A stretch of DNA of 64,000 bases, from the NCBI RefSeq assembly GCF_964204645.1, contig NC_134028.1:23410153-23474152 (forward strand), read 5' to 3'. The notes beneath the pieces are model-generated. The model worked only from the letters and a program-made list of their open reading frames with translations, did not search any database and was not told where the DNA came from. Positions 1 to 64,000 of the stretch are shown one piece after another. Origin of the DNA: Tubulanus polymorphus (taxonomy: Eukaryota > Nemertea > Palaeonemertea > Tubulaniformes > Tubulanidae). Made by a program: the position numbers and the translations under genes. Each line of letters begins with the position of its first letter. The first letter of the stretch is position 1.

Positions 1-611
1 TGATAATACGAACATGGTTTAGCTGACAATCGAAATATATATAGGCCAATATTACTAGCAGGTTTGCACTGTATGATGGGCCTGGGTTTCAATAAAAGAC
101 ACATCAAGAATTTCAAGAAGATAGAAGAGAAAACAGTACAAAAACGATTTGATAAGATTGATTATGCATTACTAAATTTGTTGTAACTCTGGTATTCCTA
201 GAGATGACTATAGATGCTTTAGTTGAATTGTTGTTAAACTAATAATCAACCATTGCTTAGATATTTAGAATATAGATGAATTACTATATGAGTTGAATTT
301 CATAAATATCATTTAAGACTATTATTAAAATCTACGTATCGATCCACATTGCTGATCTTATATATGAATTGACATGATAATTATGATCAGTGATATTCGA
401 AAGGATTTTCTGCTCAAAAGCTTCTGCTCTTTTCTTCAGCTTGCCGTTTCAGACTGATTGGAAGATAGTTTGAATGAACCGGAATCGAATTTCCCAATTA
501 TGTACTTCGATTTCAGACATACTCGAGAAAAACTACAATAAACTTTTAAAAATTAGACAAATTTAAACGGTGAAAATGACAAAAAAATTAAAGTTAGACA
601 AAATTCTCCCA
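1..611. other. AT-rich non-coding stretch
   Basis: No coding exon or RNA gene was recognised here. The sequence is AT-rich with frequent stops in all frames. It could be intronic to the gene whose last exon lies at 2079-2275, but no upstream exon could be joined to that exon in frame. Confidence 0.5.
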
Positions 612-1200
612 CCTTGTAAACTTTCGGACTAGTTACATGAAAAAAGACCAAATATTGTAAAATATAGTTATTTCCAAAATCACAATGTATTAAATTAGGC
701 AGAAAAAAAATAGATAAAATTATTCAACCTTGTAAACTTTCGGACTAGTTACATGAAAAAAAGACCAAATATTGTAAAATATAGTTATTTCCAAAATCTC
801 GATGTATTAAATTAGGCAGAAAAAAAATAGATAAAATTATTCAACCTTGTAAACTTTCGGACTAGTTACATGAAAAAAAGACCAAATATTGTAAAATATA
901 GTTATTTCCAAAATCTCGATGTATTAAATTAGGCAGAAAAAAATAGATAAAATTATTCAACCTTGTAAACTTTCGGACTAGTTACACGAAAACAAGACCA
1001 AATATTGTAAAATATAGTTATTTCCAAAATCTCGATGTATTAAATTAGGCAGAAAAGAAGTTAACCCCAATCAGTCACTTAATATGTGCTTCGACTATTT
1101 AAACGGTGAAAACGACCAAAAAATTGAAGTTAGACAAAATTATTAAACATTGTAAACTTTCGGACTAGTTACATTAAAAAAAGACCAAATATTGTAAAAT
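612..1200. repeat. Tandem repeat, about 116-bp period
   Basis: The string CCTTGTAAACTTTCGGACTA recurs at 612, 728, 845 and 961, so the period is 116-117 bp. The four units are nearly identical, differing mainly in the length of an A-run and a few bases. A degenerate fifth copy begins near 1147, after an interruption holding partly related sequence. There is no open frame through the array. This is a minisatellite or short satellite-like array. Confidence 0.9.
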
Positions 1201-2078
1201 TATCTTCAACAATATAGTGATTTCCAAAATCAGAATTAGGCAGAATAAAAGATTGTTTGAATGAACCGGAACCAAATTACCAATTATGTTCTTGGACTTA
1301 AAAAAAAGATCTGTAAAAACGACCGCCGATCACGCAACTATATCTGTACTTCGATTTCCAATTTTGAAAAAAAACCGCCGTATCGCTCCCGGCAGGTGTG
1401 GTAGGTTTGTAAGGGACACCAACTCGAAAAGTCAAACGAGAGCTTGAGGTCAACAACTCATCAAAAATCTGCCAATTAGAGAAAACAGTGCACAGAAACC
1501 AACCGACTTAGGAGATCCTTGTCGATGATGAAACCAGCAATCATAAAAGGTAACTTGATATACATGGAGTTATTACGATGATTTCTAAATGTTGTGATTA
1601 CAAGATATATTTATATACTCATTGCAGCTAAGTTTCAACTATGAGGAAGAGACCAGCTTAAAATTCAACTACTCATCTGAAATCTACGGATTTGAACAAC
1701 CCACAGAAGAATCAAACTCATTAGATGGAAATTACCGGTATATAGAAATTTCAGGCCTCATATGAATATTATTTGATAAGTGATAATCATCGAAATCTAT
1801 TTACCTGTCCACATGGCTGATCTTAGAACTTTTATCTTTAATAGTCTAAATAATAAATTTTTCAAATGATTACTCCAAGCTTAAACATTGATGAACTAGT
1901 CCTACTACTGCAATTATTTATTGGGGTTTAAATCGGCAATTGACGTCAATGAACCTAATTCTGATTTTGGAAATAACTATATTAACTAAGTGAAAAACAC
2001 GGTGGCTTGTAATTTGAAATGACATGTAAGTTATGATAAATCTGTCTAAAATGTTTTGCTTTCTTCACTTTGTTTCAG

Positions 2079-2275
2079 TCAAACTAGATCCCGGAAATAA
2101 TGGCGTGAAGAAGACACAAGTAGACAAATACCCATTGACCCATTTGCTGATGAAAACTGCAGAAGCCCAGATGAGAAGTTTAGGAGCCAGCGACGGATTA
2201 ATCACTCAACGATGGAATCTTCTACAACCGGTGGTTGATTTCTATAAAACATTTTATCAGGAGCAGCAGAGATGA
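2079..2275 (+). CDS. Last coding exon of an unrecognised gene
   Basis: A good 3' splice site (pyrimidine tract ending TTTGTTTCAG) is followed by an open frame entered in phase 1 that encodes about 65 residues and ends at TGA 2273-2275. The peptide begins KLDPGNNGVKKTQVDKYPL, contains the helix-like segment LLMKTAEAQMRSLGASDGL and ends QEQQR. It looks like the C-terminal end of an ordinary soluble protein, but I do not recognise the family. An AATAAA at 2702-2707 supports a 3' UTR of about 440 bp. Possible upstream exons near 1515-1548 and 1633-1738 have donor-like ends but do not join this exon in frame, so the rest of the gene is undefined and may lie left of the window. Confidence 0.5.
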
Positions 2276-2410
2276 TAGTGTATCTTATAAACACTGATTC
2301 GCGCAGCAAAGACAATGGATTATCTTATAAAATCTGATTCAGGATAAACACCGAAGCAGCAAAGACAATGGTTTATCTCATGAACACTTAGATCTAGCAG
2401 CGGCAAAGAC
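2268..2410 (+). repeat. Short degenerate repeats across stop codon and 3' UTR
   Basis: The motif GCAGCAAAGACAATGG followed by TTATCTTATAAA-like sequence occurs about three and a half times (near 2265, 2304, 2356 and 2398). The first copy covers the last codons (Gln-Gln-Arg-stop) of the exon ending at 2275, so the array begins inside the coding end and runs into the presumed 3' UTR. Confidence 0.6.
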
Positions 2411-2701
2411 CTCTGTAGTAAAGTATTGATTTTTTTACTAATATCACCCTTTTTCAGACCAGTCTGATAGGTAACATAGTTTAAAAAATGTACCTGATTG
2501 CGTGGAATGGAGTATGAAAATAGTTGTTGAGTCGAATATTGAAAATAGTTAGATAATTAGTTAGATAATTAGGTTCCTTTGGCCTGAGAAAGGAACTCTA
2601 CGTTTGAATATTTCAATATAGAGAAAACTATTTTATAATGAGTTTGTAAAAAGATGTGTCATGTGTTTTGCAATGTGACAGAAATATCCTTCTTAGAGTC
2701 T

Positions 2702-2707
2702 AATAAA
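2702..2707 (+). terminator. Polyadenylation signal (AATAAA)
   Basis: A canonical hexamer 427 bp after the stop at 2275, the first good candidate downstream. It is consistent with the end of the transcript carrying the 2079-2275 exon. Confidence 0.45.
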
Positions 2708-2719
2708 AGCTAAGCTCCA

Positions 2720-4080
2720 TTAATTCACGATATTGCTCTTCGATCTAAGGTTGATAGATAAGTCGAGTTGGTTAGTCACTAGGAGTAAATGGTCGCGTCG
2801 AGCGCCTAGTTTTGAGCCGTAGGTCTGTTGAGTTAACGCCTAAACTGAGATATAGTTTCAACATGATATTGTAAGTTTTATTGTGCTTACCATAGTTAAA
2901 CAGAGTCAACACAGTGGCTTTGCCCTGTAAATATCACATGGTTAGGAAACATAGAACATAACGTTCTATGTACAAATAATAAGTATTTGCAGAATTGTAG
3001 ATGTACCAATTTGATGGCATTGATATTTTCGAAGGCCCGTGTAACCAATTTGAGAAATGAATCATATATGTCGATTTTCACATGGAGTTTTAACTTTGAG
3101 CCTCCATCAATCTGTTCGATGCTACGTATTTGAAAGCAAAAGCTTTATCTAAAAGGAGACCATTATTTACATTTGAGAGGTAAAGCTAAAATTATAGCTA
3201 GGACTAATTTTGAACGTTTTTACATTGTTTATAGCTGTTTGAACTTCTTTTATTGTAATGGGTAAATCCATATCACGAGATGGCTCTCGTGAATAATAAC
3301 TTAGCTTCAAATCGGGTGTATAATGATTATTAAGAAGCGGCAGTGAATTGGTAGTGCTTTTTTAAAATGGGCCCAGAACTTTACTGTGAAAAAATGCCTG
3401 CAGTTGTAAATAGAGGAGTATAAATAATACATGATACAAAATACAAGTACATGAATAAATAAGAAAAACCAATAAATAAAAAATTATAAATTATAGATAA
3501 TAAATAATACAAAATACAAGTTAATAAATAAATGAATAATATTTAAAAAAAATAGATATAATAATAAGCAACAATACAAACAAACAACAAATTAATACTC
3601 TATTTACAAGAAAAGGCATTTTTTCAAATATTTATCAATAAGGTTTTCTCATTTATCGAACAACCTTCCCTAAGTATAGCGGAAACCCGAGATCTTTTCT
3701 GTTGTTGTTTTTAGCATTCTATCAACTCAGTTATTGTAATAAACAAAACAAATAACTATAAACCTTAACTAAATCGAAAACACTTTAAAAAAAATAACTG
3801 ATATGATAGAATGCTTTGAATAACTGTGATGAAAGATCGACCCGTCCTTAGAACTAGCTGCGCTCAATCACTGCTGTGACTGTTTATTGTTATACTGGGG
3901 TAGACTTACGGGGCAGACTTACTATCTAAAATCATGTACATACATTTTACTTTTTAGAAAGAATTAAAAACAGCTATAAATTTAAGTTATTGATGTTATT
4001 GATTAGTTACCGATAGTATAATTATGTTGATGTTTTCGAAACTGGAAGAAAAAACGTCAGAATAGTTAGTATTTAATGCC
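2720..4080. other. AT-rich intergenic DNA with one hairpin
   Basis: No gene was found. The stretch 3420-3620 is very A/T-rich, made of ATAAAT-type words. At 3713-3735 and 3791-3813 two 23-base arms starting AGCATTCTATCA form an inverted repeat with a 55-base loop, which may be a small MITE. Confidence 0.6.
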
Positions 4081-6680
4081 AAGGTGCTTGGACATCTTTA
4101 AGACAAGGCAAAATAGGCAAAATTCTAGTTTTCTAGTGAAAGTAATGATTAGTTGATACTTAGATTTCCAGAGTGAATCTGTATGTTCCATCTCTAGCTT
4201 TAATGCTCTATGTTGGAGACTGTTATTGTAACGCATGTTTGGAAATTAGGAACTTGTTGCATGATGATTCCTCGATTAAGATATTATTGTTGTGTGAATA
4301 AAACGATGTACATTTTCATCATTCATGTTGAAACTTTTTAGTTGTTAATTTTCATAGCAACAATTCCACTGTGGTGCTTTTCAGTGGTTCTTGAAATACT
4401 GATTTAATTAAGGCCCTGTCGAAAATAGCAGTGCATAGAATAGAAGGAGCTGTTTCAGGCTAACGTGAGGATTCAGTGCTAATTGGTCAATTGTCCTAGC
4501 TTTTTGTTTTGATTATCGGTTTAACTGCGTCTGTGTGGGGCCTGTAATATCTGGACAAGAAGAATTTATGATCTTTATATAGAGTTGTATTTATATCTAC
4601 TATCAAGTTGAATAAAACAATTAAGAAGTTACCGCAGCATCGTCTGTCAAACCATATTTATTTGAAGATACTCGATTTATCTTAAATTATCACGAAGAAA
4701 AACCTTTATAATAGTTTGCAGGGTTTGATCTAAGGAATAAATGCCACTTGACCTTGGGGCAAGCATATGTAATATCACTTGCCCCCTCAAAAATCAACTT
4801 GCTCTACATGAATAGTCCGATTGTGACACAATCATCCCTTGCATCCAGTGGGATAAAAGCTTTGAGACATAGAATTAAACAAGCCCGGTGGATGAGTGAT
4901 TATGATAACCTTCATGCCCTAATGAAAATATACTTGTCCCGGCAATTAGACTAGTGCTTAAATCAGACCCTGGTTTGTTTCAAATGTAACATTTGTAAAA
5001 TAAGCTAGTTGATAATTAAAGAAATCTCTCAGACGAGGAAATTTTTGGGAATGTTTTTAGTTTTCTTGTAATAACTAAGATTTATTAGTTTATCTTACGC
5101 TTTCCACAGTGAGTGAAGTTGTAGGTTTTATGTTGAACTGTTTTTTAAATAACTTATTTAGCGGGATATAATTGTTGTGTAAGAATAAGATGATGTTTCG
5201 TCATTCATACTGTGGTGCTCATCAATGGTTCATAAAATACTATTTTCATTAAGGCCCTTATGGAAAATAGAGTAGCAAAATAGAGGAGCAGTCTCTTGAT
5301 AAATTAGGATATATGAACAGTATTAATCAGTAGATTATGCTAGCCATGGACTCTAAAACCATGGTTTAACAATGTCTATATGGGTTCTGAAATATCTGCA
5401 CAAGAAGCACCTCAAAAAGTTAGTTATTGAATCTTAACTTAATTGTAGCAAAGCCATTAGTTATTAGTAATTGCCCTAGCTCTAATCAAATTGACAGTAG
5501 AAACAATATTTATATACTCGATTTATATACTTTTGTTGAATGCATAGAAGAGAATACCTCCAAAATACTTTGCATTTAATGTAACATTTGAGAAAATAAC
5601 CAATTTGATAATGTCTTGAAACCTCTTAAAGACAAGGCAAAAGTGGCAAAACTAGTTATCTTGTAAAATAATGTTAATGAAAATTAAATCAAAGACTGTT
5701 TATTTAATCCAATCTTAAGCTTTCCAGATTGAATTTGTGGTTTTATCTCCGGTTATAATGTTTTTATGTGGGGGACTTTTGAAATACAGGTCACGTTTTT
5801 GTAAATGACCGAGGCACTTCCTCCAGTACATAAATACCTGTCATTTAGGTATAATTGTTGTTGTGGAGATAAAACGACATGTTCATGTCAATTGTTCATA
5901 AAACATTGATTTATTAAGGTCCTATCGAATAAAGTTGAGCTTTTTCTTGATAAATGAAATGTCCTCAATCGATGTCATTTGAAAAGTTGACATGATAGAT
6001 TCATATTTCATGAAATATAACAAAGTGTCGGTTATATTGACCTCATGAATTGTCAAATTCATAATCTTAGACTTTCAGACTAGTCCAATTTTCGTTTTTT
6101 TATGGATCAAAGTTTGTAATTCTTTGTGTATTTTTGTTATTTTCTTAATGATGCAAATTGTCTGAATCAGCTGTAGTGGAAATGTATCGTAGATAAAGAC
6201 TTCTAAATACCTTACATGTAACTTTGTTTTAAGTTAGTACAATTTCATACATATTAATAGAAATAAAATTAAGGAGATTACTAAGGATTACTACTTGAGA
6301 AAATAAGCTAAAATATGTGAAAATAAAATGATGTAAGAATGTAAATCAGATTGATAACTTAATCCTACGCTTTCCAGAGTATTTGGCCAGGTTTATCTCT
6401 GGTTAAGTGCAGGGAGCCATGGACTCACGGTTTAAGAGTCCATGGTTTTGGGCCATAGACGTTTCTGTTTTAGAGTCTATGGTTGGACTAGGCGTATAAA
6501 CTCTCGTTTATAGTTTATACGCCTATGGTGGTTGGACTAGTTGTTTATGAAAGTCCGTGTTTGAGGAGCGAATATTATACGTTATAATTCCTCGCGCACA
6601 AACCTGACATTTTGTATAATTGTTGTATGAGAATAAATATCATTGATTTTGAAATTTGTCATTCGTTTAGTTAAGCAACA
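4080..6680. repeat. Diverged tandem array of a 0.7-0.9-kb unit, about four copies
   Basis: The same landmarks recur in the same order. (1) TGTAACATTTG followed by AAAATAA, near 4985 and 5580. (2) TTAAAGACAAGGCAAAA-like, near 4098 and 5625. (3) CTTTCCAGAGTGAA-like, near 4168, 5100, 5725 and 6370. (4) ATAATTGTTGTG followed by AATAAAACGA-like, near 4285, 5168, 5850 and 6618. (5) TTAAGGCCCT, near 4408, 5248 and 5916. Copies are strongly diverged, so this is an old duplication. No conserved long open frame was seen. Each unit carries a splice-acceptor-like TTTCCAG and an AATAAA-like motif, so duplicated 3' gene ends or repeated non-coding RNA units are possible readings. Confidence 0.65.
6417..6524. 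repeat. Three consecutive short perfect hairpins
   Basis: Hairpin 1 has arms CCATGGACTC (6417-6426) and its complement at 6436-6445. Hairpin 2 has arms CCATAGAC (6453-6460) and 6475-6482. Hairpin 3 has arms AGGCGTATAAACT (6490-6502) and 6512-6524. Loops are 9-14 bases. All three lie at the end of the fourth unit of the 4.1-6.7-kb array. Confidence 0.8.
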
Positions 6681-6962
6681 AGTGTTACTAAAACGAAGCA
6701 CTTCTAAAAACAAAGACTGCACCCGAGAAAAGAGACCAATTTACGTTTCCGGCAGAGGTGGTACAGAGCACTCCAAGTGATGATTTCGAGTCAGTATCTT
6801 CGGACTTTTTAGTCATGCAAAGTTCTAATACCCCAAAGTGCATAGGTCTTCGTTTTAGCAGCGCATAGTTTTTAGTAACACCCCCTAATTTCACTACCCC
6901 GCTATAAAATTAACTGCTTTTCACGGCCGGCCCGTGAATCATTTTCACGAACCCAGGGCCGC

Positions 6963-7236
6963 CTTCGGTTATCTGAGTTAGTCGACTATGGTCGAACTAA
7001 ACGAAACCGAATGCCCGTTAGTCGGAACTATATTCCGGAAATAGTTAGAAAATAAACCGAAGGAATTTGGCCCTCCTGGCGCATATTGTGGACTGGGCCA
7101 AATTCGGTTTTCACGGTATCTCGTCGACTAGTGGTCGGAACTAATAACCGAATGCGCTTGATTTTCGAACTATTTTCGGAATATAGTTCCGACTAACGGA
7201 TTCGGTTTCGTTTAGTTGACTAACTCAGCCGAAGGT
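6963..7236. repeat. Foldback element (MITE-like), 274 bp
   Basis: The ends are inverted copies: the left begins CTTCGGTTATCTGAGTTAGT and the right ends with ACTAACTCAGCCGAAG. Similarity continues inward through CGAAACCGAAT, CGTTAGTCGGAACTATATTC and GAATTTGGCCC, so nearly the whole element can fold into one long imperfect stem. There is no coding content. It sits about 600 bp before the IFT140 start and may lie in its promoter region. Confidence 0.8.
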
Positions 7237-7748
7237 GACCAATTCATTGGCAACCAGTCAAAATAGGTATAGAGGACGGCAACCAGTCTACGCACCAATC
7301 CACTCGATAAATACTAACATATCCATAATCATATCATTATTTCGTGGATTCATATTATTTACTAGTTCCCGAGTGTATCTCAGTTTTTGGGAGTTTTCCA
7401 AACATCGAACGAAGACGCTGTTTCGACGTTTCATCAGAAAGTTTGAAAGCGTACAATGTTGACAGATAGCAACTGCATATTTTCATTTGACTGAATTTAT
7501 TCGTGTAATTTGTGTACGTTTTCGCCGCTGACACTCGTCTACCGTCCACAAATACTGGTAAAATTATTCTCACAGTATATTTCAACCCTAAAATCGACGT
7601 TTACAACAATTAAATACGTCATAAATCGGTTTGAAAATAGAAAATTCAGCCTAATTCTGTTCAAATTCAATTAAACTTTATTCGTTAATTGTTGATAACC
7701 AGCTAAATTATTCGATTTTTTGTTCATCATTCGATTTAAGAAAACTTT
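7237..7748 (+). promoter_or_regulatory. Upstream region of IFT140 (inferred)
   Basis: This stretch separates the foldback element from the repeated start region of IFT140. It should hold the promoter and 5' UTR. No TATA box at a convincing position and no conserved factor site was identified, so the call rests on position only. Confidence 0.3.
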
Positions 7749-7753
7749 TGGAC

Positions 7754-7856
7754 GTCTATTTTGTAGATATTATATTATAATGGCTGTCTATTTTGTAGAT
7801 ATTATGATATAATGGCTGTCTATTTTGTAGATATTATGATATAATGGCTGTCTATT
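7754..7856 (+). promoter_or_regulatory. 32-bp tandem repeat carrying the start codon and two uORFs
   Basis: The unit containing ATGGCTGTCTATTTTG recurs with a 32-bp period, placing ATGs at 7780, 7812 and 7844. An earlier copy lacks the ATG. The last ATG starts IFT140. Each of the first two opens a 10-codon uORF (MAVYFVDIMI) ending in TAA whose last A is the first base of the next ATG (TAATG). Because the period is not a multiple of three, the three ATGs are in different frames. Ribosomes starting upstream would have to reinitiate to make IFT140, unless transcription starts after 7812. Confidence 0.8.
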
Positions 7857-10800
7857 TTGATCGGAAACTAGAATCGAACGTTTTAGGAAATCACGTATAT
7901 ACGGAATGGCACAGTACACAATCTATTCTAGCTGTTGCGTCATACAGCGCAGCGTCCGGGGGTACTATAAATCTGTATTTAGATGAGGTAAGATTGTTCA
8001 TCCTCGAATTCAACATTGTCGTAAACCTGGGGTCAGATCAGTTAGTTTCACAATCGGATATTTTCAAGCCCATCGGATTATAAAAGCTTACCACCAATGA
8101 TTAGGTAACTAGAGTCAGATAGATATGAACACAATGTGCAAAAATCATAGAAATGTGTGAAATATTTGAGAAGTGTTTGTCATTTTATCCTCTTTATGTC
8201 ATGATTCCGTAGAGCTCATAATATACACGAGCTGTGTTAAAGTTTTAGAAATTCAATCTGTTCAGACTTTTGAAGAGTCACCGATACGTTATTGTACCTT
8301 GAGATGAAAGAATCTCAAAACTTTGGAAAAAATTATAGGAAAAATTGAAAAAAAGTTGTTGGTATTTTGTTGTGAAAAAAACGTGTAAGCAAATTGTAAG
8401 GACGTGAGAATTCCAGAGTTCTTTCTGACTGCAATAACCTTCATTTTTATTTTGGCAGGGCGAACATTTACCGAACGCGACGATTGAGAGACAATGTCCA
8501 CCGACGTGTTTAACGTGGCATCCTACGAAGAAGATACTCGCCGTTGGTTGGGACAGCGGAGAAATCACGATATGGAACGATCAGGAACGCGAGCCGCATT
8601 TGGTGCAGAATTTACATCGAACGATGGTTCGCGCTTTAGTGTGGTCGTCAAACGGCACACGTTTACTGTCTTGTGATTCTGTAAGTTAGTCAGTGGTGAG
8701 GGTTTATGTAAACTGGGTGGCCACTTACCTGGAAGTCGGCGAAAAGTCAGAGAGAATTTGCGTTTCTTTAAAGAAAAGTCTGGAGAATTTTGTAAAAAAA
8801 AAATGCCGAAAATCAGGGAAAAGTCAAGGAAATTTGTTGAGATTGCTCGTAAAATCAAAAATTAGCTGTCTAGCCTTTGTCATATGTATTTGGCCTGGTT
8901 AATTGATTGGATTAGTAGCAGAAGTCAGGGAAAAGAGAGTGTATGTCAGGGAATAGTCGGGGGAAAAGTCACAAAAGATGTGGAAATTCCACTATTCACT
9001 GTTCTCGCCACTGAATTCGGCACGAATTGAGAGCGAAATTCATTTTGGAAATCCTGTAAATAATGGTTGATATTATTCTATATTAGAACGGACACGTCGC
9101 TGTGAGTAAAGCTGATTCGCGCGGTAAAATTCAACACATTCCTCTTTGTCAACACAACCTCACCGAAGCCGTAACGTACGCAATACTGAGACCAGCTTCA
9201 CAGGAAGACCGCAGAAGGTATGTTTGACATATCATCATTTCATTCATCACTTCGGAGAGGTGTAAGTGGTTTTGTGAATACACAAAAACACAGAAACGAT
9301 CAAATGAATTTTACTTTTTAGCCTCTAGACGCCGATTTCTTGCACCATTTTCAGACTAGAGGCAAAACTTTCCTTCTTGAAAAAAAAATGTCATGCAAAC
9401 CTTCTGCCAACCCACTGAGCCAGAAATGAATACTGTCAAGAAAAAATGAAAGAATTGGATTTCTATAAATAAAAGAAAAAAGTTAGCATTAGAGTAAAAA
9501 ACGTTAGCATTGGAGCATTAGAGTAAAAAATTGTATTTTCATATTACAGTGAACTGGCTCAGTTAGCTAAAGCTGCTGCTAGCGGTGACGAATCTGCGCT
9601 CGATTTGTTTAGTTGGAAAAAAGGCCAAACGAACTCGAAGATATCATCGCTACTCACTCCGGTCGAGGGCCTTTCATTTTTCATCGCTACTGACAGAGGT
9701 AAACAGACTTTGAGCTACGTATTTTTTTCGTGAAATCTTTCCTGGCGAATTGATTTATTTTCGTGTCTTTCTCGTAGGAAACGTGTTTTATTTGTCGGAG
9801 GTCGGCAAATGTACGCAGATTTTAACGGTCGAAGAATCGGTCGGTAAATTCTTATTCTATCAGGAGCGCAATGTACTGGTCACGATTACCGAGTCGCTTC
9901 TTTGTTATCAGCACAGCATTTTACCTGACGGTGAGGCCAAAGAAATAATCAAGGTAAACGTATATTTTGCGAGTTCGGGTTATTAGCTGGATGCACGGAG
10001 GAAAAGTAATCTAAAATCTTAAGACTTTGGTCTTAAGTTGTTAGATACCGTACCTATTGAACTAAAATAAGCTTAGACTGATCATAAGATATTAGCTTGG
10101 CTATAGAACCAAATGAGCAGTGACTGGTCTTAAGTTTTTTGGTGGGCTATAGAACTTAGTTATTTTAACCCTTTCAGTGCATCTACACCGCAGTGGGGTG
10201 TATAAATCAGTGATGGATTTTGCTAGTACACCACACTGCGGTGTATTGATGTAATTAGTAATTATCTCTCTTGAAAAATGGCAGCACTTGTCAGACATAG
10301 TGAAATACTAGTACCTAACGATACACCGCGCCACGGTGTAGATGCACTATAGTGGTATTCCCGTTATTCAATACACTAGGGTGGAATTTTTAAAGATTTT
10401 CAAATTATCTCTAGCACTATAGGGTATTAACTAGTCAGCACTGAAAGGGTTAAACGGTCTTAAATCTAAGACAAGACTGTGTGATACTGATACATTCAAT
10501 ACATTGGTAATGTTGCAGGTAAAGCTCAGTGGTAAACCACAAGATGCAGATTTTGTGTGGGCTGGTAAGGGTATCTTAGCTACAGTCTCTGGTGAGGCAC
10601 TCGTTCGTATGTGGGATTTAAACAATGAAGAGAACTTTGTGCTGCATATTGACCCGGAAATTACGAAAGTCGATCGAAGCATTTACATTACATCAATTAC
10701 ATATTCAAAAATCAAAGGTTAGCAATACAATTCTAAACCGAACATCCATATGAGCAATGCACTGGTAATCAGTTTTCTGACTTCGGTAACTCTGTTTTCC

Positions 10801-13800
10801 TATATTCAGAAATGATAACTGTTGGACTTTCTAACGGTCAACTGGTAATGTGGAAATTCAGTCCGTCTAAACATCCGAACCACGAAGAACTGGCCGATAA
10901 ATGGAAGTTGCAGCCATCTGCTTGTATCGCGGGCAGAATCTCACAGGTTAAGGTACGTTTATAACCGGATAACTGTCTACGAACAAACTCAGTTAAATAT
11001 CCACCCCAGATAAGTCGTATCATTCAGGTCGGCCATTGACCTGGATAACCTAGAAAACTCAGGGAATCAGAAAAATCAGGGGCAACTCAGGGAATTTGGC
11101 AAATTTTACCAAAAACCTGGATGGAATTCGGATGCTATTGACTGTATGTTTCTACCAGAGAGCATGAAAATGAAAAATGATTGAATTGTAACGTTTTTAA
11201 CCTAGAGATTTCTCTGATTCACTCGGAGAATTTTATGTCATCACATGGAAAATCAGGGGAAAACTCGGGTAATTTATAAAAAGCGGAAAAGTGGCCACCC
11301 TTATCGTTACTTAAGTCTTGACTATTAAATGGGGGCAACTTAACTGTGTTTGACTGTATATGATATCTGGTATATTGCTTTCAAAATGCAGACGAATGTT
11401 TTTGTTTTTTCAAGTGGGGCCCGAAACCGGATTTGTTAGTCGTGAATGTTACCGATGATGTGTTCGTTTTATGCGAACAAGTGATGAATTATCATTACAA
11501 CGATCAGGTCTGTATTTCCTCTAACTTCTAATAAAGAAAGTTCTGAAAATGTAACCGAATGTACGCATTCTAAGATCGTCGCGTTTTATTACAAATGTAG
11601 ATCGCGTTAGTTCAAACGGGGCCGTCCAATATATCGGTGAATATATTCTCGACGGGTAATTATCACGATCTAAAAACCGACATTCAAGTGAAAGGAACGT
11701 TTACGACAAAAGACCATTTGGTCGTTTGGAACGGAAAGAAGGCGATCGTCTATGAATATTCCAGCGACCGGCTGACGATTAAAGAAACAGGTATGTATTG
11801 GGCGTTAAAATATTCAAAGAAAAGAATTATCTTGCTTTTTAGAGCATCTTTCGTTTAATCTAGATGTTTTGTTTCTCATCTCAGGGTCGTTCGCTTGTGA
11901 ATCAATGATTCTGTGCATGTATGAGCAAAATGTCTACACGCTCGAACCGGGAAAAGTTCAAGTTCGAACTCCGCAGGTAAGTCAGACGCTGATTTCAGCT
12001 TCGTATAGTATAGTATAGTAGTAGTCATACTCCATACATACAATGTAATATTTGGATATATTTTAAGCGCACTATATGGTTATGAAGGATCCATTGGCTG
12101 TACTTAGAATTAAGGCACTGGACCCTGTGCATTTGAATTTAGTGTTCAGCAATTCTTGTCTTATGTCAACAAGAGAATCTAAATCTGTTGGAAATTCTTT
12201 ATTATAATCAATCTTGTTACGTTCCTGATAACCTGTTGTTATTAAATTGCATTTTCTAGGGTACTGTGAAACAGTTATTAAACTTCACCGATATAGAGGG
12301 TGAACCGACCCATGTTAATACGTGCGGTTCTTACCTCGTCATCGGCACTAGTAACGGATATGTGAAACTATTTGACCTCTCACGCAGGTAAATAATCCAC
12401 CTGGATCAGATCTTAAAGTTTGAACTAGTAAAATTATCGGTTTGCACCACCGATACTGAGTAGAATTTGAGGATAATTTTTTAAGGGGTCAGTTACTCAA
12501 AAGTTGGTTAAAGGTACCCAGTGGATAGTTGACATAGTGACAATTGAAATTGTATTGAGTCTATGTATCTGTGTCTATTTCTTCATATCTTCTTTATAGA
12601 GAGGCAAAACAGGTTTCGAGCACAAAGTATCTGCACGATCTTATTCCTAGTTTCGGACATATAACTTCAGTGAAATGTAATTCGAACGGAACCCGTGTCA
12701 GTATACTAGCTCAACTGGTGAGTATTTTAAGTTAAACGAAATTAAACGAAAACGAAGTTAAACGAAATATTCATCCCTATGTATCTCTCTCTGTAGAATA
12801 AAACCATTTAACGTTTGATTTCGTAGCCGGATTTGACACCCGAAAATAAGATGTATGTTTGGGACGTGGAACTCGATACGATTCAGTTCTTTAACTTCGA
12901 GTCGGGTCGCGGTGAACAAGATGATTTCGACAGTCTCGACGCTGACAATGAATACACAACAGCCGAAGAAAGGTAAGATTTGAAAGGGAAAGAGAGGGGA
13001 GAGAAAAAGTAATAGATCAAATTTAGCTTGTGCTCTATTAGAGAGCGTGTTGACACGTATTAACTCACTCATTACTGAATGCTATCAGATGATGCTGTGG
13101 CAAGTGAGGTGAGTCACTTCCGGAACAAGTTAACATTCACACGCAATAATTCAATCTGTGCTAAAATTTGGCAGGGGCCTGGTCTGATGTTTTTGGTCAG
13201 GCCCAATTTGACCCATGGTACGGAACCATTAGGCACCAGTGTGAATGGTTGGTCCGGTCTATAGTCTGGCACAGGCCAGTGTGATCGCAGATTTTGTGCG
13301 CTAAATCTGTAGATGATCTGATGTCGGAATAATGTATTTATTTATTCGATTCAGAGGTAAAAACCAAGCGGCGAAAGATATCGCGGGTCGATATCCGATC
13401 TCGCATTTCTGGGATCTCGAAGAGCCGAAGCTGTTGGTTTGTGAAGCGCAATTAATCGCGAAACCGCCGTCGTCGGAAAAATCGACGAAAGATAACAACA
13501 AAACTCTCGCTAAACATCCGTCGCTGTTGGGCAGCAAATCGGTTAATATAGAAGATGAGGTGAGTTCAATTCGAAACGACTTTGTTTCCTCCAGTGTGTT
13601 CTCCTCATGCTGGAATTTAAATGGGCTGCATTCATTAAGTACATGACATCGTGGCAAGGCTTTCAATCCTCCAGAAAATATGAAAAAGTTAAGCTAAATT
13701 TTGGTGTAATATTATATTTTTCACATAAGCTCGATATATTTTAAAGCAATTGTTAGCATTGATAGAATGTTGACATCCACTCTGGTAGGGGCTGGGGATA

Positions 13801-16800
13801 TATTATAGGGGATGTTTGATTTTCAGAGGGGTGGATGTGAGGGGTGGTAGCCCCTCTAAAACAAACCTGTTGTGGAGAACACTATTTTTACGGTATCATA
13901 ACCGAATCTGGAAGAAAATTCGGCATTTTCCTTGTTTGTCGTATTTCAGGTTGAAGTTATGGTCGTATCGTTGTTTTCGACGCCGGAGAACGGAATTCTG
14001 ATGCAGGATAGCTATGCGCGTAATCCCTCGTTTCAGGCCATAATCGGGCTCGACGTGCCGTATTACTACTTCGTAAAAAAGGTTCGTTCATTTAATGAGA
14101 GAAAAAAAAAACAGATTACGAACTGAAGTAACCTTATTTCTGATATCGGAGGCTAAAAATCTCGATGAAATCGTAATTGAAAGTGAACTTAATTTTGACC
14201 AAGCTATCGTATTGTCAGATAAAAACCCACTATGTACAATTAAACGAATTTTAAGATCGCGAATTTATTTCTAAAATGTAAAATATATGACATTTCGAAC
14301 TCACACGTCAGGTGTGAGATATAGAGAGTACAGATACAGAGGGTATATATATACAGGGAGAACAGGTTTATTGAGTAAAATAGTGAGAGAGTAAGTAAGT
14401 CATATCTCGAGAGAAATCCAACAATAATGAAGCCAAGATTGAAAAATTCTATATCGGAATGATTGTATTTGAGGAGCGACGTTTCGGCTAACAACTGTTT
14501 GCCATCATCAGGCAACTGTCGCTTGATGATGGCTAACAGTTGTTAGCCGAAACGTCGCTCCTCAAATATAATCATTCTGATATAGAATTCAACCTTGGCT
14601 TCGTTATTGTGGGATTTCTCTCGTTACCATCATACAGGGATATTGTGTATCTTCTCGTCTAACTAAGTCATATGTCACACCTGACGATGATCTCTAGTGT
14701 GAGATCGAAACGTCGTGTATTTTACATTTCAGAAATAAACTCGATTTTTAAATTCTTTTAATTGTACATAGTGGGTTTTTATCTCATAATCCGTTCACCA
14801 CGTTTGAGTGCGGTTATCGTACTATTATCGTATTATATTTTCATCAGACTGAGACGATCGAAGAAGAGAATGAAAACGACAATATGAGACCGGTTACGAC
14901 CAGTATGATACCGACGTTCTCTAAGATGATCGCGCGGCGCACGATGCGAGATTACGTCGGACTGGAAAACACCGATAAAAATACGAGAGACGCGATGATG
15001 AATTTCAGCTATTACCTGACGATTGGTAACATGGACGAGGCATTCAAGGCTATAAAACTAATCAAAAGGTAATTGCGAATTTGAAGGAAATGAAAATCGA
15101 GGGATCATTGTTCAGCCTAGTGTGTTATCAGGGTACCGGTAGCCATTTACCTGGAAATCAGAATGGTCGCGGATAAGCTAAATATCAGGGAAATTGGTTG
15201 GGATCACTAGATCGTGTGTAAAATGAAGCAGTTTCCATCTATGTCTTACATATTTGACCGTATTAATTGACTCGAAACGTATTTATCTCGGGGAATAGTC
15301 AGAAAAAAAGCAGGTCAAATGAAACGGCCACCGTGGTTATGGTTTCACACTATTGCTGATTAGTCGGTTTTGAATCGGCCTGTACGTCTTGTTAGGGATC
15401 AATTTTTAGAATCGACCAAATCAATGCATGGCTTTTTGTTTATCGCTAGTGAATCGGTTTGGGAGAATATGGCGAAAATGTGCGTGAAAAGTCGTCGTCT
15501 CGACGTCGCGAGGGTTTGTCTGGGGAATATGGGAAACGCGCGTGCGGCGAAGGCTCTTCGAGAAGCCGAGGAAAAGGAACCGGAATTGGACGCCCAAGTG
15601 GCCGTCTTGGCTTTACATCTAGGATTACAGGTAAGTTCATCGATAATGTTTTTTTTTTTTTGCAAATTTCTTTGCGTCTTGCTCGAATAAATCGTTCGCG
15701 TTCTACTTGTAGGAAGACGCCGAGAGGCTTTTAAAGAATTGTAAAAGATACGATCTTCTGAACGACTTCTATCAATCAACCGGACTTTGGAGTAAAGTAA
15801 GACAACGCGACGAACATAGCGGTGGATAAATACACATTCCCACACTAGAATTTCATGCGATAATCCACCTGATGATGGCTGTTTTTCAACAGCTGATATG
15901 TTGGGGTTTCATTTAGATGAATTTTATCTCATACTATTATATTGTGTGACTTTTTCATTTATCCACAGTTGACATGGATTAGAGTGTTTTATTAGACTGA
16001 TGCGATCAGTAGTTTTCTGATGAAATCGGTGCCTAATAACGTTCGAACGTTTTGTGTTTTTAGGCTTTGGAAACGGCAGAAAGGTTCGACCGGGTTCACT
16101 TACGAACAACTTACTATAATTATGGTAAACATTTAGAGTCTAAGGGCGATATTAATACTGCTATTCCCAAGTAAGTGAATCCTGATACCCGGAGGAATTT
16201 CAAAAATGAATTTCATCGCCGGTACTGATGATATCGTGGTTATTTTCGATAGTTTCGAGAAGGCGGACACGCATCGTTTCGAAGTTCCACGCATGTTATT
16301 CGACGATCCTCAAGTATTGGAGGGTTACATTATGAAAACGAAAGACAAGTATGTATATATAAAAACCGAGGTCATTTGGCAGAAATAACTTTAAAGAAAT
16401 ATTTCAGTTGAACCTCCCATTATGGACCCCTCTCGGCAAAGAACATCAGTCATAACAAACATTTTTTCCTTGGATCCAAAATTTGTAATCTCTACTTCGC
16501 TTTCCCCCAGTAAGAGGACCTCTTGTATTTGGTGTTTTGTAGAGAATTGCGTAAATGGTGGGCTCAGTACATGGAGAGTACCGGTGAGATGGAAACAGCT
16601 TTACAGTTTTACGAAGCAGCTCAAGATTATTTGTCTCTAGTCCGTGTTTACTGTTACTGCGGAAATCTTGAAAAGGTAATTGTACTTGATTCTAAGAAAC
16701 AGGTTTTCTCACTATCCAAGAATAATGCAGATGCACTCATTCAAAACAACACTTATCGATCGGGCATTTTTTTATGATTATCTTCTTCAGGCAGCTGAGA

Positions 16801-19800
16801 TATGTAACGATACGGGAGACGCCGCAGCTAGTTACCACCTCGCACGACAATACGAGAATCAGGATCGAATCAAAGAATCGATACATTTCTTTACTCGCGC
16901 GCAAGCTTACGGAAACGCTATACGTTTGTGTAAAGTGAGTTTCACCCATCTCTTGCCGGGCAGCTTAGATGATGTCATTATTAGCCAATCAGAAATCATA
17001 TTTGATCTTACCCGGATTATTTATTCCATTCAGCTATCATACAACAGACAATTTGGCACTTCACGTTGTGGCTAAAGTACTGTGTACCTGACGTGACGGG
17101 ATGGAGAATTATAACAATATAGTCCCATGTACAATGAGCAAATTTCAGATTATAAAGGCTTCTTTTTTTTAGGAGCATGGATTTGAAGATCAGATGATGA
17201 ATCTAGCGTTACTGGGTAAACCGGCTGATATGATCGAGGCTGCGCATTATTACGAACAGAAGCAAATTAGTTTAGATAAAGCAGTGATGCTTTATCACAA
17301 GGCCGGTAATCTACATAAAGCGTTGGATCTCGCGTTTCGCAGTCGCCAATTCGGAGCTTTGCAGCATATTTCTGAAAGCCTCGACGGCTCGGCAGATCCA
17401 CAGCTGTTGCAGCGATGTGCTAACTTCTTCATGGAGAATTCCCAGTTTGACAGGGCTGTAGATTTACTGGCTGCAGGCAAACAGGCAAGCAATTTATCGC
17501 ATTATTACCTTTGATAAAATGCTTTGTCCGTGTCGTGGGGATCATGTAACATCTTACAATAGAAATGAAAAACTCTTCCAAAATATAGCCTATGTTCTAA
17601 TGGTCAACATGACTATAAGCATATACTCAAAACTTTGAATTGATTTAATACTAGCCCAAAAATTCTGGAACTGCTATTCTATCTCCTTGTGAGATTTCAT
17701 ATTATTTGTCATAATAGTTCATTTTAGGTAAATATTTCTGTTTGATCTAATCGTGACCTTTGTTTCGGTAGTACTGGGAAGCGTTACAGTTGTGTAATGA
17801 ACAGAACGTTCCAATTGATGAGAATTTGGTCGAAAAACTAACGGTGCCGAAAGAGTCAGACATGCCGAACGAGGAACGACATCGATTGTTGGAAGCCATA
17901 GCGGACGTCTGCATGCAACAAAGACAATATCACTTAGCGACGAAGAAGTATACGCAGGCTGGAAATAAATTAAAGGCAAATTATGAATTTAGTTTACTTC
18001 GCGACTTAACATTAGACTCTGACTCAATAGAGTCAAAACTTAAGTCCCTATGTTTTTAATCACGTATCGTTTTCATAAACAGGCGATGAAGGCCCTGCTG
18101 AAATCGGGAGATACGGAGAAAATCATCTTTTTCGCCGGCGTTTCTCGACAGAAAGAAATCTACGTGATGGCGGCGAACTATTTACAGTCATTAGATTGGA
18201 GGAAAGATCCGGAAATCATGAAAAATATCATTAGTTTCTACACGAAGGGTAGAGCTATGGAGAGTTTGGCGTTATTCTATGACGCTTGCGCTCAGGTTCG
18301 TGTTCGATGATTTGACGTCTGTCTCAGAGCCGTCAACTGCTACTGATTTTCGTTACTATTTTGTCCCGAGAAATAATGATTTCATTTGTTTGATACGTAT
18401 TGAAGTATGAAAGATGCTACTGAGGGTCTTACCCACCCATTGATTACTGATTGAATGAATTTATTTGTTTGCAAATGAATGAATTTATTTGCAAAATAAA
18501 TTGTTACAAAAAATATCGACACAATATACATTATATTCAGATTAATTTGAACATTTCCTTTCATATTTCGATGAAATGTTCCCGAAAAAAAATTCTACTC
18601 GTTACTGATAGTACTTAACATAAGTTGGCAGCCCTGCGCTACAACAAATAATCGACAATCTACAAGTGATAATAATATATTTATTGTTTGTAGGTCGAAA
18701 TCGATGAATACCAAAACTATGATAAAGCGCTAGGAGCGTTGGGTGAAGCGTACAAATGCATTACGAAAGCGAAAATGAAGAATCAGTCTCAGCAAGAGGA
18801 GAAACTTACACAACTAAAAGCAAGAATGGATCTTATCAAAAAGTTTGTGCAGGCTCGAAGGTAAGAATGATTCGCATTTTACGATTCGAGCTCGTTTTAT
18901 GAAGATCGTTCAACCTTTCATTTTGAACTAATCATGGAAATGTGTGTTGTAGAATATATGAATCTGATCCGGATGAAGCGATCAAACATTGTCAGATTTT
19001 ACTGGAAGAAACCGATCTGGACACGTCCGTACGAATGGGTGACGTGTATGGATTCATCATTGAACATTACGCAAGTCGCGATAAGTGGAAAATGGTAGGT
19101 TTATTTTTAGGCCCCTTAAAAATTAGGACCTTAAAGAGCAGTTCTGATCAGGTAGGGGTTCGTTTCGTGGCTGAGTCTCACAATGCCATCTTATTCAAAT
19201 CCCTACCGAGGGAGGCCTCTTGGGAGCAGTCCTTATCAGGCAGTTTGTGTTGCAGCTATCTGGTTCCTTACCGAGGGAGGCTGCTTGGGAGCAGTCCTCA
19301 TCAGGCAGTTTGTGTTGTGGCTATCAGGTTCTCTGAGGCGTTTTTACGAGCATCCGATTTTTGCGATCGATCGTAGGAACGCATTTACGAGCACCGATTT
19401 TTGCGATCGATTTCACGATCGGCGTTTTTACGAACACGATTTTCCGATCGATTTTTGGAAATCGACCAACTCGCTTGGCGAGCGATTTGGCGATTTGATT
19501 TCCAAGATGGCGGCACCGGGTAGTTCAAAACCATACATTTTTTTCCTCAACGTCGCCATATTTATGTCATGTGATTAGCCAAATCCATCGTCATTTTTAC
19601 GAACATTCGATTCGATCGTACGATCGGAGCAAATCGTTCACGAAATCGATCGCAAAAATCGGATGCTCGTAAAAACGCCTCTGGTGAGGGAGGATGCTTA
19701 GGAGCAGTCCTAATCAGGCAGTTCGTGTTGCAGCTATCAGGTTCCCTGCTGAGGCAGGATTCCAGTACCGATCTGATATTGAAATATTCTATGTATTTTC

Positions 19801-20033
19801 AGGCTTATCAGTGCATTGAGGATATGCGCGCTCGAATTCCTAAAGTCAACCTGTCGTATTACATCAACTCGCAAACGATCGAAGCTATTTACGGAGCTTT
19901 AGACCTGCCTTTAGATAGACAATACGCGGCTAAAGATAAAATCAACGGTGTCCAAGTAATACACGGCGTCGATGATGAGGACGGTGAAGAGGTGGAGGAG
20001 GAGGTCGATGAAATGATTAATGGAGATTATTGA
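7844..20033 (+). CDS. IFT140: Intraflagellar transport protein 140 (IFT-A subunit)
   Basis: IFT140 is a core subunit of the IFT-A complex, which works with dynein-2 in retrograde ciliary transport and in ciliary entry of membrane cargo. Coding exons: 7844-7987, 8459-8680, 9087-9217, 9550-9698, 9778-9953, 10519-10717, 10810-10952, 11415-11507, 11601-11790, 11885-11976, 12260-12387, 12600-12717, 12827-12972, 13355-13559, 13950-14081, 14848-15068, 15450-15630, 15713-15796, 16064-16170, 16253-16348, 16543-16675, 16791-16934, 17173-17484, 17772-17975, 18083-18295, 18694-18860, 18953-19094, 19803-20033. They sum to 4,503 bp, so 1,500 residues; the human protein is about 1,460. The N-terminal half (to about 750) is WD40 propeller sequence (such as [20 protein letters not shown]). 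The C-terminal half (about 800-1430) is TPR-like solenoid, with family signatures [37 protein letters not shown] and [13 protein letters not shown]. It ends in an acidic tail. All junctions are in frame. Two introns use GC donors; the rest are GT-AG. Confidence 0.96.
8715..8975. repeat. Interspersed repeat copy 1 in an IFT140 intron
   Basis: It begins GGGTGGCCACTTACCTGGAA and is rich in CAGGGAAAAGTCAGGGAA-type words. Related copies lie in inverted orientation or partial form at 11036-11300 and 15138-15335. There is no coding capacity. It is probably a short non-autonomous element ending in GGGTGGCCAC. Confidence 0.6.
9990..10490. mobile_element. TAAGAC-family MITE split by a later insertion
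   Basis: The flanks carry the words CTTAAGAC, GGTCTTAAGTTGTTAGAT and GGCTATAGAAC on the left and CGGTCTTAAATCTAAGAC on the right. These match the element at 44653-44790 in the same order. The copy is interrupted by the TTAA-flanked element at 10169-10449. The whole composite is in the intron between the exons ending 9953 and starting 10519. Confidence 0.65.
10169..10449. mobile_element. piggyBac-like MITE, 281 bp with TTAA target sites
   Basis: The termini are perfect inverted repeats CCCTTTCAGTGC / GCACTGAAAGGG, directly flanked by TTAA at 10165-10168 and 10450-10453. TTAA target duplication with CCC...GGG ends is the hallmark of the piggyBac superfamily. The inside has no transposase, only hairpin words such as ACACCGCAGTGGGGTGTA and relatives. 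It is non-autonomous and nested in an older MITE. Confidence 0.8.
11036..11300. repeat. Interspersed repeat copy 2 in an IFT140 intron
   Basis: It contains ACTCAGGGAATTTGGCAAAT, AAATCAGGGGAAAACTCGGG and ends AGTGGCCACCC, matching the start of the 8715 copy on the opposite strand. It is non-coding. Confidence 0.55.
14218..14783. mobile_element. Foldback transposon, 566 bp, in an IFT140 intron
   Basis: The ends are inverted repeats: GATAAAAACCCACTATGTAC at 14218 and its complement ending at 14783. Inverted similarity runs through most of the element, including AAATGTAAAATA, TTTCGAACTCACACGTCAGG and a tight inner hairpin at about 14470-14572 built on GGAGCGACGTTTCGGCTAAC. The left half reads GATTTATTTCTAAAATG-like and the right mirrors it. 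No open frame of substance was found. It is a non-autonomous foldback/MITE element. Confidence 0.8.
15138..15335. repeat. Interspersed repeat copy 3 in an IFT140 intron
   Basis: It contains AGCCATTTACCTGGAAATCA, AATATCAGGGAAATTGG and GGGGAATAGTCAG and ends GGCCACCGTGG, so it belongs to the same family as 8715-8975. It is more diverged. Confidence 0.5.
17485..17771 (+). other. GC-AG intron in IFT140
   Basis: The exon ends AAACAG and the intron begins GCAAGC; the acceptor is TTTCGGTAG at 17771. Reading through gives a stop after nine more codons, whereas splicing here restores the IFT140 reading from GKQ to YWEALQLC. The donor context (CAG followed by GCAAG) is the usual strong context for GC donors. 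Confidence 0.85.
17976..18082 (+). other. Second GC-AG intron in IFT140
   Basis: The donor is AAG followed by GCAAAT and the acceptor is TAAACAG at 18082. Splicing joins NKLK to [13 protein letters not shown], which is the strongly conserved IFT140 reading. No GT donor nearby keeps the frame. Confidence 0.8.
19136..19760. repeat. 65-bp tandem repeat interrupted by a MITE, in the last IFT140 intron
   Basis: Units of about 65 bp (GGAGCAGTCCTTATCAGGCA and similar, with GCTATCAGGTTCC) begin near 19204, 19269 and 19684, with degenerate ends near 19136 and 19750. The element at 19336-19680 sits inside the array. Confidence 0.75.
19336..19680. mobile_element. MITE, 345 bp, with 36-bp perfect terminal inverted repeats
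   Basis: The left end (19336-19371) starts AGGCGTTTTTACGAGCATCC and the right end (19645-19680) is its exact reverse complement over 36 bases. A CTG is present on both sides (19333-19335, 19681-19683), a possible 3-bp target duplication. Degenerate copies of the TIR core (TTTTTGCGATCGAT) also recur inside. There is no transposase. Confidence 0.85.
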
Positions 20034-20885
20034 GAAATTTGTTGACATAAGTGGAAAACTTTTTTAATGTTTATTTACAGTTTACATGTATATATATATA
20101 TGTAGTATTGATTACTACTTAGCTTGTTTAAATGTAAGTTCTGATGATTTCATGTTAGAAGAGTCCCACGAATTGTCTTGAAAAGGCATCCTCAGTTGCG
20201 TGGAATCAAACCTATGCTGGTGTAGAGTTCTTGCGCATGACGTCATGGTTGTTTGCCAACTTGTTTGGTTCCAAAGTCGGGCTCAAACTAAAGACCTGTC
20301 GAAAACCATCTCTATAAAACTTGCCCCCTCTTGGAGACTGGAGATAATCCGGAGATTTGCAGGTCTGTCTTTTGAATCACTTACAGTATTTTCCAGCAAA
20401 TATGGCGTGGTTAAGTGGCTGTAAGATCTCTATTGTCACTCTGAGACTACCGGTTCTAGTAAGCCAGGTACACCGCATCAGGTTAAAATCCATGCCTGGA
20501 ACTTATGTAAAAAGTCAACAGCGAGAAATTATATTTGTAGAGATACAATCTAAACCGTCCCGTTTAAATATTTGGTCTTTTACTTGCCTTTCATTCAATA
20601 ATTACTTGCCTTTTGAAATTGAAATTTTGCCACTTCGAACAACGAAAAATCCGTCCAGATGCAGAACGAATCTCATTAATGATGATTAATGAATGAGTTA
20701 ATTAATTTGCTGTTCAATGTAATCTAAGTAGGTCACAGATATTTGACGCAGATCTAAACAGTATCAGTTAATGATATTTTTCCGTCCATCATTAGTTTAT
20801 TGTTAGTAGAATGATACATTGTATATGTTCAAAACCAATGGGGAATTTTAGAAATGTTTCATTGATTTGTCATAAACGAAATAAA
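20034..20885 (+). other. Probable 3' UTR of IFT140 with polyadenylation signal
   Basis: No coding exon was found after the IFT140 stop. A canonical AATAAA lies at 20880-20885. No other clear signal occurs before it, so a UTR of about 850 bp is the simplest model. It contains a TATATATATATATG run near 20091. Confidence 0.45.
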
Positions 20886-21318
20886 CACTTTATAATGTAT
20901 TAGATTCGGTTGTCTACATTTCTGTACATGGTATATGTTGAATCTAAAGATATTTTGGACAAGATTAGAGCGCAATTGAGTTGCGAAAAATAGATTTTGA
21001 GGATAAAATATATACATACAGTAAATTTAAATGATACGGTAATTGGTTTTCTTGATATTTGTCCGATTCTGTCGAGTCGAGTCGAATGTTTTCTCATTTG
21101 AGACAAAATCAAACAAAAAACTTGTTCTGAACATCGTTTTGTTCTGAACATCGTTTATCATCTGGACCGAGGACTTTAAGGGAAAGCATCGACCTTTTCA
21201 AATTTCATTGTGTCGTCGCTTATTTGCTGCCAAATGTTCGTATCTTAGAAGACAGTTGGGAATTAATTACTATTAAGTTAATTGCAGCGAAGTCCAGCGA
21301 TCAACGTGCTGCCTCTGT
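20886..21318. other. Intergenic DNA
   Basis: Between the presumed end of IFT140 and the foldback element at 21319. No exon, RNA gene or clear repeat was recognised. Confidence 0.5.
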
Positions 21319-21480
21319 GCACCGTGAGGTGCTGCCGCTATGCACATCGTTAGCGGGAATTTTACACACTAATCCGAAGTGACTGTGGCAACTGATGTAC
21401 GTTGATTGCCACAGTCGCTTTGTGTTAGTGTATAAGAATCCCGCTAACGATGACTACTGCAGCAGCACCTCACGGTGCTT
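21319..21480. repeat. Foldback element, about 160 bp
   Basis: Arms 21319-21390 and 21405-21480 are inverted copies, roughly 80% alike, sharing GCACCGTGAGGTGCTGC, ATCGTTAGCGGGA, ACACTAA and GACTGTGGCAA. It directly abuts the LINE remnant to its right. Confidence 0.8.
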
Positions 21481-21489
21481 AATATCTTT

Positions 21490-22205
21490 CAATTTATTTT
21501 TAAGGGATAAATTTAAGAGCCTTTGGTTATCATATATAAAGAAAACCTTTGATGACTGTGGTTTGTCCTGCATTTGACGCAGCAATTCATGACTAACAGT
21601 AAATCTTTTTCAAAACGAATAAAACAGATACTCCGTGACCAGCACCTTCAAGACTCCGTATCTGCCATAAATACTAATCCGATATACACTAACTTTAGGC
21701 AATATAAAAATGATATTAGGTTAGAGAAGTATATAATAGAACTTGGTGACGACTTAGGAACTAGTTTATTTGAATTTAGGGTCGGGTCCTATATTTTACC
21801 TGTGAACAAATTTTCAATTCTTCATTTAGACAGAGCTGATAGAATACGCCCCATTTGTAATACTTTAGGTGACGAATCCCATTTTCTGTTTGACTGTACC
21901 TTACTTAACGAACCCCGCAAAAACTATTTGAATTTGAATACCCTTGATATTCTGAAAAACCCAACGGTCAAATTAGCTAAATTCATAAAGACCGATTAAT
22001 TAGATGTATATAGATCCCTCCAATAGTATATATAGTATTGTAAATAGTTGATGTATATATATATTTTGTTACGTTTTCATTCTCTAAATTTTAATCACTT
22101 CAGTGTTGTTTTGTAAATATTTGTATATACATGTGTAATAGTTTTCCTCCATATACCATGGAAATGGTTGGAGTGTAAATAAAATCGTAATCGTAATCGT
22201 AAGGG
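21490..22205 (+). mobile_element. Broken 3' end of a non-LTR retrotransposon (LINE)
   Basis: The translated region shows a C-terminal LINE ORF2 tail: WLSYIKKTFDDCG up to a stop near 21577, then after a frame change QILRDQHLQDSV through RPICNTLGDESHFLFDC, the CCHC-like zinc knuckle seen after the reverse transcriptase domain in CR1/L2-like elements. It ends at TAA 21999. The knuckle's first Cys appears replaced (RIRPIC). The 3' tail ends in about three TAATCG units near 22185-22202, a microsatellite tail typical of such LINEs. The reverse transcriptase and endonuclease are absent, so it is a dead 5'-truncated copy. Confidence 0.75.
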
Positions 22206-22314
22206 CAGCCTGTTGATTGCCAGATTTTGTTCGACATAAAAATCGCAAACCAGTTTTTAAGTCCCGTTTTTGGAGAAACAACGAGTATTTGAAATATCGT
22301 ACAAATCTTAAGAT

Positions 22315-22320
22315 TTTATT
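22315..22320 (-). terminator. Polyadenylation signal (AATAAA, minus strand)
   Basis: AATAAA on the minus strand 460 bp downstream of the stop of the 22780-23493 gene. It is the likely end of that transcript. Confidence 0.45.
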
Positions 22321-22779
22321 GTCATTATAGAAAAACTATGGTTTTATAAACGTTTTACAAAAACAACATACAAGCATGGGAAAAATAGACTAAAAACTAA
22401 CCAACAAAAACACTTGGTTTGAGTTGTCATGGAAAAGGTATCACGGTTTATAAGTGTTCGTAATATTTTGTTTTGGTAAAATATGACTACTCGATATGTG
22501 AAAAAATGTGATAAAATGGATATTAAAAGTAGAGACACTTTGTATTGAATAATTGAGGGTTGAATTACTGTCAGAATCAATTATTAAAAGCTCATAGTAA
22601 GGAGCCACGTATAAAAGAGTGCAAACTTACAAGGGATCTGATCCACAGCTATTTTCTAAACAGTCTGAGCAATTCCGAAGTAAGTTTTCGATTGCAAAAA
22701 ATACGGTCCACCTACAGTTTCCCTGGACCGACCCCAGCTAGTGAATGTGCATCGCATAGGGATACATCGCCCGAAAGCT

Positions 22780-23493
22780 CTACGGAGAATCATAAGTTGC
22801 TTGATTTGGCACTATCACCCTATCCTGGGCTGTTTTTGGTAAATTGTTATTAAAGTTCGGGTCACTTTTGGATATATCCTGCGTGATCGTAGCCTTTCTG
22901 GCTGGCGAAGGGTTTGTCGAGTTCTGCGTCAATTGTCTTTTGCTTGGTGTTTCCATAACCTCGGCAGGTTGAGCTACTTTCACCGGACTACTGCTCTGGC
23001 CATCGGACGCAGGTTGCATTCCATCATTTTGAGATGATCTCGAGTATAATTCAATAGTTTGAGCGACCGATTGTAGTTTCACCTCATTCACCCTGACTGA
23101 AGCAAGTTCCGTGTTAGATTTCTCCTGATTTAAACGAGGTTGAACGTCTATTTTACTGAGACGATTAGCGTGTCGGGCCGCGATCACTATGCATCCGATG
23201 AGGAACCCGACACCTGATGCGACTCCGAGTCCACCGATTATATACACGTCGTTTACTTTATAAACATACGCCACAATAACGAGGATAAGTCCTCCGAGAA
23301 AACTACAAATCCCCAGAATGAAAAGCCATATTTCTTGCTGCCAGTTCGTGCAACATTTACAACACGAACAGTATGAAGGATCGTATACAGTATCAACCGA
23401 ACTTGTCCGCCTTAAGAATCCCTGAGCCCAATCCTGATGAGCCACTGTTGAAGCTGGCCTGTTCGACGTATTGGCATCGAACGACACCGCCAT
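22780..23493 (-). CDS. Small two-helix membrane protein, unrecognised family
   Basis: A single-exon frame of 237 residues that I do not recognise. Residues 1-40 are polar. A Cys cluster (SYCSCCKCC, about 41-49) comes just before helix 1 (about 56-78, IWLFILGICSFLGGLILVIV), then a short polar turn (KVNDV) and helix 2 (about 84-106, GGLGVASGVGFLIGCIVIA). The remaining 130 residues are hydrophilic and Ser/Pro/Gln-rich, with no further helix. The hairpin topology would put both ends on the same side, probably the cytosol, and the Cys cluster could be palmitoylated. No signal peptide was seen. The frame is intronless and the stop is followed by a plausible 3' UTR. Upstream non-coding exons are possible. 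A tetraspanning family member is excluded because only two helices are present. Confidence 0.75.
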   Translation of the reverse strand: MAVSFDANTSNRPASTVAHQDWAQGFLRRTSSVDTVYDPSYCSCCKCCTNWQQEIWLFILGICSFLGGLILVIVAYVYKVNDVYIIGGLGVASGVGFLIGCIVIAARHANRLSKIDVQPRLNQEKSNTELASVRVNEVKLQSVAQTIELYSRSSQNDGMQPASDGQSSSPVKVAQPAEVMETPSKRQLTQNSTNPSPARKATITQDISKSDPNFNNNLPKTAQDRVIVPNQATYDSP

Positions 23494-25346
23494 GTTTCTT
23501 CAATTTCCTAAAAATATCAACATTTTATACATTACATAACGTTTTACGTAGCGTTGAAATCAATATGCGCAGTACAATGACACCAAAAAAGTAAAATTGT
23601 TACAACACATAAAGCCACCCTAATCTTACTTATCTAAGGGTATCACAAAAAGCGATCTTACAAAATCTCTCGTATGTACCAGAAATGACTAATGAGAACA
23701 TCGTATGTAGGCCTAATACTGTAGGCTATAATATACAGATATACCCACCTATCTGCATTTATAGCACAATGTTCTAATTCCTGTTCATTCGTGATAATCA
23801 GCGGACAACGTCCAACAACGTGCACTGTCGCCTTTCAATGTGTTAATTGCTCATCCGCTTCGCTCAATCGATTTTCACGGTGTTTTGTTTTATTGCGCAC
23901 TGACTTCGAAATCCATCTTAATCCCTCATCGAAAATCGTTTATCTCCACATCTCAGTATAGTTAATAGGCGTAACTACTATACGCTGGTTCTGGTTTAAT
24001 GTTCACTGGTGGTGACGATGATCACGATGGTAGTTGCCAGTAGTGATAGCAGTACACATTGCTGCAGCGACAACTCGCGTTTCTTCAATTTAGAATATTT
24101 CCAATATTTCGCTTTCCACACACGACACAACGAAACGCTGTCACATTCGTATCAGCTGTCAAATCCAAAAATGAAATCTAGTGCTTTTAAGTGCTTCGTT
24201 AACGCACAACGTACCAACTCATTCAGAAATATCGGTGTGAAAAACTCTCATTTCCAAAATGCTTTCAATCCAATTACTTTCCTTATGTTTACTTCCTTGC
24301 CTACCATGGCCATAACTAGTTCAGTATTATTCGCGCTATTCATAGCAGTACTGAATCGCCTTTAAAGGCCGAATTCGTGAATTATTCGTTTACAGTCTAG
24401 CTCACGAATGAACTGTTTTGTATATTAGCCGAGTGAATGAGTCATTCCTCTAAATCTATGGGCCACGAATAAATCTTTAATCCAATTAGTGCTACACGCT
24501 AAAAAAATCAACACTGTATGAATTATGAATAAATTGCACTGTTTTTTCTATTCGTTTTCTGTCATTTGCGCAACGATACACAACTATCGTCTGGCCTGTT
24601 CGGGTAGATCACGTGACGAAGGTCGCATTTCTCATTTATCAAAACCCGTCCTTTTTTGTTTGAACACTGATCGATGTGTCTTATATCAATTTATGCTAAA
24701 TCAGTCGTCTATATATAGTCATGTATGTGTGTGAATGGTGGTATAGGCTGAAACGATGCATTATTTGACTTGAAACGGAAGCTAGTTGTACTGTAGTGCG
24801 GTGTCTTGCGGTGTACTTAACTACCAAATACGACAATGTGCGACCTTATTCGTATACAAATCTGGAATCTTTGATAAGAATGCACTTTCGGTGTTCATCC
24901 TTTTATCTGAACTGACCAACTGACACGATTTATAAGAGAATATCGAAATATATACACACAGACACAAAATCGCAAAATTTATTTCGCACAGAACAACATA
25001 ATATACAAAAACAAACACATATGCATAGATATAATAAAAATAGAGTATACGCCTACGTGTGAAACTGATTGTTAGAAATATGATATTTTACTGGCAGAAA
25101 CCGGTTGAATACTTTGCGTTTGTGAGCAGAATTTAAACAAAAGTTAAATCAAAGTCCCTGAAGCGAAGAAAGCAATGGACGGAAGTTGCTCGCAAGCGGT
25201 ATTAGATTATCTGAGCGCAATCAGAGTTCCGCAATAGTAAAATCGAATTGTTTCGTCATGGATTTTTTTGAGTGACTTAAAAGCCATGAAGTATAATTAG
25301 CAGTAGAAAATTGCATCCCGTATAGTAAAAATAAAACTACTCAAAT
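23494..25346. other. Intergenic DNA, with probable 3' UTR of the next minus-strand gene
   Basis: It holds the upstream region of the 22780-23493 gene and, on the right, the 3' UTR of the 25347-27942 gene; a minus-strand AATAAA lies at 24978-24983. An open frame at 24009-24365 has no homology features and was not accepted. No repeats stand out. Confidence 0.5.
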
Positions 25347-27942
25347 CTATACGTTTTCTTTGTCTATCAGAGGCGCTATTTCTTTTGACTGACTGCCCGA
25401 TTCATCTATGTATTCAAGGTCAAAACTTTTACCGAAGCCGCTCAGATTTGAATATTGTCTCTTGGCCGGCGACCTCGTGTGGTTTCGTCCGGCTACGCTT
25501 TCGTTAGACGTGTACCGTTCGTTTTCAACTTCTTTTAGGGGCGCTAGTTGGATATCCGCCGAATCGACCGATCTCAGACTCCGCCCGGACGTTTGCCGGC
25601 GAAATTCTTTCTTATCGAGTTCGAACGAGTCGAAACTGTCGAGTTTCGAATCGGGCAGAAACTCGCTGTAAGTCGGGGCTTGAAATTCGCCTTTTATCTT
25701 CGTTATCGAAATCTCTTCCAACGGAGTTCCGCCGCCATCGATAAAAGATTGACAGGCGCTGTTTGTGTTCCACGGGGAACAGGTTATAGATTTGACGGCG
25801 TTCATCACGTACGGTCGAAAAGCTTTGATTTTGCGAGTAACTCTGTACCGTTTGAATTCTTTCTTTAGCTCGTTCACTTGTTCGTTAGCGAACATTTCAC
25901 CGAATTGCGGCAACAGCGCCGCCAATAACGTCACGACGGACGTGACGACCATCGAAATTTCGCTTTGCCCTTCCCTGTTGAAAACGGTCATCGTAAAAAT
26001 GATCAGAAACATGAACAGAAGCGTCGCGAACAGACTGACCAACGCCCGGCGAAAATTCGGCGCAAACGGACTCAACTCCCGACAGATATGAAAAAACAGA
26101 CGACTCTGAATCATAGGAACGTGCGAATCGTTATAGAAAACGATCGCTTTATCAGCTCGAGTATTCTCATAGTGAACCAGTATCCCGTCGGGATCACGAA
26201 TTGTCATCTTTTCAACATTGTGCGTATGAACACACGAAGTAGTGACCACTCTGGCCTTGTAGACGGGCAGTTCACCGGATAGACATTCCTGGAAGACGGT
26301 GCGTTGGATTTCTGTGTAAGTACTACGAATGTTGGCGAACATTTTGTAAACGTAATAAATGGCCAGCGAAACTCCGGTCAACCAGGGGGTGATTATTTGT
26401 ATGTTTAATACAGTACCGGTCAGAATGTACATAACCATATGGAATAGACTATAAATGACTAGATAACTACCGCAGCCTACAGCGATAATGACGAATATCA
26501 ATAATCGGTGTACCGCGCTTTCCAAGTTCGGCATCATGTAAACCCATTTCTTCGATCTACGTTTGGCCTTGGAGTTATTATCCTGACACTCACTCCAAGG
26601 TTTTATGAATACTTTGATTAATGTATTCAGAAGCGCTCTTCGGACGCAGCTCAACTCGGTTAACCACCAAAACATCACGAGCAACACGTTAAAAAACGAA
26701 AGCGAGACCAGAATCAAGCTGATGACGAACGGCCAAAACTCCTTGTTCGTGATCAGCCACGACACGGGAACGTTTCTCAAATTAAACGCGATTTTTTCGT
26801 GCGTGTCCAAATAATTCATGTAATGAGGCGCGTTTGAATACTTGTACAGCCACCATCCGAGAGCTACGTACTGCGACATGAATACCGCCGTGAACCCGAT
26901 TTTGGAAGGTCTAATCGGGAAATGAAAGTCAGAGAATGTCCACATCGAAGCGGCCGTCGTGTATGGCAATAAGTCATTCTGATCGACGAGTACAGTATGT
27001 CCGGCGAGAGATCCATCTCCCTTCACGTAGAAATGGTCGATTTGTTGTAAACGATTTGTCAAATACGACACGATGCCTTTCGATATTTTATGAGGCCGAA
27101 CATCAGGGGATACGCACATCATGTACAGCACCACTAACGGTAGAACTAACCCCAATACAAACAGAATTACACGAATTACGCCGTGCTTCTTGTCCCATGT
27201 TTTCGTGCATATTTTATTATTTCTGTACGGATATATATCGCGCATGCAGCAATCGGGTCCGACTCCTACGAGCTTCTTGGTGATGAACGACCGATGTGTG
27301 TATGCAGTTCGGCAAATATAGTCCCCGAACGATCCGGTCGGAGATTTACCGATTTCTAAAGCATAATCCAACACTTTGTGGATCAAAGCGTATCTACATT
27401 TATGATTCAATTTTTGCAAACAGCCTTTCGGCTTGCTCTCCAACTTGAAATCGATGTCTTCGACCTTCAAAGTCAACAGCCCTACGGATAGGATATCGTA
27501 GTCGATAGGCATGTCGAGAATGAACGTGCCCTTTGCAGACACCCACATCCACCAGTAAGGATTGAAAGTGGTGTCGTTCTCGGACGACGATACGTTCAAT
27601 TCGACCCCGGATAGATAGAAATTGATCAGTTGAACGCCCGAACTGCGATACCCTGCTATTTCACTCCGAATGGCGCTCATATTCAACGCAGTCAAAGAAC
27701 AGGATTCATTCTTGACTACGTCCTCGTAACATTGATCTATCGAGTTGATTTTTGCGGTGTCTTTGACTCGAGTGATTGACTCGGCTAACTTAGCGATCAA
27801 TGCGTCTACATGGCAGCAGATCAACAGCAAGACCACGAGCACACGCAACCTGTAAATAGAAGAAAACCGCAGAGGATATAAAGCCTTTTGGCGACACCCG
27901 AAATCTAATAAAATACACATAAAATACAAATATTACTTACAT
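25347..27942 (-). CDS. Large multipass membrane protein with signal peptide, unrecognised family
   Basis: The main exon is 25347-27849. It has a good 3' splice site just upstream (TTCTATTTACAG). A 91-bp intron (27850-27940, GTAAGT...CAG) separates it from a mostly non-coding exon ending at 27941. Joining gives an ATG whose AT (27941-27942) and G (27849) lie in different exons, followed by a clean signal peptide, MLRVLVVLLLICCHVDA. The product is 834 residues. An extracellular domain of about 205 residues has paired Cys and N-glycosylation sequons. It is followed by probable helices near 225-246, 373-396, 450-476, 485-507, 603-624 and 632-650, and a hydrophilic tail of about 180 residues rich in Ser, Arg and Asp. 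The stretch between helices 4 and 5 is a soluble module of about 95 residues. I do not recognise the family. Reading through the intron from an upstream ATG would give a poor N-terminus, so the spliced model is preferred. Confidence 0.85.
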
Positions 27943-29320
27943 ATTATCATGTACGAGTGTTGACGCTAGTTGTAATCGGTCGATGCAAATAATGGTTATC
28001 ACATATCGTAGGTCATCCTATATATATATACATAGATATTCGGAAAACCCGTCTATTCAGACACAGCTGTTAATGTGTCGTGGTTTTTCACGACGACACT
28101 ATCTATAGAACTTCCATTTTTATAAATGACGTTATATTTAGGTCGTCGTTATCGTTGACAATGATTAGAATACCGTAATGTTTGAGAACGTTTTTATCGA
28201 AGACTCACTCGTGTGGTGTGTGTGCTGGAACTCGTCTCTTTGTTTACGAAAAACCGCATAACTCTGTAGGCTGTTTCGCTAATGTCCTGTTAAAGATATT
28301 CCAGGAAACCAGTACTCATCGTTCTCTGAATGCCTCGCGTAAACACGCCAAAATAAGATTGACTCGCTTCCCCGACAAGGCCATGAAAACTGCGTTTTAC
28401 CCGACCATGTACGTGGAGATTAAGTACAAGCTTTTTGACGCAAACAACGTTCAGTTGCTTTTATCTGCAGCGCAGTACTGTAGTGTAGGTCTGACTGCTG
28501 CATTTTGCTGAAATAATCAACTCGTCAATGATTTATTTCAAGCTGTTGTAATAAAAGTACAGAGCGCTGTGTAGTACAACGGGCTTGGCTGCATAGTTTC
28601 AGAACAACAAAAGCAGGGGTTTCCCACCGTAAAACGAATAGGAGATTCTAAGAAATTTCACTATTACTCACATGTTCATATGCAAATTTGTAATGAACAT
28701 TGATTAGAATTTGTGTAAGAAGGATTAATGAATGACGAAAATAATGACAACTCACGGCAGAAATATTTTTCCCGAAGAGGTTTCATTATATTAGTCAACA
28801 ATAGTATATGACCATACGAAAGAAAAGATGCTGTTTTGCATCACTATCAGTGCCGATAGTAACACTGAGGGGCGCGAGTCCTGCTGGCCGCTACGCTTCA
28901 AGACTGCAGTCTCGACGATACAATGTTACCGTAGTCTTGGGAAACCAAGATCCGAGCCGGACGTAAACCATCAAACAAACTCAGTTTTTGATGATAAATC
29001 TAATTCAAATCATTTTTATTCAATTTCAAGTTGACCTATTAAAGACAATTCTTTTTTTCATCGATTCTAACCAAATAAAAGGCGTGATCTTTCGGCAAAT
29101 GCAACATGATCTAGAACGATCCCGAATCAGAAAGTACTTGTTGGCAAAATTTCAGCAATTACGTCCAAATCAAATTTGAAAAAAAGAAACATACAAATAT
29201 ACGGTGAATTGTATAATGAGTCAATCTAATGCCACGGCTGGAGTGGAAATTAACACTTTCGTGTTAAATAAAAGGAAGTTGAAAATTATCACCCAAGTTT
29301 AAATTGTTACGTATATGTAA
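27943..29320. other. Intergenic region between divergent genes
   Basis: It should contain the promoter of the 834-residue membrane protein gene (minus) and upstream parts of the 29330-30044 gene (plus). A stretch at 28313-28475 on the plus strand has coding-like composition (KHAKIRLTRFPDKAMKT) and a possible donor after TGTAGT, and 28850-28960 could be another exon. Neither could be joined in frame to the exon at 29330, so they are not annotated as CDS. Confidence 0.4.
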
Positions 29321-29329
29321 ATAGATTTC

Positions 29330-30044
29330 ATGATCCAAAACATCTATCAGCATTTTCGCTTTGAAATGTATTCGAGAACTTCGAGAAAAGCTTTGTTCAG
29401 TTTCATTTTAACCGATCCCGAGGGAAACAACGTCGATAAACCGTCATCGACGCACGCACGAGCAGAACCGCTGTGGACGGAAGCGGAAATAGACCTGTTC
29501 TGGAGAGTTATACGACAGTATATGTGGAAACTGGTGACCGGCGGTTCTCCTCTTTCGGTGGCTACAGTCGTATTGGATGCTTGCAGTAAGGAAGATTGCT
29601 TGCAGCTCAGTGAGTTTTTGATGGACGTCCGGCAGTTGATGTGGACAGGTAAATACAGCGTGGCCGTGTCTAACTTGCGCGCACTGACGCGATATTTCGT
29701 CGATTTACACTCGTATTTCTATTCGGCGTCTACCCCCGACGAGGAGCTGGTAACTCTGGAAGCGATCTTCAAGAATAGATTGATTCGGAAACGGTGGGTG
29801 GTAAAGAATACGCAAGATTCGCTTGTAATCAGGAAATGTTTCGATTTGTTTGAATAATTTTCTTGATATTTCTAGACGTCGTGGAAGCGCTTCGTCGATG
29901 CCAAACGGTGTTCTAGCATCGAATGAAAGGAAACACGAAGAGGTACTACCGACAATGTTGCTCCGCACTCAACGAAGCAGCAGTTATCCGGTAAAATGGT
30001 CTCCGCAGTTCATTAGGTCTAAAGCGTACAAACACGACTGCTAG
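29330..30044 (+). CDS. 3' end of an unrecognised gene, two exons
   Basis: Exons are 29330-29793 (open from 29321; the ATG at 29330 is only a possible start) and 29876-30044, joined by an 82-bp GT-AG intron in phase 2. They encode at least 210 residues, ending AYKHDC. The middle is a helical, Trp-rich region (WTEAEIDLFWRVIRQYMWKL, then LDACSKEDCLQLSEFLMDV and LRALTRYFVDLHSYFYS). The tail is basic and Ser-rich (RRRGSASSMPNG) with a probable disordered end. I do not recognise the family. Codon use is coding-like, and the spliced frame has no stops. The true N-terminus is probably in exons further left, because the ATG at 29330 has a weak context. Confidence 0.65.
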
Positions 30045-30752
30045 ACAAATTCATTTTGTTTATCTCGCTTCGCGTCGATCGGATCTTGGTTCCCCAAAAC
30101 TAAAACCCCATTGCATTTTACATTATATTTAACATCACTTAAAGAGTCATTGCCCGCACATTGTGAGCAGCTAGCGGGACTCGAACCCTCTTGTCACTCA
30201 AAGCACTGATAGCGATCCACTTAAATCCGCAATAACCATAGATAAACGAGTGTATTTAGAAAAACGAGTGTCTTCTTCTGGCAAAAAACGTTTATGTCTA
30301 TTGCAAGGATCAAATTTCTAAATTACTAAAGAACTTCGCTCAAGTCGGATCTTTTGGGGCCGTAAAACTGCGTCTGAGTTGAGTGATATCCGAGTTGGGT
30401 GTTATGTATTTAATGTCACAAAAAACATTTAAAAGAAATCAACTCGACTCCGACTTGGGGATCACTGTATATATTTTATCATTGCTCTCCCCCCGTCGCT
30501 TCTGATATTTCGACCGATTTTAATACATTATCCTCATAGCTAAAGAGAGACATTAAGTCGTTGACTTCACCCCCGGTGCAATGACATCAAAGAAATATGT
30601 ATATATAATAATCATTAAGGAGACACACATTTTCGCCATACGTGGCTTTTTAAGAGGACGTTGTGTACAGGTGTTACAATATGTTTATCTATTTCTATAT
30701 CTACCTGCGTGGATGATGTCATTGTCAGTAGAGTCGAAATACACAATGCGTT
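30045..30752. other. Intergenic DNA with a tRNA-like SINE fragment
   Basis: No exon was recognised. The minus strand at about 30140-30230 carries a tRNA-like head with a good B box (GGGTTCGAGTCCC) and a decayed A-box region (GTGGATCGCTATCAGTGC). This fits an old tRNA-derived SINE fragment rather than a tRNA gene, since no cloverleaf closes around it. Confidence 0.45.
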
Positions 30753-33700
30753 ATGGCGTACACAAGACGTTTCGTGGCTTGTTTTTTGTTTTGTTCATTC
30801 GTTTATGTTACTGGAAAGGACTTTAACTTCGTGAAGAGGGGTCCGAATGAGGCAGAAAATAAGAAATTAGAAGATTTATTCGGCAAACTTCGCCTAGGAA
30901 CCAAATCGAAGAGAATATCGCCTACGGCACCACCCGCGAACAACGGAGGCGTATCGCAGCAGAAACTGGCGGCGACTAGCGGGAGATCGGGTGACGTAAA
31001 AACGCAGCAAGCTGCAAAAAACAACAACAAGATAAACCATTCGACGACGGGTAACATTGCAAAAAATGCTGGGTCACTGTCGAAGGAAAACATGACAAGT
31101 TCAACATTGAACAAAACCATAGCACGTAAGATTTTTCCCGAATTTAATTTATATACGCACTGTATTTTCCACCAGATGATGCCGATCATTGTTGGTGTTT
31201 TCGTTTAAACAGCGCCGACATGTCTGTACAATCTCACCTGGAACAGCGATGTTATACATTTCGGTTGTTTGAAGACGTGCGATTATCCGAACGGTTGTAC
31301 GAAGCAGGGGAAAACCATACTGAAAACAACAGGAGGCTGTGATTGTCCTGATGGTCTGCTGTGGGATATCGAGGTGGGGAAATGTGTCCCGCCGGCTCTA
31401 TGCCGTAAGTATACAGACTCAACAAGTGAGTTATATCCGAGTTAAAATCAGTTCATTTTCAGTTTATTCTGAATCAAATCTTAACTCGGAGTGAACTTGA
31501 ACTTGAACTTATATTCATTGCGCCGTATATGAAATTTATACATAGGTTAAGATATGCAATAAATTGATAGAACAAAACATTGAAGAATGATATTTAATAA
31601 ACGCCGAGGGGTTCAATGAACACGTGGAATCGGGTCCAGTTTTACTTTAAAAGAAAATCCTATCTATAACAGGCTACTTTACTGCTTTTTTTAAAAATAG
31701 CCCGTAAGTTGTGCTTCTGTTCCGGTTTCGGCGGATTGCATTACAGGACCTACGACGGGTGGTACCTGCACCATACGGGACGATGCACGTATCTACTGTC
31801 TGAAACCACTCATATGTCGGCAAACGACAGCTGTTATCACAGAATTACTGGGAGAAATACCAAAATAGAGAATTTGGATTCTCAAACAAGTTGGGTCGAT
31901 CACATCAATATCAAAATCGGACGGTTAAAAGAATGGATTCGATTATTGAAAGGCAATATGATACAGGTGAACATTTTACATCGTACAAACTGAAACGAAG
32001 GCTATAAAAAGACAACGACTTATCATCATTATCATTATCATTGTCATAGCTTATTTGTTAACTGAAATATACGATATCAAAATACAGCCACATGACATAT
32101 GAAAAAGGTTCCATGAATGTATTTCTGCATTTCTGCATAAAATGTAGCAAAGAAAATGAAAAAAAGGGAAGGGGTTACTCTTAACAAAAAAAAACCTTTC
32201 TCGCTGTCGGAATATAAATCTGACGGATATGATCACATGTTTGTAAAGCGATTTTGATCGGCGCATCTAGCTATATATTTCAGATTGGAAATCAGACGTT
32301 TCGGGATATATCTCACATCCCGGCGCATTATGCCGTTGATCTGGGTATCATTTTTAATCAAACGGATGCCTCACAGACTCTTATGGAAGATACGCTGTGC
32401 GGTTTATGGGTGTCGTACGGTAACTACAGATTCACGATTAAGTCACGTCACCACGCTGGAAAACTGCGTGGAATTTGTGGCGACTGTAACGACAACCCTG
32501 TCGACGATTACAAACGCTGCGATACCGGGAAAGTGGAACCCGAGTCCGATCATCAAACTGAGAGCTTTGGGGACAGCTGTCGCGTCGTGGATCCCGAATT
32601 TGATGGGGATACCAAGTATGTAAAACCTCGCCGCGAATAATGATAATAATGATAGTAATAATGATAAGAACGCAACTATCACAATCTTCATGATGATAAT
32701 GAGTTTATTTACATTTTCAAACGTTTCGATCGATTTCGACTCATCTCTTCGAGTCCTTTTCAAGAAATGACATGAAAAGATACAAACTATGTATAGTATA
32801 CTGATGTCATTTCTTGAAAAGGACTCGAAGAGATGAGTCGAAATCGATCGAAACGTTTGAAAATGTAAATAAACTCATTATCATCATGAAGATTGTGATA
32901 GTTGCGTTCTTATTATTATTTAACTATCTGGATACTCTTCCGAAATTATAATAGTAATAATGATTATCATTATCATCCTTATTTTTTAAGAAATTGAAAC
33001 ATTTTATAACTTGATATTTATACGTAAATATAAATACAAGTTTAAAATGTGCCGGTATCACTTGGAGGAACCCAGTGGAGCAAAAGCCCTTTTAAAGGCT
33101 TGTCCGATGTGTACCCTGTTATATTGGTAAACCCACATCATTTAATCTCTCTTTCAAGCTGTACAACTGTTCCGTGGGATTGGTCGAAGAATGGGGGCGG
33201 TAAGGCTGTAAAAGCCTTGAGTGAAGGGAGTTTGACTTGCGCCGATCTGAACGAAGTAAAAACTCTGAAGCAGTGTATGACCAGTTTACCGTACTACACA
33301 AAAAAGGAGATAAATTTCGCGTGTGTCAGAGACCAGTGGGGAATCAGATCACCGAGACAGGCGAAATACGTCGTCTGCGCAGCCATAGATCAGATTGAGC
33401 ATGAGTGTATGTCACGTGGTAGCGTACATGTACGAAGGAATTTATTGTGTAGTAAGAATTTTTTATTTCTATTTCTTTATGGATTCATAATCAATTTCAA
33501 GTAATGATTTCATTATTTATTCTGTGCGATTTAGAGAATTTACGATTTCTTATAAATAGAAATTAAAATCAGCGAGCGTTATTAAATATAGAAAGTATGT
33601 TCTATATACACAGCCATGTATAGGAGTACTAATGCATAAAAGGTTTCATGAAGTTTTCCATCCCATAGAGAAAAGCTAGCTGAAACCAATGATACCGAGA

Positions 33701-35354
33701 TCATATTTTTACGACTATTCGTTTGTGTGCTATTTGCCACCAAAGATCGGTGGTTTACAGGCTTTTCTGAGTTATACATTTTTCATCTTTATGTAGTTTT
33801 GGTACTATTCATAGAGCATACCCCCTAGAATAACTCTTTTTTCATTTCTCCTGATGATATTTTTCGTAACCTACAGACGCGGACAAGCTATGCACTGGTA
33901 ACAGGTATCTGTCACCGACGGTGAAAGTCGGATGTCAAAAGACTTGCACATCTCTGGCAAATAAGAAAACTTGCAAAGGAGACATAGACGTTGGCTGCGA
34001 CTGCCCGGAGGGATATCTATGGCATGGATACAATCGGACTTGCATTCCAGATAACAGCTGTGGTACGTTGCATAATAATTCCCTCGGTGAAAATTCACTC
34101 CTCAATTTATACCTAATATCATCATGATTTCAAATTTTCTTCGTTTCTTTTTGTACAGGGGAACGTTGCGGTGTAAGTGGCCTCAGTAATCATTCTTTGT
34201 TTGGTATTCAAAAACACTCGAATACTGGTATAATACTAGTAAGCGAAACTTAGATTTTATATATTCTCGATAGGAAAATGTCTGTGGCCCTGGCCTGAAA
34301 TGCTTCCCTACATTCAACATTTGTGTAGCGTCAGGTAAGTAATCTTTGCTACTTATATAAATGCTTAACTTTACTTCATATTCTCAATAATGACATTTGG
34401 ACACAACATTTAAGTTGTGTCCAAATTAAGTTGTGTTAACTTTAATTTAAGTTGTGTTTACTTTTAAGCATTTGAGTCAAGTTAGGGGACCGTATATTTT
34501 GTTACCACCGAAAAGTAGCGATATTTTTTTCAGATTCTCGCTATTTTAAATGTGAATTTCAGATAGATAAATCATAGTATATATCTTATTTGGTTTATTT
34601 ATAGTATATTGCGTCGATTAGTATCCTAATTTCCTAATTTAACCACGGACGGTGGCGCTACCTTTAAATTAACCAAATACGACAGAAATACCGCCATCTT
34701 GAACGTTTTACACAGAACAAAATAACATGTTTTCGGATCTACTTGGAGTCGCGGAGAAAAGGAAAGTAGCGAAAATAGGTCATAGTAGCGCTACTTTTCT
34801 GCGTTAACGAAAAATTCGGTCCCGTTACGTGACAGGTATCTTGAGTCAAGTTAGGGGTCTTAGGTTTTCAGAGTATTAGTTTTTTCATAGATGCCATACC
34901 TTGGACACCTATTGGTAAAGATATCGATACGCCTCTTGATCACCCAGAAAATCGTCCTGCCTGGCATTGGAAAGTCATTGAAGAGCGACGTAAAGAACGC
35001 CAGAAACAACTGCTGGAACTGGCAAAACGGGCTAAAGCAGCGGCGAATGGGGACAAAACTGCTGGTACTGCGACAGACGCTGCTAGTGTTACTGCGAAAA
35101 GTACTGCTACTGGTACCGCCGCTGACACTTCTGCTGGTACGGTTCAAGCGAAGGAGACTGATGAACTGTTAAAGAAGGATCTAAGGCCCCTATTCCCATG
35201 GTTGAAGCCGGTATTTCCCTTTTGGTCCATGCCGTTTGGTCTGCGTCCGCCTGTAAGCCAAACCGGTCGTAATCCATTCACTCGACATAACATTGGGAAT
35301 TTTATTAATGGCATATTCAATAGTTTCCCCCAAATCCCCAAAACGAAAGGTTGA
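30753..35354 (+). CDS. Secreted protein with TIL, vWD and C8 modules
   Basis: Nine exons join in frame: 30753-31125, 31213-31404, 31701-31966, 32284-32615, 33159-33451, 33877-34062, 34159-34172 (14-bp microexon), 34274-34334 and 34891-35354. They encode 726 residues. A signal peptide (ACFLFCSFVYVTG) is followed by a polar Asn/Thr/Lys-rich stretch to about 124, a TIL-like Cys module (about 128-188, ending GGCDCPDGLLWDI...CVPPALC), and a vWD domain (about 190-385) opening CSGFGGLHYRTYDG and carrying GICGDCNDN, the family's GxCGxC site. Then come a C8-like segment (about 388-486), a second TIL module (about 490-548, GCDCPEGYLWHGYNRTCIPD), a short Cys segment, and a Lys/Ala/Thr-rich tail ending in Pro/Phe/Trp-rich sequence. 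One vWD-C8-TIL unit is the building block of mucins, zonadhesin and VWF; here only one is present. Role unknown: extracellular matrix, mucus or biomineral matrix are possible. An AATAAA lies at 35646-35651. Confidence 0.85.
32659..32920. repeat. Perfect 108-bp inverted repeat in an intron
   Basis: Positions 32666-32773 and 32804-32911 are exact reverse complements over 108 bases, separated by a 30-base loop; weaker pairing continues outward. The arms start AAGAACGCAACTATCACAAT. It lies in the intron between the exons ending 32615 and starting 33159, so the pre-mRNA would contain a long perfect hairpin. Confidence 0.9.
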
Positions 35355-35892
35355 AATCTTAAGAATTGTCATGTATATTCGGCTGTAATTACATTTTACT
35401 TAAGCTCCTCACAGTTGTGTATTTATTTTTGCTCTGAAGTTATTTTTCGACTATTCAACTTTGTAAGAGATAACTGTGGAACTGGTTCCAAGGACGTGAT
35501 ATTGACATGAAATACGAGTCGAAATTATAGTATTGCTGTTTGTCTACTAAGCCGCTCTCTTTGTTTCTGGATTTTATACCTAAAATTTACTCTCAATTTA
35601 CTTATATTCGGTGGTATCACAATGAAAAGGAATTCCAGAATGACAAATAAACCTACTGTCCGTTGTGTAAACAACGAATTCTATATATTTGAACGATCAT
35701 AGTTTGTGTGGCTTTGGTCAAAGTAGAGGGGAATATCTTAGTATTATTTGTGATTATATCGATGGTAAGTTATTCGGGATTTTACACGAAAATTCCATCT
35801 CATTTTCCTTCGAAAAAATAGATAATTCATAGTTGCATTAGCGCTTTCGTTAATATCATAGGTCGACAAGGAAAGGAACAGAAACCAACGCG

Positions 35893-36840
35893 ATGCCTCA
35901 GGCGCATTTGAACCAGAAATTATCACGCGCTAATTTACTCTGTCCGACCGGGCGGGGTTCGGTGCTCCAGGAAACGGTCGATTTCAGTCTTGGCGCCCGA
36001 CAGCGCGCGAAGAGAGTGTCCGAATTAGAACAAGAACGATTGACTTCAATTTTCGGAATGATTAACAGGAAACACCGCGCCAACGTGTCGGTTATTGATA
36101 AGAAAATGAAAAGATTACGACAAGCTATGACGGAAACTGACGTCTACAGGGATTTATTAAATAATGATTTTCGATACGATACTTTCACCACTCGACTTGA
36201 TCCGAGGAAAAATACAGACGTCGTCGACGACATCGCTAAACACCGCATGTCCTTAGAGTCGAAAATATTAACCAGTGGATTTTCGATACAATTACTCAGG
36301 CGCGAGATTGAACAGAAATTGAAAAATCGAAGTCCAGAAATTGCGAAGAAGGCCATGCTCGCGATTCGCCTGAGGGAAAGCCAACTAAAGAGTAACATTA
36401 TGATAAATCGCCAAGCGCCGCTGGATACAGCCATCCGACAGATGAAAAATGCATACACGATCATAGATAATGTTCTGGCCGTGCGATCACAAACTTCGAA
36501 GGTTCTACCGCTAGCGAAGCAGCAATGCTACGTAAAGCCCCCTACAGTAATTACCACTAGTGGCGAGGCCCGGTCGAAAAAAAATCCACGCGCGGATATC
36601 GAGAACGACGACTCGATGTCAAATGAGGAATCATCGATTACAAAAGAAAAGCACAAGATGAAAACGGGACGATCCCGAGTTGGCGTCGATTGTATTGACG
36701 GTGATCGTACAGATTTGGCGCTGGAAATAGTCGCCAAGGAGAACAGCACCAGCCATCTACCAATAAAGACTAACATTCGCAGGAAGATCAACTCAAAATC
36801 TGCCTCAGATATGCCATCAGTTCCCGAGGAATGCGCTTAA
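35893..36840 (+). CDS. Helical charged protein, single coding exon, unrecognised
   Basis: A 315-residue frame from ATG 35893 to TAA 36838-36840. I do not recognise the family. Residues about 25-180 are strongly helical and rich in Arg, Lys and Glu (FSLGARQRAKRVSELEQERL, IDKKMKRLRQAMTETD, IEQKLKNRSPEIAKKAMLAI), with heptad-like spacing suggesting coiled coils. The last 100 residues are polar and probably disordered (SMSNEESSITKEKHKMKTG). There is no signal peptide and no membrane segment. An acceptor-like site (ATATCATAG, 35852-35860) lies just upstream, so a non-coding 5' exon is possible. A weak polyadenylation variant (ATTAAA, near 36957) lies downstream. It may be a cytoskeletal or axonemal type of protein, but that is only a guess from composition. 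Confidence 0.75.
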   Translation: MPQAHLNQKLSRANLLCPTGRGSVLQETVDFSLGARQRAKRVSELEQERLTSIFGMINRKHRANVSVIDKKMKRLRQAMTETDVYRDLLNNDFRYDTFTTRLDPRKNTDVVDDIAKHRMSLESKILTSGFSIQLLRREIEQKLKNRSPEIAKKAMLAIRLRESQLKSNIMINRQAPLDTAIRQMKNAYTIIDNVLAVRSQTSKVLPLAKQQCYVKPPTVITTSGEARSKKNPRADIENDDSMSNEESSITKEKHKMKTGRSRVGVDCIDGDRTDLALEIVAKENSTSHLPIKTNIRRKINSKSASDMPSVPEECA

Positions 36841-39800
36841 ACTTGTTGAGCTTCCGTTACGAAATCGAGGGTTGTTGAAATGTAAGATATTTTTGTATCA
36901 CCCAACCGAAATGGCCATTACTAGTTTATTAGTAGTACGACGTTTGACTAGATTGCGTATTAAAGCCATACAAGAATTAACGATATGAGACCGTTATTTT
37001 GCATTAAACCTATTACATAGAAATCAACTGTCATAACAATTACTACGTAATAATTCAGAGAAAGGGCTGCGTAATGGGAGGAGGAATTGATCGGTGATCG
37101 GGATAATTGAAGATCACGAGAATGTGCTCAATGAAGTTGTCTTAGTAGAAAAAAAACCAACGGCCAGGATTCAATGTCCATCTGATGGCGTAGTCGGTAA
37201 AACGGATGAAGAACGATGTTTTTCCTTGCATTTCCCAATCGTCTCGGCTTCCTTTCATCTGTGATTAAGTTAATGAATAATAACAAGAAGTACTCGAAAG
37301 ACTACTAACATATTCCAAATCGAAGCCCTCGCAAAAATGTGGATAATCAGAATAGACCTAAGACATATTTTTCGATACTACTGTAATGCGGTCGTTGTAA
37401 GTATACGGTATAGCTATTTGACATTGGAAAGCGGAAATTGATGACAGGTAAATATCACGATAAATGATACAAATTAGGCTGGTAGAAAAGTAAACACTCG
37501 TCTAATATTCTGTGCACATCTTCGTGACAAGAAGCGTGTATCGCGGTGAAATAGCTGCTGTGAAAACTATATGCTTTTAGCCAATAAGATAATTAGCACT
37601 GGCATATAGCGAATCTCTAGCTGAATTTATGCGACGTAAGTGCCGTCAGACGTCCAGGCAGCTTGCGTTCTTATTATGTTCCATTACGGCACCGTCTTCA
37701 ACGTATTCCAACTTGATCATTAATTATTACCTGCGTGCCCGCGAGGTAAACGAGGAGTCCACTAGGCCGCCGTCGAGGCTCATTCAGAAATGCTGCCGCT
37801 GCTGCCGCCGCCGCCGCCGCCGCCGCCGCTGCTCCAGTCCATTATGAGGCGTCCGACCTCTATAGGCTGCCGTGCAGTCCACCCTGAATAAATACAGTGT
37901 GGAATCAATTTCAAAGAGTATGTATATGTATAATAAAAACCATTAGAATTTCAATATGATGTTTTTTTTTATAAATGTTTTTTATCGAGGAATATTCCTT
38001 GCGAGGAATTTTACTTACGTTCAATTGATTTAGAACATATCGACCATCCGATCTACACAATAGTACTGAAGTGTTATCTTTTCCAGACGAGTGTGGATTT
38101 TATGAATTCGGACCCAAATCCTGGTCGTCGTATCTACGATCAGCAACTTTAATCGAAGAGGCCTGGGGGTGACTGATACAGATAAATACGACCAAACGGA
38201 TGGTGCTTACTATGACCTGATCACTTGCTCGACAACAAGTCTACCAATTAATGTAGCGCATATTGAGTTGTTTTCGTCAAAAGCAGTGTTTGTTAAGGCT
38301 TTAATTGCTTCTTCGTGCCAAGAAGGTAATGCGTATTTAGAGTTGCGGAAAAATCGAGCTCTCAATCATTCAATTATATCTCAGGTTTCTGCTAAGACGA
38401 TCATCTGCGCGTGTTTAAGTATCACCTTTTGTCGAATTCAACCGCGCTGCTGAAATGAAATATATTCTAAAACTTCCCGAATAAATTCAGGATAAAGCCA
38501 GGTCATCGCCTATTTGAAAGAACAGTTCGTGGCGTATTGCGTATTGATGTATTTGAATCGTATCTACTAGCTACCCCCATTATCCGCTGCGATTGCTTGT
38601 TGCTTCATAAGAGTCTGAGGAAAAAAGGAACACGATTGGAATTCATAACGTCTTGGGCGAGCATAGGTAGTTAGAAGAACCACCCAGCGATACTAGATTA
38701 CAGCAAGGCGCCTGAATCTGATGTCGCAACAGGTATTATCTGCATCTGCTTGTTCGGGATAATTCTTACATCAAAACCTTGACGGTGCGCTACACGATAA
38801 TCCTTCTCTCGCTTCAAAAGGACATCCAGCACTTTGTCTTATTACGACTTATCCTTTTCAGCTGACCACGTATAACAGTAGCCCGTGGCTTGATATTTGG
38901 TATTTGCTATGTGACCGTTCTTTATAGCTCATATAATCGAATTCATTCTCTGTTGGATGAAGAAATTGCTTCCATCGTGTGCGTCTACTGCCTAACAACT
39001 CATTATTCGTGTAGCCACCACGAATGCCATTTGTATTACATCCAGACTAATTTGGCTAACTACGCTTTCTTACGGTAGACTACTCCTTGGCTCTCTTTAC
39101 TTTTTCTGGAAAATAAAAATACACCCAAGCAGAATAGAATTACTTAGATTCGCTAAGGATCGGATTCGCCTTTGAAATATCTCTATTTGGATATCGTATA
39201 AGTGAAAAAAAAGAATATGGCTGAAAGATAACTTCGCTTCTAATGGTGCATCTAATCGAATATCATAGCGGTGTAGTTATCACTTACGCGGCCGAGTCCT
39301 TCAAACTTGCGTCGTCTCTTTAGCAGCCGCGAAGATTAGATTGTGACGTCACAACCTGTGTCTGGATATACGCGCAGGATCGGCTTTGTTGTCAAACAAA
39401 ATGAGATTTATTTCGGGATCTTCTTCTTGGAAATGTGGCAACTTTTGGATAAAAATGGAAAGCCTCTTGGGACACTCCTCTATTTGTATTTATAAGGCTG
39501 AAAGTTGCCCGTTATTGGATTACTGACTCGTGCGTGTTGCACCATAACAGCCTAGATAGGTTTATGTAAAAATTGGATGATAAACAAATCTATATCATAT
39601 ATCGCAAATAACGATGCGACAGGTTTTTTCGGACTATCCGGAGCAATTCTTTCTGCCAGATGGTTAATGGGTGATACCGGCCTAACCCCACATTAACATC
39701 TGTTTTATTGTGTTGTATAATGGACGTTTGTCAACTTTCGTAGGAAAGAAAATACATCACCTTAATAGATTTTCAGTACCAATTGTAATAATGTATACGC

Positions 39801-41136
39801 GTTGTGGGTGACTGTATTAACAGGAATTTTAAGGCATAGAACCATATATCTCGAGGTTAATTGCATTTCATCTAGAAGGAGGAAAACGTGACTCTGAGCA
39901 TTTCGTTAATGACTTGCCGAAGATTAAAGCGGAAAAGGATATATAATTCATATTAAAGGATATTGTTGTCTTTATGCGCACGGCGCGGGAACACCCGCGA
40001 TAACTTTTGAATCAATCACGGATGAAATGTAACCGATGGGCTCTCGTCGTTAATGCGGCATTTCGTGACATTTCCCAAAGGCAGCCGCAATATACGTATA
40101 TTCTATTGAAGACGTGGTACGATCGACGTATATCTACTCTTGACGATAGTCTGGCTTTAAAACCGATTACTTTTAAGTGAGATGCAGAATTCGAGCGTAT
40201 TCGCTGAAAACGGGTAAAAATTCGCTTATAATAAACTGGTTCTCTGAATCCTAACTAGTATCATCTTTATATAGACCGATTTTTAACGACATTTGTTCTA
40301 TCTTTCATTTTCTTCGGCGGATACATACAGTTGCCAGACGTTCACTTGCATCTAATTGGTTTCATTTCTGCGAAAAGGGACCGAATCTGCCGACTGCAAT
40401 GCGCTACTTCATTGACGTCACCTTTATGGCGAAAACCGAAAAGCCATAGAAAACCTCGTTGTATATTTTCGTTGACAAGTTTATAAAATGCCATCGATTA
40501 CCAATCCACGCGAGTTACATTTCGTAAATTTAACACCCTATGCTCGATAACTATTAGTTCATATTAGTCTGTCTAAAAGGACCGACAACATAAGGAATCA
40601 AAAGAAATGTTTTACATATTTCCAAACTATGTTCGGTGATTCGTATCTGATGTAACCCCCAATACGACGAGATAAACCGTCTTACAGTTACCACATGAGA
40701 TCGCGTGTATCGACCCTTTCTGCCCATATCATGAATGTATCAAGGGGATGAAAATCCGGTAGGTATTTACTGCGGTATCTGTCCGATTCATCCGCTAGCG
40801 GGCTCCTCGCCGTCGTAATAAATCATTTGCTTGGAGTTGGACTCGACGCCGAGTGAAGCGCAGCCACGGACGGACGCTCTGTTGTTCTCGGTACTGCTTG
40901 AGCTCGCCAGTGTTCATCAGTCGTGTCTCAGATGGCAAATCGGCGCTTTGGAGCTTCGTGTAACAGATTCCGCGCAAACTTACTGGAAACTGCAATAAAC
41001 TTGTAGTCATTAGGGATCTACGAAACTCAACCGTATCGTAATCAGACCGCTCTGTGGCGTAATACGATGGACCAAAAATGAATCAAATCGGACAAAACTT
41101 ACGCTTCATACTGTTCTAATAAATTTCTGAATAAAA
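36841..41136. other. Intergenic DNA, 4.3 kb
   Basis: No convincing exon was found on either strand. The last part should contain the promoter and 5' UTR of the GPCR at 41137. Open frames here (37629-37847, 38169-38453, 40795-41010) show no domain or splice support. Confidence 0.55.
37791..37833. repeat. GCC/GCT trinucleotide repeat
   Basis: A run of GCCGCC... flanked by GCTGCT units, about 43 bp. In AT-rich surroundings it stands out by composition. No accepted gene covers it. Confidence 0.85.
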
Positions 41137-44100
41137 ATGGCGCTGAACGAAGCCGAATTCGATTGCCGGCTTTTCGAATTCGTGAATATATCCAGAGATG
41201 GATGTGTGCCGTACTTCGACTTGTCCGACCAACCGTATCCGAGCACAATGGAGCCGTTACCACCGTGGGAAACCGCATTTAAGATAATCGTATATTTGTT
41301 TTTGATTCCTTTTTCATTTTTCGGAAATATCATCGTCGTTTGTATAGTGATCTTTAATAAAAACATGCGCGGCACAACTAACATTTACATCGCGAATTTG
41401 GCTCTCGGGGATTTTCTGATGGCATGTTGTCCGATGTGGGTGAATTTAGTGGAGGGCATAACTCGTCAGTGGAACCTCGGAGAAACGATCTGCAAAATAT
41501 TCCCGTTCGTACAAGGTAAGTTACGCGTTACGAGTTTTTACTTAGAAACTAATTAACATTAGATGACTATATTCTATCGGAAAAAATCGTGCGGATGAAT
41601 GAATATGAACCGACCAGAAAAAAATGAATTCGGTGAAATTACTATTTGAGTCGATGCAACTTTTTTTATGATCCATCGATATCAAACGGGACTGGCTCCG
41701 CAGCTGTCAGTTGAATTCGACTCTAAAGTGGAAACAAGTTGATTTTCCAATTTTTTCACATAGAGTCAAATTCCAACTGGCAACAATTGAACTGGATCCT
41801 CTGGTGTGTTTTATGTACATTTTTAACTTTTGCTCCTCTTAGTTAACAATGAACTGATTTCTGTACGGACAGCGCACAAGACTTCTTCAGCGAAATTATA
41901 ATTTTTAGAAAACTCTAATTTCGTCTCTTGAGAGCACCGTCTCCGGCGTAACATTTCAACGTTGACAACCGGCGAGAATTGAACAAATGATAAGATTCAT
42001 TTGCCTTTTTTACGAATCTAATATCCCCATTGGGACCAATATCCTGAGACAATTTAAAAGTGACGAACTTTTTTCCGGACCATCGATCTGTATCTCGACA
42101 TTTCGTCTGAAATTCGATCATTGTTTTCCGCAAAGCGAGGCTCTCAGATTATTTCGCCGCTACGACGTCGGCCGAAGACGGCGCGAAAGCCATTAGAATT
42201 ACGTGATTTTGAAGCGGTTGTGTTTCGTAACCTATTCTACGACTAGAAAAAGTGTCAGAGCTTTCGAATCGGCAAGAAGAAGTAGACACTCGACGAGTCG
42301 GAGTACCTGCCATGGTTAGATTAAATATTGATGTTAAGCGCTTTTTCTAGAAGCGAATTTAACAAGCTGCAGATTAAGTTCCGCTACTCAATTCCACGCA
42401 ATCCAAACTCTATATTTCACTCGTCGTGCGCCTATTTCGCCATCGCATAGATTTACACGTTTCACCATTTGTGCGAAACGCAATACTCCAACATTTCAAT
42501 TAGTGAAACATCAGCGTGTGGATCGGTGCTGTGATTCGCGAGTGTTTTAACACGAGCAATGACACGAACAGCTGCTCGGATATTAATCCCCGTATTTATC
42601 AAAAATGCACGCTTTTATTAGGCAGTTTGAAAAATAGCATCTAAACCGACGCGAATTTCGTCGACTCAGTGTCAGTACGGTATGATAGAACGCTATGCAA
42701 TCTAGAAATGTAGATACTTCCACGAATTCATTCTAAACTCATTTGTTTCAATAAAAGTATCAGTAATTTTCTATTTACATATACATTTATGGTTTGGGGT
42801 TAGTTTAAATTGGGTTAGAATATTTGTCTTATTTTTCGCGAGCAACCGTAGATGATTTATTTCGACCAGACGCGTTATTCATCATAGGCGAATTCATCTC
42901 GGAAAGTCAACAGGTAGCATTGATCCACTAAAAGCGGTATTAGCTCCGCACTGACTAGCCTTGGTTGCAAATTACGCGATTGGATGAATCAAGTAAATCG
43001 AAGGATTGCCTTACAGAATTGCTACGATTCTTTACGATTCGGACGACGAAAGGACGTTTCTGACAAAGGCCTGTACCTACCCCACACACCCCTGCATAAT
43101 AAATGTTACTCATCTTTAATTTTGAAATATTATCAAGCCGTAATAACACCTACAACTAATACAACATAATACATGTGTATTGAATTTGTTCCTTTATCTG
43201 GACCTTTTTATCAATCGGACTCACTCAAAGGCCATGTCAGGGCATCAAATTTTCAAAATTTACGTAGACCGCCGTTCAGCGCCAGACAAATAACAAACGC
43301 ACGAGTAAATTCCTGATGCTACGGGCAGGTGAATCGTAGTCGATCCTTAAGAACATCAACATAATTCTCCTTGACGTTATACAATTGAAGCCTCGCTAAT
43401 AAATCTAATTATGAATCGTTATTAAAATGGTTCTATAGCCTTAAGGTATTCGCGTAGAACGAGCAGTGGGTTTTCTATTTCAATACGGGAATCATCTCGA
43501 AGGTAAAAATAGACACCTCCAGTTGCAAGTCCGTCAAAATGTCAATCGTTGATTGATCGATTCTGTTCTCGTTATAATTGAATTGAACGCGCCAAGGGAA
43601 GTGAAAATCACGAGTTGAAAGGAACCAGAAATCTTCGTTTAGCTGACGACGACGATCTCAGAATTATGCGCAGTAGTTTTCGCTTGGCCAACCACTAGAT
43701 TCTACATTCAACATTCGTAATTTATTTCTGAACTAAATATGAAGTTAAATAAATCAGGGCCCGGTTTTATAGACTGGCATTATTTTTTAGCCAGGGGTTA
43801 ACTCAATTGATAATGAATTAGGCAGGCCCGGGTTTAAGTTGATACTAGTTTCTAAAACTGGGCTTTGGTCAGGATTTAGACAAATCGCTAAGACAATTTT
43901 CAAACCTCTTATGCACTAGATATCGAGCTGAAACAAAACTCTAAGAATTGAGTTGTTTTCTATCGGCGCTTTCCTTCCAATAGGTTATGTTACTGATTAA
44001 GCACAAAAACGCGTTCGTTATTTTTTGTGGTTCGTAAATGAAACATTTTGCATATCTTCAGACTCTCTCTCGTTTGATTCGATTTAAACTTTCAAATGTG

Positions 44101-47100
44101 TTTGTTGTAAGAATTCGCCGTGAACGAAGATGATTAGATAATGTTGCGCGGAGGCGGTTGGAAAATTCATACAGCATGCCATCATACATGTAAGAATAAA
44201 TGACAATATTTCATAATTTTTTTTTCTAGTCCTTGGATCGATCGCACGCCTTAAAAAACGCTGCCAATTGCTTATTTATTCATATTAAAAGCTTCGTTTG
44301 AGGTTGAACCTGCTACATGTATATCACTATACAACACGGATTTTCGTAGTAAAAACCACCAATACGAGAATGAAAAGAACTTCGCTAATGGAATGCGTAA
44401 CTATTTGCAAATATTGACGGATTCTCAACAAGAATACCGCAGAGAGTGTTTCATCGCTTGAACTAACGAGTGTTCGAGAGTATGACATCATTTACCTCGC
44501 GGAAGAATCTTCGTAGTAATCAATGTTTCGTTTTTCCGGGCCGTATATTGATAGGCCTTAAATATGTATGAGGCCGAGATCTAGGTTGTTTTTACCAAAC
44601 GTCTGATCATTCAACGCGTTAGACAGACCATACAATGACAGGGGTGGATCCAGGGGCCAGTTGTACAGTCGTGACTTAAGACCAAAAGTAGTCTTAAATC
44701 TTAAGACTGGTCTTAAGTTGTTAGATTGGCTATAGAACTAAATTGGTCTTAGACTGGTCTTAAATCTAAGTCATGACTGTGCAACTGGCCTCAGGGGCCG
44801 GTTCCTCAGTTGAGACTTAAGTCCAAAAATGGTCTTAAATTCTTAGACTGGTCTTAAGTTGTTAGATTGGTTATAGAACTAACATGGTCTTAAATTGGTC
44901 TTAAGTCTAAGCCATGACTATGGAACCGGCCCAAGGGGCTTAGCAGGAGCACAAAGAATTAAAAGCGGTATACTATTAAAAATGGGCCAGTTTACACACA
45001 GGATCCACAGAGGAAGTTAAAATGTGAAATGTTGGATATTTTTGGAAATTTCAGTGAATTTTTATACCAAACGCGTTTATCGGCCCAAATCTTCTGCAAC
45101 TGCTCTAATATGGTTGCAATGCCGTTCTTTTTAAGGCGCAGCAAAATTGCGACTGGGACGCGTGTTCCTTGTGTATACCCGTCTGGATCCACCCAATGAC
45201 CTATCGACGAAGAATATGGTTGCCGTGAGATGATGCTAATAGCGTTAATAACCTTTGAAATAAGATAACAGCCGTTTCACTGTTAATTCAATTGTCTCCG
45301 GGATATCTTGGAGAGTTTATAATGCGGTGGAGTTTATACATCTTGTTGTTGTGGGAAAGGTTCCCAGTCATCAAGTGAATCCGTCGATGTGTAGAGTATT
45401 GTTCGCGTTACTGTTTTCTTGTTTCTGTTCGATGTTTTTGTCTGTTACGAGACTCGTCGATTCCCAGTTCGCTACGTGAGAAATATAAGACAACATTGCT
45501 TTTATAACAGTCTATTGAGAGAACCACCCCTTAGTCTTAGTACTTATCTCTTATTCATCGGGCGCTGAGAAGTTATTTGCGCATTAGACTGACGTAAATT
45601 CTTGTTGTTGTTGCTCTCTCTGCTTGTTATCTATATCTATCGAAATAAAGAAAATCTTAATGATCATTTTATGCACGTTCGCTTGAATTCTCAAAGTCGA
45701 CTTCGACGAAATTGATGAAATACCAATTTGATGCGACTTACATGGCTTCGATGAGGCGCACGGATAAGACTCAATACATGTTGATTTAACATCAGCCAGA
45801 TTCTGCACGACTGTTGAGATTATCGCTACTTGCTATCCGGTGAAATTCCTCATTATCACCGGCGCGTGCTTGTCAATGTAGCAGGTATACAACATAAATG
45901 ACCTATTCTCTTCGTTTTTGTAAAAGAAAAAAGATATTCAATATGCTGGCTTCGCTTGGCTCTCTCTTTAAAGCAGTTGTAAGCCATCAAAGATCAGGAC
46001 CACCCGATGAAGCCGACAGTCTAATGATTTCATTTTGTCAACAAGACACAATCATTAGTCGTAAATTCAGCCGTCAGCAAATACAGAAGATGGAATCGTC
46101 TTTGCCGCTACGATGGATGGTTAGTTTGTAACGGACGTGCGGTTCATGCCAACAAGTTGTGACTGATGATAATATGGTGCTCCGTTAGCTGCTGGCAATA
46201 GAGACTCCTCAACATGTAATAATGAATCACCCGGTCATTGATAAAGCAAAGGGGAAAAGATTCACAATCTACGCCTGGTTTGAGATGTTAATTGTAGGGT
46301 GATTACCAACATCATGGTTGTAAGACACATTTTCAAGTTACTTCATGAACAGCGCGAACGTAACCGCCATTACCGGAAGTGATTCAATATACTTTCTCGT
46401 GGACAGTGCGATGTAAAACGCGTATTTCTCCACGTCTATTTATCGAAGATCACTGTCCCAGCCCCACGATTTTGTATCAGCTGAAATTTCATTTTCATCA
46501 CCTTCCGTATACTCATACCATTTCTCCATAGCCCTCTGCTAATTCCGTTCCTGTCATAATAGATTTCTATCATATTCAATGAAATATGCAAGACTACAAA
46601 CACTCTAGTTAGTTCGATCGTTCGCTTGTGATTCTTACGAATTCCCGATGCGGATTGATGAGAATTTATCCATCGAGCAGATTAATTGTAAAGCACATGA
46701 TCCAACCTCGATCGGTCACATCCGGTCCGGAGACAAACCGATGACTGATTTCATTGGCGGTCATATGATTGTTCTGGCGAAGTGTGAAAGGTAATATGAT
46801 TTGATTTTCTGCTGTGACTGGCGATATATTTACTCACGCTGATCATGTGTGCCATGTGTACCATAGGCACCATTGGGGGAGGAATTCCGAATCATGTGAT
46901 TGATTTGATTGTGTTGACGTGAACGAATGGCGAAGGGGCAAACAAGCCCACGGCACCCTCAAGTTTTGACGGCATATCCGTTTACATCGCTGTTGAATAA
47001 AAAGATTTCCCATTCTCTCCAGTTCTGCGCTGTTTTACTCACAGACAACTCGTTAAAACTTTAACGAAGCGAGATTTTTTTTATCTTCGCGCTTCAAGAA

Positions 47101-50100
47101 CCGTCAGTAATGGATCGTTAAATAAACAAACTTTTCTATTCAAGATGTTAACTATCAACCAAAAAACGCCGATTTCAATCTTGAAACCTGTTGCAAATTT
47201 ACTACGTTACATATTGCGCGTTATAACTGTTTTATTTTCACCTGGTTGGAAACGCTATCGAGCTTCTTTGTGTATCTTTGCGTTCTTTAAGAAACGATAA
47301 CGAAATCACTGTCGCATCGGTTTGGTCTCAACACTACCGAAAGATACGGTTCTAAATTCGATGCTTACATCTTGCCGGGGGTTTTGTCTATGCGCGTATA
47401 CACGGAGATCGCCTGCCTCAAAGCGCAGTTTATCTAACCGAATAAACGGAAGATAAAACTTGAGTTTTCTGTGACAGGTGACTCCGTCATTTGCAGGTAA
47501 TTCGGAAAAATACTGGGTGACATTTCTGAGACAGAACTTTATCTCACTGAGAGGCTAAACGGTATAGTTACCGTAATCGTTGTTAACAAGGTATTTTTCC
47601 ACATTGATTTCGGGCTATGCAAACACGAATGAATGCGTGTATAATGCTTTAATGGACAGTTGTCGCAAATTCAGTTTGTCATTAGAAAAAGCTCCTCAGA
47701 CATGGATTTATGTGACATTTCTGAGACGGAACTATCTCACTGAGAGGCAAAACGGTATAGTTACACCGTAATCGTTGTTAACAAGGTATTTTTTTCACAT
47801 AGATTTGGCGCTATGCAAACACGAATGAATGCGTGTAAAATGCTTTAATGGACAGTCGTCGCAAATTCAGTTTGTCAGTAGAAAAAGCTCCTCAGACATG
47901 GATTTATGATACTTTGATCTCTTCTCTTTTGTTCGGATCGAAAAATCGGTTCAAATCTCGAGACAAAAAGTGGATTTTGCTCCAAAGCCCTGTATAGAGT
48001 ATGTTCGTTATCCTGGTTATAGCCAGGGGTAATCATCTACTTCAAGGTTATATGGTTAAACCTGGCTCTGTCTGGTCTTACGTATTTTCGGTATCGGCAG
48101 TTGAAACGGTGTATTTCCAGCGCATTGATCATTCTGACGAAGTATCAATTTATGGAGCATCTTTGATAGCTCAATCTTACATGTCGGGTCGGATGTAAGG
48201 TGTTGTATATACTAAACGCGTTAAACTGATAATTACTCGGGTTATCTGAAACTGCTGCTAATGGCTGGTGCTAATGGTTGTAATTCAGCCCATAAACCTC
48301 AAATAGGTTTGCAGGAGAGTTCAAATCCACGTTGTTGAAATCGGCGTTTGCCAGAATTTTACGAAATGAATCCAATACGACATTCACACCTCGAATGTCG
48401 AAGGACGAATGTCGAAGCTCGGTAATTGATGTCGCAATTAGAACTGCAGACGATATGCCCCGAGACTATCGGAATTATTTGCGGCGTCATTATGGACCCG
48501 CGGTTATATAGACTGTAAAAGATAACTTGTAATTGGTCGATATCTATACAAACAGAATACACCACCGGTTCCAGTCTCTGATCAGGCAGATGAAAGGCTT
48601 GCTGAGTGATAGATTTCCCGAGTTCAAAGCCATGCAAAACGCTTGTCACTCCGAGCTATTCACCGAGCTAAGCTATACATCCATGATACGATACATGAAC
48701 ATCTTCCAATACGTAATAGTTCTATTACTGCTATTGGATATCTATTTATGATATAAACAACGTTTTTCCTTATGATGCGTTAAAACTGAAATATTTATTA
48801 CACGTTGAATCTTACGTGTGGAATTTAATCAGAAGAATTAATAAGCCATAAATTTACTTCAATGTGACATTTTTGGCATGGCGAACTACTTATTCACTGA
48901 TTGCCTCGCTAGCCGCATCTTTATGACCATCTGAACGTCGTAAAACCGACATAAACTATCTGTTACGGTCAATCCGACGTTTACTTAGCGAACTGTTACA
49001 AACAAGATATCACAAGAGACAAAACGACATCATCAACAAGCGTCAAAATACTGCTTTCTTTGTCGGTACTTAACGATGTGTGTAACATTGTAACATTACT
49101 CGGACGCGCGCAATATCACTAATTAGGCAGCATTCTTTATACGGCTCGCTTTTTACATTCTACATTACAGGTTGAGACGTTCATTCGTAAAAAGATTTAA
49201 AAAAAAAACACTACATTTTCACAATTAAAGACAATCGATTTCGTAACAGGCCTGGATCGATATCTCGATTCGTGGAGTCTTTCCAGGATATAACCGACAG
49301 GGCCTCACCAAGTAAGGCCACTGTAAGAAACAAGTCCATCCGATCGGCGAAGTTCACATCGTTTCATCTGTCTACCGGGCTTTCGTAACACGCGCCATTA
49401 CTTCCAAGTTCAAATCGTTATCAATCTTATTAGAACAATTCCTTGAGTAATTTCCCTTCGAAATACAGCGCCGTAAAAGCGAAATTAATCGAGTATAACC
49501 AGCACGAGCAGATGTTTATTGCTGACGCAAACGAACCTTATAACGATAGGATGCAATTTGCGAATAATCGGAGCAATCCTATTCGCGCCGACACGATTGA
49601 AAAACAACGTTAAAAACGCACGTGATAACAAATCACGTTATGGTAAAACGAAGATCAAATTTCTACGAAATATGTTAATTTACATTCAGAAATTTTTTAT
49701 CGCTGCCGTTCTGTTGTTTTTGTTCTTGCAGACTCGGCACTCTCACGTTCACGAAAAAGTATATAAAGAAAACTCATGTTTTCCACGCGTTCTCGACGTG
49801 AGTTGTGTCAGAAACGACCGATACGAGTTGTTTTCTGCAGAGCTTCAGTGTCAACTTATGCAGATAATGCGGATCGATTTACCGACTGAGTAAACGAAAC
49901 CGTTATCTTTCAATAATAAGGGAAGCATTCCACGGTATTTAGATACAAAAGATACTTTTTTCAATTAGTTTCGGTATGGCATCCTCGCTTGCCAGGGGCC
50001 CGGCATCGCCCCGAACTCCAAAGCGTAGTGGGTTCGAATCCCTTGACGGCTGATACAGTATGGGCGTATGGTTAAAAAAAATATTGGCCGAGCGTGGTAT

Positions 50101-53100
50101 ATCCTTGGTCTTGATTGGGACCCTGAGATAAAAAGGAACCGGCCAAAGAATATTCCTTGTATTATGCTGCAGGAAATTAAAACTCAATGAACACACAGGA
50201 AGCTTGATCACCTTGATTATTGCCTCCATCCTGCAGTGGTCCTTGCATGGTTTTTAATGGTTGATCAATATAGAAAATATACATATATACTACAAGCGCT
50301 AGACTAATTACGAAGAAGCCCTGCGCGTGCAAATGAAATGTTGAGACTCGAAGTATAAAAGATCAACTACAGCGCCAAAGTCGACTGAAAGCTTAATAGA
50401 AAAAGTTTCGCACTTCGTCGCAAAATTCTGGGAACCGAGAACGAATCCAATGTTGCTTCTGGTATGTATTATTCAATCAGTTGTCGGTATCAAGAGGTTA
50501 ACCTAATTATATCAATTACCCGCAGCAGTCTTCTGATGGGATGTTATCTGAAAAGTCATCAGGATGTGATTGACTGAGCCCAATATATTAAATAATGTCA
50601 ATCTTTATCAATAGTATCGCAGCGGCCGGCTCCATGGCACTTGATTTATCTCAAAATAAGATCTTCGGACAACCTGTCCTGATGGGAGAAACCACTCGGC
50701 TCAAACGGGAATCGTCTTATGTATACGAAATGACCGCAATTTCCGCGAAGTCAAGCTGGTGATTCACTAAACTATCGCCGTAAACAACCATAATTTTCAT
50801 CTCGGATTTAATCAAGTGCTTCGTTTAGTGTCGCGGCCGATGACACTAAATCTTGCAGTTTCGGAATATCTTTCATTAGCCATGTGTTGTTTTATGTTCT
50901 AGATAAACACGACACAAATTGTCATTTTTCAAAAATAGATAACGCTATAAATCATGAATTTTATTGCTGAAATTGATGAATGAACATCTGTTCAGGGCAT
51001 TTAATGGATTTCAGCCATAAAAGAGAAATGGCTCTGGAAATTATGAAAGTCGTAAAGAAAATTATGTCAGGGTCGTTTTACTGAATTGAGTTGAAAACAA
51101 TGAATTGATTTAAAAGCCCGTGTCACGCGAATCTCCTATTCGTGAGGGAAAGAATTATTTTGAAAAAGGACAACAAAGAAATAATGCATTAATAAACATT
51201 AAAAATAAGCATAATTTGAACAGTTAAAAGTCCGTGCGTGACTACTGTCGTCCGTGGACCGGAACCGTTACAAAGGATAATTGGTAAATCCGAGGATGAA
51301 ATGTGAAAAGCCCGTTGGAACTGATCTAGACAGAAATGGAATATAACTGTAAAAATGATCGCAATTTTCCATTTTGTTTGCGTGCATTCAGTGAGATATT
51401 GAAGTTATAACTGGAGAGACAATTGGTTAGTTCGCGTGATCTGAAATTCCCGGTAGAATTACTGATAAAATGAAATATGGCCGTCAGACGCTCAGCTTCA
51501 AAGCCAATCGGGATTCCGATATAGTTTCACGACTTCCGAATGTCACTCTTGTTGAGCCTTATGAGATTTGTAGGCAGGATGATGCCATACCGGCCCTAAT
51601 CGCGTTATTCTACATAGACTTAAATGGTGAGGCGTTCACAAAATTAACATTCCCGCGGAGAATAAAAAATAAGATATGGCGCGCGTACTTCTAAAATTTT
51701 TGCACTGAGAGTTCTGATAAGCTAATACAATTATGCCAAGGCGTTAAATGAAGACTTGCGATCGAATAAATCAAGACGATCATTAATTGATATAGCGAAG
51801 CTGCATCTTTATTGGACATTGTGCCAACGTAACTCAAAGATTGATAACCGTTTCAGGTACTCAAATAACCGTAATTCACTTTGCGCAACGACACAACAAC
51901 AGATTTTACGATTTGGAGACAACTGAAAGACCCTTGTTATTACATACTTCCGTTCTTTCACTGACGTCATACCATCAAGCGTACTGAAGGATAGCGTCGG
52001 CGTTTGTGAACGAAATGTTGTGACGTCACAAGCAAATACGACCTCAAAAGCAAAACACGAGCGGGCTCGAGTCCTGGTAGATACTAACACTGTGAGGGGA
52101 ACACTGTCACGTGAACTCAAATGAACAATCAAATAGGGTTAAACCAAGGGAAAAAACCCCAAAAACAAAAAAAAACAAAACAACACAAGCTGCAACTAAA
52201 AATGCACCGATATGTCCGTTCATTGAATCAGAATAGCCCGGTCTCCCAGCGGAAAACGGTCCAGAGATTCGGCCCGGGGTTATTTCCATTATTAGGTTGT
52301 TTCCCATACGCTCGGATATCTGAGATATGTATTGGATTCAAGAGTTTGCGTTGATTGCAGGTGTATAGAGTCGGATATAAACTGCGGGAATTCGCCGAAT
52401 TTCATATTAGAAAAAAAACTGGCCCCGCAGCGCATCCTTCATTCTCAAGTCGTTATATTGATTGTTATTTTCTGGTTCGGTGACGCGTCATCGCAAAATC
52501 GTCAACGCGTTATTGGAAAATATGCCACACATCAAAAAATCTCTACCCCCCAAACGACCGCGTATTCTCATCAAATCTACTACATATTGAACGTAGTGAA
52601 AAACAACCGCATTTTTTTTCCAAGAAAGGATCGAGTATTTTGGATTAAGATAATTCGACAGCCACCTCGTCCTTATCTGGTGCATCGATCTAATCGCGGT
52701 TTTTTCTGTCTGTTCGCTTGATTTCGATTCTCTCTAAAATCGTTTTAGTTCGATGATGGATCGTCGAATGAATATCGCGTATTCAATCATGCTGAACTCT
52801 TCTCGTAGGTTCTTTGTGAAAAAGTGTGTGACAGGTTTTTTTTCGCCGACGTGACCCGACGCGATCGACCGGGAGCAATGGCGAGCTTTTAACTCGGTTA
52901 GCAACAAATCCCACAACATGTATAACTCGATTACTACTGCATGATTTGACCGGCTACGTCGGACCGATAGACATTTTTTCACGTCACAAATGAATTTATT
53001 TACGCTAGTTGAAGTTTTTGAACGAAGTCCCGTTCCATTGATTCGATTAAGTCCCGTTTCCGGCGGAAGTAATCAACGATCGCTAATAATAAAAGCTCGG

Positions 53101-56100
53101 TAAATCGAAGCGGAAAACACGCAGATAATCAGGTCAGGATCCCCGTATGAAATGGAGATCTACCAGGCGATTTGAAGATGTATATAAAACTTGAAAATTT
53201 GAATAGCTTCTTGCCGAGTGGTATGTATATACGTCATTATTACATGTATGCAAATCGTTGGACCTACGTAGTTTAAAACAAGTGCTTGTGACGCGTTTAA
53301 AACTACCCGGATAAGTAAAATTTCCCGCTGCGAAGGATTTGCTTTTATCGCCTCCGGCGTCAAAAACTGCGTGCGCGGGAACGGCATCGATGTCGTTTAG
53401 GGAGATATACTGCATAAAACAGCGATCTTCAAAATCGACGTTATACTCCGGAAACTGATCACGCGCACTTTTCACTACATGAGGCTAATTTTGCAGCGAG
53501 CAGAGCGTGACAGCTACCAAAATAATTATCTCCTCTCCATTAACCGACTTATTAAGGCCAAAAAGGTACTTCATCTGCACAGCGCAACACTTCCAGTTTG
53601 AATTTAGGAATGCGTGTTCAAAGATTTGAGCCGATGTTTATTAATGGCTTGTCATAAAACGAGTAATATACCGGTATTCCACAATTACTTACGCCGAGAA
53701 TGAGAAGCATTCGATTTTTCATTTATCAGCCGAGATGCAGGCTCAATTAAAATTATATGTTGCACAGGCGGAAATTGAAGAGAAAAGAAAACGTCACGGC
53801 GCACATTCCCATTAATTCATCATATTTGAATTAATCGATTCCGATTAATAACCGTTCGAAAAGATTGATTGAATTGAACTCTGATTCTACAATTTCACAT
53901 CTCTGAATTTATTGTTTATTTTTTTCAGTAACGATGATGTGTTGCAGCGTTTTTACTATGACCGCGATAGCGTGCGACCGTTTCTTCGCCGTCATGTTTC
54001 CTCTGAAGACCAGATCGACGACCCGAAACGTCGGTGTGATAATCACTATAATTTGGATTTTGTCGATAACTTTGGGCTTGCCGATGATTCCCGGCTATCA
54101 ACTGCGACAAAGAAAGTGGAACAATAACGAGGAAAGTTTTTGTAACGAGGAGTTTGCCTGGCTGCTCTGCGAGAAGGATATTTGCGAATTTAAACGGTTG
54201 CAGACTTTGTACAGAAAGATTTACTGGATTGTAGTTTGCGCCGTAGCGAACTGGTTACCGATGGTCATTATGCAAACCGGCTATCTAGCTATTGCAGTAG
54301 TGATGTACAGACGAAACCGAATGTTACCAAATCACCGACGAGGATCCGGGAGCAGTAAAAATACCCATTGTACCGTTCAGGAACGCTCTTTGAGAAAGGT
54401 ACGTAAGTTATCATATCATTCAAAAACACTTTCAAAAGGCAAAACAATTTCAATTCTTACAATAAATATCTTTCGTGAGTGTTGCATTGTCGATGATTGG
54501 TTCACGGATGTCAGAGCCATCGCTGATTGGCTAGCGATGATGTTGTCACAGCATACATGACGGTTTTTGTTTTATCTTCTATATGCGATATGGAATTACG
54601 TTGAATATGAATATTAATCTATTTTGGAAGCTAGTGTTCGCTTTCATACAGACAATTTCACTGTCTTAAATTATTCATCGATGTTATTTCAAGGCTTCTG
54701 TTTTACCCTGCCATAGAAAGTACATTTGTAGAAAGTACGGTTGTTTTAACATTCCGAATAATGATTTATGTATCACGGCCTCGTCGTGAGTACGTAATGA
54801 ATAGGAAATAGGAAATCCAATTCTTTCCAAAAGTATTTACAAGCAGTGGTTGAATATCTGATCTTACGTTATTGGAAATTTGATTGATGAATAGTGAATG
54901 ATGCATACTTACTACCTAAAAGATCAAAGTTAGCTTTTCTCAGTATTTCACAGCGTCCACGATATCTGAGATTCGTGGAAGCTTTGTTTTATTGAATTAG
55001 ATGTTATAGGCGGGTTTTTTTTCAACTCGCCGGATTCAGCCCGCATCGAATCATCAATGATTTATTGCTTCGCTAATGACGTAACGCCACAAACTACTCA
55101 GACACGTATGACATATACGAAAATGAATTATTACAAATCATCTAAAAGCGGTTTCTTATATCTCAATTTTGTAAACAATTGTTTTTCCCTCGAACCTTGT
55201 GTGTGGGTGTTATTTATAATAATCCAGACGCCACTATCTGAGCTATACGAAGTTACGTCCATCGGGCAAATTGTGTTTTGTTTTCTATTTTGAAATTTTA
55301 ATGAACACGCTATCAGATGCCCATCCTCATTCGTGATATCATTAATAAGGGCGCACGCACTTTAACAACGTTCTAATTGAAAAAAATGACATCCCACGCT
55401 CCGGATATTCCCCGAACGACATCGTAAATGAAATGGATTCGTTTCTTTGCTGGCATCGGTAATTCTTTTGTCTGTATGTCTAGTATGCGTCCATATTAGA
55501 TAATGTATTACGTTTCTTAGGTCCACTGTCTGATTTAATGATAATGCATAAGTCACAGATCTTGATGGTATTGTCAAATGATTTGTATACGGTTGCATTG
55601 TCGGACACAGCCGGTATTTTACTTATCTGGTTCCTGTGTTCGGTGGATTAGCCCTAATGGACTATTTCATGTCTCGCGGAACTGTACTACGGCGCTAGGA
55701 AATTAAGAGCATTTGTCTTATGCTTTGACGACTGCTCGCTAGCTGTCTTTGTTCGATCAGATGACACGCACGACCTAGAGGAAAATAGTGGCGACATCGC
55801 TGCTTCGTAATCACGTACGCAAACAATAACAAACCAGTTAATCACCGCCAGTTTCTTGAGGGTAGAGAATCGTGTGTAGAGCATGGACTCGGAAACGAAA
55901 AAAGAATTAGACCTCTAGATATTTGATATTTTCGCACGTATTTTTCAGGTGCTGCGGATGCTATTTATAGTACTGGTTACGTTCATGTTCTGCTGGGTTC
56001 CATCCCAAATAAGTACAGTATATAGTCTATACAGACCCGACGTCGAAAAAGAGGTTTGTTCTGTTTGTAACCCGGCGTCCGAAGCCCCGAAGTTATCCTC

Positions 56101-59100
56101 TTTCCAAACTTTACCGAGAGAGTTCCGTATGGTTGGCCGATTGAACAATATTTTCTAGCCTTCTATATGAGAGTCATCTACAGTATTAATACTATTTTTC
56201 CATTCATAAAATGAAAAAGAGCAGAAATATAATCAATGAATGGAATAAAGATAAGCGTAGTATCAGCTAAATGACTCGGTACACGTCATCGCGGCTTTCT
56301 AACCACTCCTGAGGGAATTCGCCCTCAGATCGATGCATTTATCAAATTGACGATATTAATATGAACAAGTATTCATCATCTCACCAATTTCGATAACGTA
56401 GTTGGGTCACGTTCGGTAGTAATCTAAAATCCGAGGAGGAATATATCGCCAATGGCTTTCGTACGCCTGTTGAAGAATGCCGTAATTCCCTGCATCGAAT
56501 GTCTAATGATTCCGATCTGGTCCTTTTAATCAGCCGCGTATAAATTTGGCCAATATAAGAAAGAACCTCACACTTTACAAGGAAAAAATTTGTAAAAAGA
56601 CAAACGGTCGTTGGCTAAAACAACCGTCGTTGTAAAACTACTATTTCACATATGAATTGAAGAGTATGCGAATCTATAGAAAATGCTAATTTCATCTCTG
56701 ACGTCATCTATAGTTGTGTTGTATAAAAGAGGGGTTGGAATTATAATTGGTGTCAACTTTAGCCCGGGGGTTAACTTGATTGAAAATAAATTGAGTTAGC
56801 CCCAGGGTAAAACTTCTGGTCTGTAAAACCGGCCCCTGGCTGTTAACGTCGATCAGTTCGACAGTTATCAGTTGAATTTTAAAATCTAGTTAGATCTAGT
56901 TCATTCAGGTTAACTTGCTTTGGCAACATTCTTTCTGCAATAGGATTTCATCCATGTGGTCAGCAATTCCCTCTGCAAGGTTCTGTACTGATTTTTCATC
57001 GTCTATTTTTGTTTGTATTGTCTCTTACATCAGGTGAAATCATGGTTTCTCGGTTTTCGTTACGGAGCGATGGTGCTTGCGCACGCCAACAGTGCTCTTA
57101 ATCCCATCATATACGCCGGATTGAGCGAAAACTTCCGAAAGGGGTTTCTACGTTTCATCGTCTGCTGGAAGAAGAACGAACCGCACGATAGGTAAAAGCA
57201 TTTCGTCACGCTTCAATTTATCTCTTCCCGAACCAGAAGAAAAGTACAACACCCGAGTATATCGCGTCAGTATGGAGTATTCCCGTCACCAGTATCCCTC
57301 GAAAAAAAAAATGAATTCCTTTATCGATGAAAAACTAACGGCATTTTTCGATCTATTTATGTAGACGTGTTTTATCAAGAAATTCAAGTCGTTCCGTCTA
57401 TACGTTTAATGCTTTACCACTAAAATCGTGCAATAAAAGCCTACAGAACCACGTGTCTATTTGAATCAATGCTGAAAGTAGCCAGGTACGTAAAAATACG
57501 TTAGTATTAGACGATATGATACTACCGTGTGAATACGACCGTAGCTGCGTTTTAACACTGCGCTTACTGACGCGATTATTCGGTTTAGAGTATTTTTAAC
57601 AACATTTTCCGTCGATTTGAGCTTATTTCGGTTTGTATATAATAGCATGACGTCTCATTTATATATCGCTTTAGTCAGTTTGATAATGTTAAAGATTGTA
57701 TTTCGAAATCTCGACTTATTAGAAAGCTGACTGTATCGATAGGCATGGATAAGTAAGAAAATGCTAAAAAATGAAATTTCTATCTACATCGAAAAACATG
57801 TGAAAATTCTAATACCACACTAGGTGGAGCTTCCCGTCCGGATTTCAGCTACAAATCACACGAAAACAACTGTCGCACACTCGATTCAACCCCACGAACG
57901 GCAGCCATCTTAAACGCCCAGAAGATGAGGAATTGATGAAACCGGACTAGTCTCAGAACTGAGGGGTATTCATTAATTCATCTTTTCTTTTTCAAGTGAC
58001 CAGCATGTTATGGCCGTGACATCCTTGTGTGCCTTTTTCGAATTCCTCTGCTATCATACGTTGTTTTATGAAGATAATTTTCAAGACTCGTAATTTTAAA
58101 GTTTTTCAGGGAGAAATCGACGGGATAGAATTTGATTTTCACACACACACTCTAGCGTTGCCTTTAGCACGAACAACATCGTGCTCAGAATTGTCCATTT
58201 CGTCTCATTTAGTCTTGCTTGCCTGCTCCTCCTATCTCTTGTTTTAAACTGATTTGTTTTAGAATTAGATTGATTTCATTTGATTTATTTTTCACATAAG
58301 ACTTTTTGCATGGAACATAGATTTAGATATATTCAAATATAATTCTAAATGCGGTACAATGTGTTTAATAATGGTTAAGTTGCAGCATTGACATGAAAGA
58401 CTCATATCCCTTTCACGTGCACTTTATTCTTCGTTTGCCAAATATGCATCGGTTTCTTTACCGTCCGGCAAACAACGGGCGGCAATCCCGGTTATTTAGT
58501 TTTATCAATTGCGAGGAAAATCGAGGTTGAAATTTATTAAGTGTAAACGAAAATACCACAATACAAATATTCAACAACTATAAAATCAGTTTCCTTGAAG
58601 ATTCGACATGATTTCTTTTTTTCCACATTCAGATATTTATTCAAATGATTTCGAATGAATATCCGAGGATGGAAAGTAGAAAGGCTTCCGAAACGTCAGG
58701 TTAACAGGTTTTATAGTTATTGAATCGCGGTATCGTGGGGTTGTTATGTGGACAATCGTGGTATTTCCATACGGAGACGATGATGGCGAGTACGAAATTT
58801 ACGCCTCATAAACGGCCGTTACGATTGCGTCGAAATTGAATCGTCAATAAAGTCGCTCTGAGAAAATGTATATTGCGAACTCGGTAAGGTAATTGGACGG
58901 ATTCTGTTTTGTTTGCCCTCGACAGCTCACGTTCTACCGGCGGAAGTCAATTAGTAATGTGAGAAACCGCACAACGTGAGTTTCTTCCAGTCGTTTCCTA
59001 CACGGAGAAAACTTTCGCCTCTTCAAAACGAAGAACGCTTTTAATAAACCTTACTATGGCTGTATGGAAACGATATTCGATTTAAACTAATCATTTAAAC

Positions 59101-59730
59101 GTTGATTTTTTTTCCAATTTGTTTATATGATTTATTTTCGGTTTAGTTCGTATGATTATGATTTTTCATCTTGCTTAGTCGACATTACGTACAATTCTTT
59201 GAAAAATGTCGGTAAATTATGTATCATCTTTTACGAAACTATTGCTGGACTGCGTAACTGTTTATTTATATATGTCCTTATTATTTTTCGTAGTTTGAGG
59301 GTAAATTTTTTGCAGAAAATATATTTCAAGACTTCTTAGGCGTTGAATTAGTTTTATCGTCGTGCGCCATCGCGTAGAGAGCTATCGTAGATGCTTTTAG
59401 TTGCGCCGGCATTACTTGTGTTTACACAAATACATCGTTACTGCCGACGCTGAGTACATATCAACATTTTCCCCGTATATTTTCAGATTGACGACACAGA
59501 AAACAAGGAGCTCATTACTGGCACCGGTATCCAGCAGCCAAAATCAACAGCGTCAAGGATCTATCGACGGCGGTGGACAACATGTTGTCAACCGAACGGA
59601 TCCGTCAAAACAGTTGTGCCCGAACAGCAGAAGAACGGGCGAACGCAATAAGAGAATTGACGGCCCTGAAATGGTTCCTTTGGCTTCAGAAATGAACGAA
59701 ACTCTAAGGATGCAGTCCTTGTACGATTGA
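41137..59730 (+). CDS. Rhodopsin-like (class A) GPCR, neuropeptide-receptor type
   Basis: Five exons join in frame: 41137-41515, 53929-54398, 55949-56053, 57034-57191 and 59487-59730, giving 451 residues. Class A marks in order: N-glycosylation site NIS at 17; TM1 with GN (63-64); TM2 LALGD with D92; Trp in the first extracellular loop (QWNLG); C119 for the conserved disulfide; DRF at 143-145 in place of DRY; CWVP at 298-301 in TM6; NPIIY at 341-345 in TM7; then a basic helix 8 and a Ser/Gln/Arg-rich tail. The second extracellular loop has several Cys. The pattern fits peptide-binding receptors; the ligand cannot be told from sequence. The first intron is 12.4 kb, far larger than others in the window. 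AATAAA at 60246-60251 may end the transcript. A paralogue lies on the opposite strand at 61109-63828. Confidence 0.92.
41690..41805. repeat. Short imperfect inverted repeat in the GPCR intron
   Basis: The words TGTCAGTTGAATTCGACTCTA and, inverted, TAGAGTCAAATTCCAACTGGCA flank about 50 bp. This is a probable small MITE. It is the only structure seen in the first 2 kb of the intron. Confidence 0.5.
43756..43874. mobile_element. Short MITE-like element, copy 1
   Basis: It starts AGGGCCCGGTTTTATAGACT and ends with a near-inverse (CTAAAACTGGGCT). Inside is GCCAGGGGTTAACTCAATTG followed by its partial inverse. A related copy lies at 56740-56835. Confidence 0.55.
44653..44932. mobile_element. Two TAAGAC-family MITEs inserted side by side
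   Basis: Copy 1 is 44653-44790, with ends GGGGCCAGTTG and CAACTGGCC. Copy 2 is 44794-44932, with ends GGGGCCGGTTCC and GGAACCGGCCC. Both contain repeated TTAAGACTGGTCTTAAG-type palindromes and GGCTATAGAACT-like centres. The same family occurs in an IFT140 intron (9990-10490). Each copy's ends are inverse to each other but differ between copies, showing compensating changes or separate subfamilies. Confidence 0.8.
45000..47517. other. Intron DNA without recognised features
   Basis: Part of the 12.4-kb GPCR intron. Open frames such as 45898-46131 carry no domain or splice support. The same is true of 42000-43750 and 50260-53928, where no exon, RNA gene or clear repeat was found. Confidence 0.5.
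47518..47909. repeat. Direct tandem duplication, about 195 bp
   Basis: The block TGACATTTCTGAGACAGAAC to AGACATGGATTTATG (47518-47709) is repeated immediately at 47710-47909 with only scattered differences (roughly nine in ten bases identical). It looks recent relative to the other repeats in the window. No frame is kept across both copies. Confidence 0.85.
49672..49893 (+). other. Small signal-peptide-like open frame in the GPCR intron
   Basis: From ATG 49672 a 73-residue frame begins with a hydrophobic leader (FFIAAVLLFLFLQT) and then a polar part with three Cys. It could be chance. No splice or polyadenylation support was found. It is listed because nested small secreted-peptide genes would look like this. 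Confidence 0.15.
49965..50260 (+). mobile_element. Probable tRNA-derived SINE
   Basis: A tRNA-like head has a strong B box (GGGTTCGAATCCC, about 50029-50042) preceded at suitable distance by an A-box-like TATGGCATCCTCGCTTGCC (about 49975). The spacing is that of a tRNA, but the arms do not pair fully. A body of about 200 bp with no open frame follows, and the tail is A/T-rich. This fits an old SINE and not a functional tRNA gene. Confidence 0.5.
56740..56835. mobile_element. Short MITE-like element, copy 2
   Basis: It has GTGTCAACTTTAGCCCGGGGGTTAACTTGATT-like start words and ends CTGTAAAACCGGCCCCTGG, matching the inverted parts of 43756-43874. It lies in the intron between GPCR exons 3 and 4. 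Confidence 0.5.
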
Positions 59731-61108
59731 ATCTGACGATAGAGTATTCGTACACTAATTGCTATTGTATGTGAAATGGGGTGCTGCTAACGCTACTGTG
59801 GCAATCGACGATTCCACTTATAGCAAGTGAGGATTCGCCAGATTCGCTAGTAGTTACTCGGTCGGGACTTTTCTCTTGAATAATTCAATCATTAATGAAC
59901 GCTACACCAATCACTGAGTAGAAAATGATTGTGATATATATACATATATATGGTTCTTGTAATGTATGGATTTGGAAGCCTGGAAAATACAGTTTAAGTT
60001 GATTGAAAATGAACTAATTTTGACAACGTAAAACTGAATGTTCTAGATAACTGGTGTTGCAGCTCCCTGTTGTGTTTATATACGTTTCAGACTAAAGTAT
60101 GAAGGACGAAAGCATCGGTTTTCGGAATATTGTTTCACATTCTTGGCCGCAATGTGGCTGGACCTGCGGCGGGATGATTAAGATTCTATTACCTGCATTC
60201 GTTGCAAACACAAATCTATCCCTATTTGTTAATCAGTTTATGAAAAATAAATGACGTTCTATTCCAGTTACGTAACATAAAACTATTTTCGGAGTTTCGG
60301 ATATCTTTTCGTTGGAATATTTGCAACTGGAAATCTGATCAAAATTGATAAGGACATTATGTGACAATTCAAAATTCAGCGGGATGTTTACACCTGATTG
60401 GCAAACGTAGAGTTCTTTATATTCAAGTTTATATTCAAGTTAACACAAATAAGAGAAGCGGATAATGAAGGTTTGTCTAACAGTCGTCTCTTCAACCGCA
60501 ACTAAAATTATTGAAATTGATGCGGCGGGAAAAGAATACAAAATAAACGAACTGAATACGCAAAACAAGATATATTCTAGACACTTATATAGTTATTGGT
60601 TAATCTGCACATACTTGATAGACAGCGACTGCTTTATAATGATATAACATGAGAAATGTACATCGATTTCTTTACATTGTTATTTTACAAGAATTCTTTT
60701 GAGAACAAAGTCCCTTTAACCGTAACAATACAAGAGATCCTCAGTTTCTGGTTTCTCGTATTATGCTATTTATGGCCATTGACTCGTACGAAGTAAAACC
60801 GCGGTCCCGTATCGTTTAGATCGTGAAATTCAAAGTTCTACGACGACGGAACATATACAATTCGAAAGCGTTTACAAAATGAACCAGGGATTTGGTGATT
60901 AGCGCGAAGTCTCATTCTTGCGTTGTCACTAGAGTCGATGAAGCGACGAGCTTTCAAGCGATTCAATCGGATTTTTGGTCACGCGAATTTCCGTTCGCCG
61001 GTGAAAGCTCTATACTACTTTCTTACGGAAGCAATCACCTCGTCGACGTTGAGTGACACGCTTCATCCGAACGCTTATTCGACCTTTCCGTTGGAAAGCT
61101 CCTAATAT
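59731..61108. other. Convergent intergenic region between the two GPCR genes
   Basis: It holds both 3' UTRs: AATAAA on the plus strand at 60246-60251 for the left gene. A short run GATATATATACATATATATGG lies near 59933. An open frame at 60923-61105 has no support. No gene was recognised. Confidence 0.5.
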
Positions 61109-63828
61109 TTATAAAGTGGTGTCTCCATCTGCTGTCAAACTGACCAATTCATCTTTCTCGGAGGAACGAGGGTCACCGTTTTCGCTTGTCATAGCGACTG
61201 GAGTAAGCGGAGCTGCTTGACTCGTGTTTTCAATGTTAGGTAGATTACGGCGTTGACTGTAATGTTGGTAAGCGCCAGCGGTCGAAGCCGTCTGCGATAT
61301 TATTGACGAGCGTGTGAAATACGTTGAGCGCCTAGCGAAAAAGAATAATAGATAGACCTTTTTAATAACAAACAGATTAAACGTCTGAATTAGTTGTCTC
61401 GTCGAGGCAAATTATAGATTTAGGAGCTAAGATTTTTTACCCGTCGTTGAAGTATCGTCTGCGCCAACAACAGAAAAGATGAACAAATCCTTTTCTGAAA
61501 TTTTCGTTCAATCCGGCGTATATGATCGGATTCATCGCGCTGTTGCAGTTAGCCATCAGGATGGAGCCGAACTGGAAGCTGACAAACCACGGCATAACCT
61601 GTAAGAGAAATCCAGAGAACGAAGTTAGAAATGATTTCCCGGAAGATTATCCGTCGATGGTAATAAGAAGATGATAAATATGCGTGAAAAATAAGTTACT
61701 TTATAACTTATTCGATATTTTATTCATTGGGCATGTGCCCTAAGTACTTGTATCTACATTTCTGCGTAGGATATAGGTGAACGTGTAAGAAAACTATCTT
61801 CCCCGCAAATCAGGAGTCCTATACAATCAGATGTATACGACTGCGAAATTTATAATAAAAAAAAATGATTCGAGACAATATTCGTAAAAAGATCCATCAT
61901 CTTTTATCGTTGACTTCTCGATTTTGATAGAATTATCGTTATCGCAGTCAGCTGTTGTTTACACACAGACAACAGCGGGCGACAGACATTCATATTTGAT
62001 ATAGGAGAGAAGAGAGAATGCACGAACGAGTTAGCGATGACACCGATTAGAAGTCATGTATCAATGAGATGTGTTTACTCAGGCGCAGTTCTCCAGGTGA
62101 TCTCGGCACCAATATCAGTCTCGCAGGGGCTAGCGAAGATTTGTAAATAATCCTACGTTCATTTTTTCGATAGTCGATCGTTCGCGGCGAGTATCTTGTT
62201 CAGCGTTTGTAATTCTGAGCTGGCAACGGGTCCATGTACCCTAATAAGTACTTTTCTCTAGAGACACGATGGATTTGTTCACTGACTCGCAAGACATCAA
62301 AGTGAGAATAACTCACTCTGCACTAGTGAGTAGGGGTCGGTTTTTAAACTGGTATTTCTGTAAAACCTTTAGTTAAACCTTAAGCTGTAAGCAAATTACC
62401 GAGGCAACTGTGGAGCTATCGTGGGTGCATAGTTACCACTTAGCTAAAAAAAAGTTTGTAGGGACAATCCCTTCTCTAAGATTTAAAAAAAAAGTTAGCG
62501 CCCAAATGGCCGCTTGCCGGTTCAGACTGGATTGAAAATTCCTTACACGAACCGGACTGAATCTTACGATGTAAATCAGTAAATTTGACCGACCACCAAA
62601 CTATATCTGCTGTACTTCAAACCCGATGCTTCGTTCCTTCCTCTATTTCAAGATCAAACAGATGTTTCGATCAACAATACGCCCAATTTGCTCGTTATAG
62701 CCGGACAGTGCGGCCGACTTAATAGATGTGGAATCATCAGAATAGCAATTCTGGTGATTGTCTCACCTGCGATCCGTTGTCGGTACGATAAACACTGTAA
62801 ACATACTGCACTTGAAATGGAACCCAACAAACCATGAACACCACCAGCAAAATGAATAACATCCGAAGTACCTGCAGTGCACAGCAAAAAAAAAACATTA
62901 AGACGGTGAGCGCATTGGAATTCTATTCAAAAATATATATCACTTGAATTGCTTAAAAGGCTCAAGAGGGAAGCTGAAAAGCTGATTAGTTTCATGGCTT
63001 TTCAGCAGAACTGTAAATGGGCATACTTAGCGTCTTAATCCTCGCCGGGAGAGTTACCGTTCAAAGGAATTTAACTCGTTGTTTAGGAATTCCTGGGGCA
63101 TTCCAACAGAAATTGCCTGTTTGAGCAGCGAAATGAAAATCAAATTTTATCGTTGATTGGGCAAAATGCGGACAGCAAGTTATCTAATCTGTTACAGGTG
63201 TTTATTGCTGATGAGAGCTCGTAAATTCGCTAGAGCTTTCGGAAAAAATTGATGAAATTGATAAAAATAAACATGTTATTACGATTGGACGCATTACAGC
63301 TCATCCGTTCGGGTAAATTCCTGAAGGCTTAAAGGTCGACCGAAGCAGAAATTCCGAATTGGCTTACCTTTTTCAGGGAGCGCTGTTGGACCGATGCTTG
63401 GCCATTATTACCGGATGAACTGTTAGGAACAATTCGATTTCGTCGGTACATGATGATGGCAATGGTCAAGTACCCAATATGCATGGTGACCATGGGTAGC
63501 CAGTTGGCAACTGCGCACACGAATGTCCAATAGGCCTTTCGATAAAGCTGTCGCAGACGTGTGTACTCGCACAGAGTTTGAACATCGCACAGCATCCACG
63601 AGAAATCTTCGTTACAGAACTGCTCGAAGTGGTCTTTCCATTGCCGCTCTCGGTACTGATACGCCAGAAATGCGGGCACGCCCAGCGCTATGGACATGGC
63701 CCAAATGATGGAAATGATGACCGCGACGTTTCGCGGAGTTGACCGAGACTTCAACGGGAAAACAACGGCGAAGAAACGATCGCACGCTATTGCCGTCATT
63801 GTAAATATACTACAGCACATCGTCGTAA
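61109..63828 (-). CDS. Paralogous class A GPCR, 5' exon outside the window
   Basis: Exons on the minus strand: 63828-63368, 62871-62767, 61598-61441 and 61331-61109 (stop TAA 61111-61109). They join in frame to 315 residues, from TM3 to the C-terminus. Features: FTMTAIACDRFFAV, identical in this stretch to the gene at 41137; DRF motif; FMVCWVPFQ in TM6; NPIIYAGLNENFRKGF at TM7/helix 8; CCW near the membrane, likely palmitoylated; Ser/Thr-rich tail ending GDTTL. Exon lengths 105 and 158 bp and the phases match exons 3 and 4 of the other receptor. TM1-TM2 and the N-terminus must lie right of 63828. Same family and probably similar peptide-ligand class; the two may bind the same or diverged ligands. 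Confidence 0.92.
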
Positions 63829-64000
63829 CTGAAAAAGTAAGAAAAAGGAGAAAAAGTTATTTTTAGAACGTAATTTTTGTATGCTGGCGACGTGAAACAA
63901 TAAATAATTTCTGGTATTATGATACTGTCGATAAATGGGAAACGTTAGGAATAAATGTATATAAATATGTAGTTTTTTCTCATGAGAACTATTCGGTCAC

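Follow-up and report, generated by a model that had tools for sequence, protein, structure and literature searches.

The window, i.e. the whole stretch of 64,000 nucleotides of the Tubulanus polymorphus genome analyzed here, contains on its forward strand a gene whose start codon lies in a short tandem array (Table 1). Judged by its predicted protein, this gene is IFT140, a subunit of intraflagellar transport complex A: the frame from 7844 aligns with human IFT140 from residue 1 onwards (MALYYDHQIEA...; residues 1-158, E = 5e-34, phmmer), the N-terminal WD40 sequence and the TPR region are colinear with the human protein, and tblastn matches span human residues 1-1445. All junctions of the 27 introns were located; the human query is an approximate guide for exon finding, and the N-terminal identity was checked separately by phmmer. 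Reading back from 7844 in the same frame, the first stop codon is TGA (7805-7807), and no ATG in this frame intervenes; hence the IFT140 start codon is, according to the alignment, the last ATG of the array, which matches human Met1. The phmmer result and the tblastn/exon map agree with the original prediction that the gene is IFT140, that its start is tandemly duplicated, and that the last ATG is the true start. Both the gene and the array have only one match in the 267.8-Mb assembly, in which neither a second IFT140 copy nor an alternative array haplotype was found.

Table 1. Features at the start of IFT140, in positions of the window
Feature	Position	Strand	Basis or remark
Tandem array	7754..7859	+	TRF, repeat search, unit comparison
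Unit 1 of the array, 32 bp	7754-7785	+	
Unit 2 of the array, 32 bp	7786-7817	+	
Unit 3 of the array, 32 bp	7818-7849	+	
10-bp partial copy, already IFT140 coding sequence	7850-7859	+	
3' splice-site-like TAG, unit 1	7764..7766	+	score 9.5; exon would start at 7767
3' splice-site-like TAG, unit 2	7796..7798	+	score 8.9; exon would start at 7799; would remove the 7780 ATG
3' splice-site-like TAG, unit 3	7828..7830	+	score 8.9; exon would start at 7831; would remove the 7780 and 7812 ATGs
Decoy ORF 1, MAVYFVDIMI*, 10 sense codons and TAA	7780..7812	+	context attataATGG
Decoy ORF 2, MAVYFVDIMI*, 10 sense codons and TAA	7812..7844	+	context gatataATGG
IFT140 coding exon 1	7844..7987	+	phmmer to human IFT140, exon map
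IFT140 coding region, 28 coding exons and 27 introns, stop codon 20031-20033	7844..20033	+	tblastn, junction map

A foldback element (6960-7235) with arms of 45, 18 and 16 nt lies about 0.6 kb in front of the IFT140 start; it has at least 81 matching pieces of about 82-95% identity on all large contigs and looks like a MITE family. A long inverted sequence in an IFT140 intron (about 14460-14600, region 14270-14720; GAGGAGCGACGTTTCGGCTAACAACTG ... and its complement, by eye) is probably another foldback element. The last intron carries a 65-bp tandem repeat (19200-19331), with a similar copy near 19690-19750 (about 19680-19760). Elsewhere in the window, an uninterrupted frame of 861 codons with several hydrophobic stretches (25347-27932, minus strand) gave no match in a Pfam search and resembles, by eye, a DC-STAMP/DCST-like membrane protein. 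Pieces of rhodopsin-family GPCR genes (PF00001) are located at 41131-41556 and 53907-54560 (minus strand); a further piece at 63329-63856 (minus strand) was assigned by its similarity to 53907-54560, which suggests a local cluster of the three.

The tandem array and its origin

Tandem Repeats Finder describes the array with a period of 32, 3.3 copies and a 97% match. The core of the unit occurs three times in the window, compared with 0.00 expected from shuffles, i.e. there are at least three head-to-tail copies beyond chance. Unit 2 has the same sequence as unit 3; two of the 32 bases of unit 1 deviate from this sequence. The array expected at 7754-7856 is real and consists of three 32-bp units as predicted, but it ends at 7859 and one of its units deviates from the others. 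Upstream of 7754, a possible decayed fourth unit was considered and rejected, as only 6 of 22 bases match by eye, which corresponds to chance; the left boundary stays at 7754. That the array is an artefact of sequencing or assembly appears barely plausible: it is known from one assembly only and two of its units are identical, but it sits in a 27-Mb contig, its 106 bp would be short for a long-read assembly, and the two differences in unit 1 are not those of simple stutter.

According to our model, the DNA spanning the IFT140 start would have been duplicated by slippage or template switching, giving rise to a short minisatellite in which the ATG at 7844 alone would be the start codon of the gene and the two upstream copies would be by-products. 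The 10-bp piece at the end of the array, GTCTATTTTG, forms part of IFT140 codons 3-6 and fits the conserved N-terminus; the coding copy is therefore presumably the original and the upstream copies are derived. Sequence decay increases towards the 5' side, where unit 1, the farthest from the gene, looks oldest, as is expected if constraint falls on the last ATG only. The unit also contains short self-complementary stretches (TCTA...TAGA and ATATTAT...ATATAAT), which may have helped slippage. Folding of the leader RNA gave z = -2.6; such a value is to be expected from repeats of a unit that is rich in A/T and partly self-complementary, and we rejected it as a sign of function.

The genomic background was estimated from 214 kb (15 pieces of 10 kb plus the window) for arrays with units of 20-60 bp, at least three copies and at least 90% match. 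These cover 0.13% of bases without the IFT140 array and 0.18% with it, a rough figure from a small sample in which only three arrays of this class were seen, that of IFT140 included. Assuming 20,000 genes, tens of start codons would be expected, again roughly, to lie in such arrays before selection. Starts written TAATG or TGATG account for about 5 of 39 Ras-family starts in the same genome (by eye), and one or two stop-start chains are predicted genome-wide by this rough calculation, so that a single case matches the chance expectation. The array over the IFT140 start is probably a short, neutral minisatellite. With other short minisatellites and tandem duplications at the 5' ends of genes it shares near-identical head-to-tail copies of tens of bases, of the kind arising by slippage or unequal exchange; it differs from them in that it contains the start codon, and every copy adds an ATG. 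Other repeats in the material are a 117-bp satellite-like array at 595-1056 of the window (4 copies, 96% match, TRF) and a 31-bp satellite (ATTTTGGTTTTGTCGCCCGCGACAATTCATT) with about 30 copies on the same chromosome, seen at 2957-3911 and 4904-5198 of sampled piece L041.

Decoy reading frames and their effect on translation

The ATGs of the array, at 7780, 7812 and 7844, all have A at -3 and G at +4, i.e. an equal and strong context, and the first two occupy the two frames other than that of IFT140. Each opens a decoy ORF that contains a further ATG (7804 and 7836), two codons ahead of the stop, and each TAA shares its final A with the ATG that follows (TAATG); the stop codon of the second ORF thus overlaps the IFT140 start by 1 nt. 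Coordinates and translations bear out the two 10-codon ORFs, each overlapping the following ATG by one base, that had been predicted; they would count as uORFs only if they belong to the mature 5' leader of the mRNA.

This register follows from the length of the unit. Because 32 leaves a remainder of 2 when divided by 3 and the start reads TAATG, the ATG that is copied 32 bp upstream is followed 30 bases later by TAA, in frame with it; any unit length with the same remainder yields a stop-start chain, unless an earlier stop interrupts it. The chain is an arithmetic by-product of duplication, and selection is not required. Of the proposal that repeat expansion had created an unusual chain, the repeat origin stands; the chain is unusual only as arithmetic.

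A further question is whether the decoys would affect translation. An Inr-like TCATTC at 7727, 53 bases upstream of the first ATG, could by its sequence give rise to transcripts that include both of them. Leaky scanning presupposes that the upstream AUGs have a context inferior to that of the main AUG, and here the three contexts are equally strong; leakage past the first two ATGs should therefore be limited, except with a cap in their immediate vicinity, given that short leaders raise the leakiness of scanning (PMC13219423). Reinitiation is permitted where an appreciable distance separates the stop from the next AUG (PMC5972666), and here the two overlap by 1 nt. Such an overlap denies the 40S subunit the distance to regain initiator tRNA, as has been argued for the UGAUG uORF of SLAMF1 (PMC5972666), and among DENR targets, uORFs that overlap the CDS are underrepresented (PMC6547434); overlapping uORFs are accordingly poor substrates for reinitiation (PMC5972666, PMC6547434). 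The UAAUG stop-restart of influenza B is about 10% efficient and relies on a TURBS element (PMC5972666); the UGGGA core of such an element, located within about 45 nt upstream of the stop-start site, has no counterpart in our locus, as no TGGGA occurs in 7680-7850. With equal contexts, a 1-nt overlap and no UGGGA core, the expectation that translation of IFT140 would rely on leaky scanning or reinitiation is not upheld. In an mRNA containing both decoys, the pair of ATGs in strong context, combined with the 1-nt overlaps, should cause strong repression of IFT140. Since decoy-bearing mRNAs would be poorly translated and the gene is needed for cilia, it is more likely that the productive mRNAs avoid the decoys.

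An alternative is that the main mRNA carries the decoys as genuine uORFs that keep IFT140 translation low, the output of the gene being achieved by rare leaky scanning or by TAATG stop-restart and varying with copy number. The ORFs do exist in the register that this model needs, the Inr-like site lies close upstream, UAAUG stop-restart is known in viruses, and ORFs of 10 codons are short enough for 40S subunits possibly to remain competent. Against this stand the small leakage expected from equal contexts, the lack of distance in which to regain eIF2-GTP-Met-tRNA together with the depletion among DENR targets, the missing UGGGA core, and the small yield to be expected of two such steps in succession, in a gene required for cilia. 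We therefore regard this alternative as doubtful, even though a real chance has to be granted to it. The further proposal that copy number, if it varies between individuals, sets the count of decoy ATGs and 3' splice sites and in this way tunes IFT140 via stop-start uORFs seems very unlikely.

ORFs whose stop codon overlaps, or all but overlaps, the following AUG are known from the human SLAMF1 leader (UGAUG), the dual uORFs of KSHV ORF35-37, influenza B M1/BM2 (UAAUG) and calicivirus VP1/VP2 (PMC5972666, PMC3561293). All of these lie in mapped mRNAs, whereas the IFT140 decoys are known from genomic sequence. The viral cases have tested functions, and influenza B and the caliciviruses possess TURBS, unlike the IFT140 array with no UGGGA core. 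Finally, the IFT140 decoys differ from all of them in being copies of the gene's own start.

Splice-site-like sequences in the units

Each unit contains a 3' splice-site-like sequence, TCTATTTTGTAG|ATATTA, which the original prediction had overlooked and which makes a spliced-in upstream exon a live possibility. Under an acceptor matrix trained on the 27 real acceptors of one gene, IFT140 itself, the three sites combine a pyrimidine-rich tract and an AG in the manner of the gene's own acceptors: they outscore 74-81% of these (leave-one-out) and rank in the top 1.0-1.3% of the 3342 AGs in the window. An acceptor this good is found within 70 nt of 3.4-3.7% of random positions or ATGs. Upstream of Ras-family starts in the same genome, acceptors scoring at least 7 were found in 7 of 39 cases, compared with about 8% by chance; a 5'-UTR intron with its 3' end close to the start codon is probably present in a minority of genes.

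Donor scoring revealed no strong donor within 2.3 kb upstream of the array. The best sites close to it score 5.2 (at 7558) and 6.0 (at 6391), while nearly all real donors reach at least 6.3, and donors of typical strength, with scores of at least 7.5, occur upstream only at 5419, 2026 and 1550. From a minority of about one gene in eight with such an intron and the 26% of real acceptors that score this high, we roughly estimate at most even odds for an IFT140 5'-UTR intron ending in the array, lowered by the lack of a strong donor. Such an intron would remove one, both or neither of the decoy ATGs: splicing to the unit 1 site would retain both decoys, and splicing to the unit 3 site would leave only ATG ATA TAA between the junction and the start codon. 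The role of these acceptors must be resolved before control by uORFs is claimed.

The array could also serve as a set of tandem 3' splice sites of a 5'-UTR intron, whose alternative use would determine whether a leader has two 10-codon uORFs, one or none. Three strong and nearly equal acceptors in steps of 32 nt, each downstream choice of which drops one decoy ATG, would suit this model. However, the nearest AG downstream of the branch point is normally preferred, which would favor the first site; moreover, a strong donor is absent within 2.3 kb, and acceptors this good precede about 3.5% of random ATGs. We consider this alternative clearly improbable. Acceptors receiving a trans-spliced leader would be expected to show just this pattern of strong sites with no strong donor upstream, but the presence of a comparable acceptor at only seven of the 39 Ras-family starts argues that trans-splicing is not general here, and we give this explanation hardly any weight. 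An Rfam SL1 search gave no match in this genome, and none in the control genomes either. Splice-site and intron changes by local tandem duplication, as reported for Drosophila (PMC2891723), share with our case a short duplication that copies splice-site sequence; the IFT140 candidate site, by contrast, would lie in the 5' UTR and has no evident donor partner.

Preferred explanation and significance

The explanation we favor, with somewhat more confidence than doubt, is that of a neutral minisatellite: the decoys are by-products, their register is arithmetic, and productive mRNAs mostly exclude them. We infer that most productive IFT140 mRNAs would have 5' ends without the decoy ORFs. Two routes would lead to this: transcription that begins within the last unit or shortly ahead of it, or a 5'-UTR intron that extends to the 3' splice site of one of the units. 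Any mRNAs that retain the decoys would be translated poorly, and the array may modestly lower output without being a dedicated control device. Nothing in the sequence indicates that the array controls IFT140; functional control by uORFs is no more than a possibility. A link to the ciliary promoter was also sought: the best X-box (RFX) candidate within about 1 kb upstream has three mismatches, and it was rejected, as 185 of 200 shuffles do as well.

For annotation, the locus is a warning that a duplicated start codon can give perfect-looking uORFs without evidence of transcription, and a gene finder could pick the wrong ATG at such a start. If the decoys do prove to be in the mRNA, the array would allow stop-start reinitiation to be tested cleanly in a natural setting, in a gene of an animal and on length variants that arise by slippage.
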